Shown: one piece after another, positions 1 to 40,410 of the stretch
Layout: each line of letters opens with the position of its first letter
Numbering within the stretch: position 1 is the first letter of the stretch
IMG/VR virus record: IMGVR_UViG_3300010370_000078
Coordinates: 1-40,410 of that record
Direction: 5' to 3' (one strand)
Length of the DNA stretch: 40,410 nucleotides
DNA from: a virus
Notes under the pieces: model-generated
Databases searched by the model: none
What the model was told of the DNA's origin: nothing
What the model saw: the letters and a program-made list of their open reading frames with translations, nothing else
Translations under genes and position numbers: made by a program

Positions 1-86
1 ATACAATTACTGATCCTGAACTTGTAGGTTCTAGTAATACGCAAATGGCCCGCATGTCTACTCCCACGCTTCGCTACATTGGTTGA
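1..86 (+). CDS. 3' end of an upstream phage gene (partial)
   Basis: An open frame enters from the left edge (codons counted from base 3) and stops at TGA 84-86, giving a 27-residue tail that ends TPTLRYIG. Too little is present to identify the product. Its place directly upstream of the major capsid gene suggests a head gene such as a scaffold, protease or portal, which is inference from gene order only. Confidence 0.5.
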   Translation, partial: TITDPELVGSSNTQMARMSTPTLRYIG

Positions 87-102
87 TAAAGATAAATTAT
101 CA

Positions 103-114
103 ACTGCTAAAATT
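103..114 (+). promoter_or_regulatory. Putative late promoter (GCTAAAATT motif) upstream of capsid gene
   Basis: The 100-nt gap before the capsid gene contains ATCAACTGCTAAAATT. Nearly the same string, with a 5-nt insertion, precedes the gene at 20625. The TAAAAT core resembles a sigma70 -10 box, with no clear -35 box. A weak hairpin (AGACA/TGTCT, 126-139) and a strong GGAGG at 172-176 follow before the GTG start. Confidence 0.4.
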
Positions 115-186
115 TGTTTTAGATAAGACATTCTTGTCTGAATCTTTCACCCGATAACTATCCTGTGCATTGGAGGATAAACTAAA

Positions 187-1350
187 GTGTTTCTTGATAA
201 TGATTTCCCCAAGATTTTGGGTGCAGAGCTGTATCGGCCCCACCCGGCTTACATCTGCGAGATGGCTGTTGAGCCTGTAGTCGTTCACGATTTTACTCGA
301 CAGCCTGGTCAAACTGTTCAATTAGACCGGTATAAGTTCTGGGGTAGCCCTGGTACTAAGGACAGCCGTGAACGCATTGCTGACCAGACCATTGGTACCG
401 CTAATAGCCGTAACATCACTAAGGAAAAAGTTCTGGTGGTGTTAAAAGAATATACGGGTCCTGCTGATCCGGGTGCTCCTACTGAACCCTCTACCTTTAA
501 GATTGCTCGGGAAACTCTGGTTACCGCGCAGCGTATGCTGCTCGATACCGGTAACCTTAATATGTTCCACCAGAGCATTGGATCGCTTACTCTGCTGGAT
601 GACTATCGCCGCTGGCGTGATCGCGTCTTTCTTGATGAGATCGCTAAGGCTGAAGCTAATGGTCCCGCATCTGGTACGCAGGGCGGTTACTACTTCCCTG
701 GTGGTAAAGTCAAAAACTCTTCTGGTCAAATCACCTATACTACTAATGAGTATGGTGATGAAGTTCAACAGTTCTCTGTTCGCACGGATCTTTTAACGGT
801 TGTTAAGGATCTTCGCAAGCGTAACGTTCCGACTTTTGCTGATGGTCTGTATCGTTGCATTTGTGATCCCACCTTCATGATGCATCTGCGTCGTGATCCC
901 GACTTCCGTGAAATTGCTCGCTATGCTGGCAATCCTGGTCAAGGCATGTACATGGGTAATCCCATGATGCCTAATAACGCCAGCTTCTACATGGGTCCCC
1001 AGGCTGGTCAGGCTTACTTCCTGGCTGGTGAACCTGTAATGCCAACTGGTGTTCAGTTTGAAGGTGTGAAGTTCTTCGAATCCACTAACTTCCCGACCAA
1101 AACTGTACAGGCAAGGTTTGACGTTAGTGGTTCGTTTGCTGCAGAAGAAGTTGCACAAGGTTTCTTCTTTGGCCCGCAAGCCGTTGGCGTTGGCATTGGC
1201 GGCCCGAATGCTCAAGTTCTCATTAACAATAATGATGACTTCAGTCGTTTTATCATTCTGATTTGGCAGCTTTATGCTGGTTTTGAAATCCTTAATAAGG
1301 ATTTTGTGACTAATGCATATAGCTTTGTCAAGGATGATGGTACTGTTTGA
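187..1350 (+). CDS. Major capsid protein
   Basis: The 387-residue product forms the icosahedral head shell. It is recognised from overall resemblance to cyanophage-type major capsid proteins: an opening in which Pro, aromatic residues and short acidic stretches alternate (PHPAYICEMAVEPVV), a QTVQLDRYKFWG block, and long stretches rich in Gly, Asn, Met and aromatic residues around residues 255-330. The start is GTG at 187, set by GGAGG at 172-176. Codon use is strong and C/U-ending, unlike many neighbours, as expected of the most expressed gene. The next gene follows after 29 nt with its own AAAGGAGG site, so capsid and head protein probably share a transcript. No catalytic motif is expected. 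Confidence 0.8.
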   Translation: MFLDNDFPKILGAELYRPHPAYICEMAVEPVVVHDFTRQPGQTVQLDRYKFWGSPGTKDSRERIADQTIGTANSRNITKEKVLVVLKEYTGPADPGAPTEPSTFKIARETLVTAQRMLLDTGNLNMFHQSIGSLTLLDDYRRWRDRVFLDEIAKAEANGPASGTQGGYYFPGGKVKNSSGQITYTTNEYGDEVQQFSVRTDLLTVVKDLRKRNVPTFADGLYRCICDPTFMMHLRRDPDFREIARYAGNPGQGMYMGNPMMPNNASFYMGPQAGQAYFLAGEPVMPTGVQFEGVKFFESTNFPTKTVQARFDVSGSFAAEEVAQGFFFGPQAVGVGIGGPNAQVLINNNDDFSRFIILIWQLYAGFEILNKDFVTNAYSFVKDDGTV

Positions 1351-1379
1351 TAAATAAACTCTTACTAAAGGAGGAATAA

Positions 1380-2165
1380 ATGTCTTATCTTTCGTCTAAA
1401 AAGATCTATCCAGGTAACTGGGCAGAGCCTTTGAATGGTTGGTACAAAAACATTGATACCGATGACAGCGGTAGCAATGACAGCTCTAAAGGCGGCCCGA
1501 CTTCCGTCCTGGCCGTACCTGGTTATCGTTATTTCCAGCAACGTGGTTATGTTCCTATCACCAATACTTCTGGTGATGGTGCCATTGCTTCTGGCAATGT
1601 GATTGTACCCTCCCCTTATCGGAACGATGATACTCGTACTGATATTACCGGGATGGTGATCAGCGGTTCTACCACGTTACCTGCCTACGTGTACCGCACA
1701 ACTATCTCCGTTGCCTCTGGCTGGGGTGATGGACGTGTTGCCTCTGGCGTTTATGCAGCCACTGGTAACGTCATCAGCTTTGCTACCGGACTGGTTTCTA
1801 ATGCAACTTCCGGTGAATCCGTTGCACAAGCCAACCTCTCTAGCACCGTCTCTGGTTCTCAACCTGGAGAAGTCTACTTTGCTGGTGGTAGCGCAGCTTA
1901 CAGTGCCGTCCCCTTCGTGACTGGTACTGCTGGTGTTACTGCCAACTCTATCTACAAAGAAATCACGGGTGCAGCCACCTACAAGGCCCTTGCACGTGGT
2001 TCCGTCACTGCAACGTCTACCTCTGGTGGTTGGTACATCTCGGCTGCTGACAAAGCTTCTGGACGCACTGGATACCTTGTGGTTGAAGTGTGCTACATCC
2101 AGCCCGATGAAGCTCCTGGCTACGAAGACATTGATGGCTATCTCCTGGGCCGCACTGTTAGTTAA
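1380..2165 (+). CDS. Putative head decoration or structural protein
   Basis: The 261-residue protein lies directly after the capsid gene and has a near-perfect AAAGGAGG site 7 nt before ATG. The sequence is rich in Ser, Gly, Thr and Val (for example VASGVYAATGNVISFATG), which suggests a beta-rich virion protein. No enzymatic motif is visible. Its codon use matches the capsid gene, implying high expression. Position and composition favour a capsid decoration or stabilising protein, but the assignment is inferred from context and not from a recognised family. Confidence 0.55.
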   Translation: MSYLSSKKIYPGNWAEPLNGWYKNIDTDDSGSNDSSKGGPTSVLAVPGYRYFQQRGYVPITNTSGDGAIASGNVIVPSPYRNDDTRTDITGMVISGSTTLPAYVYRTTISVASGWGDGRVASGVYAATGNVISFATGLVSNATSGESVAQANLSSTVSGSQPGEVYFAGGSAAYSAVPFVTGTAGVTANSIYKEITGAATYKALARGSVTATSTSGGWYISAADKASGRTGYLVVEVCYIQPDEAPGYEDIDGYLLGRTVS

Positions 2166-2177
2166 TTGAGTTAAACT

Positions 2178-2205
2178 AAAACCAGATGCAAAGTTTGGTT
2201 TTATG
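2178..2205 (+). promoter_or_regulatory. Hairpin ending against the start codon of the next gene
   Basis: AAAACCA at 2178-2184 pairs perfectly with TGGTTTT at 2196-2202, and the ATG begins at the next base (2203). There is no Shine-Dalgarno sequence. The hairpin could restrain initiation, or act as a weak terminator after the capsid/decoration pair. Confidence 0.45.
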
Positions 2206-2634
2206 ACAACTCTCTCCGAAGAGCTTCTTTATCGTCATGTGAAAACGGGTGCTCGAGTTAGGATTATTAGTGAATGGGATAATGGCGATTGGTTCATGGT
2301 CGAAGATCAAGACGGTCGCCTTTATACCGCTTACAGGACTGAACTACAACCCGATCAACAGGCAACAACAAAGGTTAAAACCCTTCAAGTAAAAGATAAA
2401 GCAGCAAACGAAGAGCCTCGCAACTTTCCTCCAGACACACGTTTGAACATCAACGGTGCAACTGCACAAATGATTGCAGACCATATCAAAGGCATTGGTT
2501 TAAAAACTGCTCGGGAAATTAAAGACCTGCAATTATCTTTGTCCGGTGAAAGATTCAGTAATCTTGAGCAACTACGACAAATCAAACGAATTGATTGGGA
2601 TGCTGTTTTTTCTTCAGATCTAATTAGGGTATAA
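2203..2634 (+). CDS. Helix-hairpin-helix protein, possible head-tail connector
   Basis: The 143-residue protein has a short beta-rich N-terminal part (residues 10-50, EWDNGDWFMVEDQDGR) and a C-terminal helix-hairpin-helix segment at about 82-133 that resembles ComEA: LNINGATAQM, then KGIGLKTA, then a Leu-rich helix ending in QIKRID. HhH folds bind nucleic acid backbones or act as protein interfaces. In a head gene cluster between the decoration protein and virion hydrolases, a head-tail adaptor or DNA-contacting virion protein is plausible. An intrinsic terminator follows 14 nt after the stop. Confidence 0.5.
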   Translation: MTTLSEELLYRHVKTGARVRIISEWDNGDWFMVEDQDGRLYTAYRTELQPDQQATTKVKTLQVKDKAANEEPRNFPPDTRLNINGATAQMIADHIKGIGLKTAREIKDLQLSLSGERFSNLEQLRQIKRIDWDAVFSSDLIRV

Positions 2635-2647
2635 CTCATCTCCCATT

Positions 2648-2673
2648 AAGCCCCTGTTTTACAGGGGCTTTTT
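2648..2673 (+). terminator. Rho-independent terminator after the head gene cluster
   Basis: A perfect 10-bp stem, AAGCCCCTGT/ACAGGGGCTT (2648-2657/2661-2670), with a TTT loop and a following T run, lies 14 nt after the HhH gene. It separates the highly expressed head genes from the next cluster. The same GCCCCTG/CAGGGGC core recurs at 37080. Confidence 0.85.
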
Positions 2674-2701
2674 AGTATTAAAATAAAAAGAAAAGAAAGA
2701 T

Positions 2702-3403
2702 ATGGCAGGTTTAATTCCGGTCGGTTCTGTTATAGATCCAAGTAGGGATGTTTTTCCTACTACTGGTGCCCATCTTGACGTAAGAGTTATTCCTCAATTT
2801 GGGGCACAAAAAGGTAGGAAAATTAACCCTGAGACAGCTAGATCTTTACTTCAGAATATTTTAATTGGCAAAGATAGAGTCCCCCTGGTTCAAAGACAAG
2901 GAGAAGATTGGCGTTGGAACTTTCCAATCACGTCTAGATTTGGCCCAAGATCAGCACCAACGCGCGGCGCTTCTACTTTCCATAGAGGAATAGATGTTTC
3001 TCTTGGAGTTGGTACACCACTGACTTATAAGGGATATGGAACATATAGACCTGATCATGGGTTTGGTTCCTTGATGACAAGTGATTCACAAGGAAATCCA
3101 TACGAGATTAGATTCCTCCATACTGAACCTGGCAAGCAAGCTTCTGTTGGTTCTTCCAGGGTGCCTGAGGCACCTGTGCTACCTGGTGCTACTGCCCAGT
3201 CCTCCAACCAGAATGTCAACGAAAAACGAAATGATAAATTAATGGAGGAATTGTTGGGTGAACAACAATCTTTAAGAGATGTATTAATGTCTAGTGCAAT
3301 AAGGAAAGCTATGCAACAACGTCAAAGTTCGTTGTTAGATGACTTGCCTTCTTTGCAAGCACAGACATTTACACCAGAACAAGCCATGGCTCTGTTTAGT
3401 TGA
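2702..3403 (+). CDS. M23-like peptidase domain virion protein
   Basis: The 233-residue protein has a middle region like LytM/M23 zinc peptidases, which cut peptidoglycan cross-links: PITSRFGPR (75-83), FHRGIDVSLGVGTP (93-106) with candidate ligands His94 and Asp98, and IRFLH (136-140). The family's final HxH pair is incomplete here: His140 is followed by Thr-Glu, not x-His, so activity is uncertain. A variable linker and a Gln/Leu-rich tail follow. The protein ends in Phe-Ser, shared with four other proteins in this region. It sits among virion genes and is probably a tail or internal virion protein. Confidence 0.55.
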   Translation: MAGLIPVGSVIDPSRDVFPTTGAHLDVRVIPQFGAQKGRKINPETARSLLQNILIGKDRVPLVQRQGEDWRWNFPITSRFGPRSAPTRGASTFHRGIDVSLGVGTPLTYKGYGTYRPDHGFGSLMTSDSQGNPYEIRFLHTEPGKQASVGSSRVPEAPVLPGATAQSSNQNVNEKRNDKLMEELLGEQQSLRDVLMSSAIRKAMQQRQSSLLDDLPSLQAQTFTPEQAMALFS

Positions 3404-3412
3404 TTACCCCCA

Positions 3413-3420
3413 CTTATAAT
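3413..3420 (+). promoter_or_regulatory. Putative -10 element (TATAAT)
   Basis: A CTTATAAT box lies 24 nt before the GTG start at 3444, in the short gap after an M23-like gene. No matching -35 box is visible. Similar CTATAAT boxes precede the genes at 6013 and 17060. Confidence 0.35.
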
Positions 3421-3443
3421 GAAATTCAACCAGGTCGCAAACT

Positions 3444-3905
3444 GTGCATTTAAGTGATTTTGACAAAAGTAGAGTTAGATACCATCTAGGTTACTATGTG
3501 GTTTCTGTTCCAGCAGGCGACTATGCCCGCCTGGAAGAAGCTCTCAATACAGTTCCTGATTCTTATTTCTACGATAAAATCATTATTCAAATTGGTCGTT
3601 GTGATACAGCTGAAAAGAAAACTGAAGTAGCACTTACACCATCTACTCGCGTTGAAAACATTGCTGGTGACGTTGATCGTACAATCCGCTCCAGTAATGC
3701 CAAAGAAGCCTTAAAGGTTTGGGATGAAATATATTTGTATGAAACTAATCGTTTAGCTCATATTCTTTATGTACCCAATTACAAAGATCCTTTCCAAGCC
3801 CGTTACCGTTACGAACGTTCAGGTGCGGAATTCATCCAGGCCCTTCCTGGGCCTGCAGACACTTCCATAGGTTCTCGTATCTTGTTACATGGGGTTTGGC
3901 GCTAA
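3444..3905 (+). CDS. Conserved virion protein of unknown function
   Basis: The 153-residue acidic protein starts at GTG 3444 and ends with TAA overlapping the next ATG. The N-terminal half carries short hydrophobic strands (HLGYYVVSVPAGDY; DKIIIQIGRCDT). The C-terminal half is rich in Tyr and Arg (PFQARYRYERSGAEFIQA). No family is recognised. Size, position between head and tail genes, and translational coupling to the next gene suggest a tail-completion or head-tail joining protein. Confidence 0.45.
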   Translation: MHLSDFDKSRVRYHLGYYVVSVPAGDYARLEEALNTVPDSYFYDKIIIQIGRCDTAEKKTEVALTPSTRVENIAGDVDRTIRSSNAKEALKVWDEIYLYETNRLAHILYVPNYKDPFQARYRYERSGAEFIQALPGPADTSIGSRILLHGVWR

Positions 3906-5002
3906 TGAAAGACCTTTTTAGACAACTTTTCTTGCAGGCAAGTCGTAGAGTTTCTCCTCAAGTCAGGAAAACTATACGTGGATTTGGTTCATCGATTCCA
4001 ACAGCCATTAACCCTTTTACAACAAGAACACCGACTACAATTGCAGGAAATGTCGGAAAACTCCTTAATCCGCTTAATCCAGCAAATTTAGGAATGTTGG
4101 CTGCAGGACAAGCCATCTCATCGCTTGTACCAGCGGATAATCCACTTAAGGGTAATCTTGAACTACTAAGCTTTACCCCTGGTGGAGTACCTGGCAAACT
4201 TGGAACAGCTCTTCTTTTTGGTGCTGTGCCAGTTGCTTCTGGTACGCTTGACGCAGCTGCTGCAGAATTTTCTACTAATCCTGCAATTCGACCAAGAGGA
4301 GAACGTATTGGTAAAAGAAACCAACAAGGTCAATATTGGGCAGGAGAAAATTGGGGATACCAATCACCTGAGAGCTTTAATCAACTTTATGGAACAAATT
4401 TATCGACGCGTCAAGCAGCCTCACCTTCAATTGCGGGTATTGGTACGCAAGCAGCTGCGCCAAGCTCACCAGTTCTGTCTGATCCAGTAGCGCGAGCAGA
4501 AAACCAAGAACGATCTAGAATTTCACAATTAACCGAACAAGATCCATTACTTAAAAAGTATCAAGTTGCAGAATTATCAAAAGCATATAATGCAGCAAGC
4601 CCAGAAGAGAAAGAAAGAATTGGACTTCAGATATGGGCGACAACTAATCCACGTCTTGCACAACGAGTTCCTCCTGGTCAGGTAGGTTATATGACATCAG
4701 CCGCAATGAGTGGCACACAAGTCTTTGGGAGTGACTTTCCTGGGATTACACAAACATCTTATCAACAAGCATCTGAAAAAGCCAATAATATTCCCTTTAC
4801 AGGAATCAATACACCAGATATGAATGCATATGGGTTGGGAGCTAATGTACAACAGATTGGTGTTTCTTCTCCAGGGGGTGCACCTATTCCTATGTTTGGC
4901 AAAGATGTCTTTAACAAGAGGTTTGATATTCCTTCAAGTGAAGATTTGAGCCAGACTCAACTCGCCCTATTAAAGCGTGCTTTTGAAAATAGGTTGAAAT
5001 AA
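3905..5002 (+). CDS. Ala/Pro-rich virion protein of unknown function
   Basis: The 365-residue product starts at ATG 3905, which shares its A with the TAA of the preceding gene. An upstream in-frame TTG at 3896 is less likely. The first 130 residues are basic then hydrophobic and Pro/Gly/Ala-rich, with several segments that could be buried or membrane-active (MLAAGQAISSLV; LLFGAVPVASGTLDAAAAEF). The rest is polar and Gln/Ser-rich. No catalytic motif is seen. An internal or ejected virion protein is possible. The next gene, a transglycosylase, follows after 4 nt. Confidence 0.45.
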   Translation: MKDLFRQLFLQASRRVSPQVRKTIRGFGSSIPTAINPFTTRTPTTIAGNVGKLLNPLNPANLGMLAAGQAISSLVPADNPLKGNLELLSFTPGGVPGKLGTALLFGAVPVASGTLDAAAAEFSTNPAIRPRGERIGKRNQQGQYWAGENWGYQSPESFNQLYGTNLSTRQAASPSIAGIGTQAAAPSSPVLSDPVARAENQERSRISQLTEQDPLLKKYQVAELSKAYNAASPEEKERIGLQIWATTNPRLAQRVPPGQVGYMTSAAMSGTQVFGSDFPGITQTSYQQASEKANNIPFTGINTPDMNAYGLGANVQQIGVSSPGGAPIPMFGKDVFNKRFDIPSSEDLSQTQLALLKRAFENRLK

Positions 5003-5006
5003 CAAG

Positions 5007-5726
5007 ATGTCAAGTGAACGCCAAATACTAGAACAATGGGCCGCTCAGAATCCAGGTCTTTTCAGAGGCCTTCAGAGGGCTATTTCAGGAGCTGAAGGAA
5101 CGCTTCGCGGTGGTAGGCCAGGATATGATGTGATGTTTGGTGGAGGCAGGTTTACTGACTTCTCGCGTCATCCAGATCGTGTCATCAGATCCCAAAGCGG
5201 CGTAGCAAGTGCTGCTGCAGGTGCCTATCAGTTTATGCCAGGTACATGGTCAGGCGTTCAACAACGTCTTGGCTTAAATGATTTTAGCCCGCAATCTCAA
5301 GACATTGGGATGCTTAAAAAGGTCAGGGACAGGCTAATGCCCCTTGGTGGCCTGGCTGCAATTACTAAAGCAGGTCAACTGACACCAGAGATTCAAAATG
5401 CATTAGCACCTGAATGGGCATCTTTTCCAACTCTCAGCGGAAGAAGTTTTTATGGTCAACCAGTAAAAAAATCTGATCAAATACAGAAATATTTCAATGA
5501 AGGGATGGCTTCTTCTGCGCCACTTCCTCAAAGCACCTCACAGGCTAGCCAGAGAGTTGAAAAAGGAAATAGCTTTGGAAGAGGCCTTATTCAAACAGTA
5601 ATTGATTCAATGAAATACCTTCCAATGACAACAGGCATTCCTTCACTACTGGATACGCCTCCTTTGGATAGCAGTAGTTTTCTTAAGGCTTATCAGATGT
5701 TTTTTGATCCCGAGGAGTTTAGCTAA
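5007..5726 (+). CDS. Virion-associated lytic transglycosylase, GH104-like
   Basis: The 239-residue protein resembles the lambda R endolysin family (GH104), which cleaves the glycan strand of peptidoglycan. Visible matches are AISGAEGT with candidate catalytic Glu30, YDVMFGGGRFTDFSRHP (40-56), AAAGAYQFMPGTW (69-81) and LGLNDFSPQSQD (88-99). The domain fills residues 20-150, and the last 90 residues are a polar extension absent from the free endolysin. With its place among structural genes, this suggests a virion-carried enzyme that opens the wall at infection. It ends in Phe-Ser and overlaps the next start (TAATG). Two other wall hydrolase genes, at 12054 and 20972, probably serve lysis. Confidence 0.75.
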   Translation: MSSERQILEQWAAQNPGLFRGLQRAISGAEGTLRGGRPGYDVMFGGGRFTDFSRHPDRVIRSQSGVASAAAGAYQFMPGTWSGVQQRLGLNDFSPQSQDIGMLKKVRDRLMPLGGLAAITKAGQLTPEIQNALAPEWASFPTLSGRSFYGQPVKKSDQIQKYFNEGMASSAPLPQSTSQASQRVEKGNSFGRGLIQTVIDSMKYLPMTTGIPSLLDTPPLDSSSFLKAYQMFFDPEEFS

Positions 5727-5977
5727 TGGATTGGTCAGTTGAATCGGACTATTTACCAGGAGAGTATCGACGAGCAATTTTAGATAGGTATAACTATGGT
5801 TTACCGGCCAAGATTGAGTACATACAAAATGCATTGCGCAAATTCAAACCAAATGATGATGTTAATTTGTTCCAAGATTTTCTTAACGCTCAACGACTTT
5901 TAGAGCCTGGAAATTTATTTGCGGATAAACTTCCCCAAACGCCCCTTGGAAACTTTGCAAGTTATTTAGACAACTAA
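5726..5977 (+). CDS. Small protein of unknown function
   Basis: The 83-residue acidic protein is translationally coupled to the transglycosylase (TAATG). It is rich in aromatic residues and Leu/Asn (DYLPGEYRRAILDRYNYG; LFQDFLNAQRLLEPGNLF) and looks mainly helical. No family is recognised. Context suggests a virion accessory protein or a partner of the transglycosylase. Confidence 0.45.
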   Translation: MDWSVESDYLPGEYRRAILDRYNYGLPAKIEYIQNALRKFKPNDDVNLFQDFLNAQRLLEPGNLFADKLPQTPLGNFASYLDN

Positions 5978-5981
5978 TTAA

Positions 5982-5990
5982 CCTATAATA
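5982..5990 (+). promoter_or_regulatory. Putative -10 element (CCTATAATA)
   Basis: A TATAAT box at 5984-5989 lies 24 nt before ATG 6013, in a 35-nt gap. Spacing and sequence match the boxes at 3415 and 17027, suggesting a recurring late-promoter form without an obvious -35 box. Confidence 0.4.
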
Positions 5991-6012
5991 AAACTAAGCA
6001 TCTGTAAGCTAA

Positions 6013-6795
6013 ATGTCGTCTACTGCAACGAATAAGTCTCCTGTATTTATTGATCGCCCACTCTATGATTCTGTGAGGGTTACTACACAAATCGCAGGGA
6101 GTGCATCAAACAATACTCTTTTTGTTCAAGGGGGGCAAGTTCCGGCCATCCTTGTGGATATGGATGCCGATTTAAGTGAGGACAACAACAATGGCGGTGT
6201 TGTTGACTCGATTAAAATCGTAAGAAATGATTATTACCGTGCTGCTGACTACGTAGTAAATACAACTACTTCTGGTACTGTTGTTTCTTTTATTAATGGA
6301 CAAGTTGTAAATATCACAACAACCACTCCTTTGACTGGTAGTGGAGCAGCTAGTGGTGTTGGTTATTACACTTATACAGGAAGTACCACACTTACTGGTG
6401 TAAATACTGCAATTCATTATTCAGGGGGATTGGCAGAAGGTTTTGTATATAACGGCGTTAATTACGGTAATCAGCCTGCCGTGACCTTTGTGGTGTACCA
6501 TACTCGTGGAACCACCGCCCCAATTCCTGCTAATGGTGACTACCGTCTCGTATTCGCCAAAACCGTACCGGCCAACACACAAGAGGTGGACTGCTCAGAC
6601 GTGCTTCCGGTTTTGGCTGTACCTGGGATTGCTGCTGGCAATACCAATGGGCTTGGCAACACTGCTCCTTTACGGAATAAAGGAATTTATTTAGAACGAG
6701 GAGATAGGCTTTACGTTGGTGTTTTTCCTGATACACCAAATATTTCTGGTTATGCTCCAGGTGCGCATGTGATTGCACAAGGTGGATTTTTCTAA
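6013..6795 (+). CDS. Beta-rich structural protein
   Basis: The 260-residue protein is dominated by Thr, Val, Gly, Asn and Ser in alternating strands, for example in residues 75-130 and the TFVVYHTRGTT segment, typical of virion surface or tube proteins. No enzymatic motif or signal peptide is seen. It has its own TATAAT-like box and is followed after 3 nt by a large structural gene. A tail, decoration or adaptor role is likely but cannot be distinguished here. Confidence 0.5.
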   Translation: MSSTATNKSPVFIDRPLYDSVRVTTQIAGSASNNTLFVQGGQVPAILVDMDADLSEDNNNGGVVDSIKIVRNDYYRAADYVVNTTTSGTVVSFINGQVVNITTTTPLTGSGAASGVGYYTYTGSTTLTGVNTAIHYSGGLAEGFVYNGVNYGNQPAVTFVVYHTRGTTAPIPANGDYRLVFAKTVPANTQEVDCSDVLPVLAVPGIAAGNTNGLGNTAPLRNKGIYLERGDRLYVGVFPDTPNISGYAPGAHVIAQGGFF

Positions 6796-6798
6796 ATC

Positions 6799-8373
6799 AT
6801 GGCTAAAAAGATTGGAAGCTCCTTTGGAAACTTTCAAGAAACCAAACCATTTACACCAGGAAAAATAAAACCAATAACAACTGAATTTTCCAAAGGCAGT
6901 ATTCCTGACTCAATTTATACTACCAACAGAGAATCGGCATGGACACGTTGGCGCAGAGGATTTGAACTTGCGTCAGCAACAACGCATAACAACGACTACA
7001 ACTATCGTTTCAAATATGAAATACCAGTAACAACTACAAGTGGCAATGCTACGCCAACACTCTCTGGTTCATTTGTAGGTTTTCCTACCAAAAATAAAGA
7101 GCTTGGTATGCATTGGGCAGTATGGCGTTACGCTGGCTCAGTCCGTTGTGATAACCTTACAGATCCAGTAAGCAACGATAAATTGTATATCGAATTAGTT
7201 ACAGAAGATAGTGAAAATTGGTATGTAAAACTTAAAGGTAGCTGGAGCAATGCAAACCCACTTCCAGCTCCTTTTTATGTTTCAGTACCAGGGCAGCCAA
7301 ATGGTTTACGTCCGGCAACAACTGAGATTTTTGAAGACAGAGTTATTGTTGCTGGTGGAGACATAATTAACAAAGAAACAATTAACCCAACAACACAAAC
7401 TAGATATGGCTATGTTCAATCAGTTCTTACTGATATAAATCCTTTTACAGGCATACTTACATTTAAGAAAGCAGGTTCTGTTCAGGTAACGCCAGATGCA
7501 GTTTTTGTAAGTCCATCACCAATTGGATTTACCCCTGGAAGATTTCTTATAACAGGATCACGTTATGTATGCACATGCCAGGACTTTACGCATCGTGATT
7601 ATGCCTACATGTCAACCAGTGGAAAAGGAAATAGCAAACAATTTCCAATGTCACGACTATCGACAATTAAACCCGGTCGGTTTGAACTGACAAAAACAGA
7701 TGGAAAACTTGACGATAGAGCAATGACACCTGCAAATGTAAATAGAAATATGGAAGTTTTTACGCCAGAAGGGTTTGATCTTGATTACACGGTAAGTAAT
7801 GACTCAAATGTTGACTTAAAAGCAACGCGAGACAATCCTGGCGTCTATCGTGAATTTGGATTTATCTATACAAGAGGGACAAAGAATATTTCAATACCAG
7901 GATCAAGTTCAGAAGGAATGCCTGGATACGATGATTATTCTTCTTCCTTGGTGTCTACTGATGGTAACTCAATTCCACAAGATGTGATTCTTAGTATCAC
8001 AGACAACTGGACACCTTTACTGGATGAATTACGATACTGCAAACACATATATGCACTCAAGTTTAGAGATAGACTTTTTCCACCAGAGCCCTCTGACTTT
8101 CCAGTAGGAATTACTGCAATGAGTGAATGGGAACAGAAATTAGTTGAACAAGCACAAAAAGAACAACAGGACTTATCTGATTTCAACGAAACAAAAAGAG
8201 CCTTGGCATTGATGGATGTACCTCCATACAATTGCCAGGCTCCTTTGATTTACCCTATGCTTCAAAAGCTTTTTAACATTGTTACAGATCAAATCTCAAT
8301 TGATCATTTCACAATGTTTGATAAGAGAGGTAAACCTTATGTACCAGCTCTTAATCAAAGGCCTGAGCCTTGA
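6799..8373 (+). CDS. Large virion structural protein, probably tail-related
   Basis: The 524-residue protein begins with a short basic, Pro-rich leader (FTPGKIKPITTEF). A long mixed beta region follows, with many aromatic residues (NRESAWTRWRRGFELAS; HWAVWRYAGSVRCDN). The C-terminal third is charged and helical (SEWEQKLVEQAQKEQQDLSD). A Cys pair in YVCTCQDFTHRDY (near residue 255) is conspicuous. No catalytic motif is recognised. It follows the previous gene by 3 nt. Its last 19 nt overlap an oppositely oriented HTH gene. A tail tube, tail sheath-like or portal-proximal protein is possible. Confidence 0.5.
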   Translation: MAKKIGSSFGNFQETKPFTPGKIKPITTEFSKGSIPDSIYTTNRESAWTRWRRGFELASATTHNNDYNYRFKYEIPVTTTSGNATPTLSGSFVGFPTKNKELGMHWAVWRYAGSVRCDNLTDPVSNDKLYIELVTEDSENWYVKLKGSWSNANPLPAPFYVSVPGQPNGLRPATTEIFEDRVIVAGGDIINKETINPTTQTRYGYVQSVLTDINPFTGILTFKKAGSVQVTPDAVFVSPSPIGFTPGRFLITGSRYVCTCQDFTHRDYAYMSTSGKGNSKQFPMSRLSTIKPGRFELTKTDGKLDDRAMTPANVNRNMEVFTPEGFDLDYTVSNDSNVDLKATRDNPGVYREFGFIYTRGTKNISIPGSSSEGMPGYDDYSSSLVSTDGNSIPQDVILSITDNWTPLLDELRYCKHIYALKFRDRLFPPEPSDFPVGITAMSEWEQKLVEQAQKEQQDLSDFNETKRALALMDVPPYNCQAPLIYPMLQKLFNIVTDQISIDHFTMFDKRGKPYVPALNQRPEP

Positions 8374-8576
8374 AGCACTCCTTTTTTGCTGAGTTCTTCA
8401 CTGATTTTACCTACGTTCCAACGGAATGACTCCCGTGAGCGGGTTTCGGGAAATGCTGCGAAGTGGGGTCCAAGGCGGAGCGTACCATCATCACGCATCT
8501 TGAAGAGATCACTTTTGCTGAGCCCCAGCAGCTCGCTGGCCCTGCTTGCGCTGACCCAGGCAGTGGATGCAGTCAT
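8355..8576 (-). CDS. Small helix-turn-helix DNA-binding protein (host-like)
   Basis: The 73-residue product has an excisionase/MerR-like winged HTH: WVSASRASELLGLSKSDLFK followed by a wing region with FAAFPETRSRESFRWNV. Such proteins bind DNA as regulators or recombination directionality factors. The gene lies antisense inside an otherwise rightward structural cluster and overlaps the tail of the 524-aa gene. It is clearly GC-richer than its neighbours, which suggests acquisition from a higher-GC host. The start is ATG at 8576. No integrase is visible nearby, so an excisionase role is unproven and a transcriptional regulator is equally possible. Confidence 0.65.
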   Translation of the reverse strand: MTASTAWVSASRASELLGLSKSDLFKMRDDGTLRLGPHFAAFPETRSRESFRWNVGKISEELSKKGVLQGSGL

Positions 8577-8684
8577 GAGCGTAAAATCGTGGACAAGATC
8601 AAGCTAGCAAGCACAGGACCCCCCTGGAAGGTTCTTTTATGAATGTTTAATCATTTGTAATAGATACCCCTTTTGCCTGCTCAG

Positions 8685-8693
8685 GGTAAAATA
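8685..8693 (+). promoter_or_regulatory. Putative promoter (GGTAAAATA) before 905-aa gene
   Basis: The 150-nt gap upstream of ATG 8727 contains GGTAAAATAAAATATA and then TTATCAAGTAAAC. The second string is repeated exactly upstream of the gene at 20625. These shared strings suggest a common late-promoter or regulator site. Confidence 0.4.
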
Positions 8694-8726
8694 AAATATA
8701 ACGGCGTTATCAAGTAAACATCTGAT

Positions 8727-11444
8727 ATGGGACTTTCGTATAATCCAGAAACGAAAAAGTGGAGTAAGACATATGAAAAAACAGATTATCCAATTAAGGG
8801 TCCCGCAAGTGATTCAATTACTGTAAAAGTTACATTTTTTACGGGTTATTCTTCCTTCTGGCTGCCCCTCCTCAAAGAAAAAACTCTTGAAATACCTGTA
8901 AATACTCCAGCAAACGATGTTTCGAGAATCATTAGTGAAGCAGGTGGTGAAGGATATAAAAAGTATGGATGGGCTTACTTTGGAACATTACCAAGTAGTA
9001 ATTCTCTTACACCTTCTAATAATAATGCTCAAAATGAAATTTTTAAAAGTCTTATAAACCAAATAGAAACAAACAGAAATCACAAACTTAAAGCAGAAGC
9101 AGAAGCTAAAAATGCAGCATACGATAAAGTAATTACGACTGCAAGCTCAACTCAAGGAGGAGATTATGTAACACAAAGAGATATTATTAGGAACTTACCA
9201 GGTATCAATGACACTGTAAAAAGCGCACTTGAGAATAATTTTAAAGCTTTTTATCAAACTGAAAAATTAGTTCCTTGGAATGTTAGCTTAGGGGCAAAAC
9301 CTCCATACGGAACTTTTGATGTTGAGTATTACAAAAATCAAAACCCACAATTGGTTCAGCAGTGGAATGAAGCAGTAGCTAATGACGATCTTGACATTGT
9401 TGGTCAGTATGGGGAGGCAATGATTAATAATGATCCGAATATAACAAAAGAAGATGTTAATAGTGGTTATGCTTTTTATCTTCAGCATTATACGAACGTA
9501 GGTAAAGCAGCTGGACAACGTGCTAACAGAGTACAGCCTTTAAAAGCATCTGAACAATATGTAGAAAAAGCTCCTACAGACGTTGAAAAAAGTCAAATTA
9601 AAGACCTTCAACTTAATGTAGATTTTGATACAGCTACAGAACGTTTACTTAGGATTCCAGAAGTAGCTGCTGCTTGGGAGAAAGCTAAAGAAGGTGATCC
9701 CTACTGGGAAGCAAAAGGAAAAGAATTCTTTTTGGATGCAAATAAACCAGATGAATTTGTTGCTTTATTTAGACTTTCTGATCGGCAAGAAGATAAGGAT
9801 GTTGTTTTTAACTACAACATTAATGCAGGTCTTCCTACTGGAATAACGGATTTAGAAGACGCAATTAACCAAGTCATTGGTGAAAAAGGAGAAGTAGAAG
9901 TCAAAAAGTTTGGTGCACTTACTCAAGATGCCCTAAAGCAAACAATAGATGAAATGAAAAAAGCAAAAGCAAAAGAACAAAATATTGCACTTCTTTCTGG
10001 ACTTGGTCCGTTTAGAGAAATCATGGATATAAATAAAACATTAGCTAATTCCATATTAGGAGACTCGGGAGTAGGCGGGATACTTAGTTTTATGGGTGCA
10101 GACAAAAAAGAAGAAGATCTTGAAAAATCTTTACAAGGCATAACAGGAGTGAATAACAACAATACTATTTATAACTGGCAAAAATGGTTTGATAACACTC
10201 TTAAAAAAAGGTATGAACAAGAAATTGAGCTTGGCCTATCCTCAGAAGAAGCTGAAGAAAAAATTAAAATTGAAGGTGATTTTGCAAGAAAATTTATTCA
10301 AGATTATTTAATCCCTCGTTTTGATGAATCTCGTTCAATGGATGAGTTTGTTGAATATATAGATGTTCGCCAAGAAGAACAAAATCCTTTTCAGACACAA
10401 ACTCTTAGAGAATCTTTAAGATTACTTGCAAATACGCGTGCTGAAGATCTTTTAAAAGAATTAAGCAGCGCAGATGACCGTCGTTTTGATTTTAATTTTT
10501 ATTTTAACCCTACAGGAGATAAAGCTAGGGAAGAAAGATATACAGAACAGGCAAAGACAGTTGCAGAAGATTGGGAGGCTGCTAAAAAAGGAGATGAGTA
10601 TTGGGCTTCACAGGCCTACAGATTTGGAGTAAATGTAAATGATAAAGAGGAATTTGCACGCATGCATTATCAAATCAAAGGTAAAGGTAGAAATTACGAT
10701 GGAGCAGAAGATATTTATAACGCTAGCAAAATAAGAGAAAAAATATTTAATGACATACTTCCTTCTTTAGAAATTAGGGCGGAGTCTATAGGCACAGTCT
10801 TTGGTGACTTTATTAAACCAGAAGAGTTCGCAGATGAAATCTTGAAGGGTGTTGATCCAAGTAATAAAGAAGAGTGGAACAAATTATTAAAACAATACGA
10901 CCTTGATAATTTTAAAGGTACGGTTGATGAAGTCAAACAATATATCATAGAAGCATTGAGTACAGGAGCTGCGCAAAAAATAAGAGAAAGTATTAAGTAC
11001 CTAAATGAAAAAGGAAAAAGACCTACACAAGAAAACTTAGGCATTACTTATATCGAAAGAGAAGAAGACTATAAAAAAAGCACAAAAGCAGAAACCGCTT
11101 TATTTAAAACATTCCAACAAGCAGGCTACAAAGGGACAGAAGATGAATTCTATGAAAACTATTTTCCAGATGTTGATAGGTCAGAACAAATTGCATTAAC
11201 AAAAGCAAGTTCTGGTGAAGGTCTTGAATTTATGAATTTAAAGTTAGACGATCCTTACACTGCTTTGGGATCAATTGAAGATTTATTTGGAAGAAGTGAA
11301 GAGGAGGAAGAAGAAACTGATAATGATACCGATAGAGATAGTTATTTTAGAATTGGCATTGATGATGATGATTTACCTGGTAAATCAAAAGCAGGTCAAA
11401 GCTTTTTAGGAGAATTTACATCAATGTTTAAGGGGTTTAGTTAA
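8727..11444 (+). CDS. Very large Lys/Glu-rich virion protein with internal repeats
   Basis: The 905-residue, highly charged, helical protein is too acidic and polar for a typical tape measure but large enough for an internal or ejected virion protein. Residues near 197-260 contain YYKNQNPQLVQQW and later AFYLQHYTNVGKAAGQRAN, like repeat units of the Y-Y-x-x-x-N-P-x-V type seen in bacterial surface proteins. Two diverged copies of VAxxWExAKxGDxYW followed by a Phe and an EF core occur near residues 312-350 and 611-648, indicating internal duplication. An Asp/Glu-rich stretch precedes the end, which is FTSMFKGFS, almost the same as the tail of the 130-aa protein at 13715. The stop overlaps the next ATG. 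Confidence 0.6.
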   Translation: MGLSYNPETKKWSKTYEKTDYPIKGPASDSITVKVTFFTGYSSFWLPLLKEKTLEIPVNTPANDVSRIISEAGGEGYKKYGWAYFGTLPSSNSLTPSNNNAQNEIFKSLINQIETNRNHKLKAEAEAKNAAYDKVITTASSTQGGDYVTQRDIIRNLPGINDTVKSALENNFKAFYQTEKLVPWNVSLGAKPPYGTFDVEYYKNQNPQLVQQWNEAVANDDLDIVGQYGEAMINNDPNITKEDVNSGYAFYLQHYTNVGKAAGQRANRVQPLKASEQYVEKAPTDVEKSQIKDLQLNVDFDTATERLLRIPEVAAAWEKAKEGDPYWEAKGKEFFLDANKPDEFVALFRLSDRQEDKDVVFNYNINAGLPTGITDLEDAINQVIGEKGEVEVKKFGALTQDALKQTIDEMKKAKAKEQNIALLSGLGPFREIMDINKTLANSILGDSGVGGILSFMGADKKEEDLEKSLQGITGVNNNNTIYNWQKWFDNTLKKRYEQEIELGLSSEEAEEKIKIEGDFARKFIQDYLIPRFDESRSMDEFVEYIDVRQEEQNPFQTQTLRESLRLLANTRAEDLLKELSSADDRRFDFNFYFNPTGDKAREERYTEQAKTVAEDWEAAKKGDEYWASQAYRFGVNVNDKEEFARMHYQIKGKGRNYDGAEDIYNASKIREKIFNDILPSLEIRAESIGTVFGDFIKPEEFADEILKGVDPSNKEEWNKLLKQYDLDNFKGTVDEVKQYIIEALSTGAAQKIRESIKYLNEKGKRPTQENLGITYIEREEDYKKSTKAETALFKTFQQAGYKGTEDEFYENYFPDVDRSEQIALTKASSGEGLEFMNLKLDDPYTALGSIEDLFGRSEEEEEETDNDTDRDSYFRIGIDDDDLPGKSKAGQSFLGEFTSMFKGFS

Positions 11445-11821
11445 TGGCTGACAAACATAAAAAAGCAGCAACAGCTGCAAAAATACATAAGGACTCAATG
11501 CCTTGTAACAAACCAAGGAAAACCCCTGGGCACCCAACTAAATCACATGTTGTAAAAGCCTGCAAAGGTGGACAAGAAAAAATCATACGCTTTGGGCAGC
11601 AAGGCGTTGAAGGAGCTGGTAAAAACCCAACAACAGAAAAAGAAAAAGCAAGGCGTAAATCTTATTATGCAAGACATAATGCACAAGATTCACGACCAGA
11701 CATTATGTCCGCTAGGTACTGGTCTCACCGAGTAAAGTGGATGATCTTAAGTGGTATAATTTTACCAGAATTTTTGAACACATGTCTTAACGCTGGAACT
11801 ACGTTTCTACAAACTGTGTAA
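11444..11821 (+). CDS. Small basic protein (DUF6321-like)
   Basis: The 125-residue Lys/Arg-rich protein contains a block at about 40-97 with EKIIRFGQQGVEGAG, then KARRKSYYARHNAQ and then SARYWSHRVKW. I associate this block with a small uncharacterised family (DUF6321-like, from memory) found in phages and giant viruses. Its basic character suggests DNA binding or packaging. The last 25 residues are hydrophobic (MILSGIILPEFLNTCLNAG) and unlike the rest, so the end may be altered or form a membrane anchor. It is coupled to the 905-aa gene and precedes two more tiny basic genes. Confidence 0.6.
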   Translation: MADKHKKAATAAKIHKDSMPCNKPRKTPGHPTKSHVVKACKGGQEKIIRFGQQGVEGAGKNPTTEKEKARRKSYYARHNAQDSRPDIMSARYWSHRVKWMILSGIILPEFLNTCLNAGTTFLQTV

Positions 11822-11822
11822 A

Positions 11823-11891
11823 ATGCAAATGGCTATCAAAAAAACAAAAGTTCATACCCGCAGATACGCGCTAAAACAATGGGCAAAGTAA
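11823..11891 (+). CDS. Tiny basic peptide (22 aa), tentative
   Basis: ATG at 11823 opens a 22-codon frame, MQMAIKKTKVHTRRYALKQW and two more residues, 1 nt after the preceding stop. It overlaps the next gene's start. The basic, aromatic composition matches the neighbouring small basic proteins, but length alone makes it tentative. Confidence 0.35.
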   Translation: MQMAIKKTKVHTRRYALKQWAK

Positions 11892-12004
11892 AAGTAACTA
11901 CGCAGAAAAAAGAATCAAAACCTAAACGCACAAAGCAAGGTGATGGTCAACATTCCAAGGCCAATCACGGACGTAAGAAAAGTCGCGGGCAGGGAAAAGG
12001 CTAA
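11879..12004 (+). CDS. Small basic Gly/Lys-rich protein (41 aa)
   Basis: The frame from ATG 11879 to TAA 12002-12004 encodes 41 residues that are nearly half Lys, Arg, His and Gly, including QGDGQHSKANHGRKKSRGQG. Tiny proteins of this form are common beside structural genes in cyanophages and may bind DNA in the head. No defined domain is present. It overlaps the preceding 22-codon frame. Confidence 0.5.
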   Translation: MGKVKVTTQKKESKPKRTKQGDGQHSKANHGRKKSRGQGKG

Positions 12005-12030
12005 CACTTTGTTATGAATAAGTTTATTAT

Positions 12031-12049
12031 AGTGAGTAACTCGCTCACT
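12031..12049 (+). promoter_or_regulatory. Hairpin just before the lysozyme start codon
   Basis: AGTGAG (12031-12036) pairs with CTCACT (12044-12049), leaving a 7-nt loop. The ATG follows 4 nt later, with a TATTATAGT -10-like string directly upstream. No separate Shine-Dalgarno is visible, so the hairpin could delay translation of the lysis enzyme. Confidence 0.4.
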
Positions 12050-12053
12050 TCTG

Positions 12054-12668
12054 ATGTTTGGTGACTACACTTCTGCAATCGACATCATTAAAAGATATGA
12101 AGGGTTTAATGAAAAGGCCTATCCAGATCCTGTGAGCGGAGGAGCCCCTTACACTTTTGGGTATGGAACCCAGTTTTATCCTGATGGTTCTCCAGTAAAG
12201 CAAGGTCAATGTTGCACAAAACAAAAAGCTGAAGAGTATTTAAAACATGAGCTTAAAATCATTGACATTGAATTAGATAAATTAGATCTTGACCTAGATG
12301 CTGACATGTACAATGCGCTGCTTTCATTTATCCATTCGGTTGGTTGGGATCCTTTTTTCTACAGTACAATAATTGATTCGATTGAAACTGAGGATTGGTA
12401 CGGAGTAGTAGAAAATATAAGTCGCTGGATTTTTGATCATTACTATAAAGTTATTGGTGGTTTAGTTAATAGGCGCAGGGAAGAAGTGGCTTTGTTTTTA
12501 GCAAATTTAAAAGATGAATGCAAACCTTTAGGCGGTATTCTTTTGGCAACATTCAGAAGTTACTCAGGAGAACCTCACGAAATCAATGCCATCCTGGAAC
12601 TTGAAAAAAACTTGAATCCTTATGTCCTTGCAGATTTTGTTAATAAGTTTGAAAGCAACTTCAGTTGA
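12054..12668 (+). CDS. GH24 phage lysozyme (endolysin)
   Basis: The 204-residue muramidase hydrolyses the MurNAc-GlcNAc bond. The T4-lysozyme-like catalytic layout is visible: KRYEGF with Glu16, Asp25, and YTFGYGT around residues 33-39. Further family signatures are ALLSFIHSVGW (about 88-98) and VIGGLVNRRREEVALF (about 137-152). The GH24 domain occupies residues 5-155 and the remaining 50 residues form an extension. There is no signal peptide, so release would need a holin, or the protein may be virion-bound: it ends in Phe-Ser like three structural proteins and the transglycosylase. A hairpin abuts its start codon. Confidence 0.85.
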   Translation: MFGDYTSAIDIIKRYEGFNEKAYPDPVSGGAPYTFGYGTQFYPDGSPVKQGQCCTKQKAEEYLKHELKIIDIELDKLDLDLDADMYNALLSFIHSVGWDPFFYSTIIDSIETEDWYGVVENISRWIFDHYYKVIGGLVNRRREEVALFLANLKDECKPLGGILLATFRSYSGEPHEINAILELEKNLNPYVLADFVNKFESNFS

Positions 12669-12724
12669 AGTATGGGCAACGAAGTCCCACAGTCACTAGA
12701 ATCTGATTAGAGTTTACTTGAAAA

Positions 12725-13021
12725 ATGGAACAAAATATTCGTGTAAGTGAACTGGGGCTTCCGCTTCAGATTCAGTTTGCCATGCGCAAAATGCGCATGG
12801 AAGCAGAAGAAATGACATGGGATCAATTACTTGAAGCTTTTCTGGGCTTGTACCAAAAGCGTTTAGTTGAATGGGCTGCGATTAAAGATATGCTTGCAGA
12901 TGAAAACATTGAGTTGGAATTTGATATTCCAACTCAAATGGAGATTCAACAAATTACTTCATTGGTCAATGAAAGCAAGGGTGAAGATGAGGACGACAAC
13001 AAGGAGTTTTCATTCGTCTAA
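12725..13021 (+). CDS. Acidic small protein of unknown function
   Basis: The 98-residue protein has an amphipathic helical middle (IQFAMRKMRMEAEEMTWDQL, LLEAFLGLYQKRLVEW) and a very acidic tail. No family is recognised. The 56-nt gap before it holds GTTTACTTG, the reverse complement of the CAAGTAAAC string found before genes 8727 and 20625. Its 3' end overlaps the convergent DUF3310 gene by 12 nt. Confidence 0.5.
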   Translation: MEQNIRVSELGLPLQIQFAMRKMRMEAEEMTWDQLLEAFLGLYQKRLVEWAAIKDMLADENIELEFDIPTQMEIQQITSLVNESKGEDEDDNKEFSFV

Positions 13022-13288
13022 TTTTTGGATTAAACGGTCGAGGTACCAACGCGCTTTCATTGCATCTTGCTTTGGATTACCTTTAGACCAAAGACGATCA
13101 ATATATTTAATTACTTGCCACTGAAGCCCACCAAGTATTGCATCTGGTGCAAACTGAACTGCATCTTCAATTTTATCTATTGTTTCAATTTTTTTATCAG
13201 GGTTGCAATAATGTGAGGGATGATTTACCATGTCAACTTTTGGTTTAAGGTTTGGCATGGGACAGAAGCCATCCTTGCACTCAACCAC
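13010..13288 (-). CDS. DUF3310 family protein
   Basis: The C-terminal half matches the DUF3310 pattern common in phages: VNHPSHYCNPD, then ETIDKIEDAV, then WQVIKYIDRLWSKG, then KARWYLDRLI. The role is unknown; older annotations of some members suggested a nucleotide kinase. The start is uncertain: GTG 13288 and ATG 13258 lie just after the stop of the upstream leftward gene, while the frame stays open to 13465. The longer N-terminal part looks like an antisense shadow of the GC-rich upstream gene. CKDGFC before the domain resembles the leader of cyanophage homologues, favouring GTG 13288. Confidence 0.7.
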   Translation of the reverse strand: MVECKDGFCPMPNLKPKVDMVNHPSHYCNPDKKIETIDKIEDAVQFAPDAILGGLQWQVIKYIDRLWSKGNPKQDAMKARWYLDRLIQKLDE

Positions 13289-13317
13289 AGGTAGTTCACT
13301 GGGGCCGCAGCCGGGCT

Positions 13318-13677
13318 CTACCGCCTTAAACCACGGCGACGCATCGACATCTCTTTCTCCTCCTCCGTGGGCCCCCCAAGCTCCAGAACCAGGGCTTTCG
13401 GCTTCGGTGACGCACCCATCTCCAGACCTTGCTCCATGCTCGGAATGTAACCTGTCAATCCGCATCGTTCAGTACCCTCAATTTGGAGGTTGGTACGCTC
13501 TCGACCCTGTTGGGTGAGAACCAGGCCCCTATTATACATGTCTTGCAAAGGCACGTCATTCATTTCGTTATCCAACGAAGCATCAAAATCTTCTTCAGAT
13601 AAACAACGTTTTAAGACCTCATCATTTGTTATATATTGATCTAGAAATGCATCAGAAAACCCAGGTGCATGCATCAT
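13318..13677 (-). CDS. Unknown protein upstream of DUF3310
   Basis: The 119-residue protein starts with MMHAPGFSDAFLDQYITNDE and ends in an Arg-rich tail (MSMRRRGLRR). The first 60 residues are acidic and natural-looking, and the last 60 fall in a GC-rich patch (13.3-13.5 kb) unlike the flanks. The frame stops at 13318, 30 nt before the likely DUF3310 start, so the two may be coupled. Because the DUF3310 frame is open through the overlap, a frameshift fusion is conceivable but no slippery site was identified. It is divergent from the gene at 13715 across a 37-nt gap. Confidence 0.55.
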   Translation of the reverse strand: MMHAPGFSDAFLDQYITNDEVLKRCLSEEDFDASLDNEMNDVPLQDMYNRGLVLTQQGRERTNLQIEGTERCGLTGYIPSMEQGLEMGASPKPKALVLELGGPTEEEKEMSMRRRGLRR

Positions 13678-13696
13678 TATCTTTGATTAAAATTCC

Positions 13697-13709
13697 TTCA
13701 TTTAAAATG
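13697..13709. promoter_or_regulatory. Palindrome in a short divergent promoter region
   Basis: The 37-nt gap between leftward 13677 and rightward 13715 holds the palindrome TCATTTAAAATGA (13697-13709). Its position between divergent starts makes it a candidate operator or overlapping promoter pair, though AT-richness raises the chance of coincidence. Confidence 0.3.
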
Positions 13710-13714
13710 ATATC

Positions 13715-14107
13715 ATGAAAAAGTTCTTTGAATCTACTTACGATCCACGGCAGCGCTCTGGTACTTCAGGTGCAGAAATCTCTGATTTGAATCCAGAACA
13801 AGCTTATGACACAGACTTAAGACGTTTAGATCGTACGGAAAGGGATATTGCAGATACAGTTGATATTCGGAATGATAGACAACAAGGTAGAGTTGAGAAA
13901 TACATGGCAGCAGCAAAAACTGCTGGTGAATATAAGCAACGTGCTTCAATTGATGAGCCACAAATTCGTGGTCGCACACCAAGGAGTGAAGCAAGCATTA
14001 ACGGTGTAACACTTCCAAGTCAAGGAGATACGGCTGGGCCTGCTGGTAGTACAAATTATGCACGCAAGCCCAGCCCGTTTACAGGAACTTTTAGAGGATT
14101 TAGTTAA
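13715..14107 (+). CDS. Small polar virion-type protein with FRGFS tail
   Basis: The 130-residue, disordered-looking protein is rich in Arg, Asp, Gln and Thr (DLRRLDRTERDIADTVDIRN). No domain is recognised. Its end, PFTGTFRGFS, is nearly the same as the end of the 905-residue virion protein (FTSMFKGFS), suggesting a shared C-terminal docking signal. The 3' end overlaps the convergent dCTP deaminase gene by 4 nt. A minor virion protein is likely by this shared tail. Confidence 0.5.
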   Translation: MKKFFESTYDPRQRSGTSGAEISDLNPEQAYDTDLRRLDRTERDIADTVDIRNDRQQGRVEKYMAAAKTAGEYKQRASIDEPQIRGRTPRSEASINGVTLPSQGDTAGPAGSTNYARKPSPFTGTFRGFS

Positions 14108-14691
14108 ACCTGGCTAAACACAATTTCTTTGGGTTGCCCTTGGTACTTTCCTTTACGCATCTGATAATCGACTTCACACTCTTTGCCACGGAAAAAGAGT
14201 AGTTGACAGATACCTTCATTTGCATAGATTCGATTAAAAAGGCCTGTGCAATTACTGATCTCAAGAGTCAAGTGTCCTTGCCATCGACTTTCTGCCGGAG
14301 TTATGTTTACCAGAATCCCAGATCGGGCATATGTACTTTTACCAACTGCAACTACTGTTACATCTTTAGGTAGGTCTAAATACTCTTCTGCTACTCCTAA
14401 ACAATAACCGTAAGGAGGAAGCAAGAAATACTGTCCTTTCTCATCTTCTAGTAAATCAACTTGTTTTAGAATGCCTGTATTAAACTCCTTTGGATCACAG
14501 TCTCCTGATTGAACTCTTCCAAATACCAAGCATTGTTTTGGGGAAAGTCGAATATCATAACCATATGAACTTAGTCCATAACTAAGAAGCTTCCTTCCGT
14601 TTTCTTCACTGATTAAACGATCCTGGAAGGGTTGGATCATTCCTTTATTCAAAGAAAGGTCTTTGATTTCGCCGTCGGAAAGGATGCTCAT
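14104..14691 (-). CDS. dcd: dCTP deaminase
   Basis: The 195-residue enzyme converts dCTP to dUTP, feeding dTTP synthesis for phage DNA replication. Family hallmarks are YGLSSYGYDIRLSP (38-51), LPPYGYCLGVAEEYLDLP (91-108), GKSTYARSGI (117-126, nucleotide-binding Ser/Arg) and WQGHLTLEISN (137-147) with Glu144 in the place of the catalytic glutamate. The length is typical of the homotrimeric family. No separate dUTPase is seen in the window. It is the last gene of a leftward cluster with a Dam-like protein and an HTH protein. Confidence 0.9.
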   Translation of the reverse strand: MSILSDGEIKDLSLNKGMIQPFQDRLISEENGRKLLSYGLSSYGYDIRLSPKQCLVFGRVQSGDCDPKEFNTGILKQVDLLEDEKGQYFLLPPYGYCLGVAEEYLDLPKDVTVVAVGKSTYARSGILVNITPAESRWQGHLTLEISNCTGLFNRIYANEGICQLLFFRGKECEVDYQMRKGKYQGQPKEIVFSQV

Positions 14692-14723
14692 AGTTCAAAA
14701 GTAGCTTTTAGATGCTACAGGAT

Positions 14724-15317
14724 TTACGCAAGAATACGACCCATCTGGCCGTAGGTTTCAACAAAATGCTGGATTGAATCGCCTACGCTTTTTTGGGGAG
14801 GCAAAAAAACTGCAAAAGATGCGCAAGTTGTTCGCTCTTTAATTACGCCTGTATGAACAAAATGTTGTTTTAGTGTCGGTCGATTACGGAAAATGCAGAT
14901 AGGAAAATCAAAAATGTCTTGACAGTACATGAACATATCTGGAGCATTTGCAAAGTAAATTGCTTGTTCAATTTCTTTTTTTGCCCATTTATGTTTCAAG
15001 ATTCTCCACCAGATTGCATAACTTGATGTCAGCGTAGGAGATAACCCACGGGTCATTTTCCAGCGTTGGGAATCATGATGCCAGAAGTAAGAGTGTTTTG
15101 GAGGAAACACATAAACATTTCCATGCCACTCTTGCTCATTTAAACCATCTTCTTTTGGAGTAAAAAAGGTTTTTGCGTTTACATATTCATTAGCTTTAGC
15201 TGAACTTGCCGGATCAAGATCAATACCATTCATTACAAGATGCGCATTGTCAATTAGATCTTTTGAAGTAATCCATTCGTAATCTTCAACTTTTTTGTTA
15301 CCAAGGAAACCAGGCAT
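14724..15317 (-). CDS. Dam-type adenine methyltransferase homologue with altered catalytic motif
   Basis: The 197-residue protein resembles the phage DNA N-6-adenine-methyltransferase family. It shows EWITSKDLIDNA near the N-terminus, the GIDLDPASSAKANEYV signature (31-46), FFTPKEDGL (51-59) and the motif-IV region GNVYVFPPK (66-74). Active members carry NPPY or DPPY here; this protein has FPPK, losing both the polar first residue and the aromatic last one. It is therefore probably inactive as a methyltransferase or has changed function. It overlaps the upstream gene by 1 nt in a leftward operon. Confidence 0.7.
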   Translation of the reverse strand: MPGFLGNKKVEDYEWITSKDLIDNAHLVMNGIDLDPASSAKANEYVNAKTFFTPKEDGLNEQEWHGNVYVFPPKHSYFWHHDSQRWKMTRGLSPTLTSSYAIWWRILKHKWAKKEIEQAIYFANAPDMFMYCQDIFDFPICIFRNRPTLKQHFVHTGVIKERTTCASFAVFLPPQKSVGDSIQHFVETYGQMGRILA

Positions 15318-15703
15318 CAGCTCTCTGCAATTTTTTGATAGTCCATTTGAAAATAGCGAATACCTTGTTTGTCATTTATAAGGAATCCAGCATTTTCAAG
15401 TGGGTTAATTTTCTGAGCAGCATCTAAGATTTTTCTAAATGTCTCTAATAGATCATTGTTTTTTTCATTCTCACATTGTTTTTTGGCACTTTCAATTTCA
15501 GGAAGAGTTAGAAAAAACACAGATCGCTCTTTGTTCTCAGGTTGAAACACCATGATCCCAGGTCCTTCTGCTTCCCAAAACCTTAAGTAGTGTTGGCGCA
15601 TGTCACCAAGAATCAGCTTGATGGTGGCATCAAGCATCTCGGTAGAAATTTCGGTCAACTCTGGGCCGATTACCGAAGCGATCAGTTTTTCTCGTTTACT
15701 CAC
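15317..15703 (-). CDS. Unknown protein in the dcd operon
   Basis: The 128-residue charged protein has no recognised domain. Its N-terminal half is helical (LDATIKLILGDMRQHYLRFW), with a short beta segment (GPGIMVFQPENKERSVFFLT) in the middle. It overlaps both neighbours by 1-4 nt, so it is translated as part of the leftward operon. Context suggests an early function in DNA or nucleotide metabolism. Confidence 0.5.
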   Translation of the reverse strand: MSKREKLIASVIGPELTEISTEMLDATIKLILGDMRQHYLRFWEAEGPGIMVFQPENKERSVFFLTLPEIESAKKQCENEKNNDLLETFRKILDAAQKINPLENAGFLINDKQGIRYFQMDYQKIAES

Positions 15704-16158
15704 TTTGCAACAAGCCCTTGGCGAATCAGTGTCTCATGCATCTTAGCAAGTGGCTGGTAGATGACGACCAGCTTGCCTAGCACACCTCGTTTTTTTACAA
15801 GCTTGCCATTTTCATCTCTCAATTTCTTGAATTCACCCACACGAATTAGGTATTCTGCCACACAACGTAATCTTCTTTTCAGAGGTAAATCAGCGTTTGG
15901 AAATTTACCACATATCGTACAAGGCGTCATGTCTTGAAATGCAACACGTAACCGATTTGCTAAGGTCATTGAAAAAGTAGGATCTTCTTCTTCATAATCT
16001 TTTAAGTTTTTGAGGTATCTTCGTAAGACCGCATCATCGAAAGAACCTGAAGGAGGAATAAAAATTTCTACCTGAGGCACAAGAGAAAGTGGTAAAACCT
16101 CTTTAAAATTAGCGATAGTCACATTTTCTATGGACCAGCCATCAAAACGATTAGCCAT
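15700..16158 (-). CDS. Unknown protein with a Cys pair
   Basis: The 152-residue basic protein has a CTICGKF motif near residue 80, which could be half of a zinc site, though a second pair is not evident. A Lys/Arg-rich segment precedes LGKLVVIYQPLAKM near the end. Overlap with the downstream gene (4 nt) and adjacency to the HTH gene suggest co-regulation. No function is assigned. Confidence 0.5.
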   Translation of the reverse strand: MANRFDGWSIENVTIANFKEVLPLSLVPQVEIFIPPSGSFDDAVLRRYLKNLKDYEEEDPTFSMTLANRLRVAFQDMTPCTICGKFPNADLPLKRRLRCVAEYLIRVGEFKKLRDENGKLVKKRGVLGKLVVIYQPLAKMHETLIRQGLVAK

Positions 16159-16644
16159 TCAATACCCCTGGATTAAACCTTCATCAAAATCAGAAGTCTT
16201 TGGGACAGATGGATTGGGAATATGACAATCCTTTTTATCCCGAGTATCTGTACTATATTTGACAAATGAACTGTTCGTAAAGCTCCGATAACTTGCTTTT
16301 GTATCTTTGGTGAAAGACTGGATTAGATTATTCCATGGGATACGAATAATCTGTTTCTTGCTAGAGGGGCTTACATTGATGTAGTGGATTCCGTACACCC
16401 AACCATCATCTGGGCGTTTTTTGCCGCTAAGAATCCAGTTACGGATTGTTTGATCTGAAACACCTAGTCGTTTAGCGCATTCTTCAGTAGAAATGTATTC
16501 ATCAGCATACACCTCAGGGCTGATCATGTTTGTCTCGCCGTTTTTGTAACGAGAGTGCCACATTGTAGCTAAAATATTGCGAATCCCCTTTAGCTCGGAA
16601 GAAATGTCTTCCAATCCTTTTCTTAGTCCGTAATTCATGTTCAC
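16159..16644 (-). CDS. Helix-turn-helix (excisionase/MerR-type) DNA-binding protein
   Basis: The 161-residue protein has a central HTH_17-like motif, YISTEECAKRLGVSDQTIRN (about 50-69), followed by WILSGKK and a wing reaching IIRIPWNNLI. Such domains bind short DNA sites as regulators or recombination accessory factors. The C-terminal 45 residues are Ser/Thr/Lys-rich and probably flexible. It is the first gene of the leftward operon that runs to dcd, and it diverges from a membrane protein gene, so it may regulate both directions. Confidence 0.7.
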   Translation of the reverse strand: MNMNYGLRKGLEDISSELKGIRNILATMWHSRYKNGETNMISPEVYADEYISTEECAKRLGVSDQTIRNWILSGKKRPDDGWVYGIHYINVSPSSKKQIIRIPWNNLIQSFTKDTKASYRSFTNSSFVKYSTDTRDKKDCHIPNPSVPKTSDFDEGLIQGY

Positions 16645-16692
16645 ATTTGAGCTGATTAAATGCTAGTCTTTTTGTAAATGATTTGCATGCTC

Positions 16693-17007
16693 ATGGAAGA
16701 AAACATTTATCCCAGCATTCCTCCCCAACCCAGCCAGATTCCTGGGCAGTTAGCTCCAGAGGCACTGGAGGAAATGAAGCAAAAAGCTAGGGATATGGCA
16801 ATTGCTCAATACATGGCACAGAAACAACAGCAACAAAATAATCAAAACCCTGGACCTGAGCAAAAAATTGTTTACGTTCGACGTAATCTGACAGTTGCAG
16901 AACTTCTTTTGCTTGTCGTTCTTCTGACAGGGGTGATTACGGGAATTCAAGCGAGCTGGAATTTTGTAACAGAAAGACTTCCTAAGATTGAAATCAGAAT
17001 GAAATAG
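16693..17007 (+). CDS. Single-pass membrane protein
   Basis: The 104-residue protein has a Pro/Gln-rich N-terminal region including a run of Gln, then a basic segment (YVRRNL) and one hydrophobic helix near residues 70-92 (AELLLLVVLLTGVITGIQAS). No cleavable signal is apparent. ATG 16693 is preferred over the in-frame ATG 16678 because the latter adds only MICML. The position before fibre and endolysin genes would fit a lysis-related (spanin- or holin-like) role, but nothing in the sequence proves it. Confidence 0.55.
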   Translation: MEENIYPSIPPQPSQIPGQLAPEALEEMKQKARDMAIAQYMAQKQQQQNNQNPGPEQKIVYVRRNLTVAELLLLVVLLTGVITGIQASWNFVTERLPKIEIRMK

Positions 17008-17019
17008 TAGTTAGGTCTA

Positions 17020-17065
17020 GGCCACCTATAATTAATCAATGGGCTTTGCTTTCATATAGGTGGCC
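17020..17065 (+). promoter_or_regulatory. Inverted repeat spanning -10 box and start codon
   Basis: GGCCACCTATA (17020-17030) and TATAGGTGGCC (17055-17065) form a perfect 11-bp inverted repeat with a 24-nt loop. The left arm overlaps a TATAAT box (17027-17032). The right arm contains the GTG start codon (17060) and the AGG that would serve as its Shine-Dalgarno. A transcript starting upstream would hide the start; one starting inside the loop would not. Confidence 0.55.
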
Positions 17066-17788
17066 AACAGACGAATTTCACAAATGCCTTCAATAGGAGG
17101 CAATGCGTTAGCAGAACAGGATCTGCTGACATTAGTTCGTGTATTCGAAGTTGATCCTACTTTAAAGAATAAAAAGATTACATTAAATGAATTTAGTAAA
17201 TACTTAAATACAAAATATTTAACGCTTAGTGGTGGGACTTTAACTGGACCTGTTATTGTCAATGCGACACTTACAGTAAGCGGTGACACAAGCTTAGCTA
17301 ATGTCTCTTCGTCTGGAAATGCAACGTTTAATAACGTTTTTGTACAAAACAATTTAACTGTAACAGGAACTGCAACTGCAGCTGATGTTATTGGAACAAC
17401 CAAAGTTTCAGGCGCAACAATAACAGGTGATGTCATTAACGCAACATCAGGTTTATTCCAGGTTTTAACAGCAATTAATCAAATTTTTGGTGGTAATTTA
17501 ACGTTTTCAGGAAATACTTTTACGCTTGGATCAGGTTATTTTTCTTCGGGAATTAGTGTAACTGGGACTGTCTCAGGCAATACATTAAGAGGCGATGTTG
17601 TAATAGGTACTACCACAGTTTCAGGCGCAACTGTAACAGGTAACACAGCTCTCTTTACAAATATTACCGGAAGCACATTAAGAGTAACCACACCTTCTGG
17701 AGCATCCCCAGCAATGGTTTGTTCCGGTATTATATCAGGTGGAGTAAGTGGACTTGTTGTCAAAGGACCTTTAATTATCTTGCCTTAA
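17060..17788 (+). CDS. Tail fibre-type protein
   Basis: The 242-residue protein has an N-terminal fibre-base domain (MANRRISQMPSIGGNALAEQ, then LLTLVRVFEVDPTLKNKKIT) familiar from cyanophage tail fibres. Repetitive Thr/Val/Ser/Gly beta strands follow (TLTVSGDTSLANVSSSGNAT; KVSGATITGDV), as in trimeric beta-helical fibres. The GTG start lies inside a perfect inverted repeat. An in-frame ATG at 17084 (MPSIGG) is an alternative with no better site. A long fibre gene follows after 34 nt. Confidence 0.65.
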   Translation: MANRRISQMPSIGGNALAEQDLLTLVRVFEVDPTLKNKKITLNEFSKYLNTKYLTLSGGTLTGPVIVNATLTVSGDTSLANVSSSGNATFNNVFVQNNLTVTGTATAADVIGTTKVSGATITGDVINATSGLFQVLTAINQIFGGNLTFSGNTFTLGSGYFSSGISVTGTVSGNTLRGDVVIGTTTVSGATVTGNTALFTNITGSTLRVTTPSGASPAMVCSGIISGGVSGLVVKGPLIILP

Positions 17789-17797
17789 GGTAAAATT
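17789..17797 (+). promoter_or_regulatory. Putative promoter (GGTAAAATT)
   Basis: GGTAAAATTATATAAAAG lies in the 34-nt gap before ATG 17823, matching the TAAAAT boxes at 108, 8687 and 20597. A GCAGTAAAC string precedes the ATG directly. Confidence 0.35.
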
Positions 17798-17822
17798 ATA
17801 TAAAAGAACTTGAGCAGTAAAC

Positions 17823-20570
17823 ATGTCGTACGGCACGATTAAAGTCAATACAATCACCTTTACAAACAATGGTGTTGATCAAAGTGTAACTGTATCTGGT
17901 ATTGTAGCTTCGACTTCAGGAAACCTTACGGTCACTGGAACGGTAAGTGGATCTACGGCTTCCTTTGCAAATGGTATATTTAACACTTTTAGTGGCGGAA
18001 CCTGTACGATTACTTCTGGTGTTTTAGCGTCGGGAACGGCAAGTAACCCGGCTATTAGTTTCAATGGGGATGTAAACACTGGTATTTACAGCCCAAATGC
18101 AGACGAAATTGGATTTACTACTAATGGTCAGGCTAGGTTTATTATCGATGCAAATGGTCAGCTAGAAGCTAGTTCTGCTGGCAGCGCTTCTTTGCCGACA
18201 TATACGTTTGCAAATGATGTTGACACAGGACTGTACAGTCCTGGAACAAACCAATTAGCTTTATCTGCAGGTGGAGTCGAACGCGCCCGTATCGACAGCT
18301 CCGGCAGGTTGTTGATTGGTACGTCTACGAGCAGGTCAAGCTCACTCAACGCAGATGGAAATCTTTTTCAAATCGTCGGGTCTCAAACCTTGTCGCGAAC
18401 GTCTGACGACGCAAATGCACAATACATTGAGTTTGTAAAGGGCCGCGCTGCTAGTGCTGCAGTTGTAGGTAACGATGTCCTTGGGCGTATTCTATTTGAA
18501 GGCTCTGATGGAACAAGCCCAATCATAGCTGCTGAAATTCGGGCGCTCGTAGACGGCACCCCCGGCGCCAACGACATGCCAGGCAGGTTGGTGTTTTTAA
18601 CCACTGCCGATGGAGCAAGCAGTCCTACAGAACGGATGAGGATTACTTCTGGCGGGAACGTGGGGATTGGCACTACGAGTCCTGGCGACCTACTCCATGT
18701 GATGGAAAGTAGCGCTTCGGCGGTAGTAGCCTCTGGAGCGTCTGTGGCTCAGTTTGAACGGGCAGGCAATGTTGGGATTACACTGTTTACTGCAGACACG
18801 GGCGACGCATCTATATTTTTTGGTGATACAGCGTCGTCGACAGTCGGACGTGTTGTTTATGGCCATTCAGATGATTCAATGCGGTTGTGGGCAAATAGCC
18901 TTGAACGCGCCCGCATCGACAGCTCCGGCAGGCTCTTAGTTGGCACGTCTACAAGCCGTTCCATGGCAGGATATGGAAGCAGCTTGCAGCTTGAAGGGGC
19001 CACAAATTATCAATCTGCATCCGCAAGCATTATTCATAACAGAGCTGATAATGGAGGGCCAGAGTTTCGTTTTGCCAAATCAAGGGGAACAGCTCAAGGC
19101 TCTGTAAACATTGTTGCGTCAGGCGACATCTTGGGCAGGATCATGTTTTATGGTGCCGATGGGTCGGTAATGACTCAGGCAGCAAACATTTCTGTTGAAG
19201 TAGACGGTACTCCTGGCGTTACTGACATGCCGGGTCGCTTGATGTTCAGTACTACTCCTGATGGGGCAGGGTCTCCTGTAGAACGGATGAGGATTACTTC
19301 TGGCGGGAATGTGGGGATTGGTACCTCCAGCCCAAGCACACGACTTGCCATAGTAGGGAAATCAGTAGATGGCGTTATAGCTCAATTTAGGCCGTCATTA
19401 AGTGATATTTCTGATATTGCACGAATTGAATTATTGGGAAATAACAGCACTGGCACTGCATCGCAGCAAGTTTTCTTTGATGCTTATCAGCCCAGTGGTG
19501 GTACAGGCACAGACGCCGCTTTAGACATTCGTGTACGCAAAGGCGGAGACAGTTTTAACTCGCCTTCTACAATTATGACCTTGCTTGGCTCAGGCCGAGT
19601 GGGGATTGGCACTGCAAGTCCTACGTCACCTTTAGATGTAAGGACTGTTAATGAAGGAAATCGGTCAAATGTATTACTGATAGGCAATAATGGCACAACA
19701 TCCGGATCAGCAGCAGCTATTAACATTGCCACCGGAAGCGATGGTACGGCAGGAAGAACTAGAGGTCAAATTATCTGTGATTCTGATGGAAACGACAACG
19801 GTTATATTGCTTTTGTTACTAGATCTTCAGGCTCTTTGCCAGAACGCGCCCGCATTGACAGCTCCGGCAGGTTGTTGATTGGCACGTCTGCAAGTGTTCC
19901 AGTGCTTGTCGAAAGCGGCTTGCAGCTTCATTCAGTAGGCGCAAATAGTTGGCTAAATATCGGTCGCTGGTCAAACAATTCTGAAAACGCTGGATTTGTG
20001 TTTTCAAAATCGAGGGGTGCAGGAGTAGGAACAAGGGCTGCTGTTTTGTCTGGAGATAGTCTTGGCGCAATATATTTTAGCGGAGACGACGGTTCATCAT
20101 TTGTCAATGCCGTACAAATTACAGCTCAAGCGGATGGCACCCCCGGCGCTAACGACATGCCAGGCAGGTTGGTGTTTTCCACTACTGTTGACGGAGCAAG
20201 TAGTCCTACAGAAGCACTAAGAATCACAAACGATCGGGTTATTGCTTACAACCAAGCAGCTCCCGTCAGCAAGAGCACTGCAGCAACGCTTACGATTGAA
20301 GAACTCAAAAATGGCATTATTCAATACACTGGCAACGCACAAACGCTAACGCTTCCCACTGGCACATCATCCGAAGGTGGCTTCAGTGGTCTTTACAACA
20401 ACATGACTTTTGAGTGGTCAGTGATCAACACAGGAAGCGGCACCTGCACGGTTGCAGGTAATACTGGTCATACCGTTGTTGGCGCTGGTGCTGTTGCTGC
20501 AGGATCATCTGGACGCTTTGCATCAAGGCGAACTGTCGCCAATACGTTTGTTACTTATCGGCTTTCTTGA
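17823..20570 (+). CDS. Long tail fibre protein with near-identical repeats
   Basis: The 915-residue receptor-binding fibre is built from two interleaved repeat modules. Module A, ERARIDSSGRLLIGTSTSRS and variants, occurs at nt 18279, 18903 and 19842. Module B, around TPGANDMPGRLVF followed by ERMRITSGGNVGIG, occurs at nt 18552, 19203 and 20132. At the DNA level, repeat copies are far more alike than the segments between them, indicating recent recombination or gene conversion. The C-terminal 100 residues (after SKSTAATLTIEELKNGIIQY) are a non-repetitive tip. No intramolecular chaperone motif is seen. The fibre probably determines attachment to host surface glycans. Confidence 0.75.
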   Translation: MSYGTIKVNTITFTNNGVDQSVTVSGIVASTSGNLTVTGTVSGSTASFANGIFNTFSGGTCTITSGVLASGTASNPAISFNGDVNTGIYSPNADEIGFTTNGQARFIIDANGQLEASSAGSASLPTYTFANDVDTGLYSPGTNQLALSAGGVERARIDSSGRLLIGTSTSRSSSLNADGNLFQIVGSQTLSRTSDDANAQYIEFVKGRAASAAVVGNDVLGRILFEGSDGTSPIIAAEIRALVDGTPGANDMPGRLVFLTTADGASSPTERMRITSGGNVGIGTTSPGDLLHVMESSASAVVASGASVAQFERAGNVGITLFTADTGDASIFFGDTASSTVGRVVYGHSDDSMRLWANSLERARIDSSGRLLVGTSTSRSMAGYGSSLQLEGATNYQSASASIIHNRADNGGPEFRFAKSRGTAQGSVNIVASGDILGRIMFYGADGSVMTQAANISVEVDGTPGVTDMPGRLMFSTTPDGAGSPVERMRITSGGNVGIGTSSPSTRLAIVGKSVDGVIAQFRPSLSDISDIARIELLGNNSTGTASQQVFFDAYQPSGGTGTDAALDIRVRKGGDSFNSPSTIMTLLGSGRVGIGTASPTSPLDVRTVNEGNRSNVLLIGNNGTTSGSAAAINIATGSDGTAGRTRGQIICDSDGNDNGYIAFVTRSSGSLPERARIDSSGRLLIGTSASVPVLVESGLQLHSVGANSWLNIGRWSNNSENAGFVFSKSRGAGVGTRAAVLSGDSLGAIYFSGDDGSSFVNAVQITAQADGTPGANDMPGRLVFSTTVDGASSPTEALRITNDRVIAYNQAAPVSKSTAATLTIEELKNGIIQYTGNAQTLTLPTGTSSEGGFSGLYNNMTFEWSVINTGSGTCTVAGNTGHTVVGAGAVAAGSSGRFASRRTVANTFVTYRLS

Positions 20571-20580
20571 TAAAAGCCAT

Positions 20581-20603
20581 TTATCAAGTAAACTGCTAAA
20601 ATT
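20581..20603 (+). promoter_or_regulatory. Putative promoter sharing strings with capsid and 905-aa genes
   Basis: The gap before ATG 20625 holds TTATCAAGTAAAC, identical to the string before gene 8727, and then CTGCTAAAATT, identical to that before the capsid gene. The combination suggests a common late regulatory site with TAAAAT as the -10 box. Confidence 0.45.
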
Positions 20604-20624
20604 GTAAAGAATATTTTCATCTCT

Positions 20625-20933
20625 ATGGCCACTACCTTTTCTTGGAAAATCGCAAATCTTGAGCGGGAAACTGCAGATGGCTTTGTGTACACTTGTCACT
20701 ACACAGTCACTGCAGATGACGGTACATACACCAGCGGTGCTTACGGAAGTCTTGGATTAGAACGCCCAGAAAATCTTATTCCGTTTAGTCAATTGACTGA
20801 AGAAATTGTTGTTGATTGGGTGAAGGACAAGTTTGGCGCTGAGAAAGTGGCTGAAATTGAAGCCGCTCTACAAGCTCAACTTGATGAACAACATGCTCCT
20901 AGTAAAGCAACTGGTGTTCCTTGGACTAATTGA
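20625..20933 (+). CDS. Conserved small cyanophage protein (DUF7936-like)
   Basis: The 102-residue protein has a distinctive pattern: FSWKIANLERETADGFVYT, CHYTVTADDGTYTSGAYGS, then LTEEIVVDWVKDKFG and a Leu/Ala-rich helix ending in GVPWTN. I recognise it as a protein widespread in marine cyanophages and other marine phages, of unknown function. The fold looks like a small beta sheet followed by a helix. The neighbouring fibre and endolysin genes suggest late expression and a virion or fibre-associated role. Confidence 0.65.
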   Translation: MATTFSWKIANLERETADGFVYTCHYTVTADDGTYTSGAYGSLGLERPENLIPFSQLTEEIVVDWVKDKFGAEKVAEIEAALQAQLDEQHAPSKATGVPWTN

Positions 20934-20974
20934 TTGACATACCCTAGAGTTAAGAAAAGCTCTAGGTCAATATG
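20934..20974 (+). promoter_or_regulatory. Hairpin sequestering the endolysin ribosome site
   Basis: CCTAGAG (20943-20949) pairs perfectly with CTCTAGG (20960-20966). The outer TTGA (20934-20937) can also pair with TCAA (20967-20970). The only Shine-Dalgarno-like AGG lies in the 3' arm and ATG 20972 follows at once. Such a structure could hold back endolysin synthesis until late infection. Confidence 0.5.
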
Positions 20975-21961
20975 TCAATTAAACTAACGGATGCAGCTAA
21001 GTTCTTTAATACATGGGAGGGTATTTATCAAACAGCAAAGCAAGCTGGAGCTAAATTCCCTGAGGTTGTTGCAGCCCAATGGGCACTTGAGTCTGGTTGG
21101 GGAAAGCACACCTCAGGTAAAAATAACTTCTTTGGCCTGAAAGGATCTGGAACAGCAGTAGATACTAAAGAATTTCTTAATGGTCAGTGGGTTACAATTA
21201 AAGCAGGCTTTATTGATTTCCCTGATATTGCAACCTGTGTCACATATCTTGTTAATCGCTGGTACAAAGATTACAAAAACTTTAAAGGTGTAAATCGGGC
21301 TAGAAATCGTAATGAGTGTGCACAACTACTTGTAAAAGAAGGTTACGCTACTGATCCCGACTATGCAACTAAGTTAATTCAAATCATGGATAGACAATCA
21401 GGTAAACCACCAGGGGGTGTTGAGGTAGCCAGTGAAAAAAGGCTATCTGTTCCTTATTTCTATCAACTTGACAATGAATCTGGAAAAGGATCTCGAGAAT
21501 GTTTTTCGTCTTCGTGTGCAATGATTGCAGCTTTTCATGGCAAAGTAAAGACAGATGATGAATACAATCTCATCCGTAAAAATTTTGGTGATACAACAGA
21601 CTCAATGGCTCAACTCAAAACACTAAGGCACCTGGGTCTTAATGCAAAATTCATTAAAAATGGAAATGCAACAACTATCGAAAATGAAATCCGTAATAAC
21701 AGGCCAATTGCAGTTGGTTGGTTGCACCAAGGCAATGTATCCAAGCCATCTGGTGGTGGCCATTGGTCTATTGTAAAAGGATTTACAAATTCACACTTTA
21801 TCCATGGAGATCCCTATGGTGAAGCAGATATGATAAAAGGAGGATATGTTAGTACAAAACCGAAAGCAGGAGATGGTATTTGTTATAGCCGTAAAAATTG
21901 GCTGCGTCGATGGGAAGTTGAAGGACCTAACACGGGATGGGCAATCATCGTAAGCAAATGA
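20972..21961 (+). CDS. Two-domain endolysin: glucosaminidase plus C39-like peptidase
   Basis: Residues 10-140 match the N-acetylglucosaminidase fold of FlgJ/LytD type: QWALESGWGKH with catalytic Glu40 and KNNFFGLKGSG (50-60). Residues 155-329 match a C39-like papain-fold peptidase: VPYFYQLDNE (160-169), ECFSSSCAMIAA with candidate nucleophile Cys182 (or Cys177), GGGHWSIVKGF with His264, and IHGDPYG with Asp280. Together they would cut both glycan and peptide bonds of peptidoglycan. There is no signal peptide. The stop overlaps the start of the next small gene, and a convergent holin-like gene lies close by. Confidence 0.8.
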   Translation: MSIKLTDAAKFFNTWEGIYQTAKQAGAKFPEVVAAQWALESGWGKHTSGKNNFFGLKGSGTAVDTKEFLNGQWVTIKAGFIDFPDIATCVTYLVNRWYKDYKNFKGVNRARNRNECAQLLVKEGYATDPDYATKLIQIMDRQSGKPPGGVEVASEKRLSVPYFYQLDNESGKGSRECFSSSCAMIAAFHGKVKTDDEYNLIRKNFGDTTDSMAQLKTLRHLGLNAKFIKNGNATTIENEIRNNRPIAVGWLHQGNVSKPSGGGHWSIVKGFTNSHFIHGDPYGEADMIKGGYVSTKPKAGDGICYSRKNWLRRWEVEGPNTGWAIIVSK

Positions 21962-22116
21962 AGTGTAAGAGAAATCCTGAAATAAAAGTCAACATTTGTT
22001 GGCATGTAGAAAACGAAAAAAAATGCGTAACACTTCCAAAAGAAGAAGCGTACGCAATAAGGGAATGGGTTGAACGCGAAGGGGGTGTTGTGATGTGGTT
22101 TAATGCAGTGAATTAA
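21958..22116 (+). CDS. Small unknown protein after endolysin
   Basis: The 52-residue protein starts at ATG 21958 within the ATGA overlap of the endolysin stop. It has three Cys in the first half (KCKRNPEIKVNICWHV; KKCVTLPKEEAYAIREW) and a hydrophobic end. No family is recognised. Tight coupling to the endolysin suggests a lysis accessory role. It overlaps the convergent holin-like gene by 4 nt. Confidence 0.5.
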   Translation: MKCKRNPEIKVNICWHVENEKKCVTLPKEEAYAIREWVEREGGVVMWFNAVN

Positions 22117-22277
22117 CGCTGCTTAGCTCGACCAATATTTAAGGCAAGGAACTCAAGAACTTTGTAAAGAAACCCAAGAAAATCATCATCCTTTTTGGTA
22201 GGTGTTAAAGCACAAATAAGCGAAGCAGTTGCATGAATTGCTAAAGCAATTTCAACGTACTGATTAATTTTTTCCAT
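22113..22277 (-). CDS. Holin-like small membrane protein
   Basis: The 54-residue protein has a hydrophobic helix at about 7-24 (YVEIALAIHATASLICAL), then TPTKKDDDFLGF and a second amphipathic stretch (YKVLEFLALNIGRAKQR). I have seen similar small peptides in cyanophages next to lysis genes. Size and the membrane helix fit a holin or related lysis protein. It is convergent with the endolysin unit, which is unusual for a holin and lowers confidence. Confidence 0.5.
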   Translation of the reverse strand: MEKINQYVEIALAIHATASLICALTPTKKDDDFLGFLYKVLEFLALNIGRAKQR

Positions 22278-22322
22278 GGCTAACAAGTAAGTCCTTTTCT
22301 ATTTTACGTAAGGTTGTTTACA

Positions 22323-23024
22323 TTACCTATCAAACTCTATTTCATAAGGAATAGAATTGTTTTCAATAGGTGTTTTCCAGAAGTATTCATCAGATTCACC
22401 AAGCCTACCCCACTTGGGAACAGTCTCAACTTCAAAGTACCTAGTAGATACCTTGAAATCTGGTGTTTTCAAATTGTGATATGTCAATGATGGATCGACC
22501 ATCCGACAGCGATTGTTAGGATAAGCGCCAATTTGACCGTTGTCCAAAGCAATGATGTTATGAGACTTGTGTTCATCGGGAACCTCCGAGAAATAGAAGT
22601 CAGGCTCGTTACGATGTGGATGATAGTTGTCAATGGTAAACAAATATGTGCCGCCCAATACACCCTGCGTTCTTGTCAGCACTTCAAAACGCATGTTGAA
22701 GATTAAGTTTTTTTCGATAACCGTGAGACCATGATCAAATCCGTTCCAATACTGAAGATCAGTTAAGGGAAGATCGGGTGAAGGTGGAGCAGGCTCATTA
22801 GGATTATCTGAGTCCCAAGATAAGAATGCACTGAGCGGCAGCTTGTCAAACATGCAGCCAAATTCTGTCAGATATGTCTCGAAATACAATGCACGACCAG
22901 TAAGAGACTTACAAGTGACCCAATAACCTGGGGTGTACTCGCCATGCCCTTTCTGAAGATCGTATAGATACTCTTTCCTAACCCATACACGGACGGGAGG
23001 AACGTTGGCAACTAATGTTGTCAT
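22323..23024 (-). CDS. Conserved cyanophage protein of unknown function
   Basis: The 233-residue protein contains VPPVRVWVRKEYLYDLQKGH at the start, RALYFETYLTEFGCMFDKLP, and a Pro/Tyr-rich middle (LFTIDNYHPHRNEPDFYFSE). It ends in KTPDFKVSTRYFEVE and a short tail. I recognise this as a protein recurrent in marine and freshwater phages of cyanobacteria, with no known function. It lies in a leftward cluster with another unknown protein and two HNH-type genes, away from virion genes. Confidence 0.6.
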   Translation of the reverse strand: MTTLVANVPPVRVWVRKEYLYDLQKGHGEYTPGYWVTCKSLTGRALYFETYLTEFGCMFDKLPLSAFLSWDSDNPNEPAPPSPDLPLTDLQYWNGFDHGLTVIEKNLIFNMRFEVLTRTQGVLGGTYLFTIDNYHPHRNEPDFYFSEVPDEHKSHNIIALDNGQIGAYPNNRCRMVDPSLTYHNLKTPDFKVSTRYFEVETVPKWGRLGESDEYFWKTPIENNSIPYEIEFDR

Positions 23025-23048
23025 GGTGCTTTTTTAAAAGTCTAGCAA

Positions 23049-23972
23049 CTACTGGGTAGTCAGCAGTGGTTCGAACACAGATGGAAAACGATCTGTTTGT
23101 TGATGCTCACGCTCCCATGCTTCAACCCACTCAGATCGAGAGTGTTCATGATCACTTAAAATATCATATGTAGGAGATAAATCAAGAAGGAAAAGATTGG
23201 TAGGTTCTTGACCTGGAGGTACAGCAGTACCAATTAACCACGTAAAGCCTTCGTCAACGGTTACAGTAACACCTGAATTAATTTGAGCAACATCTTCTGT
23301 AAATGCATTAAAACCTCCGTTAATTACGGTATTGGTTGATATGATAGGTCCAATAGTTGTAGTATTTGTTGTATCAATTCCATCTTCAAGAGCAATACAG
23401 CTACCGTCTAGATCTTCAAGTAGGATTAAAATTTCTTCAGTTGGAAACTCAACAACAAGACCAACATTATAATTAATAGGCTCATTTCTGGTATTCGAAA
23501 CACAAATTAAATATCTTCCAGCATTTAAGGGATAGTATCGATCATCTCCTTTGAAAGGCAGGTATTGATTAAACGTGTTGTATAAAACAGACTGAGTTGA
23601 CATTGCATGGCCAAGATACGGATAGTAGACTTGATCTTCTTCGTCAAAAAGAAAATCTCCAGGTACACTATCTGCTTGAAAAATTGCACGCCCTTCAATT
23701 GGGTTACGATTTAAATCGTAAAAAGAAATATTGATGTACTTAGAACGCTCGCCATCTTTTGTTAAGATAATCCAGGCTGGACTTTCAATATCAACTGCAA
23801 ACCAATGGTTATAAGTTCCTCCACCAAAACCATTTGACTGAACTTCATAAGTCGGTTTTAACGTGCCTCGCAAATAACGTAAGGAAGTTTGATTAAAAGT
23901 ACCAAGCAATAAGGGGTTATCAGCAGTGCGCTGTCTTTGGCTAACCCCTTGTTGAAGACTGTATCGCGTCAT
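23049..23972 (-). CDS. Unknown beta-rich protein
   Basis: The 307-residue acidic protein has an N-terminal globular part with aromatic-rich strands (YNHWFAVDIESPAWIILTKD; NAGRYLICVSNTRNEPINYN). Repetitive Thr/Asn/Ile strands follow (TNTTTIGPIISTNTVINGG), resembling fibre or carbohydrate-binding modules, and the C-terminus is charged. The first domain recalls C-terminal pre-peptidase-type jelly rolls, but this is not secure. It is 24 nt upstream of, and co-oriented with, the 233-aa gene. Confidence 0.45.
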   Translation of the reverse strand: MTRYSLQQGVSQRQRTADNPLLLGTFNQTSLRYLRGTLKPTYEVQSNGFGGGTYNHWFAVDIESPAWIILTKDGERSKYINISFYDLNRNPIEGRAIFQADSVPGDFLFDEEDQVYYPYLGHAMSTQSVLYNTFNQYLPFKGDDRYYPLNAGRYLICVSNTRNEPINYNVGLVVEFPTEEILILLEDLDGSCIALEDGIDTTNTTTIGPIISTNTVINGGFNAFTEDVAQINSGVTVTVDEGFTWLIGTAVPPGQEPTNLFLLDLSPTYDILSDHEHSRSEWVEAWEREHQQTDRFPSVFEPLLTTQ

Positions 23973-23995
23973 TTACCTATTGTTTTATCTTTATT

Positions 23996-24631
23996 TTACT
24001 CCTCAAGATTTTTGTACTCATGGGACTTTGGATGAGGAATAACATTTTTATATTGCCTGTGCATCAACAAATCAACTGACAGGTTTTCAATATCCCTTTT
24101 TCCAGCCAACATTAACTTTTCATACATAAATTTAGTATCAAAAGGATTGATGATTTTAGGTGGATCACTGGTATTCCAAGAAGATTTTAAATGTAAAGGG
24201 TTAAAACAATTAGGGTTCCCACACGTTCTTGTTACAAAATTTTTACCAACGTCTCCCCAGGCGCATTGATAGATGAGCTTATGGATACTCACATTTTCAC
24301 TCCATCTTGCACTTGTATGTGTTCGGTAAGAAGGAAAATTTTTTCTTGAGGAATTAAAACGACCTTCCCAGCACTTATCGAAGTTATTAATTTGAATACA
24401 ATTCCAAAGCTCTTGATATCTTACTTTGTAATACTTATGTAAATAATTGACATCAAAACCACAGATATTGGTTTGGATTTTACGAACGCAGTGATAACAC
24501 CAATGGTATTGCACATCACGTATATCATGGCCGTATACACAAGGAAAGCCCTTGTAGTAACCAAGTTTTTTTAATTCGTTTTCATTGGCTTCATCAATTT
24601 GTTTGATGTAACGGAATGCAAGTGTTTTCAT
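23996..24631 (-). CDS. HNH-like endonuclease
   Basis: The 211-residue basic protein has two Cys-rich parts: CVYGHDIRDVQYHWCYHC (about 31-48), resembling a zinc knuckle, and an HNH_3-like core, SIHKLIYQCAWGDVG followed by RTCGNPNCFNPLHL (about 135-152). In this family His residues and the Cys pair organise a beta-beta-alpha metal site that cleaves DNA. A free-standing homing endonuclease role is likely, or a phage packaging/resolvase accessory. It lies next to another HNH/AP2-type gene. Confidence 0.6.
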   Translation of the reverse strand: MKTLAFRYIKQIDEANENELKKLGYYKGFPCVYGHDIRDVQYHWCYHCVRKIQTNICGFDVNYLHKYYKVRYQELWNCIQINNFDKCWEGRFNSSRKNFPSYRTHTSARWSENVSIHKLIYQCAWGDVGKNFVTRTCGNPNCFNPLHLKSSWNTSDPPKIINPFDTKFMYEKLMLAGKRDIENLSVDLLMHRQYKNVIPHPKSHEYKNLEE

Positions 24632-24633
24632 AA

Positions 24634-25251
24634 TCAGTTAAAAAATTGACTACCAATTTCACGAAGCAATTCTGGACTAGGAGATAAATCAACTAAGTTA
24701 TCTGACAGAGCCACTGCGCCCCCTGGTCCAGGCCTCAAGCAAATAAAGAAACGAGCAACTAAGGCTTGTTTAACTTGTTCATAAAAATCTTCATTCCACT
24801 TAAGTTTTGACAACATGAGTGAGTTACTAGCATGCCCATCAAGCAAAACAAGTTGTCCAAGAAACTCTTGCATTGCATCTAAGTCAGAAAAATCAAGAGC
24901 ATCTTGTAATGTCTTAATACCTGTTGAGCGCGGCTTAAGGTTTTTGGTATAGGTAAAAGAAAGTGATAAGGGTTTTCGATTGTCACATTCAGGGTTCTTA
25001 GGGCCATGTACCACGTCCCCTGTGCCTGGGTCTTCCCCTGTGCGTAGGTAGTAGACAATTCGGTGCGCCAGATACACGGTGCTATGGATGGAAACTCCAT
25101 AAAAAAGAGTGTTGCCCATGCGCCGAGTCACTGGTTCACCGGGCTTGTGCCGCTTGGTTTCTTTGGTCCAAATGAGTCCAGAAGGTGTCTCATCTGATAA
25201 CGCAACAAAATCTTTTGCGTAGGGAGGGATTGGCCGGTAGTTGCGAGACAT
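24634..25251 (-). CDS. HNH/AP2-like DNA-binding protein
   Basis: The 205-residue protein has an N-terminal segment like HNH-AP2 homing endonucleases: SGLIWTKETKRH, then YLAHRIVYYLRTGEDPGTG, then VVHGPKNPECDNRKPLSL, where the usual VDH is replaced by VVHG. The C-terminal half is helical and Leu-rich. Loss of the canonical Asp-His pair leaves activity doubtful; it may retain only DNA binding. It is the first gene left of the 287-bp inverted-repeat element, with a TATTCT -10-like box in between. Confidence 0.5.
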   Translation of the reverse strand: MSRNYRPIPPYAKDFVALSDETPSGLIWTKETKRHKPGEPVTRRMGNTLFYGVSIHSTVYLAHRIVYYLRTGEDPGTGDVVHGPKNPECDNRKPLSLSFTYTKNLKPRSTGIKTLQDALDFSDLDAMQEFLGQLVLLDGHASNSLMLSKLKWNEDFYEQVKQALVARFFICLRPGPGGAVALSDNLVDLSPSPELLREIGSQFFN

Positions 25252-25279
25252 GGATGCAGAATAGTTGGTTTTGTAGGGG

Positions 25280-25566
25280 ATTGATGAAGAATACCCCCCA
25301 TTTCAAATACTTTCCTAGGCAGGGAACACTTTACTAGAGAGAGTGTTCCCTGCCAGCCCTCCTCCTGACGTTCAGATCAAACATTAACAGGTATTGCAAG
25401 CAAAAAGCAAGTAACACCAACACACCGCAATTTTGGCTCATCCATCTCATACCGATTCCGAGTTAGCAGGTTTGCCCGGCAACTTTTTCCACAGCAGGGA
25501 ACACTCTCCTAGGAAAGTGTTCCCTCCCTGGTACTAAGGTTAGAACGGGGGGTATTCTTCATCAAT
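25280..25566. repeat. 287-bp inverted-repeat element with nested palindromes (MITE-like or origin-like)
   Basis: The ends are a perfect 20-bp inverted repeat: ATTGATGAAGAATACCCCCC at 25280-25299 and its complement at 25547-25566. Similarity continues inward for about 75 bp per arm (25280-25355 and 25491-25566). Each arm contains its own hairpin: GGCAGGGAACACT/AGTGTTCCCTGCC (25318-25330/25342-25354, perfect 13 bp) and AGGGAACACT/AGTGTTCCCT (25496-25505/25516-25525), whose loop holds TCCTAGGA. The roughly 135-bp centre has no gene. No clear target duplication flanks it. The stretch 25252-25672 holds only this element, a terminator and a promoter-like box. It could be a miniature transposable element, a replication origin, or a structured leader. 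Confidence 0.75.
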
Positions 25567-25624
25567 GACTGACAAACACCGTTATTCTCCCATCCTCCAG
25601 CACTTTCTTTGGCCGCCACCCATG

Positions 25625-25648
25625 AAAAAACCCCACCGAAGCGGGGTT
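25625..25648 (-). terminator. Rho-independent terminator after the GT4 gene
   Basis: Read leftward, the stem AACCCCGC/GTGGGGTT closes on a TTCG tetraloop and is followed by a T run. It lies 25 nt after the glycosyltransferase stop and insulates it from the inverted-repeat element. Confidence 0.85.
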
Positions 25649-25672
25649 AGTCGCATGCGTTTTGAGACTGTC

Positions 25673-27010
25673 TCAGGTTGATACAGCATTTCCTTTCGTT
25701 TCACCTTTACCGTTTTCGTCCTTTTGACGCTGCTTCTTCTTTCTCTTGGCCACCGGCTCAAAGCCTTTAGCGGCTTCCCCAGAGCCATCCACACCCCCTG
25801 GACCCTCAGACCCAGGGATCAGGTTGTGGGTGCCTTCCAGAGCCTCCTCGAAGACCTTGTGGAACTCGGCTGCGATGGTCTCCCAGGAGAAGGCGTGATC
25901 GATCACCCGCTCGTAGCATCTCTCAGCAGTCTCCTCCAGTTCCTGGCGGTTCTCGTAGAGTTCGTTTAGGATCTGGACAAGGTGATCGGTAGAGGGGCAG
26001 GGCATCTCCCTACCAAAATTGACATCGACATCGATGTGGTCACATTTGATCAATTTTCCATATCCTTCAAAAATTTCTTTGGTGCTCGTGTGGTCTGGTA
26101 CAACTTGCGCCACACGACAAGCAGCCTGTTCAAAATTGACAAGCTCCCATCCTCCTCCTTTGCAGGTATTAACACCTACGTCAGCTGAGTTGTAGATCGT
26201 ATTCAAAAGATCAACTTCTACGTTTGGAGGATTAGGGGTATTTGCTGTCATCAGGATACGGTTATTGGGATCAAGCCCAACTTTTTGCATCTCCTTACCA
26301 AACAGCGGAAGGATGTCCCATCCCTGGTCCTTTAAACCCATGTGCAGATAAAGCCTTGTGTCAGGCTTATCAACTGCAAATTTTGCAAACGCAGAAATCG
26401 TAATATCAATCCTCTTCCTAAATTGATTCCTATTCCCATTAAAAACAATAAACACATCTTCAGGCAGCCCCAGTTTTTTCCGTGCATCCTTCTTGTCCAT
26501 CGGATAAAAATCAAATAGATCCAATCCGTGGGGGATTACACTGATGGGACGCCGTACGCCAGCTTTCAGAAATTCGTAAGCTCCAAATTCTGTAAAGGAA
26601 ATCAAGGCATCCCAATCATTAATGTGTGTATCGATACCAGAAATCCAGTTATAGGAATCCATGGTGAGGTATCCCACAAACTTAAATTTCTTTTGTTTAT
26701 GTAAATCCTGAATACGTTTGTACTGCTCACTTGCAATCCAGGGATCGTTCAACGTGCAGATAATGTCAGGTTGAACACGCTCAACAATTTCCCTGATCCG
26801 ATCTTCACCAAACGGTGCCTGCTGGAACCGATTAGATGCTGGATACATTTCAAACATATCCTGCTCTGGAGTCTTATCCCCATGCCAGTTACAAGCAAGC
26901 ACAGTAATTTCATACTCATCTCGCAACCTTGGAAGCACTGCGCCGCCGACACGACCAAAACCAGTCATTGCGGCAAGATCGCCAACCCAAAGCAATTTCT
27001 TTTTAGTCAT
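25673..27010 (-). CDS. GT4-type glycosyltransferase
   Basis: The 445-residue enzyme has the GT-B fold of family 4, transferring sugars from nucleotide donors. Visible features are an N-terminal nucleotide-fold start with a glycine loop (LLWVGDLAAMTGFGRVGGAV), VFNGNRNQFRKRIDITISAF in the linker before the second domain, NTIYNSADVGVN, and a donor-site region WELVNFEQAACRVAQVV with Glu residues in the usual positions. The C-terminal 45 residues are Gly/Lys/Arg-rich and probably flexible. ATG 27010 is chosen over an upstream in-frame ATG because it lies after the promoter and leader hairpin. The likely role is modifying virion, DNA or host surface glycans. Confidence 0.8.
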   Translation of the reverse strand: MTKKKLLWVGDLAAMTGFGRVGGAVLPRLRDEYEITVLACNWHGDKTPEQDMFEMYPASNRFQQAPFGEDRIREIVERVQPDIICTLNDPWIASEQYKRIQDLHKQKKFKFVGYLTMDSYNWISGIDTHINDWDALISFTEFGAYEFLKAGVRRPISVIPHGLDLFDFYPMDKKDARKKLGLPEDVFIVFNGNRNQFRKRIDITISAFAKFAVDKPDTRLYLHMGLKDQGWDILPLFGKEMQKVGLDPNNRILMTANTPNPPNVEVDLLNTIYNSADVGVNTCKGGGWELVNFEQAACRVAQVVPDHTSTKEIFEGYGKLIKCDHIDVDVNFGREMPCPSTDHLVQILNELYENRQELEETAERCYERVIDHAFSWETIAAEFHKVFEEALEGTHNLIPGSEGPGGVDGSGEAAKGFEPVAKRKKKQRQKDENGKGETKGNAVST

Positions 27011-27015
27011 TGATA

Positions 27016-27037
27016 AATCGGAATTTCTCCGATTATA
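27016..27037 (-). promoter_or_regulatory. Promoter with leader hairpin for the GT4 gene
   Basis: Read leftward, an extended -10 box TGTGTATAAT (box at 27032-27037) runs straight into a perfect 7-bp hairpin AATCGGA/TCCGATT (27016-27022/27028-27034), just before ATG 27010. The hairpin could be an operator or a translational control element. Confidence 0.5.
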
Positions 27038-27051
27038 CACAACAACTTAAT

Positions 27052-29712
27052 CTAGAACGCAACTTCTTTCTGTTGTTCTTTTTCATCTGAACCAAGAAAA
27101 TCTTCTGTTTCAGTATTGCGATTTACTCCTAGCTTTACTCCATACTGTGCTTCAAACTTGCTTTGATCAGAAGCAACTGTCACAATTCCTGGGTAATCAA
27201 CATACTTTGGATTTGAATCACGCACTGCCACATTGAATACGCGTAAACCTCTAGTATTCTTTTTACTGAACACATTCAATCCAAGCTGGTGCTTACAGAT
27301 ATCCATAAACAAAACTTCAAACCGACTCCTGCTCATAATATGGATATTACATTCCCTACAGAATTCTGAATAGCTTGCATAAAGCCACTTATCATAATTT
27401 GCATAGATGTGAGACGTTCCAACAGGAGCTGCTTTCGTAAAACCAACAGGTGTCTGGATCCCTGGATCATAAACAACACGATGTTCCATCCAATCCAAAA
27501 TTGGATTTGATCTGAGATTCTGCACATGAGAATACTTTTTGAAAAACTCAACCTTTTGATTAGTATCCATTAAATAATTCCGCATCTCTTCTTCAGACAT
27601 ATCCAAAACCCAATTAACCAAACCAGGTAACAAGGGTGCAAACTCCCCTTGTGGCTCACCTTTGGTATTGAATTTGATCAGCTCTTTTTGTTCTGACTGA
27701 GATCCAGTGAATGGACGATCAAATGGAATGGTAAGTCTTCGACGAGCCAAACCAGATGTGTAGTCAGTTGATTGTATTGCCTCATTGGCAGTAATAATTA
27801 CAACACCCTTAAACTGAAAAGGCTCTTGGTTTTCGTTTTGGTATTTGCGTTCAGCCCTGATCCAGTCATTACCCGTGATTGCCTTGAGCCTTGAAACAGA
27901 ACCACCCCATCGATCTGCATCCTGGAACAGCAAAAGTTTTTTACCCATGTAACCAGCTGCTTCAAACCTGTTTTTTTCCAGGTTTTCAAAGTCAGTTGAA
28001 TACACATTCTTTTTACCAACCAGTGCAACAGCGAGATTTGCATAAGTAGATTTACCTGATTTACCTGGCCCCACAATTTCAACAAACTTTTGTGTTTCAT
28101 ACCTACCCAAAAGAGTTGCTCGTAACCAAGCCCTAAGGACTTGAGTCCTTTGCCAGTTATCATACTGCGTATGCTTTAACCAAACAATAATATCTTCACA
28201 TGTAGCTGATTGATCATAGGGATAAGGCATCTGTTGAGTCAGATAAAAATCCCTCTTAAAAGGAAGCAACTCAGTATTTTCCACATCTAATACACCATTG
28301 CTAAACAACAGAAGATTTCCACCTTCATACCAGTTACTAAAACAAAGAGCCGATTGCAAATGTTCATACATATCATTCATGAACTTTGAATTAAATCCTT
28401 GAGGAAGGATTGTATCAGGAAGTGCTTTAATTTCCTTTAACTTATCTCTGATGTCACCCAACATTTCTACTTTCATCATTATTGACCACAAGCCTTTCTC
28501 TTCTTTCTCATATAAAAAGAACTGTCCATGAGGCAAACTATACAAAAGGTTGCCTTTATACATACGCAAAAGCATGTCTGAAACAATGTCAGACGAAGCA
28601 TTCTTCATGCTTTCTTTTTTTTTCTTCTCTACATCTTTAAAAATACGTGTTTCTTTCTTAGGTGCTTCTTGAGTTGTTTGTTTGTCCTGCACTGTTGCGA
28701 ATACCATGTCGCTTTCAATCTCTTCTAACTGTTTTGAAAGATGTTCCAGCGTTGCATCATCAACATTCATGGCCTTGTAATCCTCCTTAGGTGACCAACC
28801 ATTTTCTTTTGCAATGTGAATAAGAGAGCCCAGGGTAAGGCCACCTTCTTTAGTAAAAGATTGCCATTTTTTCAGACATTCTCCCGACCTGTATTTATCA
28901 CTTTGTTTAGACCAATTATCCCACAGATCAAGAAGAGATTCGTCTAATTTATGTAATGCTTGTCCAACAGTAATCCATACGTCGTAATCATCTGCTGCAG
29001 CAGGCGGTAATGCCCATGTTGCTTCAGTAGCAAGTTGAATGTCTCTTTCCAGAGAAATGCAAGAGTTTATTGCAAAGCCTGGACCAACAGAACGTCGCTG
29101 TTGCCTTGCAGGATTTCCTTGCCTTTCATTTTTTTCCTGAATCCCCTTTAGGATCCATTCAGGTAAATGAGGAATACAGTTTACCCATTCATATCCCAAG
29201 CCAGGAGGTGTAAAGTAACCATCCGTTTCTGGATGTAAACCCATCAATACACCCTGGTGTTTTTTCCAAAGGATTTCAAGTTTCTCTTCTTCTTTATCAG
29301 AATACCAAACATATTTATTACGAATAAATTCATTCCACTTTTCTTTGTCTAATCGATATAAACGACGTTCCCTACCTTGCTTTCCACTACAAATGGTAAG
29401 TGTTGAAGGCAAGGCTTCTTGAAAACATTTAGCTGAAATTTTTTCAACTAATTCGTATACACTACTTCCATCAACATCAACCCATACATATCCATAAGCC
29501 TCGTTATAACAAGGTCCAGAGATTAATCCAACTGCATGACATTTTCCATCTCCAATTTCAAGACTGATTTCATGAGGTGTATAAGGTTTATTTTGCCATC
29601 CAGTTAGATATGGATTTTTATTCTGGCCAAGGGGAGTGAGTTGCCAAATAAGCGGGATCCATTCAAGTTTAATCTCACCCGGAGCAAGTGTTTTCACCTT
29701 CTCTTCAGACAT
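27052..29712 (-). CDS. Prim-Pol / PriCT / SF3 helicase replicase
   Basis: The 886-residue multidomain replication protein has an N-terminal Prim-Pol-type region with VWVDVDGSS (about 77). A PriCT-2-like segment follows, DYDVWITVGQALHKLDES near 244, then a charged linker. The C-terminal SF3 (D5/gp4-like) helicase shows Walker A GPGKSGKST near 545-555, Walker B LLLFQDADRW near 594, sensor VVIITANE near 637 and arginine-rich GLARRRLTIPF. It would prime and unwind phage DNA. The start is ATG 29712 with AAGGGG upstream; the in-frame ATG at 29733 is less likely. It overlaps the upstream small gene by 8 nt. Confidence 0.85.
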   Translation of the reverse strand: MSEEKVKTLAPGEIKLEWIPLIWQLTPLGQNKNPYLTGWQNKPYTPHEISLEIGDGKCHAVGLISGPCYNEAYGYVWVDVDGSSVYELVEKISAKCFQEALPSTLTICSGKQGRERRLYRLDKEKWNEFIRNKYVWYSDKEEEKLEILWKKHQGVLMGLHPETDGYFTPPGLGYEWVNCIPHLPEWILKGIQEKNERQGNPARQQRRSVGPGFAINSCISLERDIQLATEATWALPPAAADDYDVWITVGQALHKLDESLLDLWDNWSKQSDKYRSGECLKKWQSFTKEGGLTLGSLIHIAKENGWSPKEDYKAMNVDDATLEHLSKQLEEIESDMVFATVQDKQTTQEAPKKETRIFKDVEKKKKESMKNASSDIVSDMLLRMYKGNLLYSLPHGQFFLYEKEEKGLWSIMMKVEMLGDIRDKLKEIKALPDTILPQGFNSKFMNDMYEHLQSALCFSNWYEGGNLLLFSNGVLDVENTELLPFKRDFYLTQQMPYPYDQSATCEDIIVWLKHTQYDNWQRTQVLRAWLRATLLGRYETQKFVEIVGPGKSGKSTYANLAVALVGKKNVYSTDFENLEKNRFEAAGYMGKKLLLFQDADRWGGSVSRLKAITGNDWIRAERKYQNENQEPFQFKGVVIITANEAIQSTDYTSGLARRRLTIPFDRPFTGSQSEQKELIKFNTKGEPQGEFAPLLPGLVNWVLDMSEEEMRNYLMDTNQKVEFFKKYSHVQNLRSNPILDWMEHRVVYDPGIQTPVGFTKAAPVGTSHIYANYDKWLYASYSEFCRECNIHIMSRSRFEVLFMDICKHQLGLNVFSKKNTRGLRVFNVAVRDSNPKYVDYPGIVTVASDQSKFEAQYGVKLGVNRNTETEDFLGSDEKEQQKEVAF

Positions 29713-29896
29713 GGCTAATCCCCTTGGGCGCAACCTTCACTCTAAAATCCTTATCAGGAAACTGCGCTTGCTTTACAATTTCAAAAGCATGGAGATGCAT
29801 GAATGATGGGAGAAGAAAACAAGACCCTTCCTCCGCATTTTGCATGCGATAGTAGAGAGAATTGATCCACTCCCCAGGCCAGATCGGGATCTCCAT
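29705..29896 (-). CDS. Small unknown protein coupled to replicase
   Basis: The 63-residue protein (start MEIPIWPGEWINSLYYRMQN) has aromatic, Pro and His residues throughout and ends inside the replicase start region. No domain is recognised. The 8-nt overlap implies translational coupling with the replicase and hence a replication-related role. Confidence 0.5.
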   Translation of the reverse strand: MEIPIWPGEWINSLYYRMQNAEEGSCFLLPSFMHLHAFEIVKQAQFPDKDFRVKVAPKGISHV

Positions 29897-29963
29897 GGGG
29901 AATTTTTTTTGTCGATGCTTTTATCCTACGTCTTCCTATCTCGCAGAAAGTTACAAATTAACT

Positions 29964-29979
29964 AAGATTAGCTAGTCTT
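29964..29979. promoter_or_regulatory. Imperfect palindrome in the gap between nuclease and replicase genes
   Basis: AAGATTAGCTAGTCTT, 16 nt with only the symmetric T/G pair imperfect, lies in the 134-nt gap 29897-30030. The rest of the gap is AT-rich and shows no gene. It could be an operator for the replicase transcript. Confidence 0.3.
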
Positions 29980-30030
29980 ATTGGACTCATCATGGCCCTT
30001 AGCTTTTCTTTATTTTGTTGTATAGCCAAT

Positions 30031-30882
30031 TCATATCAAATCCGGATCATAATCAGTAATTAAAGATTTTTGTTCGTAGTATTCCTTTACTACCTTCAAC
30101 CATTTTTCTCGCATGATATTAAGGTAATTACGTGTGATCAAGAATAATTGTGTTTTTGCTTCTGTTGCCACAAGGATTGCCCCCTGCTGGACCTTCATTC
30201 CAAGAGTCTGTTCTATGGCTAGGTCATATGCGGCAAGCTGAAGCAAGCACTTTGAAAACTTCATATGACCTGAGAGCTGTGCCCTCCATTCAACAGATCC
30301 TTTCTCAGCTTCCTTAGGCCATCGCCTGTAGTACAATCCTGTAGATGTTTTAAGGTCAGCAAGCGTCAATTTCTTTTTGGCAACACCAATAATGTCTGGA
30401 GATCCACACCATGCTCTTCCTTCATCATCACAGCCCCACACTCTACCTACACCATCTTCCGACAGAGCAAATTTATGTGTTTCCCACAGTGGAGTTTCAG
30501 CCCAAACAACTTCTTCAAACTGATCTAAGATTTGTGGCATTCCATCCCAAAACTTCTCATACTCTTGAGGAACCTCAAATTCTTCCTTTTTTAAGTAATG
30601 CTCCATGCAAGAGTGAATAGACGTACCTCTCTCGGCAGCAGCCTCCCTCATTCCTGGATTATTTTTAGACCACATCTCAAGCTTTTTCTTGTTTGCTTCT
30701 GATGCGGTTTCAGAAAGAATTGTAGTTACAGATGCAGCTGGACCAGTCTTGAATGGCGTGTGGTAGTGTCGTTTACCATTAATTGTTACGCGAGCTGGTT
30801 TTGAGTTCAGCTCATGGAAGAGACTGGGATTTTGAGCGTAGAACTGAGACCAGGGCTTAGTGGGGACGGCGGTAACAACCAT
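30031..30882 (-). CDS. PD-(D/E)XK nuclease, Cas4/RecB-like
   Basis: The 283-residue protein has the ordered motifs of the RecB-like exonuclease fold: GTSIH with His90, a candidate Glu129 in VVWAETPLW, SPDII with Asp163, LADLKTS with Asp176 and Lys178, and the Gln-Tyr motif in KCLLQLAAYDLAIEQT. These residues bind Mg2+ and cleave DNA ends. In phages such nucleases process replication or recombination intermediates. No Cas or adaptation gene is nearby. It heads the leftward replication cluster, and the start at ATG 30882 (MVVTAVPTKP) is the only reasonable one. Confidence 0.8.
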   Translation of the reverse strand: MVVTAVPTKPWSQFYAQNPSLFHELNSKPARVTINGKRHYHTPFKTGPAASVTTILSETASEANKKKLEMWSKNNPGMREAAAERGTSIHSCMEHYLKKEEFEVPQEYEKFWDGMPQILDQFEEVVWAETPLWETHKFALSEDGVGRVWGCDDEGRAWCGSPDIIGVAKKKLTLADLKTSTGLYYRRWPKEAEKGSVEWRAQLSGHMKFSKCLLQLAAYDLAIEQTLGMKVQQGAILVATEAKTQLFLITRNYLNIMREKWLKVVKEYYEQKSLITDYDPDLI

Positions 30883-30936
30883 TAAAGTTGTACATATTCT
30901 TCCTATTTTAATGCCATATAGATTTTCATAGTCATT

Positions 30937-31209
30937 TTAAGTTCTCCGGGTTTTCGTAGAGATTGCACCATAACCATAACCGTAGCCGTAACCGTCACCG
31001 TCACCGTAGCCGTAACCGTCACAGTAGCCGTCACCGTAACCGTCACCGTCACCGTAGCCGTAACCGTAGCCGTAACCGTAGCCGTAGCCGTCACCGTAGC
31101 CGTCACCGTAGCCGTAACCGTAGCCGTAACCGTAGCCGTAGCCGTCACAGTAGCCGTAACCGTAGCCGTAGCCGTAGCCGTCACCGACTGGATAGAAATA
31201 CTTAGTCAT
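30937..31209 (-). CDS. Gly-Tyr/Gly-Asp dipeptide repeat protein
   Basis: The 90-residue product is MTKYFYPV, then about 73 residues of strict Gly-X alternation with X mostly Tyr, sometimes Asp, and two Cys where Gly becomes Cys, then AISTKTRRT. The DNA is an array of 6-nt units such as GGTTAC, GGCTAC and GGTGAC. The start is ATG 31209, fixed by GGAGG 7 nt upstream; a longer frame to 31281 runs through the preceding terminator and is unlikely. No function is known. Low-complexity Gly-Tyr sequences elsewhere form adhesive, fibrous or condensate-forming material. The repeat is prone to slippage, so length should vary among relatives. Confidence 0.6.
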   Translation of the reverse strand: MTKYFYPVGDGYGYGYGYGYCDGYGYGYGYGYGYGDGYGDGYGYGYGYGYGYGDGDGYGDGYCDGYGYGDGDGYGYGYGYGAISTKTRRT

Positions 31210-31222
31210 AAGAACCTCCAAA

Positions 31223-31249
31223 GAAAAAAAAGAGGGAGTTAATCCCTCC
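31223..31249 (-). terminator. Rho-independent terminator between two leftward genes
   Basis: Read leftward, GAGGGA/TCCCTC (31243-31248 and 31232-31237) closes a 5-nt loop and is followed by nine T. The ribosome site of the Gly-Tyr gene lies directly after the T run, so that gene depends on read-through or an unseen promoter. Confidence 0.8.
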
Positions 31250-31258
31250 ACAAACGAA

Positions 31259-31594
31259 TCATTTGCCCCAGTTATCATCAACGGGAACGGTGAAGATTAC
31301 CGACCCCGACGGAACACGAACCGGATAAGGAGACTTCTTAAGAGTAACTTTGCTATCCTTTGGATTCTCAAGAACTCCGGTAAAACCAATACTTTCCCAG
31401 CGGAAAACGTGGATGGCATTGTGAATTACTAGGTCTTTAGTGACCTCATCAGTTTCAACATCGCCAGCGAAAATCCACCCTCGGTCGATAATAACAACGG
31501 CACGATTTCCCGTAGGAACAGTTGTTTGTGAACCCACAGGAGCGTAGGTGATGCCGTTGATTTGAATAGTAGAAAGAGAAGCAGTAGTTGTCAT
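31259..31594 (-). CDS. Small conserved protein of unknown function
   Basis: The 111-residue beta-rich protein begins MTTTASLSTIQINGITYAPV, continues with RAVVIIDRGWIFAGDVE, and closes with Pro/Ser/Val strands before DDNWGK. I have seen similar sequences in cyanophages, without function. ATG 31594 is chosen because a sigma70-like promoter lies directly upstream (-35 GTGACA, 16-nt spacer, -10 TATAGT). It has its own terminator, so it forms a single-gene unit that is probably well expressed. Confidence 0.6.
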   Translation of the reverse strand: MTTTASLSTIQINGITYAPVGSQTTVPTGNRAVVIIDRGWIFAGDVETDEVTKDLVIHNAIHVFRWESIGFTGVLENPKDSKVTLKKSPYPVRVPSGSVIFTVPVDDNWGK

Positions 31595-31618
31595 AATGTT
31601 TGTTCGGTTCGCTTGGGT

Positions 31619-31646
31619 ACTATAGGGCATTAGAGGGGGCTGTCAC
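31619..31646 (-). promoter_or_regulatory. Sigma70-like promoter for the 31594 gene
   Basis: Read leftward, GTGACA (31646-31641) and TATAGT (31624-31619) are spaced by 16 nt and lie 24 nt before ATG 31594. This is the best -35/-10 pair in the window. Confidence 0.6.
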
Positions 31647-31651
31647 AGGGC

Positions 31652-31784
31652 TGCCTGAAAGTCTCAGCTTGAATGTTTCGACAGTGGTCGCCGCCCATCT
31701 ATGGGTAAGGCGGGATCAGCCTTCTGCCCGTTCCACGGAGGCCGATCACCTGGCTCAGCGACACGAAATGTTGACTTTCAGGCA
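31652..31784. repeat. GC-rich 133-bp inverted-repeat element
   Basis: A perfect 12-bp inverted repeat, TGCCTGAAAGTC (31652-31663) and GACTTTCAGGCA (31773-31784), bounds a GC-rich insert. Inner nested pairs are TTTCG/CGAAA and GTCGC/GCGAC, and AAGGC/GCCTT forms a local hairpin. It is compositionally foreign to the AT-rich flanks. A rightward 66-codon frame crosses it but has no ribosome site and looks incidental. The element could be a miniature insertion sequence remnant or a structured RNA. The 31631-31840 gap otherwise holds only promoters. Confidence 0.5.
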
Positions 31785-31840
31785 ACTTCAAGCAGCTTAA
31801 GTTCTTTATTGTATCCTAATCTTTTACACACAGACGACTA

Positions 31841-32053
31841 ATGACTAATCTATCACCCGCTGCACAAGCCGTATATGACGCTGCCATGAATACTCCAGAG
31901 GAAATGCCGTATGAGCACGACATTGCCGCCGCCCTTCGTGCTGCTGCAGATTATCTTCGTAATTCCTATGTTAACGAAGAAATTGTAGATAGCCCAGACG
32001 ACTTTCTTTACGGCATCGCCGCCGAATTAGAAGGTGATTCTATAGAAAATTAA
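31841..32053 (+). CDS. Small conserved cyanobacterial/cyanophage protein
   Basis: The 70-residue acidic protein has a recurrent pattern: MTNLSPAAQAVYDAAMNTPE, then IAAALRAAADYLRN, and LYGIAAELEGDS at the end. Similar short proteins are common in Synechococcus and its phages, with unknown function. It is probably an all-helical domain. It starts a rightward region and is followed by an 80-nt gap with a GGCTGTCA...GGGTACTAT string, like the promoter region at 31.62 kb. Confidence 0.55.
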   Translation: MTNLSPAAQAVYDAAMNTPEEMPYEHDIAAALRAAADYLRNSYVNEEIVDSPDDFLYGIAAELEGDSIEN

Positions 32054-32133
32054 ATAATTTCAGCCCTGGGGCTGTCAAAGGGTACTATTGCCATTAGGCT
32101 TGCTACGCTAGGTTGTGCTAAAGGAAACGATCA

Positions 32134-32865
32134 ATGACCTTAGAGAACATTTGTACTGCTGTACTCCGTGATGGCGAAAAGCTTTACACACATTTTCAAT
32201 CAATTGATTGTGATGTAAAACGTTACTTCATTATTGATAATTCCTGTGATAAAGATGAAACAGTAACTAAAGCAATCGATCAAATAAAAAATGAAAAACC
32301 CAAACACATCAGAGAAGTGATTGTGTTGAAATCAACACACAATACAGGTTTTTCGGGAGCAGTGAATCTAGCAATCAAACAAAATCCTTCTGCCCCTTAT
32401 TGGTTATTTACAGGTTTTGACTGGTATCCGTTTACTGGAGAGTACAAAAGACTTTCAAGAAAGATTAATCAGTTCAAATACGGAGCAACCCTAGGAGAAA
32501 ATGATGATGAGATGTGTGGCATTCTTTTGAAACCAGCTGCAATTTCTGCAATTGGCTTAATGGACGAAAACTTCTATCCAGGCTATTTTGAAGACAATGA
32601 CTATCGTTATCGCCAAAAAATCAGTGGTTATCATTTAGATAGTTTTCCTTTGCAGAGTGAGCATTTGACAAGCAGTACACTAAAAAGTTGTCAAGAATTC
32701 ATGGTCAAGAATCAAATGACTTTTACAATGAACCTTTCTTACTACACAGCAAAGTGGGGAGGAATACCAAATCAAGAGAAATACTCAACACCTTTTAACA
32801 AGGAACTTCCTGTGGACTACTGGAAATACAGCCCACATCGCACTCACTTGCTTCGTTGGACTTAA
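32134..32865 (+). CDS. GT2-like glycosyltransferase
   Basis: The 243-residue protein has a GT-A-like layout: YFIIDNSCDKDETV (about 31-44), STHNTGFSGAVNLAI (68-82, the NxGxxxAxN donor motif of family 2), TGFDWYP in the place of the DxD segment, and GLMDENFYPGYFEDNDYRYR (about 145-164), a family-2 acceptor/base signature with Glu-Asp. It is shorter than usual family members and lacks membrane anchors. The adjacent methyltransferase suggests a two-gene unit that modifies a surface glycan or nucleoside. Confidence 0.75.
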   Translation: MTLENICTAVLRDGEKLYTHFQSIDCDVKRYFIIDNSCDKDETVTKAIDQIKNEKPKHIREVIVLKSTHNTGFSGAVNLAIKQNPSAPYWLFTGFDWYPFTGEYKRLSRKINQFKYGATLGENDDEMCGILLKPAAISAIGLMDENFYPGYFEDNDYRYRQKISGYHLDSFPLQSEHLTSSTLKSCQEFMVKNQMTFTMNLSYYTAKWGGIPNQEKYSTPFNKELPVDYWKYSPHRTHLLRWT

Positions 32866-32890
32866 TACATATCCTGTCTAATCTATTACA

Positions 32891-33538
32891 ATGTCTCAAG
32901 ACATCCACTCTAAAATGAATACTTTAAAATTTGATTGGGAACCATCAAAGGAATTAGTCTCAATTATCAAAAGCTACAACATCAACGGCTTTGAATGCCC
33001 TGGAGGCACTGATAAAAATACAACTCACAACTACACTGGCATCTATGAACACCTTTTGTCAGGATTTAAAAACAAAAAGGGAAAGCTTCTTGAGATCGGT
33101 GTGCAGCATGGAGGCTCCTCTCTTCTTTGGCAAACCTATCTTCCAAAGTTTGAAATTTGCATGCTTGATATATGTGACATTGTTCATCCATACATTTGGG
33201 AATGCATGGATGAAAACGGTAATGACTATTCTTTCTATGAAGCAAATGCATATGATGAATCGTTTGTTAGCGCTTTAAAGCATCAACACAATGGTTTTGA
33301 CATCATCATCGACGATGGACCACATACCCTAGAAAGTCAGCTGTTTGCTATTAAACACTATCTGCCACTTCTTAATAATCATGGTGTTTTTGTTATTGAA
33401 GATATTCAAGACATAGCCCATACAAAAGAACTTGCTAATGCTGTGCCAAACTTTCTTCAGTCAGTGATCAGGACATATGACGTACGTCATACAAAGAAAA
33501 GATATGACGACGTGATTTTCTGTGTTGATTTACGTTGA
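32891..33538 (+). CDS. Class I SAM-dependent methyltransferase
   Basis: The 215-residue protein has the class I SAM-binding motif LLEIGVQHGGSS (66-77), a second acidic strand (ICMLDICD) and IIIDDGPHTLESQ with Asp-Asp-Gly-Pro-His near 138-150. This is the arrangement of small-molecule/sugar O-methyltransferases of the MycE or cephalosporin-hydroxylase-like group. It follows the GT2-like gene by 25 nt. The probable substrate is the sugar that its neighbour transfers, which is inference. Confidence 0.75.
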   Translation: MSQDIHSKMNTLKFDWEPSKELVSIIKSYNINGFECPGGTDKNTTHNYTGIYEHLLSGFKNKKGKLLEIGVQHGGSSLLWQTYLPKFEICMLDICDIVHPYIWECMDENGNDYSFYEANAYDESFVSALKHQHNGFDIIIDDGPHTLESQLFAIKHYLPLLNNHGVFVIEDIQDIAHTKELANAVPNFLQSVIRTYDVRHTKKRYDDVIFCVDLR

Positions 33539-33591
33539 CCGCATTTTTGAATAGTTCTGAATGCAGTTTACAAATGTTTGTTTCATCTTTT

Positions 33592-33597
33592 ATACTG
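33592..33597 (+). promoter_or_regulatory. Putative -10 box (TATACT) for the small-gene operon
   Basis: TTTATACTGATTG lies 23 nt before ATG 33621, in the 82-nt gap after the methyltransferase gene. It would drive the operon of small genes that contains the endonuclease VII and interrupted gene. Confidence 0.35.
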
Positions 33598-33620
33598 ATT
33601 GAAGTTTCTATTGGATCCTA

Positions 33621-33839
33621 ATGGCTCTCAGTACACAGGTTAAAGACTCCGTAAATGCTGCTACAGGAAACCTGCGCGATGCTCTTGCGTTTGCAGCAAG
33701 GTCTGAGCATCCTATTGTTCTTAACTGCCTTTCCGATATTCTGAATAAACTTGAAACACTAGAAGATCTAGAGAACTTTATGCAAAATTTTAAAAACAAC
33801 AGTGGAATTAAAACTGTAGCGCCTCCTTTTCCGATGTGA
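33621..33839 (+). CDS. Small helical protein of unknown function
   Basis: The 72-residue protein (LSTQVKDSVNAATGNLRDAL; LNKLETLEDLENFMQNFKNN) looks all-helical with an extended C-terminus (TVAPPFPM). No family is recognised. Its stop overlaps the next GTG start (GTGA), making it the first gene of a coupled operon. Confidence 0.5.
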   Translation: MALSTQVKDSVNAATGNLRDALAFAARSEHPIVLNCLSDILNKLETLEDLENFMQNFKNNSGIKTVAPPFPM

Positions 33840-33997
33840 AAAAACAGACTGAAGAAGAAAGACTTCTAAGTTTTTTTCAAAAACTGGAAACGTTAATGCC
33901 CAATCCACCCAAGGATTGGGCTAAATGTTCTAAACCATGTAGATGGGCTAAAATAATAGAAGAAAAGAAAACCACAAATGTCCCAAGAGGGCAGTAA
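33836..33997 (+). CDS. Small Cys-containing basic protein (53 aa)
   Basis: GTG 33836 overlaps the previous stop, and the frame runs 53 codons to TAA 33995-33997, overlapping the next gene by 20 nt. The product is basic with a helical start (KKQTEEERLLSFFQKLETL) and a compact KDWAKCSKPCRWAKI motif containing two Cys. No family is recognised. Its place in a chain of overlapping genes supports that it is real. Confidence 0.5.
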   Translation: MKKQTEEERLLSFFQKLETLMPNPPKDWAKCSKPCRWAKIIEEKKTTNVPRGQ

Positions 33998-34076
33998 ATA
34001 TACAAAACCAGAACTGCGTGAGCGAATTAAAGATCGCATCATGGCAGGTACTTGTGGTGGAAAGTCAGAGAAGTAA
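33978..34076 (+). CDS. Short paralogue of the interrupted gene (N-terminal module only)
   Basis: The 32-residue product contains YTKPELRERIKDRIM and then GGKSEK. It matches the first 34 residues of the gene at 34714 (YTKPDLRERIKNKIM, GGKPGEWS) and stops at almost the same point where the 24-nt insert interrupts that gene. The endonuclease VII gene starts 3 nt later. Either the endonuclease invaded this copy and removed its 3' half, or the short N-terminal module is a functional product by itself. Confidence 0.6.
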   Translation: MSQEGSKYTKPELRERIKDRIMAGTCGGKSEK

Positions 34077-34079
34077 TTT

Positions 34080-34721
34080 TTGTGTTATTGTAAGAAAAGC
34101 ACAAAAGGCTCAATGCAAAAGCTTTGTCGTGAATGTGGTTTTAGAAAGCCACATGAGAATTTTCAAAACAAAGGTTACACCTCATCTGGCAATATAAAAA
34201 GAAGTAGTATTTGTAAAGACTGTAGCTCTATCGTCAATCGTCGGTTTAAGATTTTATATGGACCTGATGGAAAAAAACAATGCTCTAAATGCGGTCATTT
34301 TTTAGATTGGGATTTTTTTAGAAAAAGGAGAGAAAATGGAAAAACATATTTACATTCTTCTTGTAAAGTCTGTAACAAAATAAAATGGGATAAATGGGTA
34401 GAAAACAATAAAGAGCAGTATCAAAAAATTAAAAAAGAAAGTCAAAATCTGTTTCATCATCAACATAAAAAATATGAAAGAAGAGGGATTACAAAGGAGC
34501 AATATGAATTTGTTTTTCAAATACAAGGTGGGTTGTGCGCAATTTGTAAGAAACCGCCCAAAGACAGTCAGTCTTTAGCAATGGATCACAATCATCAAAC
34601 AAATGAATTCAGAGGTTTACTATGCAAAAAATGCAATAGAGCTTTGGGTATGTTCGGTGATAATATAGGTGTATTGACAAATGCAATTACTTACCTTAAA
34701 GAGCGAGGCAGTTATGGCTGA
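34080..34721 (+). CDS. Recombination endonuclease VII-type (HNH) nuclease
   Basis: The protein has up to 213 residues. The C-terminal domain matches T4 gp49-type endonuclease VII: GLCAICKKP (Cys153/Cys156), LAMDHNHQTNEFRGLLCKKC with Asp169, His170, His172, Cys182 and Cys185, and Asn186. This His-Me fold cleaves branched or specific DNA. Two Cys-pair knuckles precede it: CREC...CKDC (16-48) and CSKC...CKVC (68-98). The start may be TTG 34080 or ATG 34113. The two N-terminal knuckles are unusual for a plain resolvase and suit target recognition by a mobile endonuclease. Its end overlaps the start of the interrupted gene by 8 nt. Confidence 0.8.
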   Translation: MCYCKKSTKGSMQKLCRECGFRKPHENFQNKGYTSSGNIKRSSICKDCSSIVNRRFKILYGPDGKKQCSKCGHFLDWDFFRKRRENGKTYLHSSCKVCNKIKWDKWVENNKEQYQKIKKESQNLFHHQHKKYERRGITKEQYEFVFQIQGGLCAICKKPPKDSQSLAMDHNHQTNEFRGLLCKKCNRALGMFGDNIGVLTNAITYLKERGSYG

Positions 34722-35022
34722 AAACAAATCCAACTATACAAAACCAGACTTGCGTGAGCGCATTAAAAACAAAATCATGCGCGAAGGCCGTGGAGGCAAG
34801 CCAGGAGAATGGTCGTAGCCGTGAGGCTAAATAACTTCGGCACGTAAGGCGCAGCTTGTAGCACAAGAGTATAAAAAGGCTGGAGGTGGCTACAGAGGTG
34901 GTAAAGGTGAAAAGCAAAAAGATTTAGAGAAGTGGGGCAAAGAAAAGTGGATGACTAAAGATGAATATGAGAAACGTTCTAAAGCTAAGTCAGCAGCAAA
35001 GAGTTATAAAGAGTCAAGATAA
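34714..35022 (+). CDS. DUF5872-like gene interrupted in frame by a 24-nt bypass-like element
   Basis: From ATG 34714, 34 codons lead to TCG (34813-34815), followed at once by TAG. After 24 nt, at 34840, the same frame continues for 60 codons (ARKAQLVAQEYKKAGGGYRG onwards) to TAA 35020-35022, which overlaps the next ATG. Joining at the second TCG (34837-34839) gives a 94-residue protein with GGKPGEWSARKAQL, which I recall as the core motif of a DUF5872-like family. The downstream part has no start codon with a ribosome site at its beginning. Either ribosomes skip the 24 nt, as in T4 gene 60, or the gene makes only the 34-residue peptide. Confidence 0.65.
34813..34839 (+). other. Candidate translational bypass element (take-off TCG, hairpin, landing TCG)
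   Basis: Take-off codon TCG (34813-34815) is followed by stop TAG (34816). Stem TAGCC (34816-34820) and GGCTA (34825-34829) close a GTGA tetraloop, a GNRA type. Two more in-frame stops lie at 34822 and 34828. The landing codon TCG is 34837-34839. The 24-nt length keeps the frame. Matched codons, a stop right after take-off and a tetraloop hairpin are the hallmarks of T4 gene 60 bypassing. No GAG-type Shine-Dalgarno is seen before the landing codon. Confidence 0.55.
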
Positions 35023-35879
35023 TGGAATTATTTCAACAACTTTTAAATAAAGCAAGGAAAGGTTATGCAGAAGCTGACAAACGGTTAGGGGGTTGGCTTC
35101 CTGGTGGAGGCACTGCTTCTCCTGTTACTAAAGCTTTGTTCCCCCCACAACCCTTCCCTGGCAGAGCAAAGCAATTAGAACGTCAAACAGGTGTCAGGGC
35201 AAGAATCATAGATCCAGATAAGACCAAAAGTATTGTATCAGCTGTAGCACCAATAGTTTCCGCTGGCTGGGGAGGATCAAATTATGCAAACCCAATTTTA
35301 AATGAAGTTGGAATGTATGAATACCAAGGAGGTAAAACACCTAAAGAGAGGCGTATAGAATACCATGAGCTTGGTCATATCAACCCTAAAGACAAAAATT
35401 GGTATAGTTATGCAGGTGTTTTGGGAAGAAGCTTGCAAGGTATTAGCGAACAATTAAAAAATCCTCCTCCCTTAGATATTGCCGCTGGTTTAGCATTACA
35501 GTATGCAGATGCTGCAGAAGAAGATAGGGCAGAGCGTTTTGCAGCAAGGTGGTCAAAAGCTGGTAATTATCCAGCCCCCTCCATTTCTAATCAAGGAACT
35601 TCGGATTACGGAAATGTACTTCGAAGAGAAGGAAAAGAATTAGTTTCTTCAGGAATAGAAAGGATTGCAAATCCTTTTGGCACAGTTTCTTTTCTTTCAG
35701 GTTTTGTCAACGAACAAAAAGTTAAACCTTTACAAGAAGAATTTGCTCGATCATTATCAGCTTATAGGCAAGCTTCTAACAAAACCGATGAATTAACTCC
35801 AGAGTTAATGGCAAAAAGTAAACACTTGAGTGATCTTGCAAAACGTATTGAAGCTCTTGGCTTTAAACCTGAGTATTAA
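35022..35879 (+). CDS. Putative zinc metallopeptidase (HELGH zincin)
   Basis: The 285-residue protein has a gluzincin-like active site, RIEYHELGHI with His115, Glu116 and His119. Downstream, EEDRAERFAARW offers Glu171 as third ligand, in the style of ImmA/IrrE peptidases. The N-terminal 60 residues are Pro/Gly-rich. The C-terminal 60 residues form a charged helix. It starts by TAATG overlap with the interrupted gene, so translation of the latter to its far stop would couple the two. Possible roles are cleavage of a regulator or a virion protein. Confidence 0.6.
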   Translation: MELFQQLLNKARKGYAEADKRLGGWLPGGGTASPVTKALFPPQPFPGRAKQLERQTGVRARIIDPDKTKSIVSAVAPIVSAGWGGSNYANPILNEVGMYEYQGGKTPKERRIEYHELGHINPKDKNWYSYAGVLGRSLQGISEQLKNPPPLDIAAGLALQYADAAEEDRAERFAARWSKAGNYPAPSISNQGTSDYGNVLRREGKELVSSGIERIANPFGTVSFLSGFVNEQKVKPLQEEFARSLSAYRQASNKTDELTPELMAKSKHLSDLAKRIEALGFKPEY

Positions 35880-35880
35880 C

Positions 35881-36087
35881 ATGGCAGATAAAGCAATCCA
35901 AAAAGGCTATACTAAGCGCTACCTTCCAGAAAGGGCTTGGGCATCCTTGTCTAAAGATGAAAGAGAAAAAACAGATCGGAAAAAAAGAACTGAAAGTAGA
36001 AAAGGAAAACAGTTTATTGCTAATACAGAAGCAGCTAAAAAAGCTGGTAAAGCAGCACGGGCTTCCAAACGCTATAAAACAAAATAA
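35881..36087 (+). CDS. Small basic protein, second module of the DUF5872-like family
   Basis: The 68-residue, very basic protein starts at ATG 35881, 1 nt after the metallopeptidase stop, and reads YTKRYLPERAWASLSKDERE, then KKRTESRKGKQFIANT. I recall this pattern as the C-terminal half of DUF5872-like proteins, in which the YTKP...GGKPGQWSARKAQL module comes first. Here the two halves are separate genes with the metallopeptidase gene between them. Nucleic acid binding is likely from charge. Confidence 0.6.
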   Translation: MADKAIQKGYTKRYLPERAWASLSKDEREKTDRKKRTESRKGKQFIANTEAAKKAGKAARASKRYKTK

Positions 36088-36120
36088 ATACCTTATACTT
36101 AATAAAGATTCCTAAATACC

Positions 36121-36258
36121 ATGGAAAAAAAGAAAGCTACTCCTCCGAAAAAAGCTGCTACTGCTTCCAAGAACAAGGGTAAAGGTACCGACAAACAGGC
36201 TGCTGCACGTGAAAAATTTAAAGAGATGATTGCCAAAAAAGCAGCCAAGAAAAAATGA
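36121..36258 (+). CDS. Small Lys/Ala-rich basic protein (45 aa)
   Basis: ATG 36121 to TGA 36256-36258 encodes 45 residues, mostly Lys, Ala and Thr (KKKATPPKKAATASKNKGKG), ending in KKAAKKK. It resembles histone-tail or DNA-condensing peptides. No domain is present. The stop lies within the first copy of the 27-nt direct repeat that flanks the next gene. Confidence 0.5.
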   Translation: MEKKKATPPKKAATASKNKGKGTDKQAAAREKFKEMIAKKAAKKK

Positions 36259-36281
36259 GCCCTTTAATTGGCCCACAAATG
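36255..36281 (+). repeat. Left copy of a 27-nt direct repeat flanking the pentapeptide gene
   Basis: This 27-nt segment, starting ATGAGCC and containing GGCCCACA, matches 36642-36668 at 24 of 27 positions. The two copies are 387 bp apart and enclose the pentapeptide-repeat gene. It also holds the CCACAAATGTGG palindrome and lies 63 nt before ATG 36344. Confidence 0.65.
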
Positions 36282-36343
36282 TGGTATTCTTAATGGGTGG
36301 AAGGGCTCCTGGGAGCCCAACTTCAGTTCTTTAATTTATCATC

Positions 36344-36673
36344 ATGAAAGTCAACGGTTACGAAATTAAACCGGGTTCTAACCTTGAGGATGTTAATCTA
36401 GCGGGTGCTTACCTTGCGGATGCCGACCTTCGGGGTGTTAATCTCGCGGGTGCTAATCTCGCGGGTGCTGACCTTCGGGGTTCTAACCTCGCGGGTGCTT
36501 ACCTTACGGATGCTGGCCTTGAGGATGCTGACCTTCGGGGTGCTAACCTTCGGGGTGCTGACCTTCGGGGTTCTAACCTCGCGGGTGCTAACCTTGAGGG
36601 TGCTAACCTTCGGGGTGCTGACCTTGAGGGTGCTAATGTAAATGAGCCATTTAATCGGCCCACAGATGGCTGA
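36344..36673 (+). CDS. Pentapeptide-repeat protein
   Basis: The 109-residue protein is built of about 17 pentapeptides of the A(D/N)LRG / A(N/D)LAG type from residue 14 to 98, which fold as a right-handed quadrilateral beta helix. Such proteins are abundant in cyanobacteria; some mimic DNA and block gyrase, but most have no known function. The last residues (NEPFNRPTDG) leave the repeat and are encoded by the right copy of the flanking direct repeat, so the gene end looks created by a recombination junction. The 3' end overlaps a convergent zinc-ribbon gene. Confidence 0.8.
   Translation: MKVNGYEIKPGSNLEDVNLAGAYLADADLRGVNLAGANLAGADLRGSNLAGAYLTDAGLEDADLRGANLRGADLRGSNLAGANLEGANLRGADLEGANVNEPFNRPTDG
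36642..36668 (+). repeat. Right copy of the 27-nt direct repeat
   Basis: It matches 36255-36281 at 24 of 27 positions and encodes the non-repetitive C-terminus of the pentapeptide protein. This suggests the gene was inserted or duplicated as a cassette between two copies of one sequence. Confidence 0.65.
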
Positions 36674-36929
36674 TATATCCAATTCCTCTACAGGATTCAC
36701 AAGTATCTTCGTCTAATTCAGCCCAATCATAATCAGGCCAGTCATCAATACAAAAAGCTGCTGCTTGATCTGGTTGCATAAGGCGAGTAAGTTCGTCATG
36801 AGGACGTTCTCTAAGAGTGTAATGCAGCCAGCTAGCGTTGCCAGTCCCTTCGCATTCCATACATTTTCTTACAGGAATTGCACCTGTAATTAAATCCTTA
36901 AGATCTTTTGACTCAAGGTAAACACCCAT
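36651..36929 (-). CDS. Small zinc-ribbon protein (DnaJ-type CxxCxGxG)
   Basis: The 92-residue acidic protein has two CxxCxGxG motifs, CMECEGTG (23-30) and CESCRGIG (77-84), which together make one DnaJ-like zinc-binding module. The segment between them is acidic and aromatic (IDDWPDYDWAELDED). Similar small proteins occur in phages of cyanobacteria. It is convergent with the pentapeptide gene (23-nt overlap) and divergent from the noncoding 37-kb region. Confidence 0.6.
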   Translation of the reverse strand: MGVYLESKDLKDLITGAIPVRKCMECEGTGNASWLHYTLRERPHDELTRLMQPDQAAAFCIDDWPDYDWAELDEDTCESCRGIGYISHLWAD

Positions 36930-36947
36930 GACTTAGGGGCAATGCGA

Positions 36948-37105
36948 TATGATCTTAGCGGAGTGCAGCGGCGCCAGCGGAAAAGACCTTCCCTTGGTCA
37001 CTATGCCACCGGCCAGTGGCGATCAGGGTTCATGTAAAAGGACACTTACCGCAGAAATAGCTTGCATTCCTCCCGCCAGAGCCCCTGTTAAACGCAGGGG
37101 CTTTG
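36948..37105 (+). ncRNA. Candidate small structured RNA ending at a terminator
   Basis: A TATGAT -10-like box (36948-36953) is followed by a folded stretch. GGAGTGCA (36960-36967) pairs with TGCATTCC (37063-37070, one G-T) to enclose two hairpins, GACC/GGTC (36985-36999) and GCCAC/GTGGC (37005-37020). A terminator hairpin AGCCCCTG/CAGGGGCT (37080-37087/37095-37102) follows with a short T run. No frame inside looks like a gene. A second TATGAT...CGGAGTGCA copy begins at 37109. Confidence 0.4.
37080..37105 (+). terminator. Terminator-like hairpin
   Basis: AGCCCCTG/CAGGGGCT form a perfect 8-bp stem with a 7-nt loop, followed by only three T. The GCCCCTG/CAGGGGC core is the same as in the strong terminator at 2648. 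Confidence 0.55.
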
Positions 37106-37751
37106 TGCTATGATTTTAAACGACGGAGTGCAAGCCTCTTCTTTCACGCTTGTTATACCGTCTAGCTCAGGGCGCCATTTACCTGTTTCCTTAGCCCTGG
37201 GGGATATAAATGGAAATTGGTCGCTGCCTATCACGGACGAGGGGGTTGCGCTTGTTAGCCTTATTGACAAGCCCAGCGAGGATGGGACTCGCACAATGGA
37301 TGGAGAGCAAGCCCCTGTCGATGACGCTACGGCTGACTCTTGCACGCTTGCTCCATCAACCACCACTGCTGCTCTGTCGGCAGTGTCCAGCCAGCAGGAA
37401 TTGGCTCTTGTCGATTCTGGATTGTTCCTTGCGATCGTTGCTGGTCTGGGAATCTGCTAGTAGCGTGCTGCTAGCTCTTGGCTTTTGCCAAGCTCAAGTC
37501 CTGTGTTTGCAGGCCAGGAAGACGTTCCTGCCAGGTTGATCCACTGGTGAGTCCTCGACCCATTTGGCAAACTCGACGGATTTTGCGTGAAACGCCCTGA
37601 AGCAAGTAAGGCTCTGCAGCCTTGCATCACGCACTCACACCTCCTAGTCTTAGCTCCCATACGAAACCATTTTCCTGACGTCGGGAAAATGGTCATCAGG
37701 GATGATGCCCAAACCAGGAGGTCTCTGGGAGGCGTGTGGAACGCCTACGCT

Positions 37752-37805
37752 GGGAGAGTTGATCGCCTCTTGGCTGCTAGCACGGTTCGATTCCGTGGTC
37801 TCCCC
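37752..37805 (+). other. tRNA-like acceptor/T-arm module 1
   Basis: CACGG-TTCGATT-CCGTG (37781-37797) is a canonical T arm. It is followed by GTCTCCC, which pairs with GGGAGAG (37752-37758, 6 of 7) or GGGAGGC (37727-37733, 7 of 7 with one G-T). No normal D or anticodon arm lies between. It is a degenerate tRNA, a tRNA mimic, or part of the larger RNA. Confidence 0.45.
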
Positions 37806-37819
37806 CTACACTCCCTTAG

Positions 37820-37920
37820 CACCTGTTCCGAACTAATTGGAAAGGCGGCTTCCAGCCTGGGCATTGGACGCAATGTTTTCAGAGGGTAGAGCGATACAGG
37901 TTCGAATCCTGTACAGGTGA
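37820..37920 (+). other. tRNA-like acceptor/T-arm module 2
   Basis: CACCTGT (37820-37826) pairs perfectly with ACAGGTG (37913-37919), directly stacked on the T arm ACAGG-TTCGAAT-CCTGT (37896-37912), with A37920 as discriminator. A D-arm-like string, TTCAGAGGGTAGAGC, lies just before the T arm, but the anticodon arm is missing or unrecognisable in the 101 nt. No CCA is encoded. A tRNA remnant, a phage attachment-site fragment or a mimic are all possible. Confidence 0.5.
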
Positions 37921-37955
37921 TTAAAAAGTGTTAGAATAAAAAATAAAATTAAAAA

Positions 37956-38810
37956 ATGACATTAATAAATGAGGGTTGGAAAGTCAAAGTTACAAACACA
38001 GACTCAAACCCTATTCCTGTTGATATTCAAGCTGCTTCTTTAAACCTCAGCGGTGATGTAATCGTAGATAATGTAACGATTGCAAATGGTGCTGGAGACC
38101 CTGTTCCAGTATCTGACAACAATGGTTCGCTAACTGTTGATGATGGTGGAGGTTCGATTACTGTTGATGGTCCTTTAACAGATAATCAGCTTCGAGCCAC
38201 AGCTGTTCCCGTAACCTTGGCTTCTATACCGCTAGCTGCTGATGGAGCTACGGCAACAAATCAAGTAACAGGTAACAGCACCCTTTCTTCAATCAATACC
38301 AAAACTCCAGCACTTGTTTCTGGGCGCGTGCCTGTTGATGGCAGCGGTGTTACCCAGCCAGTTAGTGATGGTGGCGGCACACTTAGCATTGACGATGGTG
38401 GAGGTTCAATCACTGTTGATGGTCCACTTACTAATACACAGCTAAGGGCCACACCTGTTCCTGTAAGTGATGGAGATAGTTCTATAACTGTTGATGGATC
38501 AGTATCCATCAGCGGTGTAGCTGCAACAAGCGTACCTACTCGTACTCCAACAACTACATCTGTAGCCGGCACAGCCTCTAGCGTTTTAATCTTAGCTTCT
38601 AATGCAAGTCGCAAAGGTTTTTGTATTAGTAATGTAAGCACCAGTAAACTATATTTAAGTTTTTCAACTCCAGCTACAGTTGCAAATTCATTTATTGAAA
38701 TGCAACCAGGATCTTTCCTATTGTTTGATCAACAGTTAATAATGACCAATGCTATCTATGGTATCTGGACTAATGCTAATGGCACAGCTCAGGTAACTGA
38801 GTTTGTCTAA
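37956..38810 (+). CDS. Tail fibre-type protein with DGGGSITVDGPL repeats
   Basis: The 284-residue protein begins with a fibre-adaptor-like segment (EGWKVKVTNTDSNPIPVDIQ). It carries two copies of DDGGGSITVDGPL followed by TDNQLRATAVPV or TNTQLRATPVPV, a beta-rich repeat common in phage tail proteins. The C-terminal 90 residues form a compact domain (RKGFCISNVSTSKLYLSFST; IEMQPGSFLLFDQQLIMTNA) resembling a receptor-binding or spike cap. It starts the second fibre locus and overlaps the next gene by TAATG. Confidence 0.65.
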   Translation: MTLINEGWKVKVTNTDSNPIPVDIQAASLNLSGDVIVDNVTIANGAGDPVPVSDNNGSLTVDDGGGSITVDGPLTDNQLRATAVPVTLASIPLAADGATATNQVTGNSTLSSINTKTPALVSGRVPVDGSGVTQPVSDGGGTLSIDDGGGSITVDGPLTNTQLRATPVPVSDGDSSITVDGSVSISGVAATSVPTRTPTTTSVAGTASSVLILASNASRKGFCISNVSTSKLYLSFSTPATVANSFIEMQPGSFLLFDQQLIMTNAIYGIWTNANGTAQVTEFV

Positions 38811-39043
38811 TGGGACAGTACATCCCTGCTCCCATTGGAGATAGCTCACCTGGTGTAGCACCAGGTGGGTTAAAGGGACAGTATTTGCGTAAAGCGAGTG
38901 ACTTAGATTATGATACTGATTGGGAAGATATTGAAGTACAAGGAAGTGCTGAATTACCTCAGCCCCTTGGAACTACAGATACACCAACATTTGCTGGGAT
39001 AGTTTTAGCAAGTTTTGTGTTGGATGGTGGCACATTTAACTAA
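38810..39043 (+). CDS. Small fibre-associated protein
   Basis: The 77-residue protein reads APIGDSSPGVAPGGLKGQYL, then DTDWEDIEVQGSAEL and a short beta end VLDGGTFN. Such segments are usually found as N-terminal linkers in phage fibres. The end DGGTF is shared with the following 152-aa protein (VDGGTF). It is coupled to the gene before it and probably forms part of a tail tip. Confidence 0.5.
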   Translation: MGQYIPAPIGDSSPGVAPGGLKGQYLRKASDLDYDTDWEDIEVQGSAELPQPLGTTDTPTFAGIVLASFVLDGGTFN

Positions 39044-39058
39044 CAAGAGGATTTTCTA

Positions 39059-39517
39059 ATGTCGCAAAGGATTCAGCTTAAGCGTGGTCTTAAAACCAAT
39101 CTTCCCAGTACAAGCATGTTGGCAGGTGAGCCACATGTTACAACTGATCGTGGAACGCTACATGTAGCTACAGATGCAACCACAAAACTTGTGGTGGTAC
39201 CAGCAATTGAGGATTTAACAACACTAGCAAGTATTAGTGGTGCTGATGATCTACTAATCATTCACGACGCAAGTGAAACAAGCGGACAGAAAGAAAAGAA
39301 GATTACTTTCAATTCTTTCAAGACAGCGCTTAATATCCCTTCCGGTTCCACTGATGAAAAAGTAGCTATTGTTGCTGGCGGCACTGCGGGTTATATTTGG
39401 GGCACTGATGGAACTGATGGCGTGATTCGTCTCAATACCAGTCTTAGCTGGACTAAGGATGCCGGTAATGCGTTTGTTACTATTGCAGTTGCAACAGTAG
39501 ATGGTGGTACGTTCTAA
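39059..39517 (+). CDS. Tail fibre tip-type protein
   Basis: The 152-residue protein has a recognisable fibre N-terminal pattern: RIQLKRGLKTNLPSTSMLAG, then GEPHVTTDRGTLHVATD. This resembles phage tail-tip proteins that carry a short receptor domain. A beta-rich C-terminus ends in TVDGGTF. It overlaps the following gene by TAATG and belongs to the second fibre locus. Confidence 0.6.
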   Translation: MSQRIQLKRGLKTNLPSTSMLAGEPHVTTDRGTLHVATDATTKLVVVPAIEDLTTLASISGADDLLIIHDASETSGQKEKKITFNSFKTALNIPSGSTDEKVAIVAGGTAGYIWGTDGTDGVIRLNTSLSWTKDAGNAFVTIAVATVDGGTF

Positions 39518-40410
39518 TGCCTAGAATTGCCAAGATCATTCTTAGAACCGGCACCGCAACACCAAACGGTACTGACTTTGACGTGGGTGAACCAGCATGG
39601 GATAAAACTGCTGGCAAGCTCTACGTTAAAAGCAATGCCGGCTCAATGATTGAAATTGGTGCTGGCGGCGCTGTTGACTACCAGGAGTTCACCGCCAATG
39701 GCACCTGGACAAAGCCAGCGGGCTGCACGTTTTTCTATGCCGAGGCTGTTGGTGGTGGTGGTGGCGGTGGTAGTGGACGCCGTGGCGCGGATAGTACAGT
39801 TCGGGCAGGTGGCGCAGGTGGTGCATCAGGTACGTTGGTGTTTAGATGGGGATTGTTGCTTGAGTTGAGCAGCACTGAATCAGTAACTGTTGGATCTGGC
39901 GGTAATGGTGGCTCGGCTATAGCAAGTGATAATAATAACGGCTCTGCTGGCGCTAATGGCGGAATATCACAATTTGGCGCCAGACTCTATGCACCTGGCG
40001 GCTCTGGCGGCAACGGTGGGTCTACAGCAGCCGGCGGTGGAGTAATAATATTTAGGGGCAACGTTACATTTGGCACCGGATATGCCTCAGCCGGAGGCGG
40101 AACAACGTCAACCTCTCCCAGTAATGGAAACCTAGCGCCGTATGGACCTGGCGGCGGCGCCGGCGGTGGTGTAATAGCATCAACCAATACAGCTTCCACT
40201 GGTGGTAATGGAGGGCAAGGTTTCGCAGTAACAAAGTCGGCTGTTCAATCAACATCTGGTGGCGGAGGTACGGGTGCTACTCAGATAGGCGTTAATGGAG
40301 GCAACGGAGCGCTGGCAGGAGACGGTGGTGGCGGTGGCGGTTGTGGCACTACCGTAAATGCTGGAGCCGGCGGATCAGGCGCGTTCCCTGGCGGAGGCGG
40401 CGGTGGCGGC
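39517..40410 (+). CDS. Glycine-rich adhesin-like tail protein (partial)
   Basis: The frame from ATG 39517 stays open to the window edge (298 codons). The N-terminus (RIAKIILRTGTATPNGTDFD, then VGEPAWDKTAGKLYV) is of tail-tip type. ANGTWTKPAGCTFFYAEAVG introduces a long Gly-rich region with many polyglycine runs and short interspersed strands, as in the polyglycine-helix tip domain of T-even-like adhesins and other glycine-rich phage tail proteins. The 3' end lies beyond the window. Confidence 0.7.
   Translation, partial: MPRIAKIILRTGTATPNGTDFDVGEPAWDKTAGKLYVKSNAGSMIEIGAGGAVDYQEFTANGTWTKPAGCTFFYAEAVGGGGGGGSGRRGADSTVRAGGAGGASGTLVFRWGLLLELSSTESVTVGSGGNGGSAIASDNNNGSAGANGGISQFGARLYAPGGSGGNGGSTAAGGGVIIFRGNVTFGTGYASAGGGTTSTSPSNGNLAPYGPGGGAGGGVIASTNTASTGGNGGQGFAVTKSAVQSTSGGGGTGATQIGVNGGNGALAGDGGGGGGCGTTVNAGAGGSGAFPGGGGGGG

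Follow-up and report, generated by a model that had tools for sequence, protein, structure and literature searches.

A swap-resistant C-terminal module on exchangeable cell wall hydrolases of S-EIV1-like cyanophages as a candidate virion anchor

INTRODUCTION

How wall-cutting enzymes are fixed in phage particles is poorly known beyond a few models. In tailed phages, virion-associated lysins combine the EAD with a structural anchor (PMC8310338). T7- and P22-like ejection proteins are internal virion proteins among which wall-hydrolase domains have been swapped, and the C-terminal residues of one of them, T7 gp16, are important for infectivity (PMC8954989). Encapsulin cargo carries a short conserved C-terminal sequence, found on unrelated proteins whose genes lie close to that of an HK97-type shell (PMC7355545). 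In T4, a capsid targeting sequence, the N-terminal 10 residues of IPIII, which are processed, directs diverse proteins into the phage head (PMC9026906).

We focused on a 40,410-base virus record (referred to as the window here), which starts at the capsid gene and was assigned to the lineage of Synechococcus phage S-EIV1, a lineage of cyanobacterial viruses. The original prediction for this DNA was that five proteins, three of them wall hydrolases, share a C-terminal Phe-Ser (FS) tail that loads them into the virion. As in virion-associated lysins, wall hydrolases lie here among virion genes, and an extra part is proposed as a particle anchor; in contrast to them, the short C-terminal modules of two separate hydrolases are related, and at one of the two loci at least four enzyme types have been exchanged onto the module with fixed borders. 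The likeness to ejection proteins lies in the putative internal virion proteins and the swapped hydrolase domains; they differ in that the hydrolases here are small and separate and that no sequence or fold relation was found between the 905-amino-acid (aa) protein of the window and T7-like gp14, gp15, or gp16. Unlike encapsulin peptides, the conserved unit, a candidate for loading, is either a module of ∼60 to 75 aa or a protein-specific tail. A single short C-terminal peptide on unrelated cargo of the same operon was not found, since FS is not conserved on the GH24 protein or on most proteins of the GH104 locus and no motif is common to all tails. Nor was an N-terminal 10-residue peptide of the T4 type found, the conserved segment here being C terminal.

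RESULTS

The only isolate found for this lineage is Synechococcus phage S-EIV1 (KJ410740, 79 kb), whose identity to the window is 53% in the 905-aa protein and 70% in the 130-aa protein, and numerous IMG/VR contigs fall into the same lineage. The capsid protein is 87 to 91% identical across 21 long contigs, so that a conserved partner would be available for C-terminal anchors. In S-EIV1, the portal gene is at 57537 to 59840 and a lysozyme gene at 65728 to 66387, and the counterpart of the 130-aa protein has 129 aa. S-EIV1 has an additional head block upstream of the region where the window begins. On one contig (L082, positions 19619 to 23072, corresponding to 49.6 to 53.1 kb of S-EIV1), this block encodes several small proteins with strongly conserved or aromatic C termini (SNLVSGFWG/S or GSFSF; GLASMMSNF; QRAYRY), some of them with glycine-rich stretches. 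At the expected site of the 387-aa capsid gene in KJ410740 (60784 to 62010), only a 156-aa open reading frame (ORF) and an antisense ORF are annotated, which suggests a frameshift or sequencing error in that record.

The enzyme encoded at the GH104 locus, taken as the ORF flanked by the 368-aa and 83-aa genes, varies from genome to genome. When these proteins were clustered without their last 75 residues, they formed four groups, and at least four unrelated hydrolase types occur at the locus among the relatives: GH104-like, PF18013 tail lysozyme, SLT-like, and Hydrolase_2-like. The peptidoglycan-hydrolase domain is assigned by homology, to phrog_90 in the window, to PF18013 (Phage_lysozyme2; E = 2e-36) in S-EIV1, and to SLT with a match near the cutoff; the Hydrolase_2-like group corresponds to phrog_12490. 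Across the four catalytic clusters, the C-terminal parts are homologous, with E values of 3e-38 (L152/L159), 9e-37 (G001/G002), 2e-32 (G008/G009), and 3e-14 (window/G004).

Three close genome pairs (G008/G009, G001/G002, and G014/L159) differ by enzyme swaps with the same borders. On the 5′ side, DNA identity is 86 to 93% up to ∼15 nucleotides from the start codon (the called start in G009 is probably too far upstream), and on the 3′ side it is 80 to 95% back to 60 to 63 codons before the stop. The swaps thus replaced the enzyme part and left the C-terminal part in place. These swaps show the last ∼60 residues to be tied to the phage backbone, unlike the enzyme part. The positions of this module and of the other features are given in Table 1.

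TABLE 1 Features of the window discussed in this study
Feature	Position	Strand	C-terminal end or remark
M23-like protein, 233 aa	2702–3403	+	..MALFS; C-terminal module from about 3218, NEKRNDKLMEELL...TPEQAMALFS
GH104-like protein	5007–5726	+	..PEEFS
Exchangeable catalytic part of GH104-like protein	5007–5546	+	phrog_90, endolysin
Conserved C-terminal module of GH104-locus protein, last ∼60 codons	5547–5726	+	EKGNSFGRGLIQTVIDSMKYLPMTTGIPSLLDTPPLDSSSFLKAYQMFFDPEEFS
905-aa protein	8727–11444	+	..FTSMFKGFS
Predicted disordered acidic C-terminal linker of 905-aa protein	11214–11444	+	Residues 830 to 905, pLDDT under 50
Conserved tail of 905-aa protein	about 11412–11441	+	EFTSMFKGFS, closes the acidic linker
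GH24 lysozyme, probable endolysin	12054–12668	+	..ESNFS
130-aa protein	13715–14107	+	Conserved YA.KP box, then aromatic tail
Aromatic tail of 130-aa protein	about 14078–14104	+	FTGTFRGFS

The module is predicted to be flexible and poorly ordered, with isolated helices of some amphipathic character, although the underlying alignment is shallow and gappy, making the low pLDDT weak evidence. It diverges strongly among phages of the S-EIV1 lineage. Scans of the C-terminal part against Pfam and PHROG gave no significant match to a wall-binding domain, the nearest being a weak, sub-cutoff DUF3597 hit in one relative (L065).

The C terminus of the M23-like protein is related to this module over ∼60 to 75 aa. 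Comparing the C-terminal 75-mers of both proteins, we found that 12.7% of pairs exceeded the 99th percentile of shuffled sequences (42% of pairs within a genome), compared with 0.2% in three control comparisons. Similarity within genomes was higher than between genomes in all 20,000 permutations, and no other among 36 families showed the same relation. HHalign ranked the pair first, with a probability of just 6 to 10%, so the homology rests on pairwise evidence. Domain swaps were not seen at the M23 slot, where all proteins join one family. The M23-like protein of the window and its clade keeps the HxxxD motif and lacks the HxH pair of M23 enzymes, which is found in 15 of 35 homologues; these proteins may therefore be inactive. 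In relatives, the M23-like protein usually ends in an aromatic and a small residue.

All five ORFs described as ending in FS are present in the window. Given that FS makes up 38 of 11,982 dipeptides in its proteins, five such ends exceed chance by composition (P = 9e-10 for at least 5 of 15 proteins and 7e-7 for at least 5 of 52, both figures being post hoc). The codons differ among the five genes (TTT AGT, TTT AGC, and TTC AGT) and the tail codons vary synonymously in relatives, showing that the feature lies at the protein level; a repeated DNA element or 3′-end gene conversion was thereby ruled out. FS ends all five proteins in the window only: no examined relative has the complete set, and the near relative G001 has FS in the M23-like, 905-aa, and 130-aa proteins only. 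The tail is conserved in relatives for the 905-aa and 130-aa proteins and mostly for the M23-like protein, but not for the GH24 protein, and F-[SA] ends the GH104-locus protein only in some near relatives. Relatives have the GH24 domain with other ends (..SFDSWD, ..LIFNG), and many GH104-locus proteins also end without FS (..EEEEV, ..NPFGFLQ). For these two proteins, this is the outcome that the original prediction named as its refutation, and one FS signal loading five cargoes is not supported. A cross-family profile search found no motif common to all C termini, the 905-aa/130-aa pair ranking second of 703. The FS dipeptide is best read as the form that these C-terminal ends take in this one phage.

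The 905-aa protein is lineage specific and of unknown fold. Searches against PHROG, PDB sequences, and PDB folds gave no match, and its strongest viral match is a 901-aa protein with 52% identity, consistent by length and identity with the S-EIV1 homologue; there was one weaker match besides. From its size and gene position, it is probably an internal or ejection virion protein. In an AlphaFold model, residues 830 to 905 are disordered. Most of 127 distinct homologues retain E-F-T-S-[ML]-F-K-G-[FL], with variable final residues, and the conservation score is 0.61 for the last ten columns versus 0.44 for the preceding forty. The tail thus appears as an island of conservation behind a variable acidic linker. 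The ends of 130-aa protein homologues include GTFRGF(S/A), GTFYGY, FGKxF, and the like, and almost all of them contain an aromatic residue. The hydrolase module was not found in either protein. Most homologues of the GH24 protein are 10 to 25 aa longer, and their end is not conserved as FS; we judge from this comparison that the GH24 protein lies outside the tail and anchor system. A comparison of its last three residues with those of the other four proteins gave P = 0.004, a value suspected to be driven by the window alone and given no weight.

Terminal residues tend to agree within genomes. In the G004 clade, the M23-like protein ends in LFA, the GH104-locus protein in EEFA, the 130-aa protein in GFA, and the 905-aa protein in GFG, and in another clade the hydrolase ends in TPGY and the 905-aa protein in TPKY. 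Last-residue matches within genomes exceeded those of internal columns (P = 0.009), as did last-three similarity (0 of 1,500); these tests were devised after the tails had been seen and handle phylogeny solely through the internal-column controls. Pair by pair, last-three similarity was significant only for the 905-aa and 130-aa proteins (P = 0.005, 61 distinct pairs; 0.03 without FS-FS pairs), and the concordance of the hydrolases with these two was not significant (P = 0.14 to 0.86). Aromatic residues occupy the last two positions in 14.2 of 38 families of the region versus 5.9 expected (P = 3e-4). In S-EIV1 they end 13 of 38 virion-block genes versus 10 of 75 elsewhere (P = 0.01); the excess is absent from the virion genes of T7 (1 of 12) and P-SSP7 (3 of 15).

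Other C termini of the window also stand out. The 260-aa protein at 6013 to 6795 ends in an almost invariant AQGGF[FY] among 67 distinct homologues, some of which are more distant relatives of 189 aa. Two adjoining tail-region proteins at 38810 to 39517 end in DGGTFN and DGGTF, and distant relatives of the 524-aa protein end in INGGTY or LNGGTY. The 98-aa protein at 12725 to 13021, which has a weak NblA match (PF04485 in Pfam, E = 0.008, below the cutoff), has an acidic C terminus, ..DDDDEDELQPF in most relatives, resembling the tail of single-stranded-DNA-binding proteins.

DISCUSSION

Comparison of the loci shows that unrelated catalytic domains carry homologous forms of the putative anchor, that its forms in the two hydrolases are related, and that it stays in place when recombination exchanges the enzyme. 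We lean toward the reading that a C-terminal anchor holds exchangeable hydrolase “warheads” in the virion and that two further proteins bear aromatic tails of their own. The M23-like and GH104-locus enzymes of S-EIV1-like cyanophages, whose genes follow that of the major capsid protein and precede the tail genes, would each consist of a catalytic domain and a flexible, helix-containing C-terminal anchor of ∼60 to 75 aa. By this anchor the enzyme would attach to some conserved part of the virion, such as the capsid interior, the portal, or a core complex, so that one particle could be fitted with enzymes of different cutting chemistry. The short, conserved aromatic tails of the 905-aa and 130-aa proteins are probably docking peptides too. 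Given that the genes, including the GH104-locus gene with its swap-resistant module, lie among virion genes and that virion-associated lysins are known to have structural anchors, virion anchoring would be the simplest reason for the swap pattern. T7 gp16 supplies an earlier example both of an essential C terminus and of swapped domains (PMC8954989).

The partner of the anchor could also be the wall or the other hydrolase. The main rival to a virion anchor reads the module as a cell-wall-binding domain of the kind found in modular endolysins; it would target the hydrolases to host peptidoglycan or envelope, and a common host would account for the similarity within genomes. Such a layout, EAD-CBD with the CBD at the C terminus, is the usual one, domain swapping is common (PMC8310338), and both carriers of the module are hydrolases, while the 905-aa and 130-aa proteins do without it. 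However, the lack of a wall-binding match in the Pfam and PHROG scans and the predicted poor order of the region speak weakly against this reading. The strong divergence of the module within one lineage also counts against it, as do the scarcity and nonspecificity of CBDs in phages of Gram-negative hosts (PMC8310338) and the position of the hydrolase genes in the head/tail block, away from the GH24 endolysin. On balance we consider wall binding unlikely. We are equally doubtful that a common receptor inside the capsid reads the ends of the M23-like, exchangeable-hydrolase, 905-aa, and 130-aa proteins as a C-terminal attachment code, with terminal residues coevolving with it (FS to FA or FG; TPGY with TPKY) and new warheads recombined onto a coded tail.

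The five FS ends could alternatively result from chance and unrelated constraints, each family having its own C terminus and the window happening on FS in each. The restriction of the full set to the window, the longer GH24 homologues without FS, and the failure of the cross-family profile test to yield a global motif, with the 905-aa/130-aa pair second, are in line with this. Against it, the chance by composition is below 1e-6, three of these proteins end in FA in the G004 clade, the 905-aa and 130-aa proteins resemble each other more at their last three residues than at internal positions even without FS-FS pairs, and the swap-resistant module would be left unexplained; we therefore regard coincidence as quite improbable. 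Very unlikely, in our view, is a role after ejection, in which the C-terminal segments would let the M23-like, GH104-locus, and 905-aa proteins assemble, among themselves or with membranes, as part of an ejectosome-like tunnel. T7 gp16 does require its five conserved C-terminal residues for infectivity, and swapping of domains among ejection proteins has been reported (PMC8954989); the predicted, partly amphipathic helices of the segments here would also fit such a role.

Of the original prediction, the broader idea of C-terminal docking survives as the best reading, on account of the 905-aa and 130-aa tails, the hydrolase module, and the FA ends of the G004 clade, while the notion of one FS signal in five proteins does not. 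The real finding is the modular hydrolase with its putative anchor. Natural swaps with fixed borders provide a ready map of the enzyme part versus the anchor part, and given that the lineage is widespread and has an isolate, S-EIV1, a virion-incorporation signal becomes directly testable. If heads of the HK97 type do use a C-terminal attachment peptide, the comparison with encapsulins would be useful.
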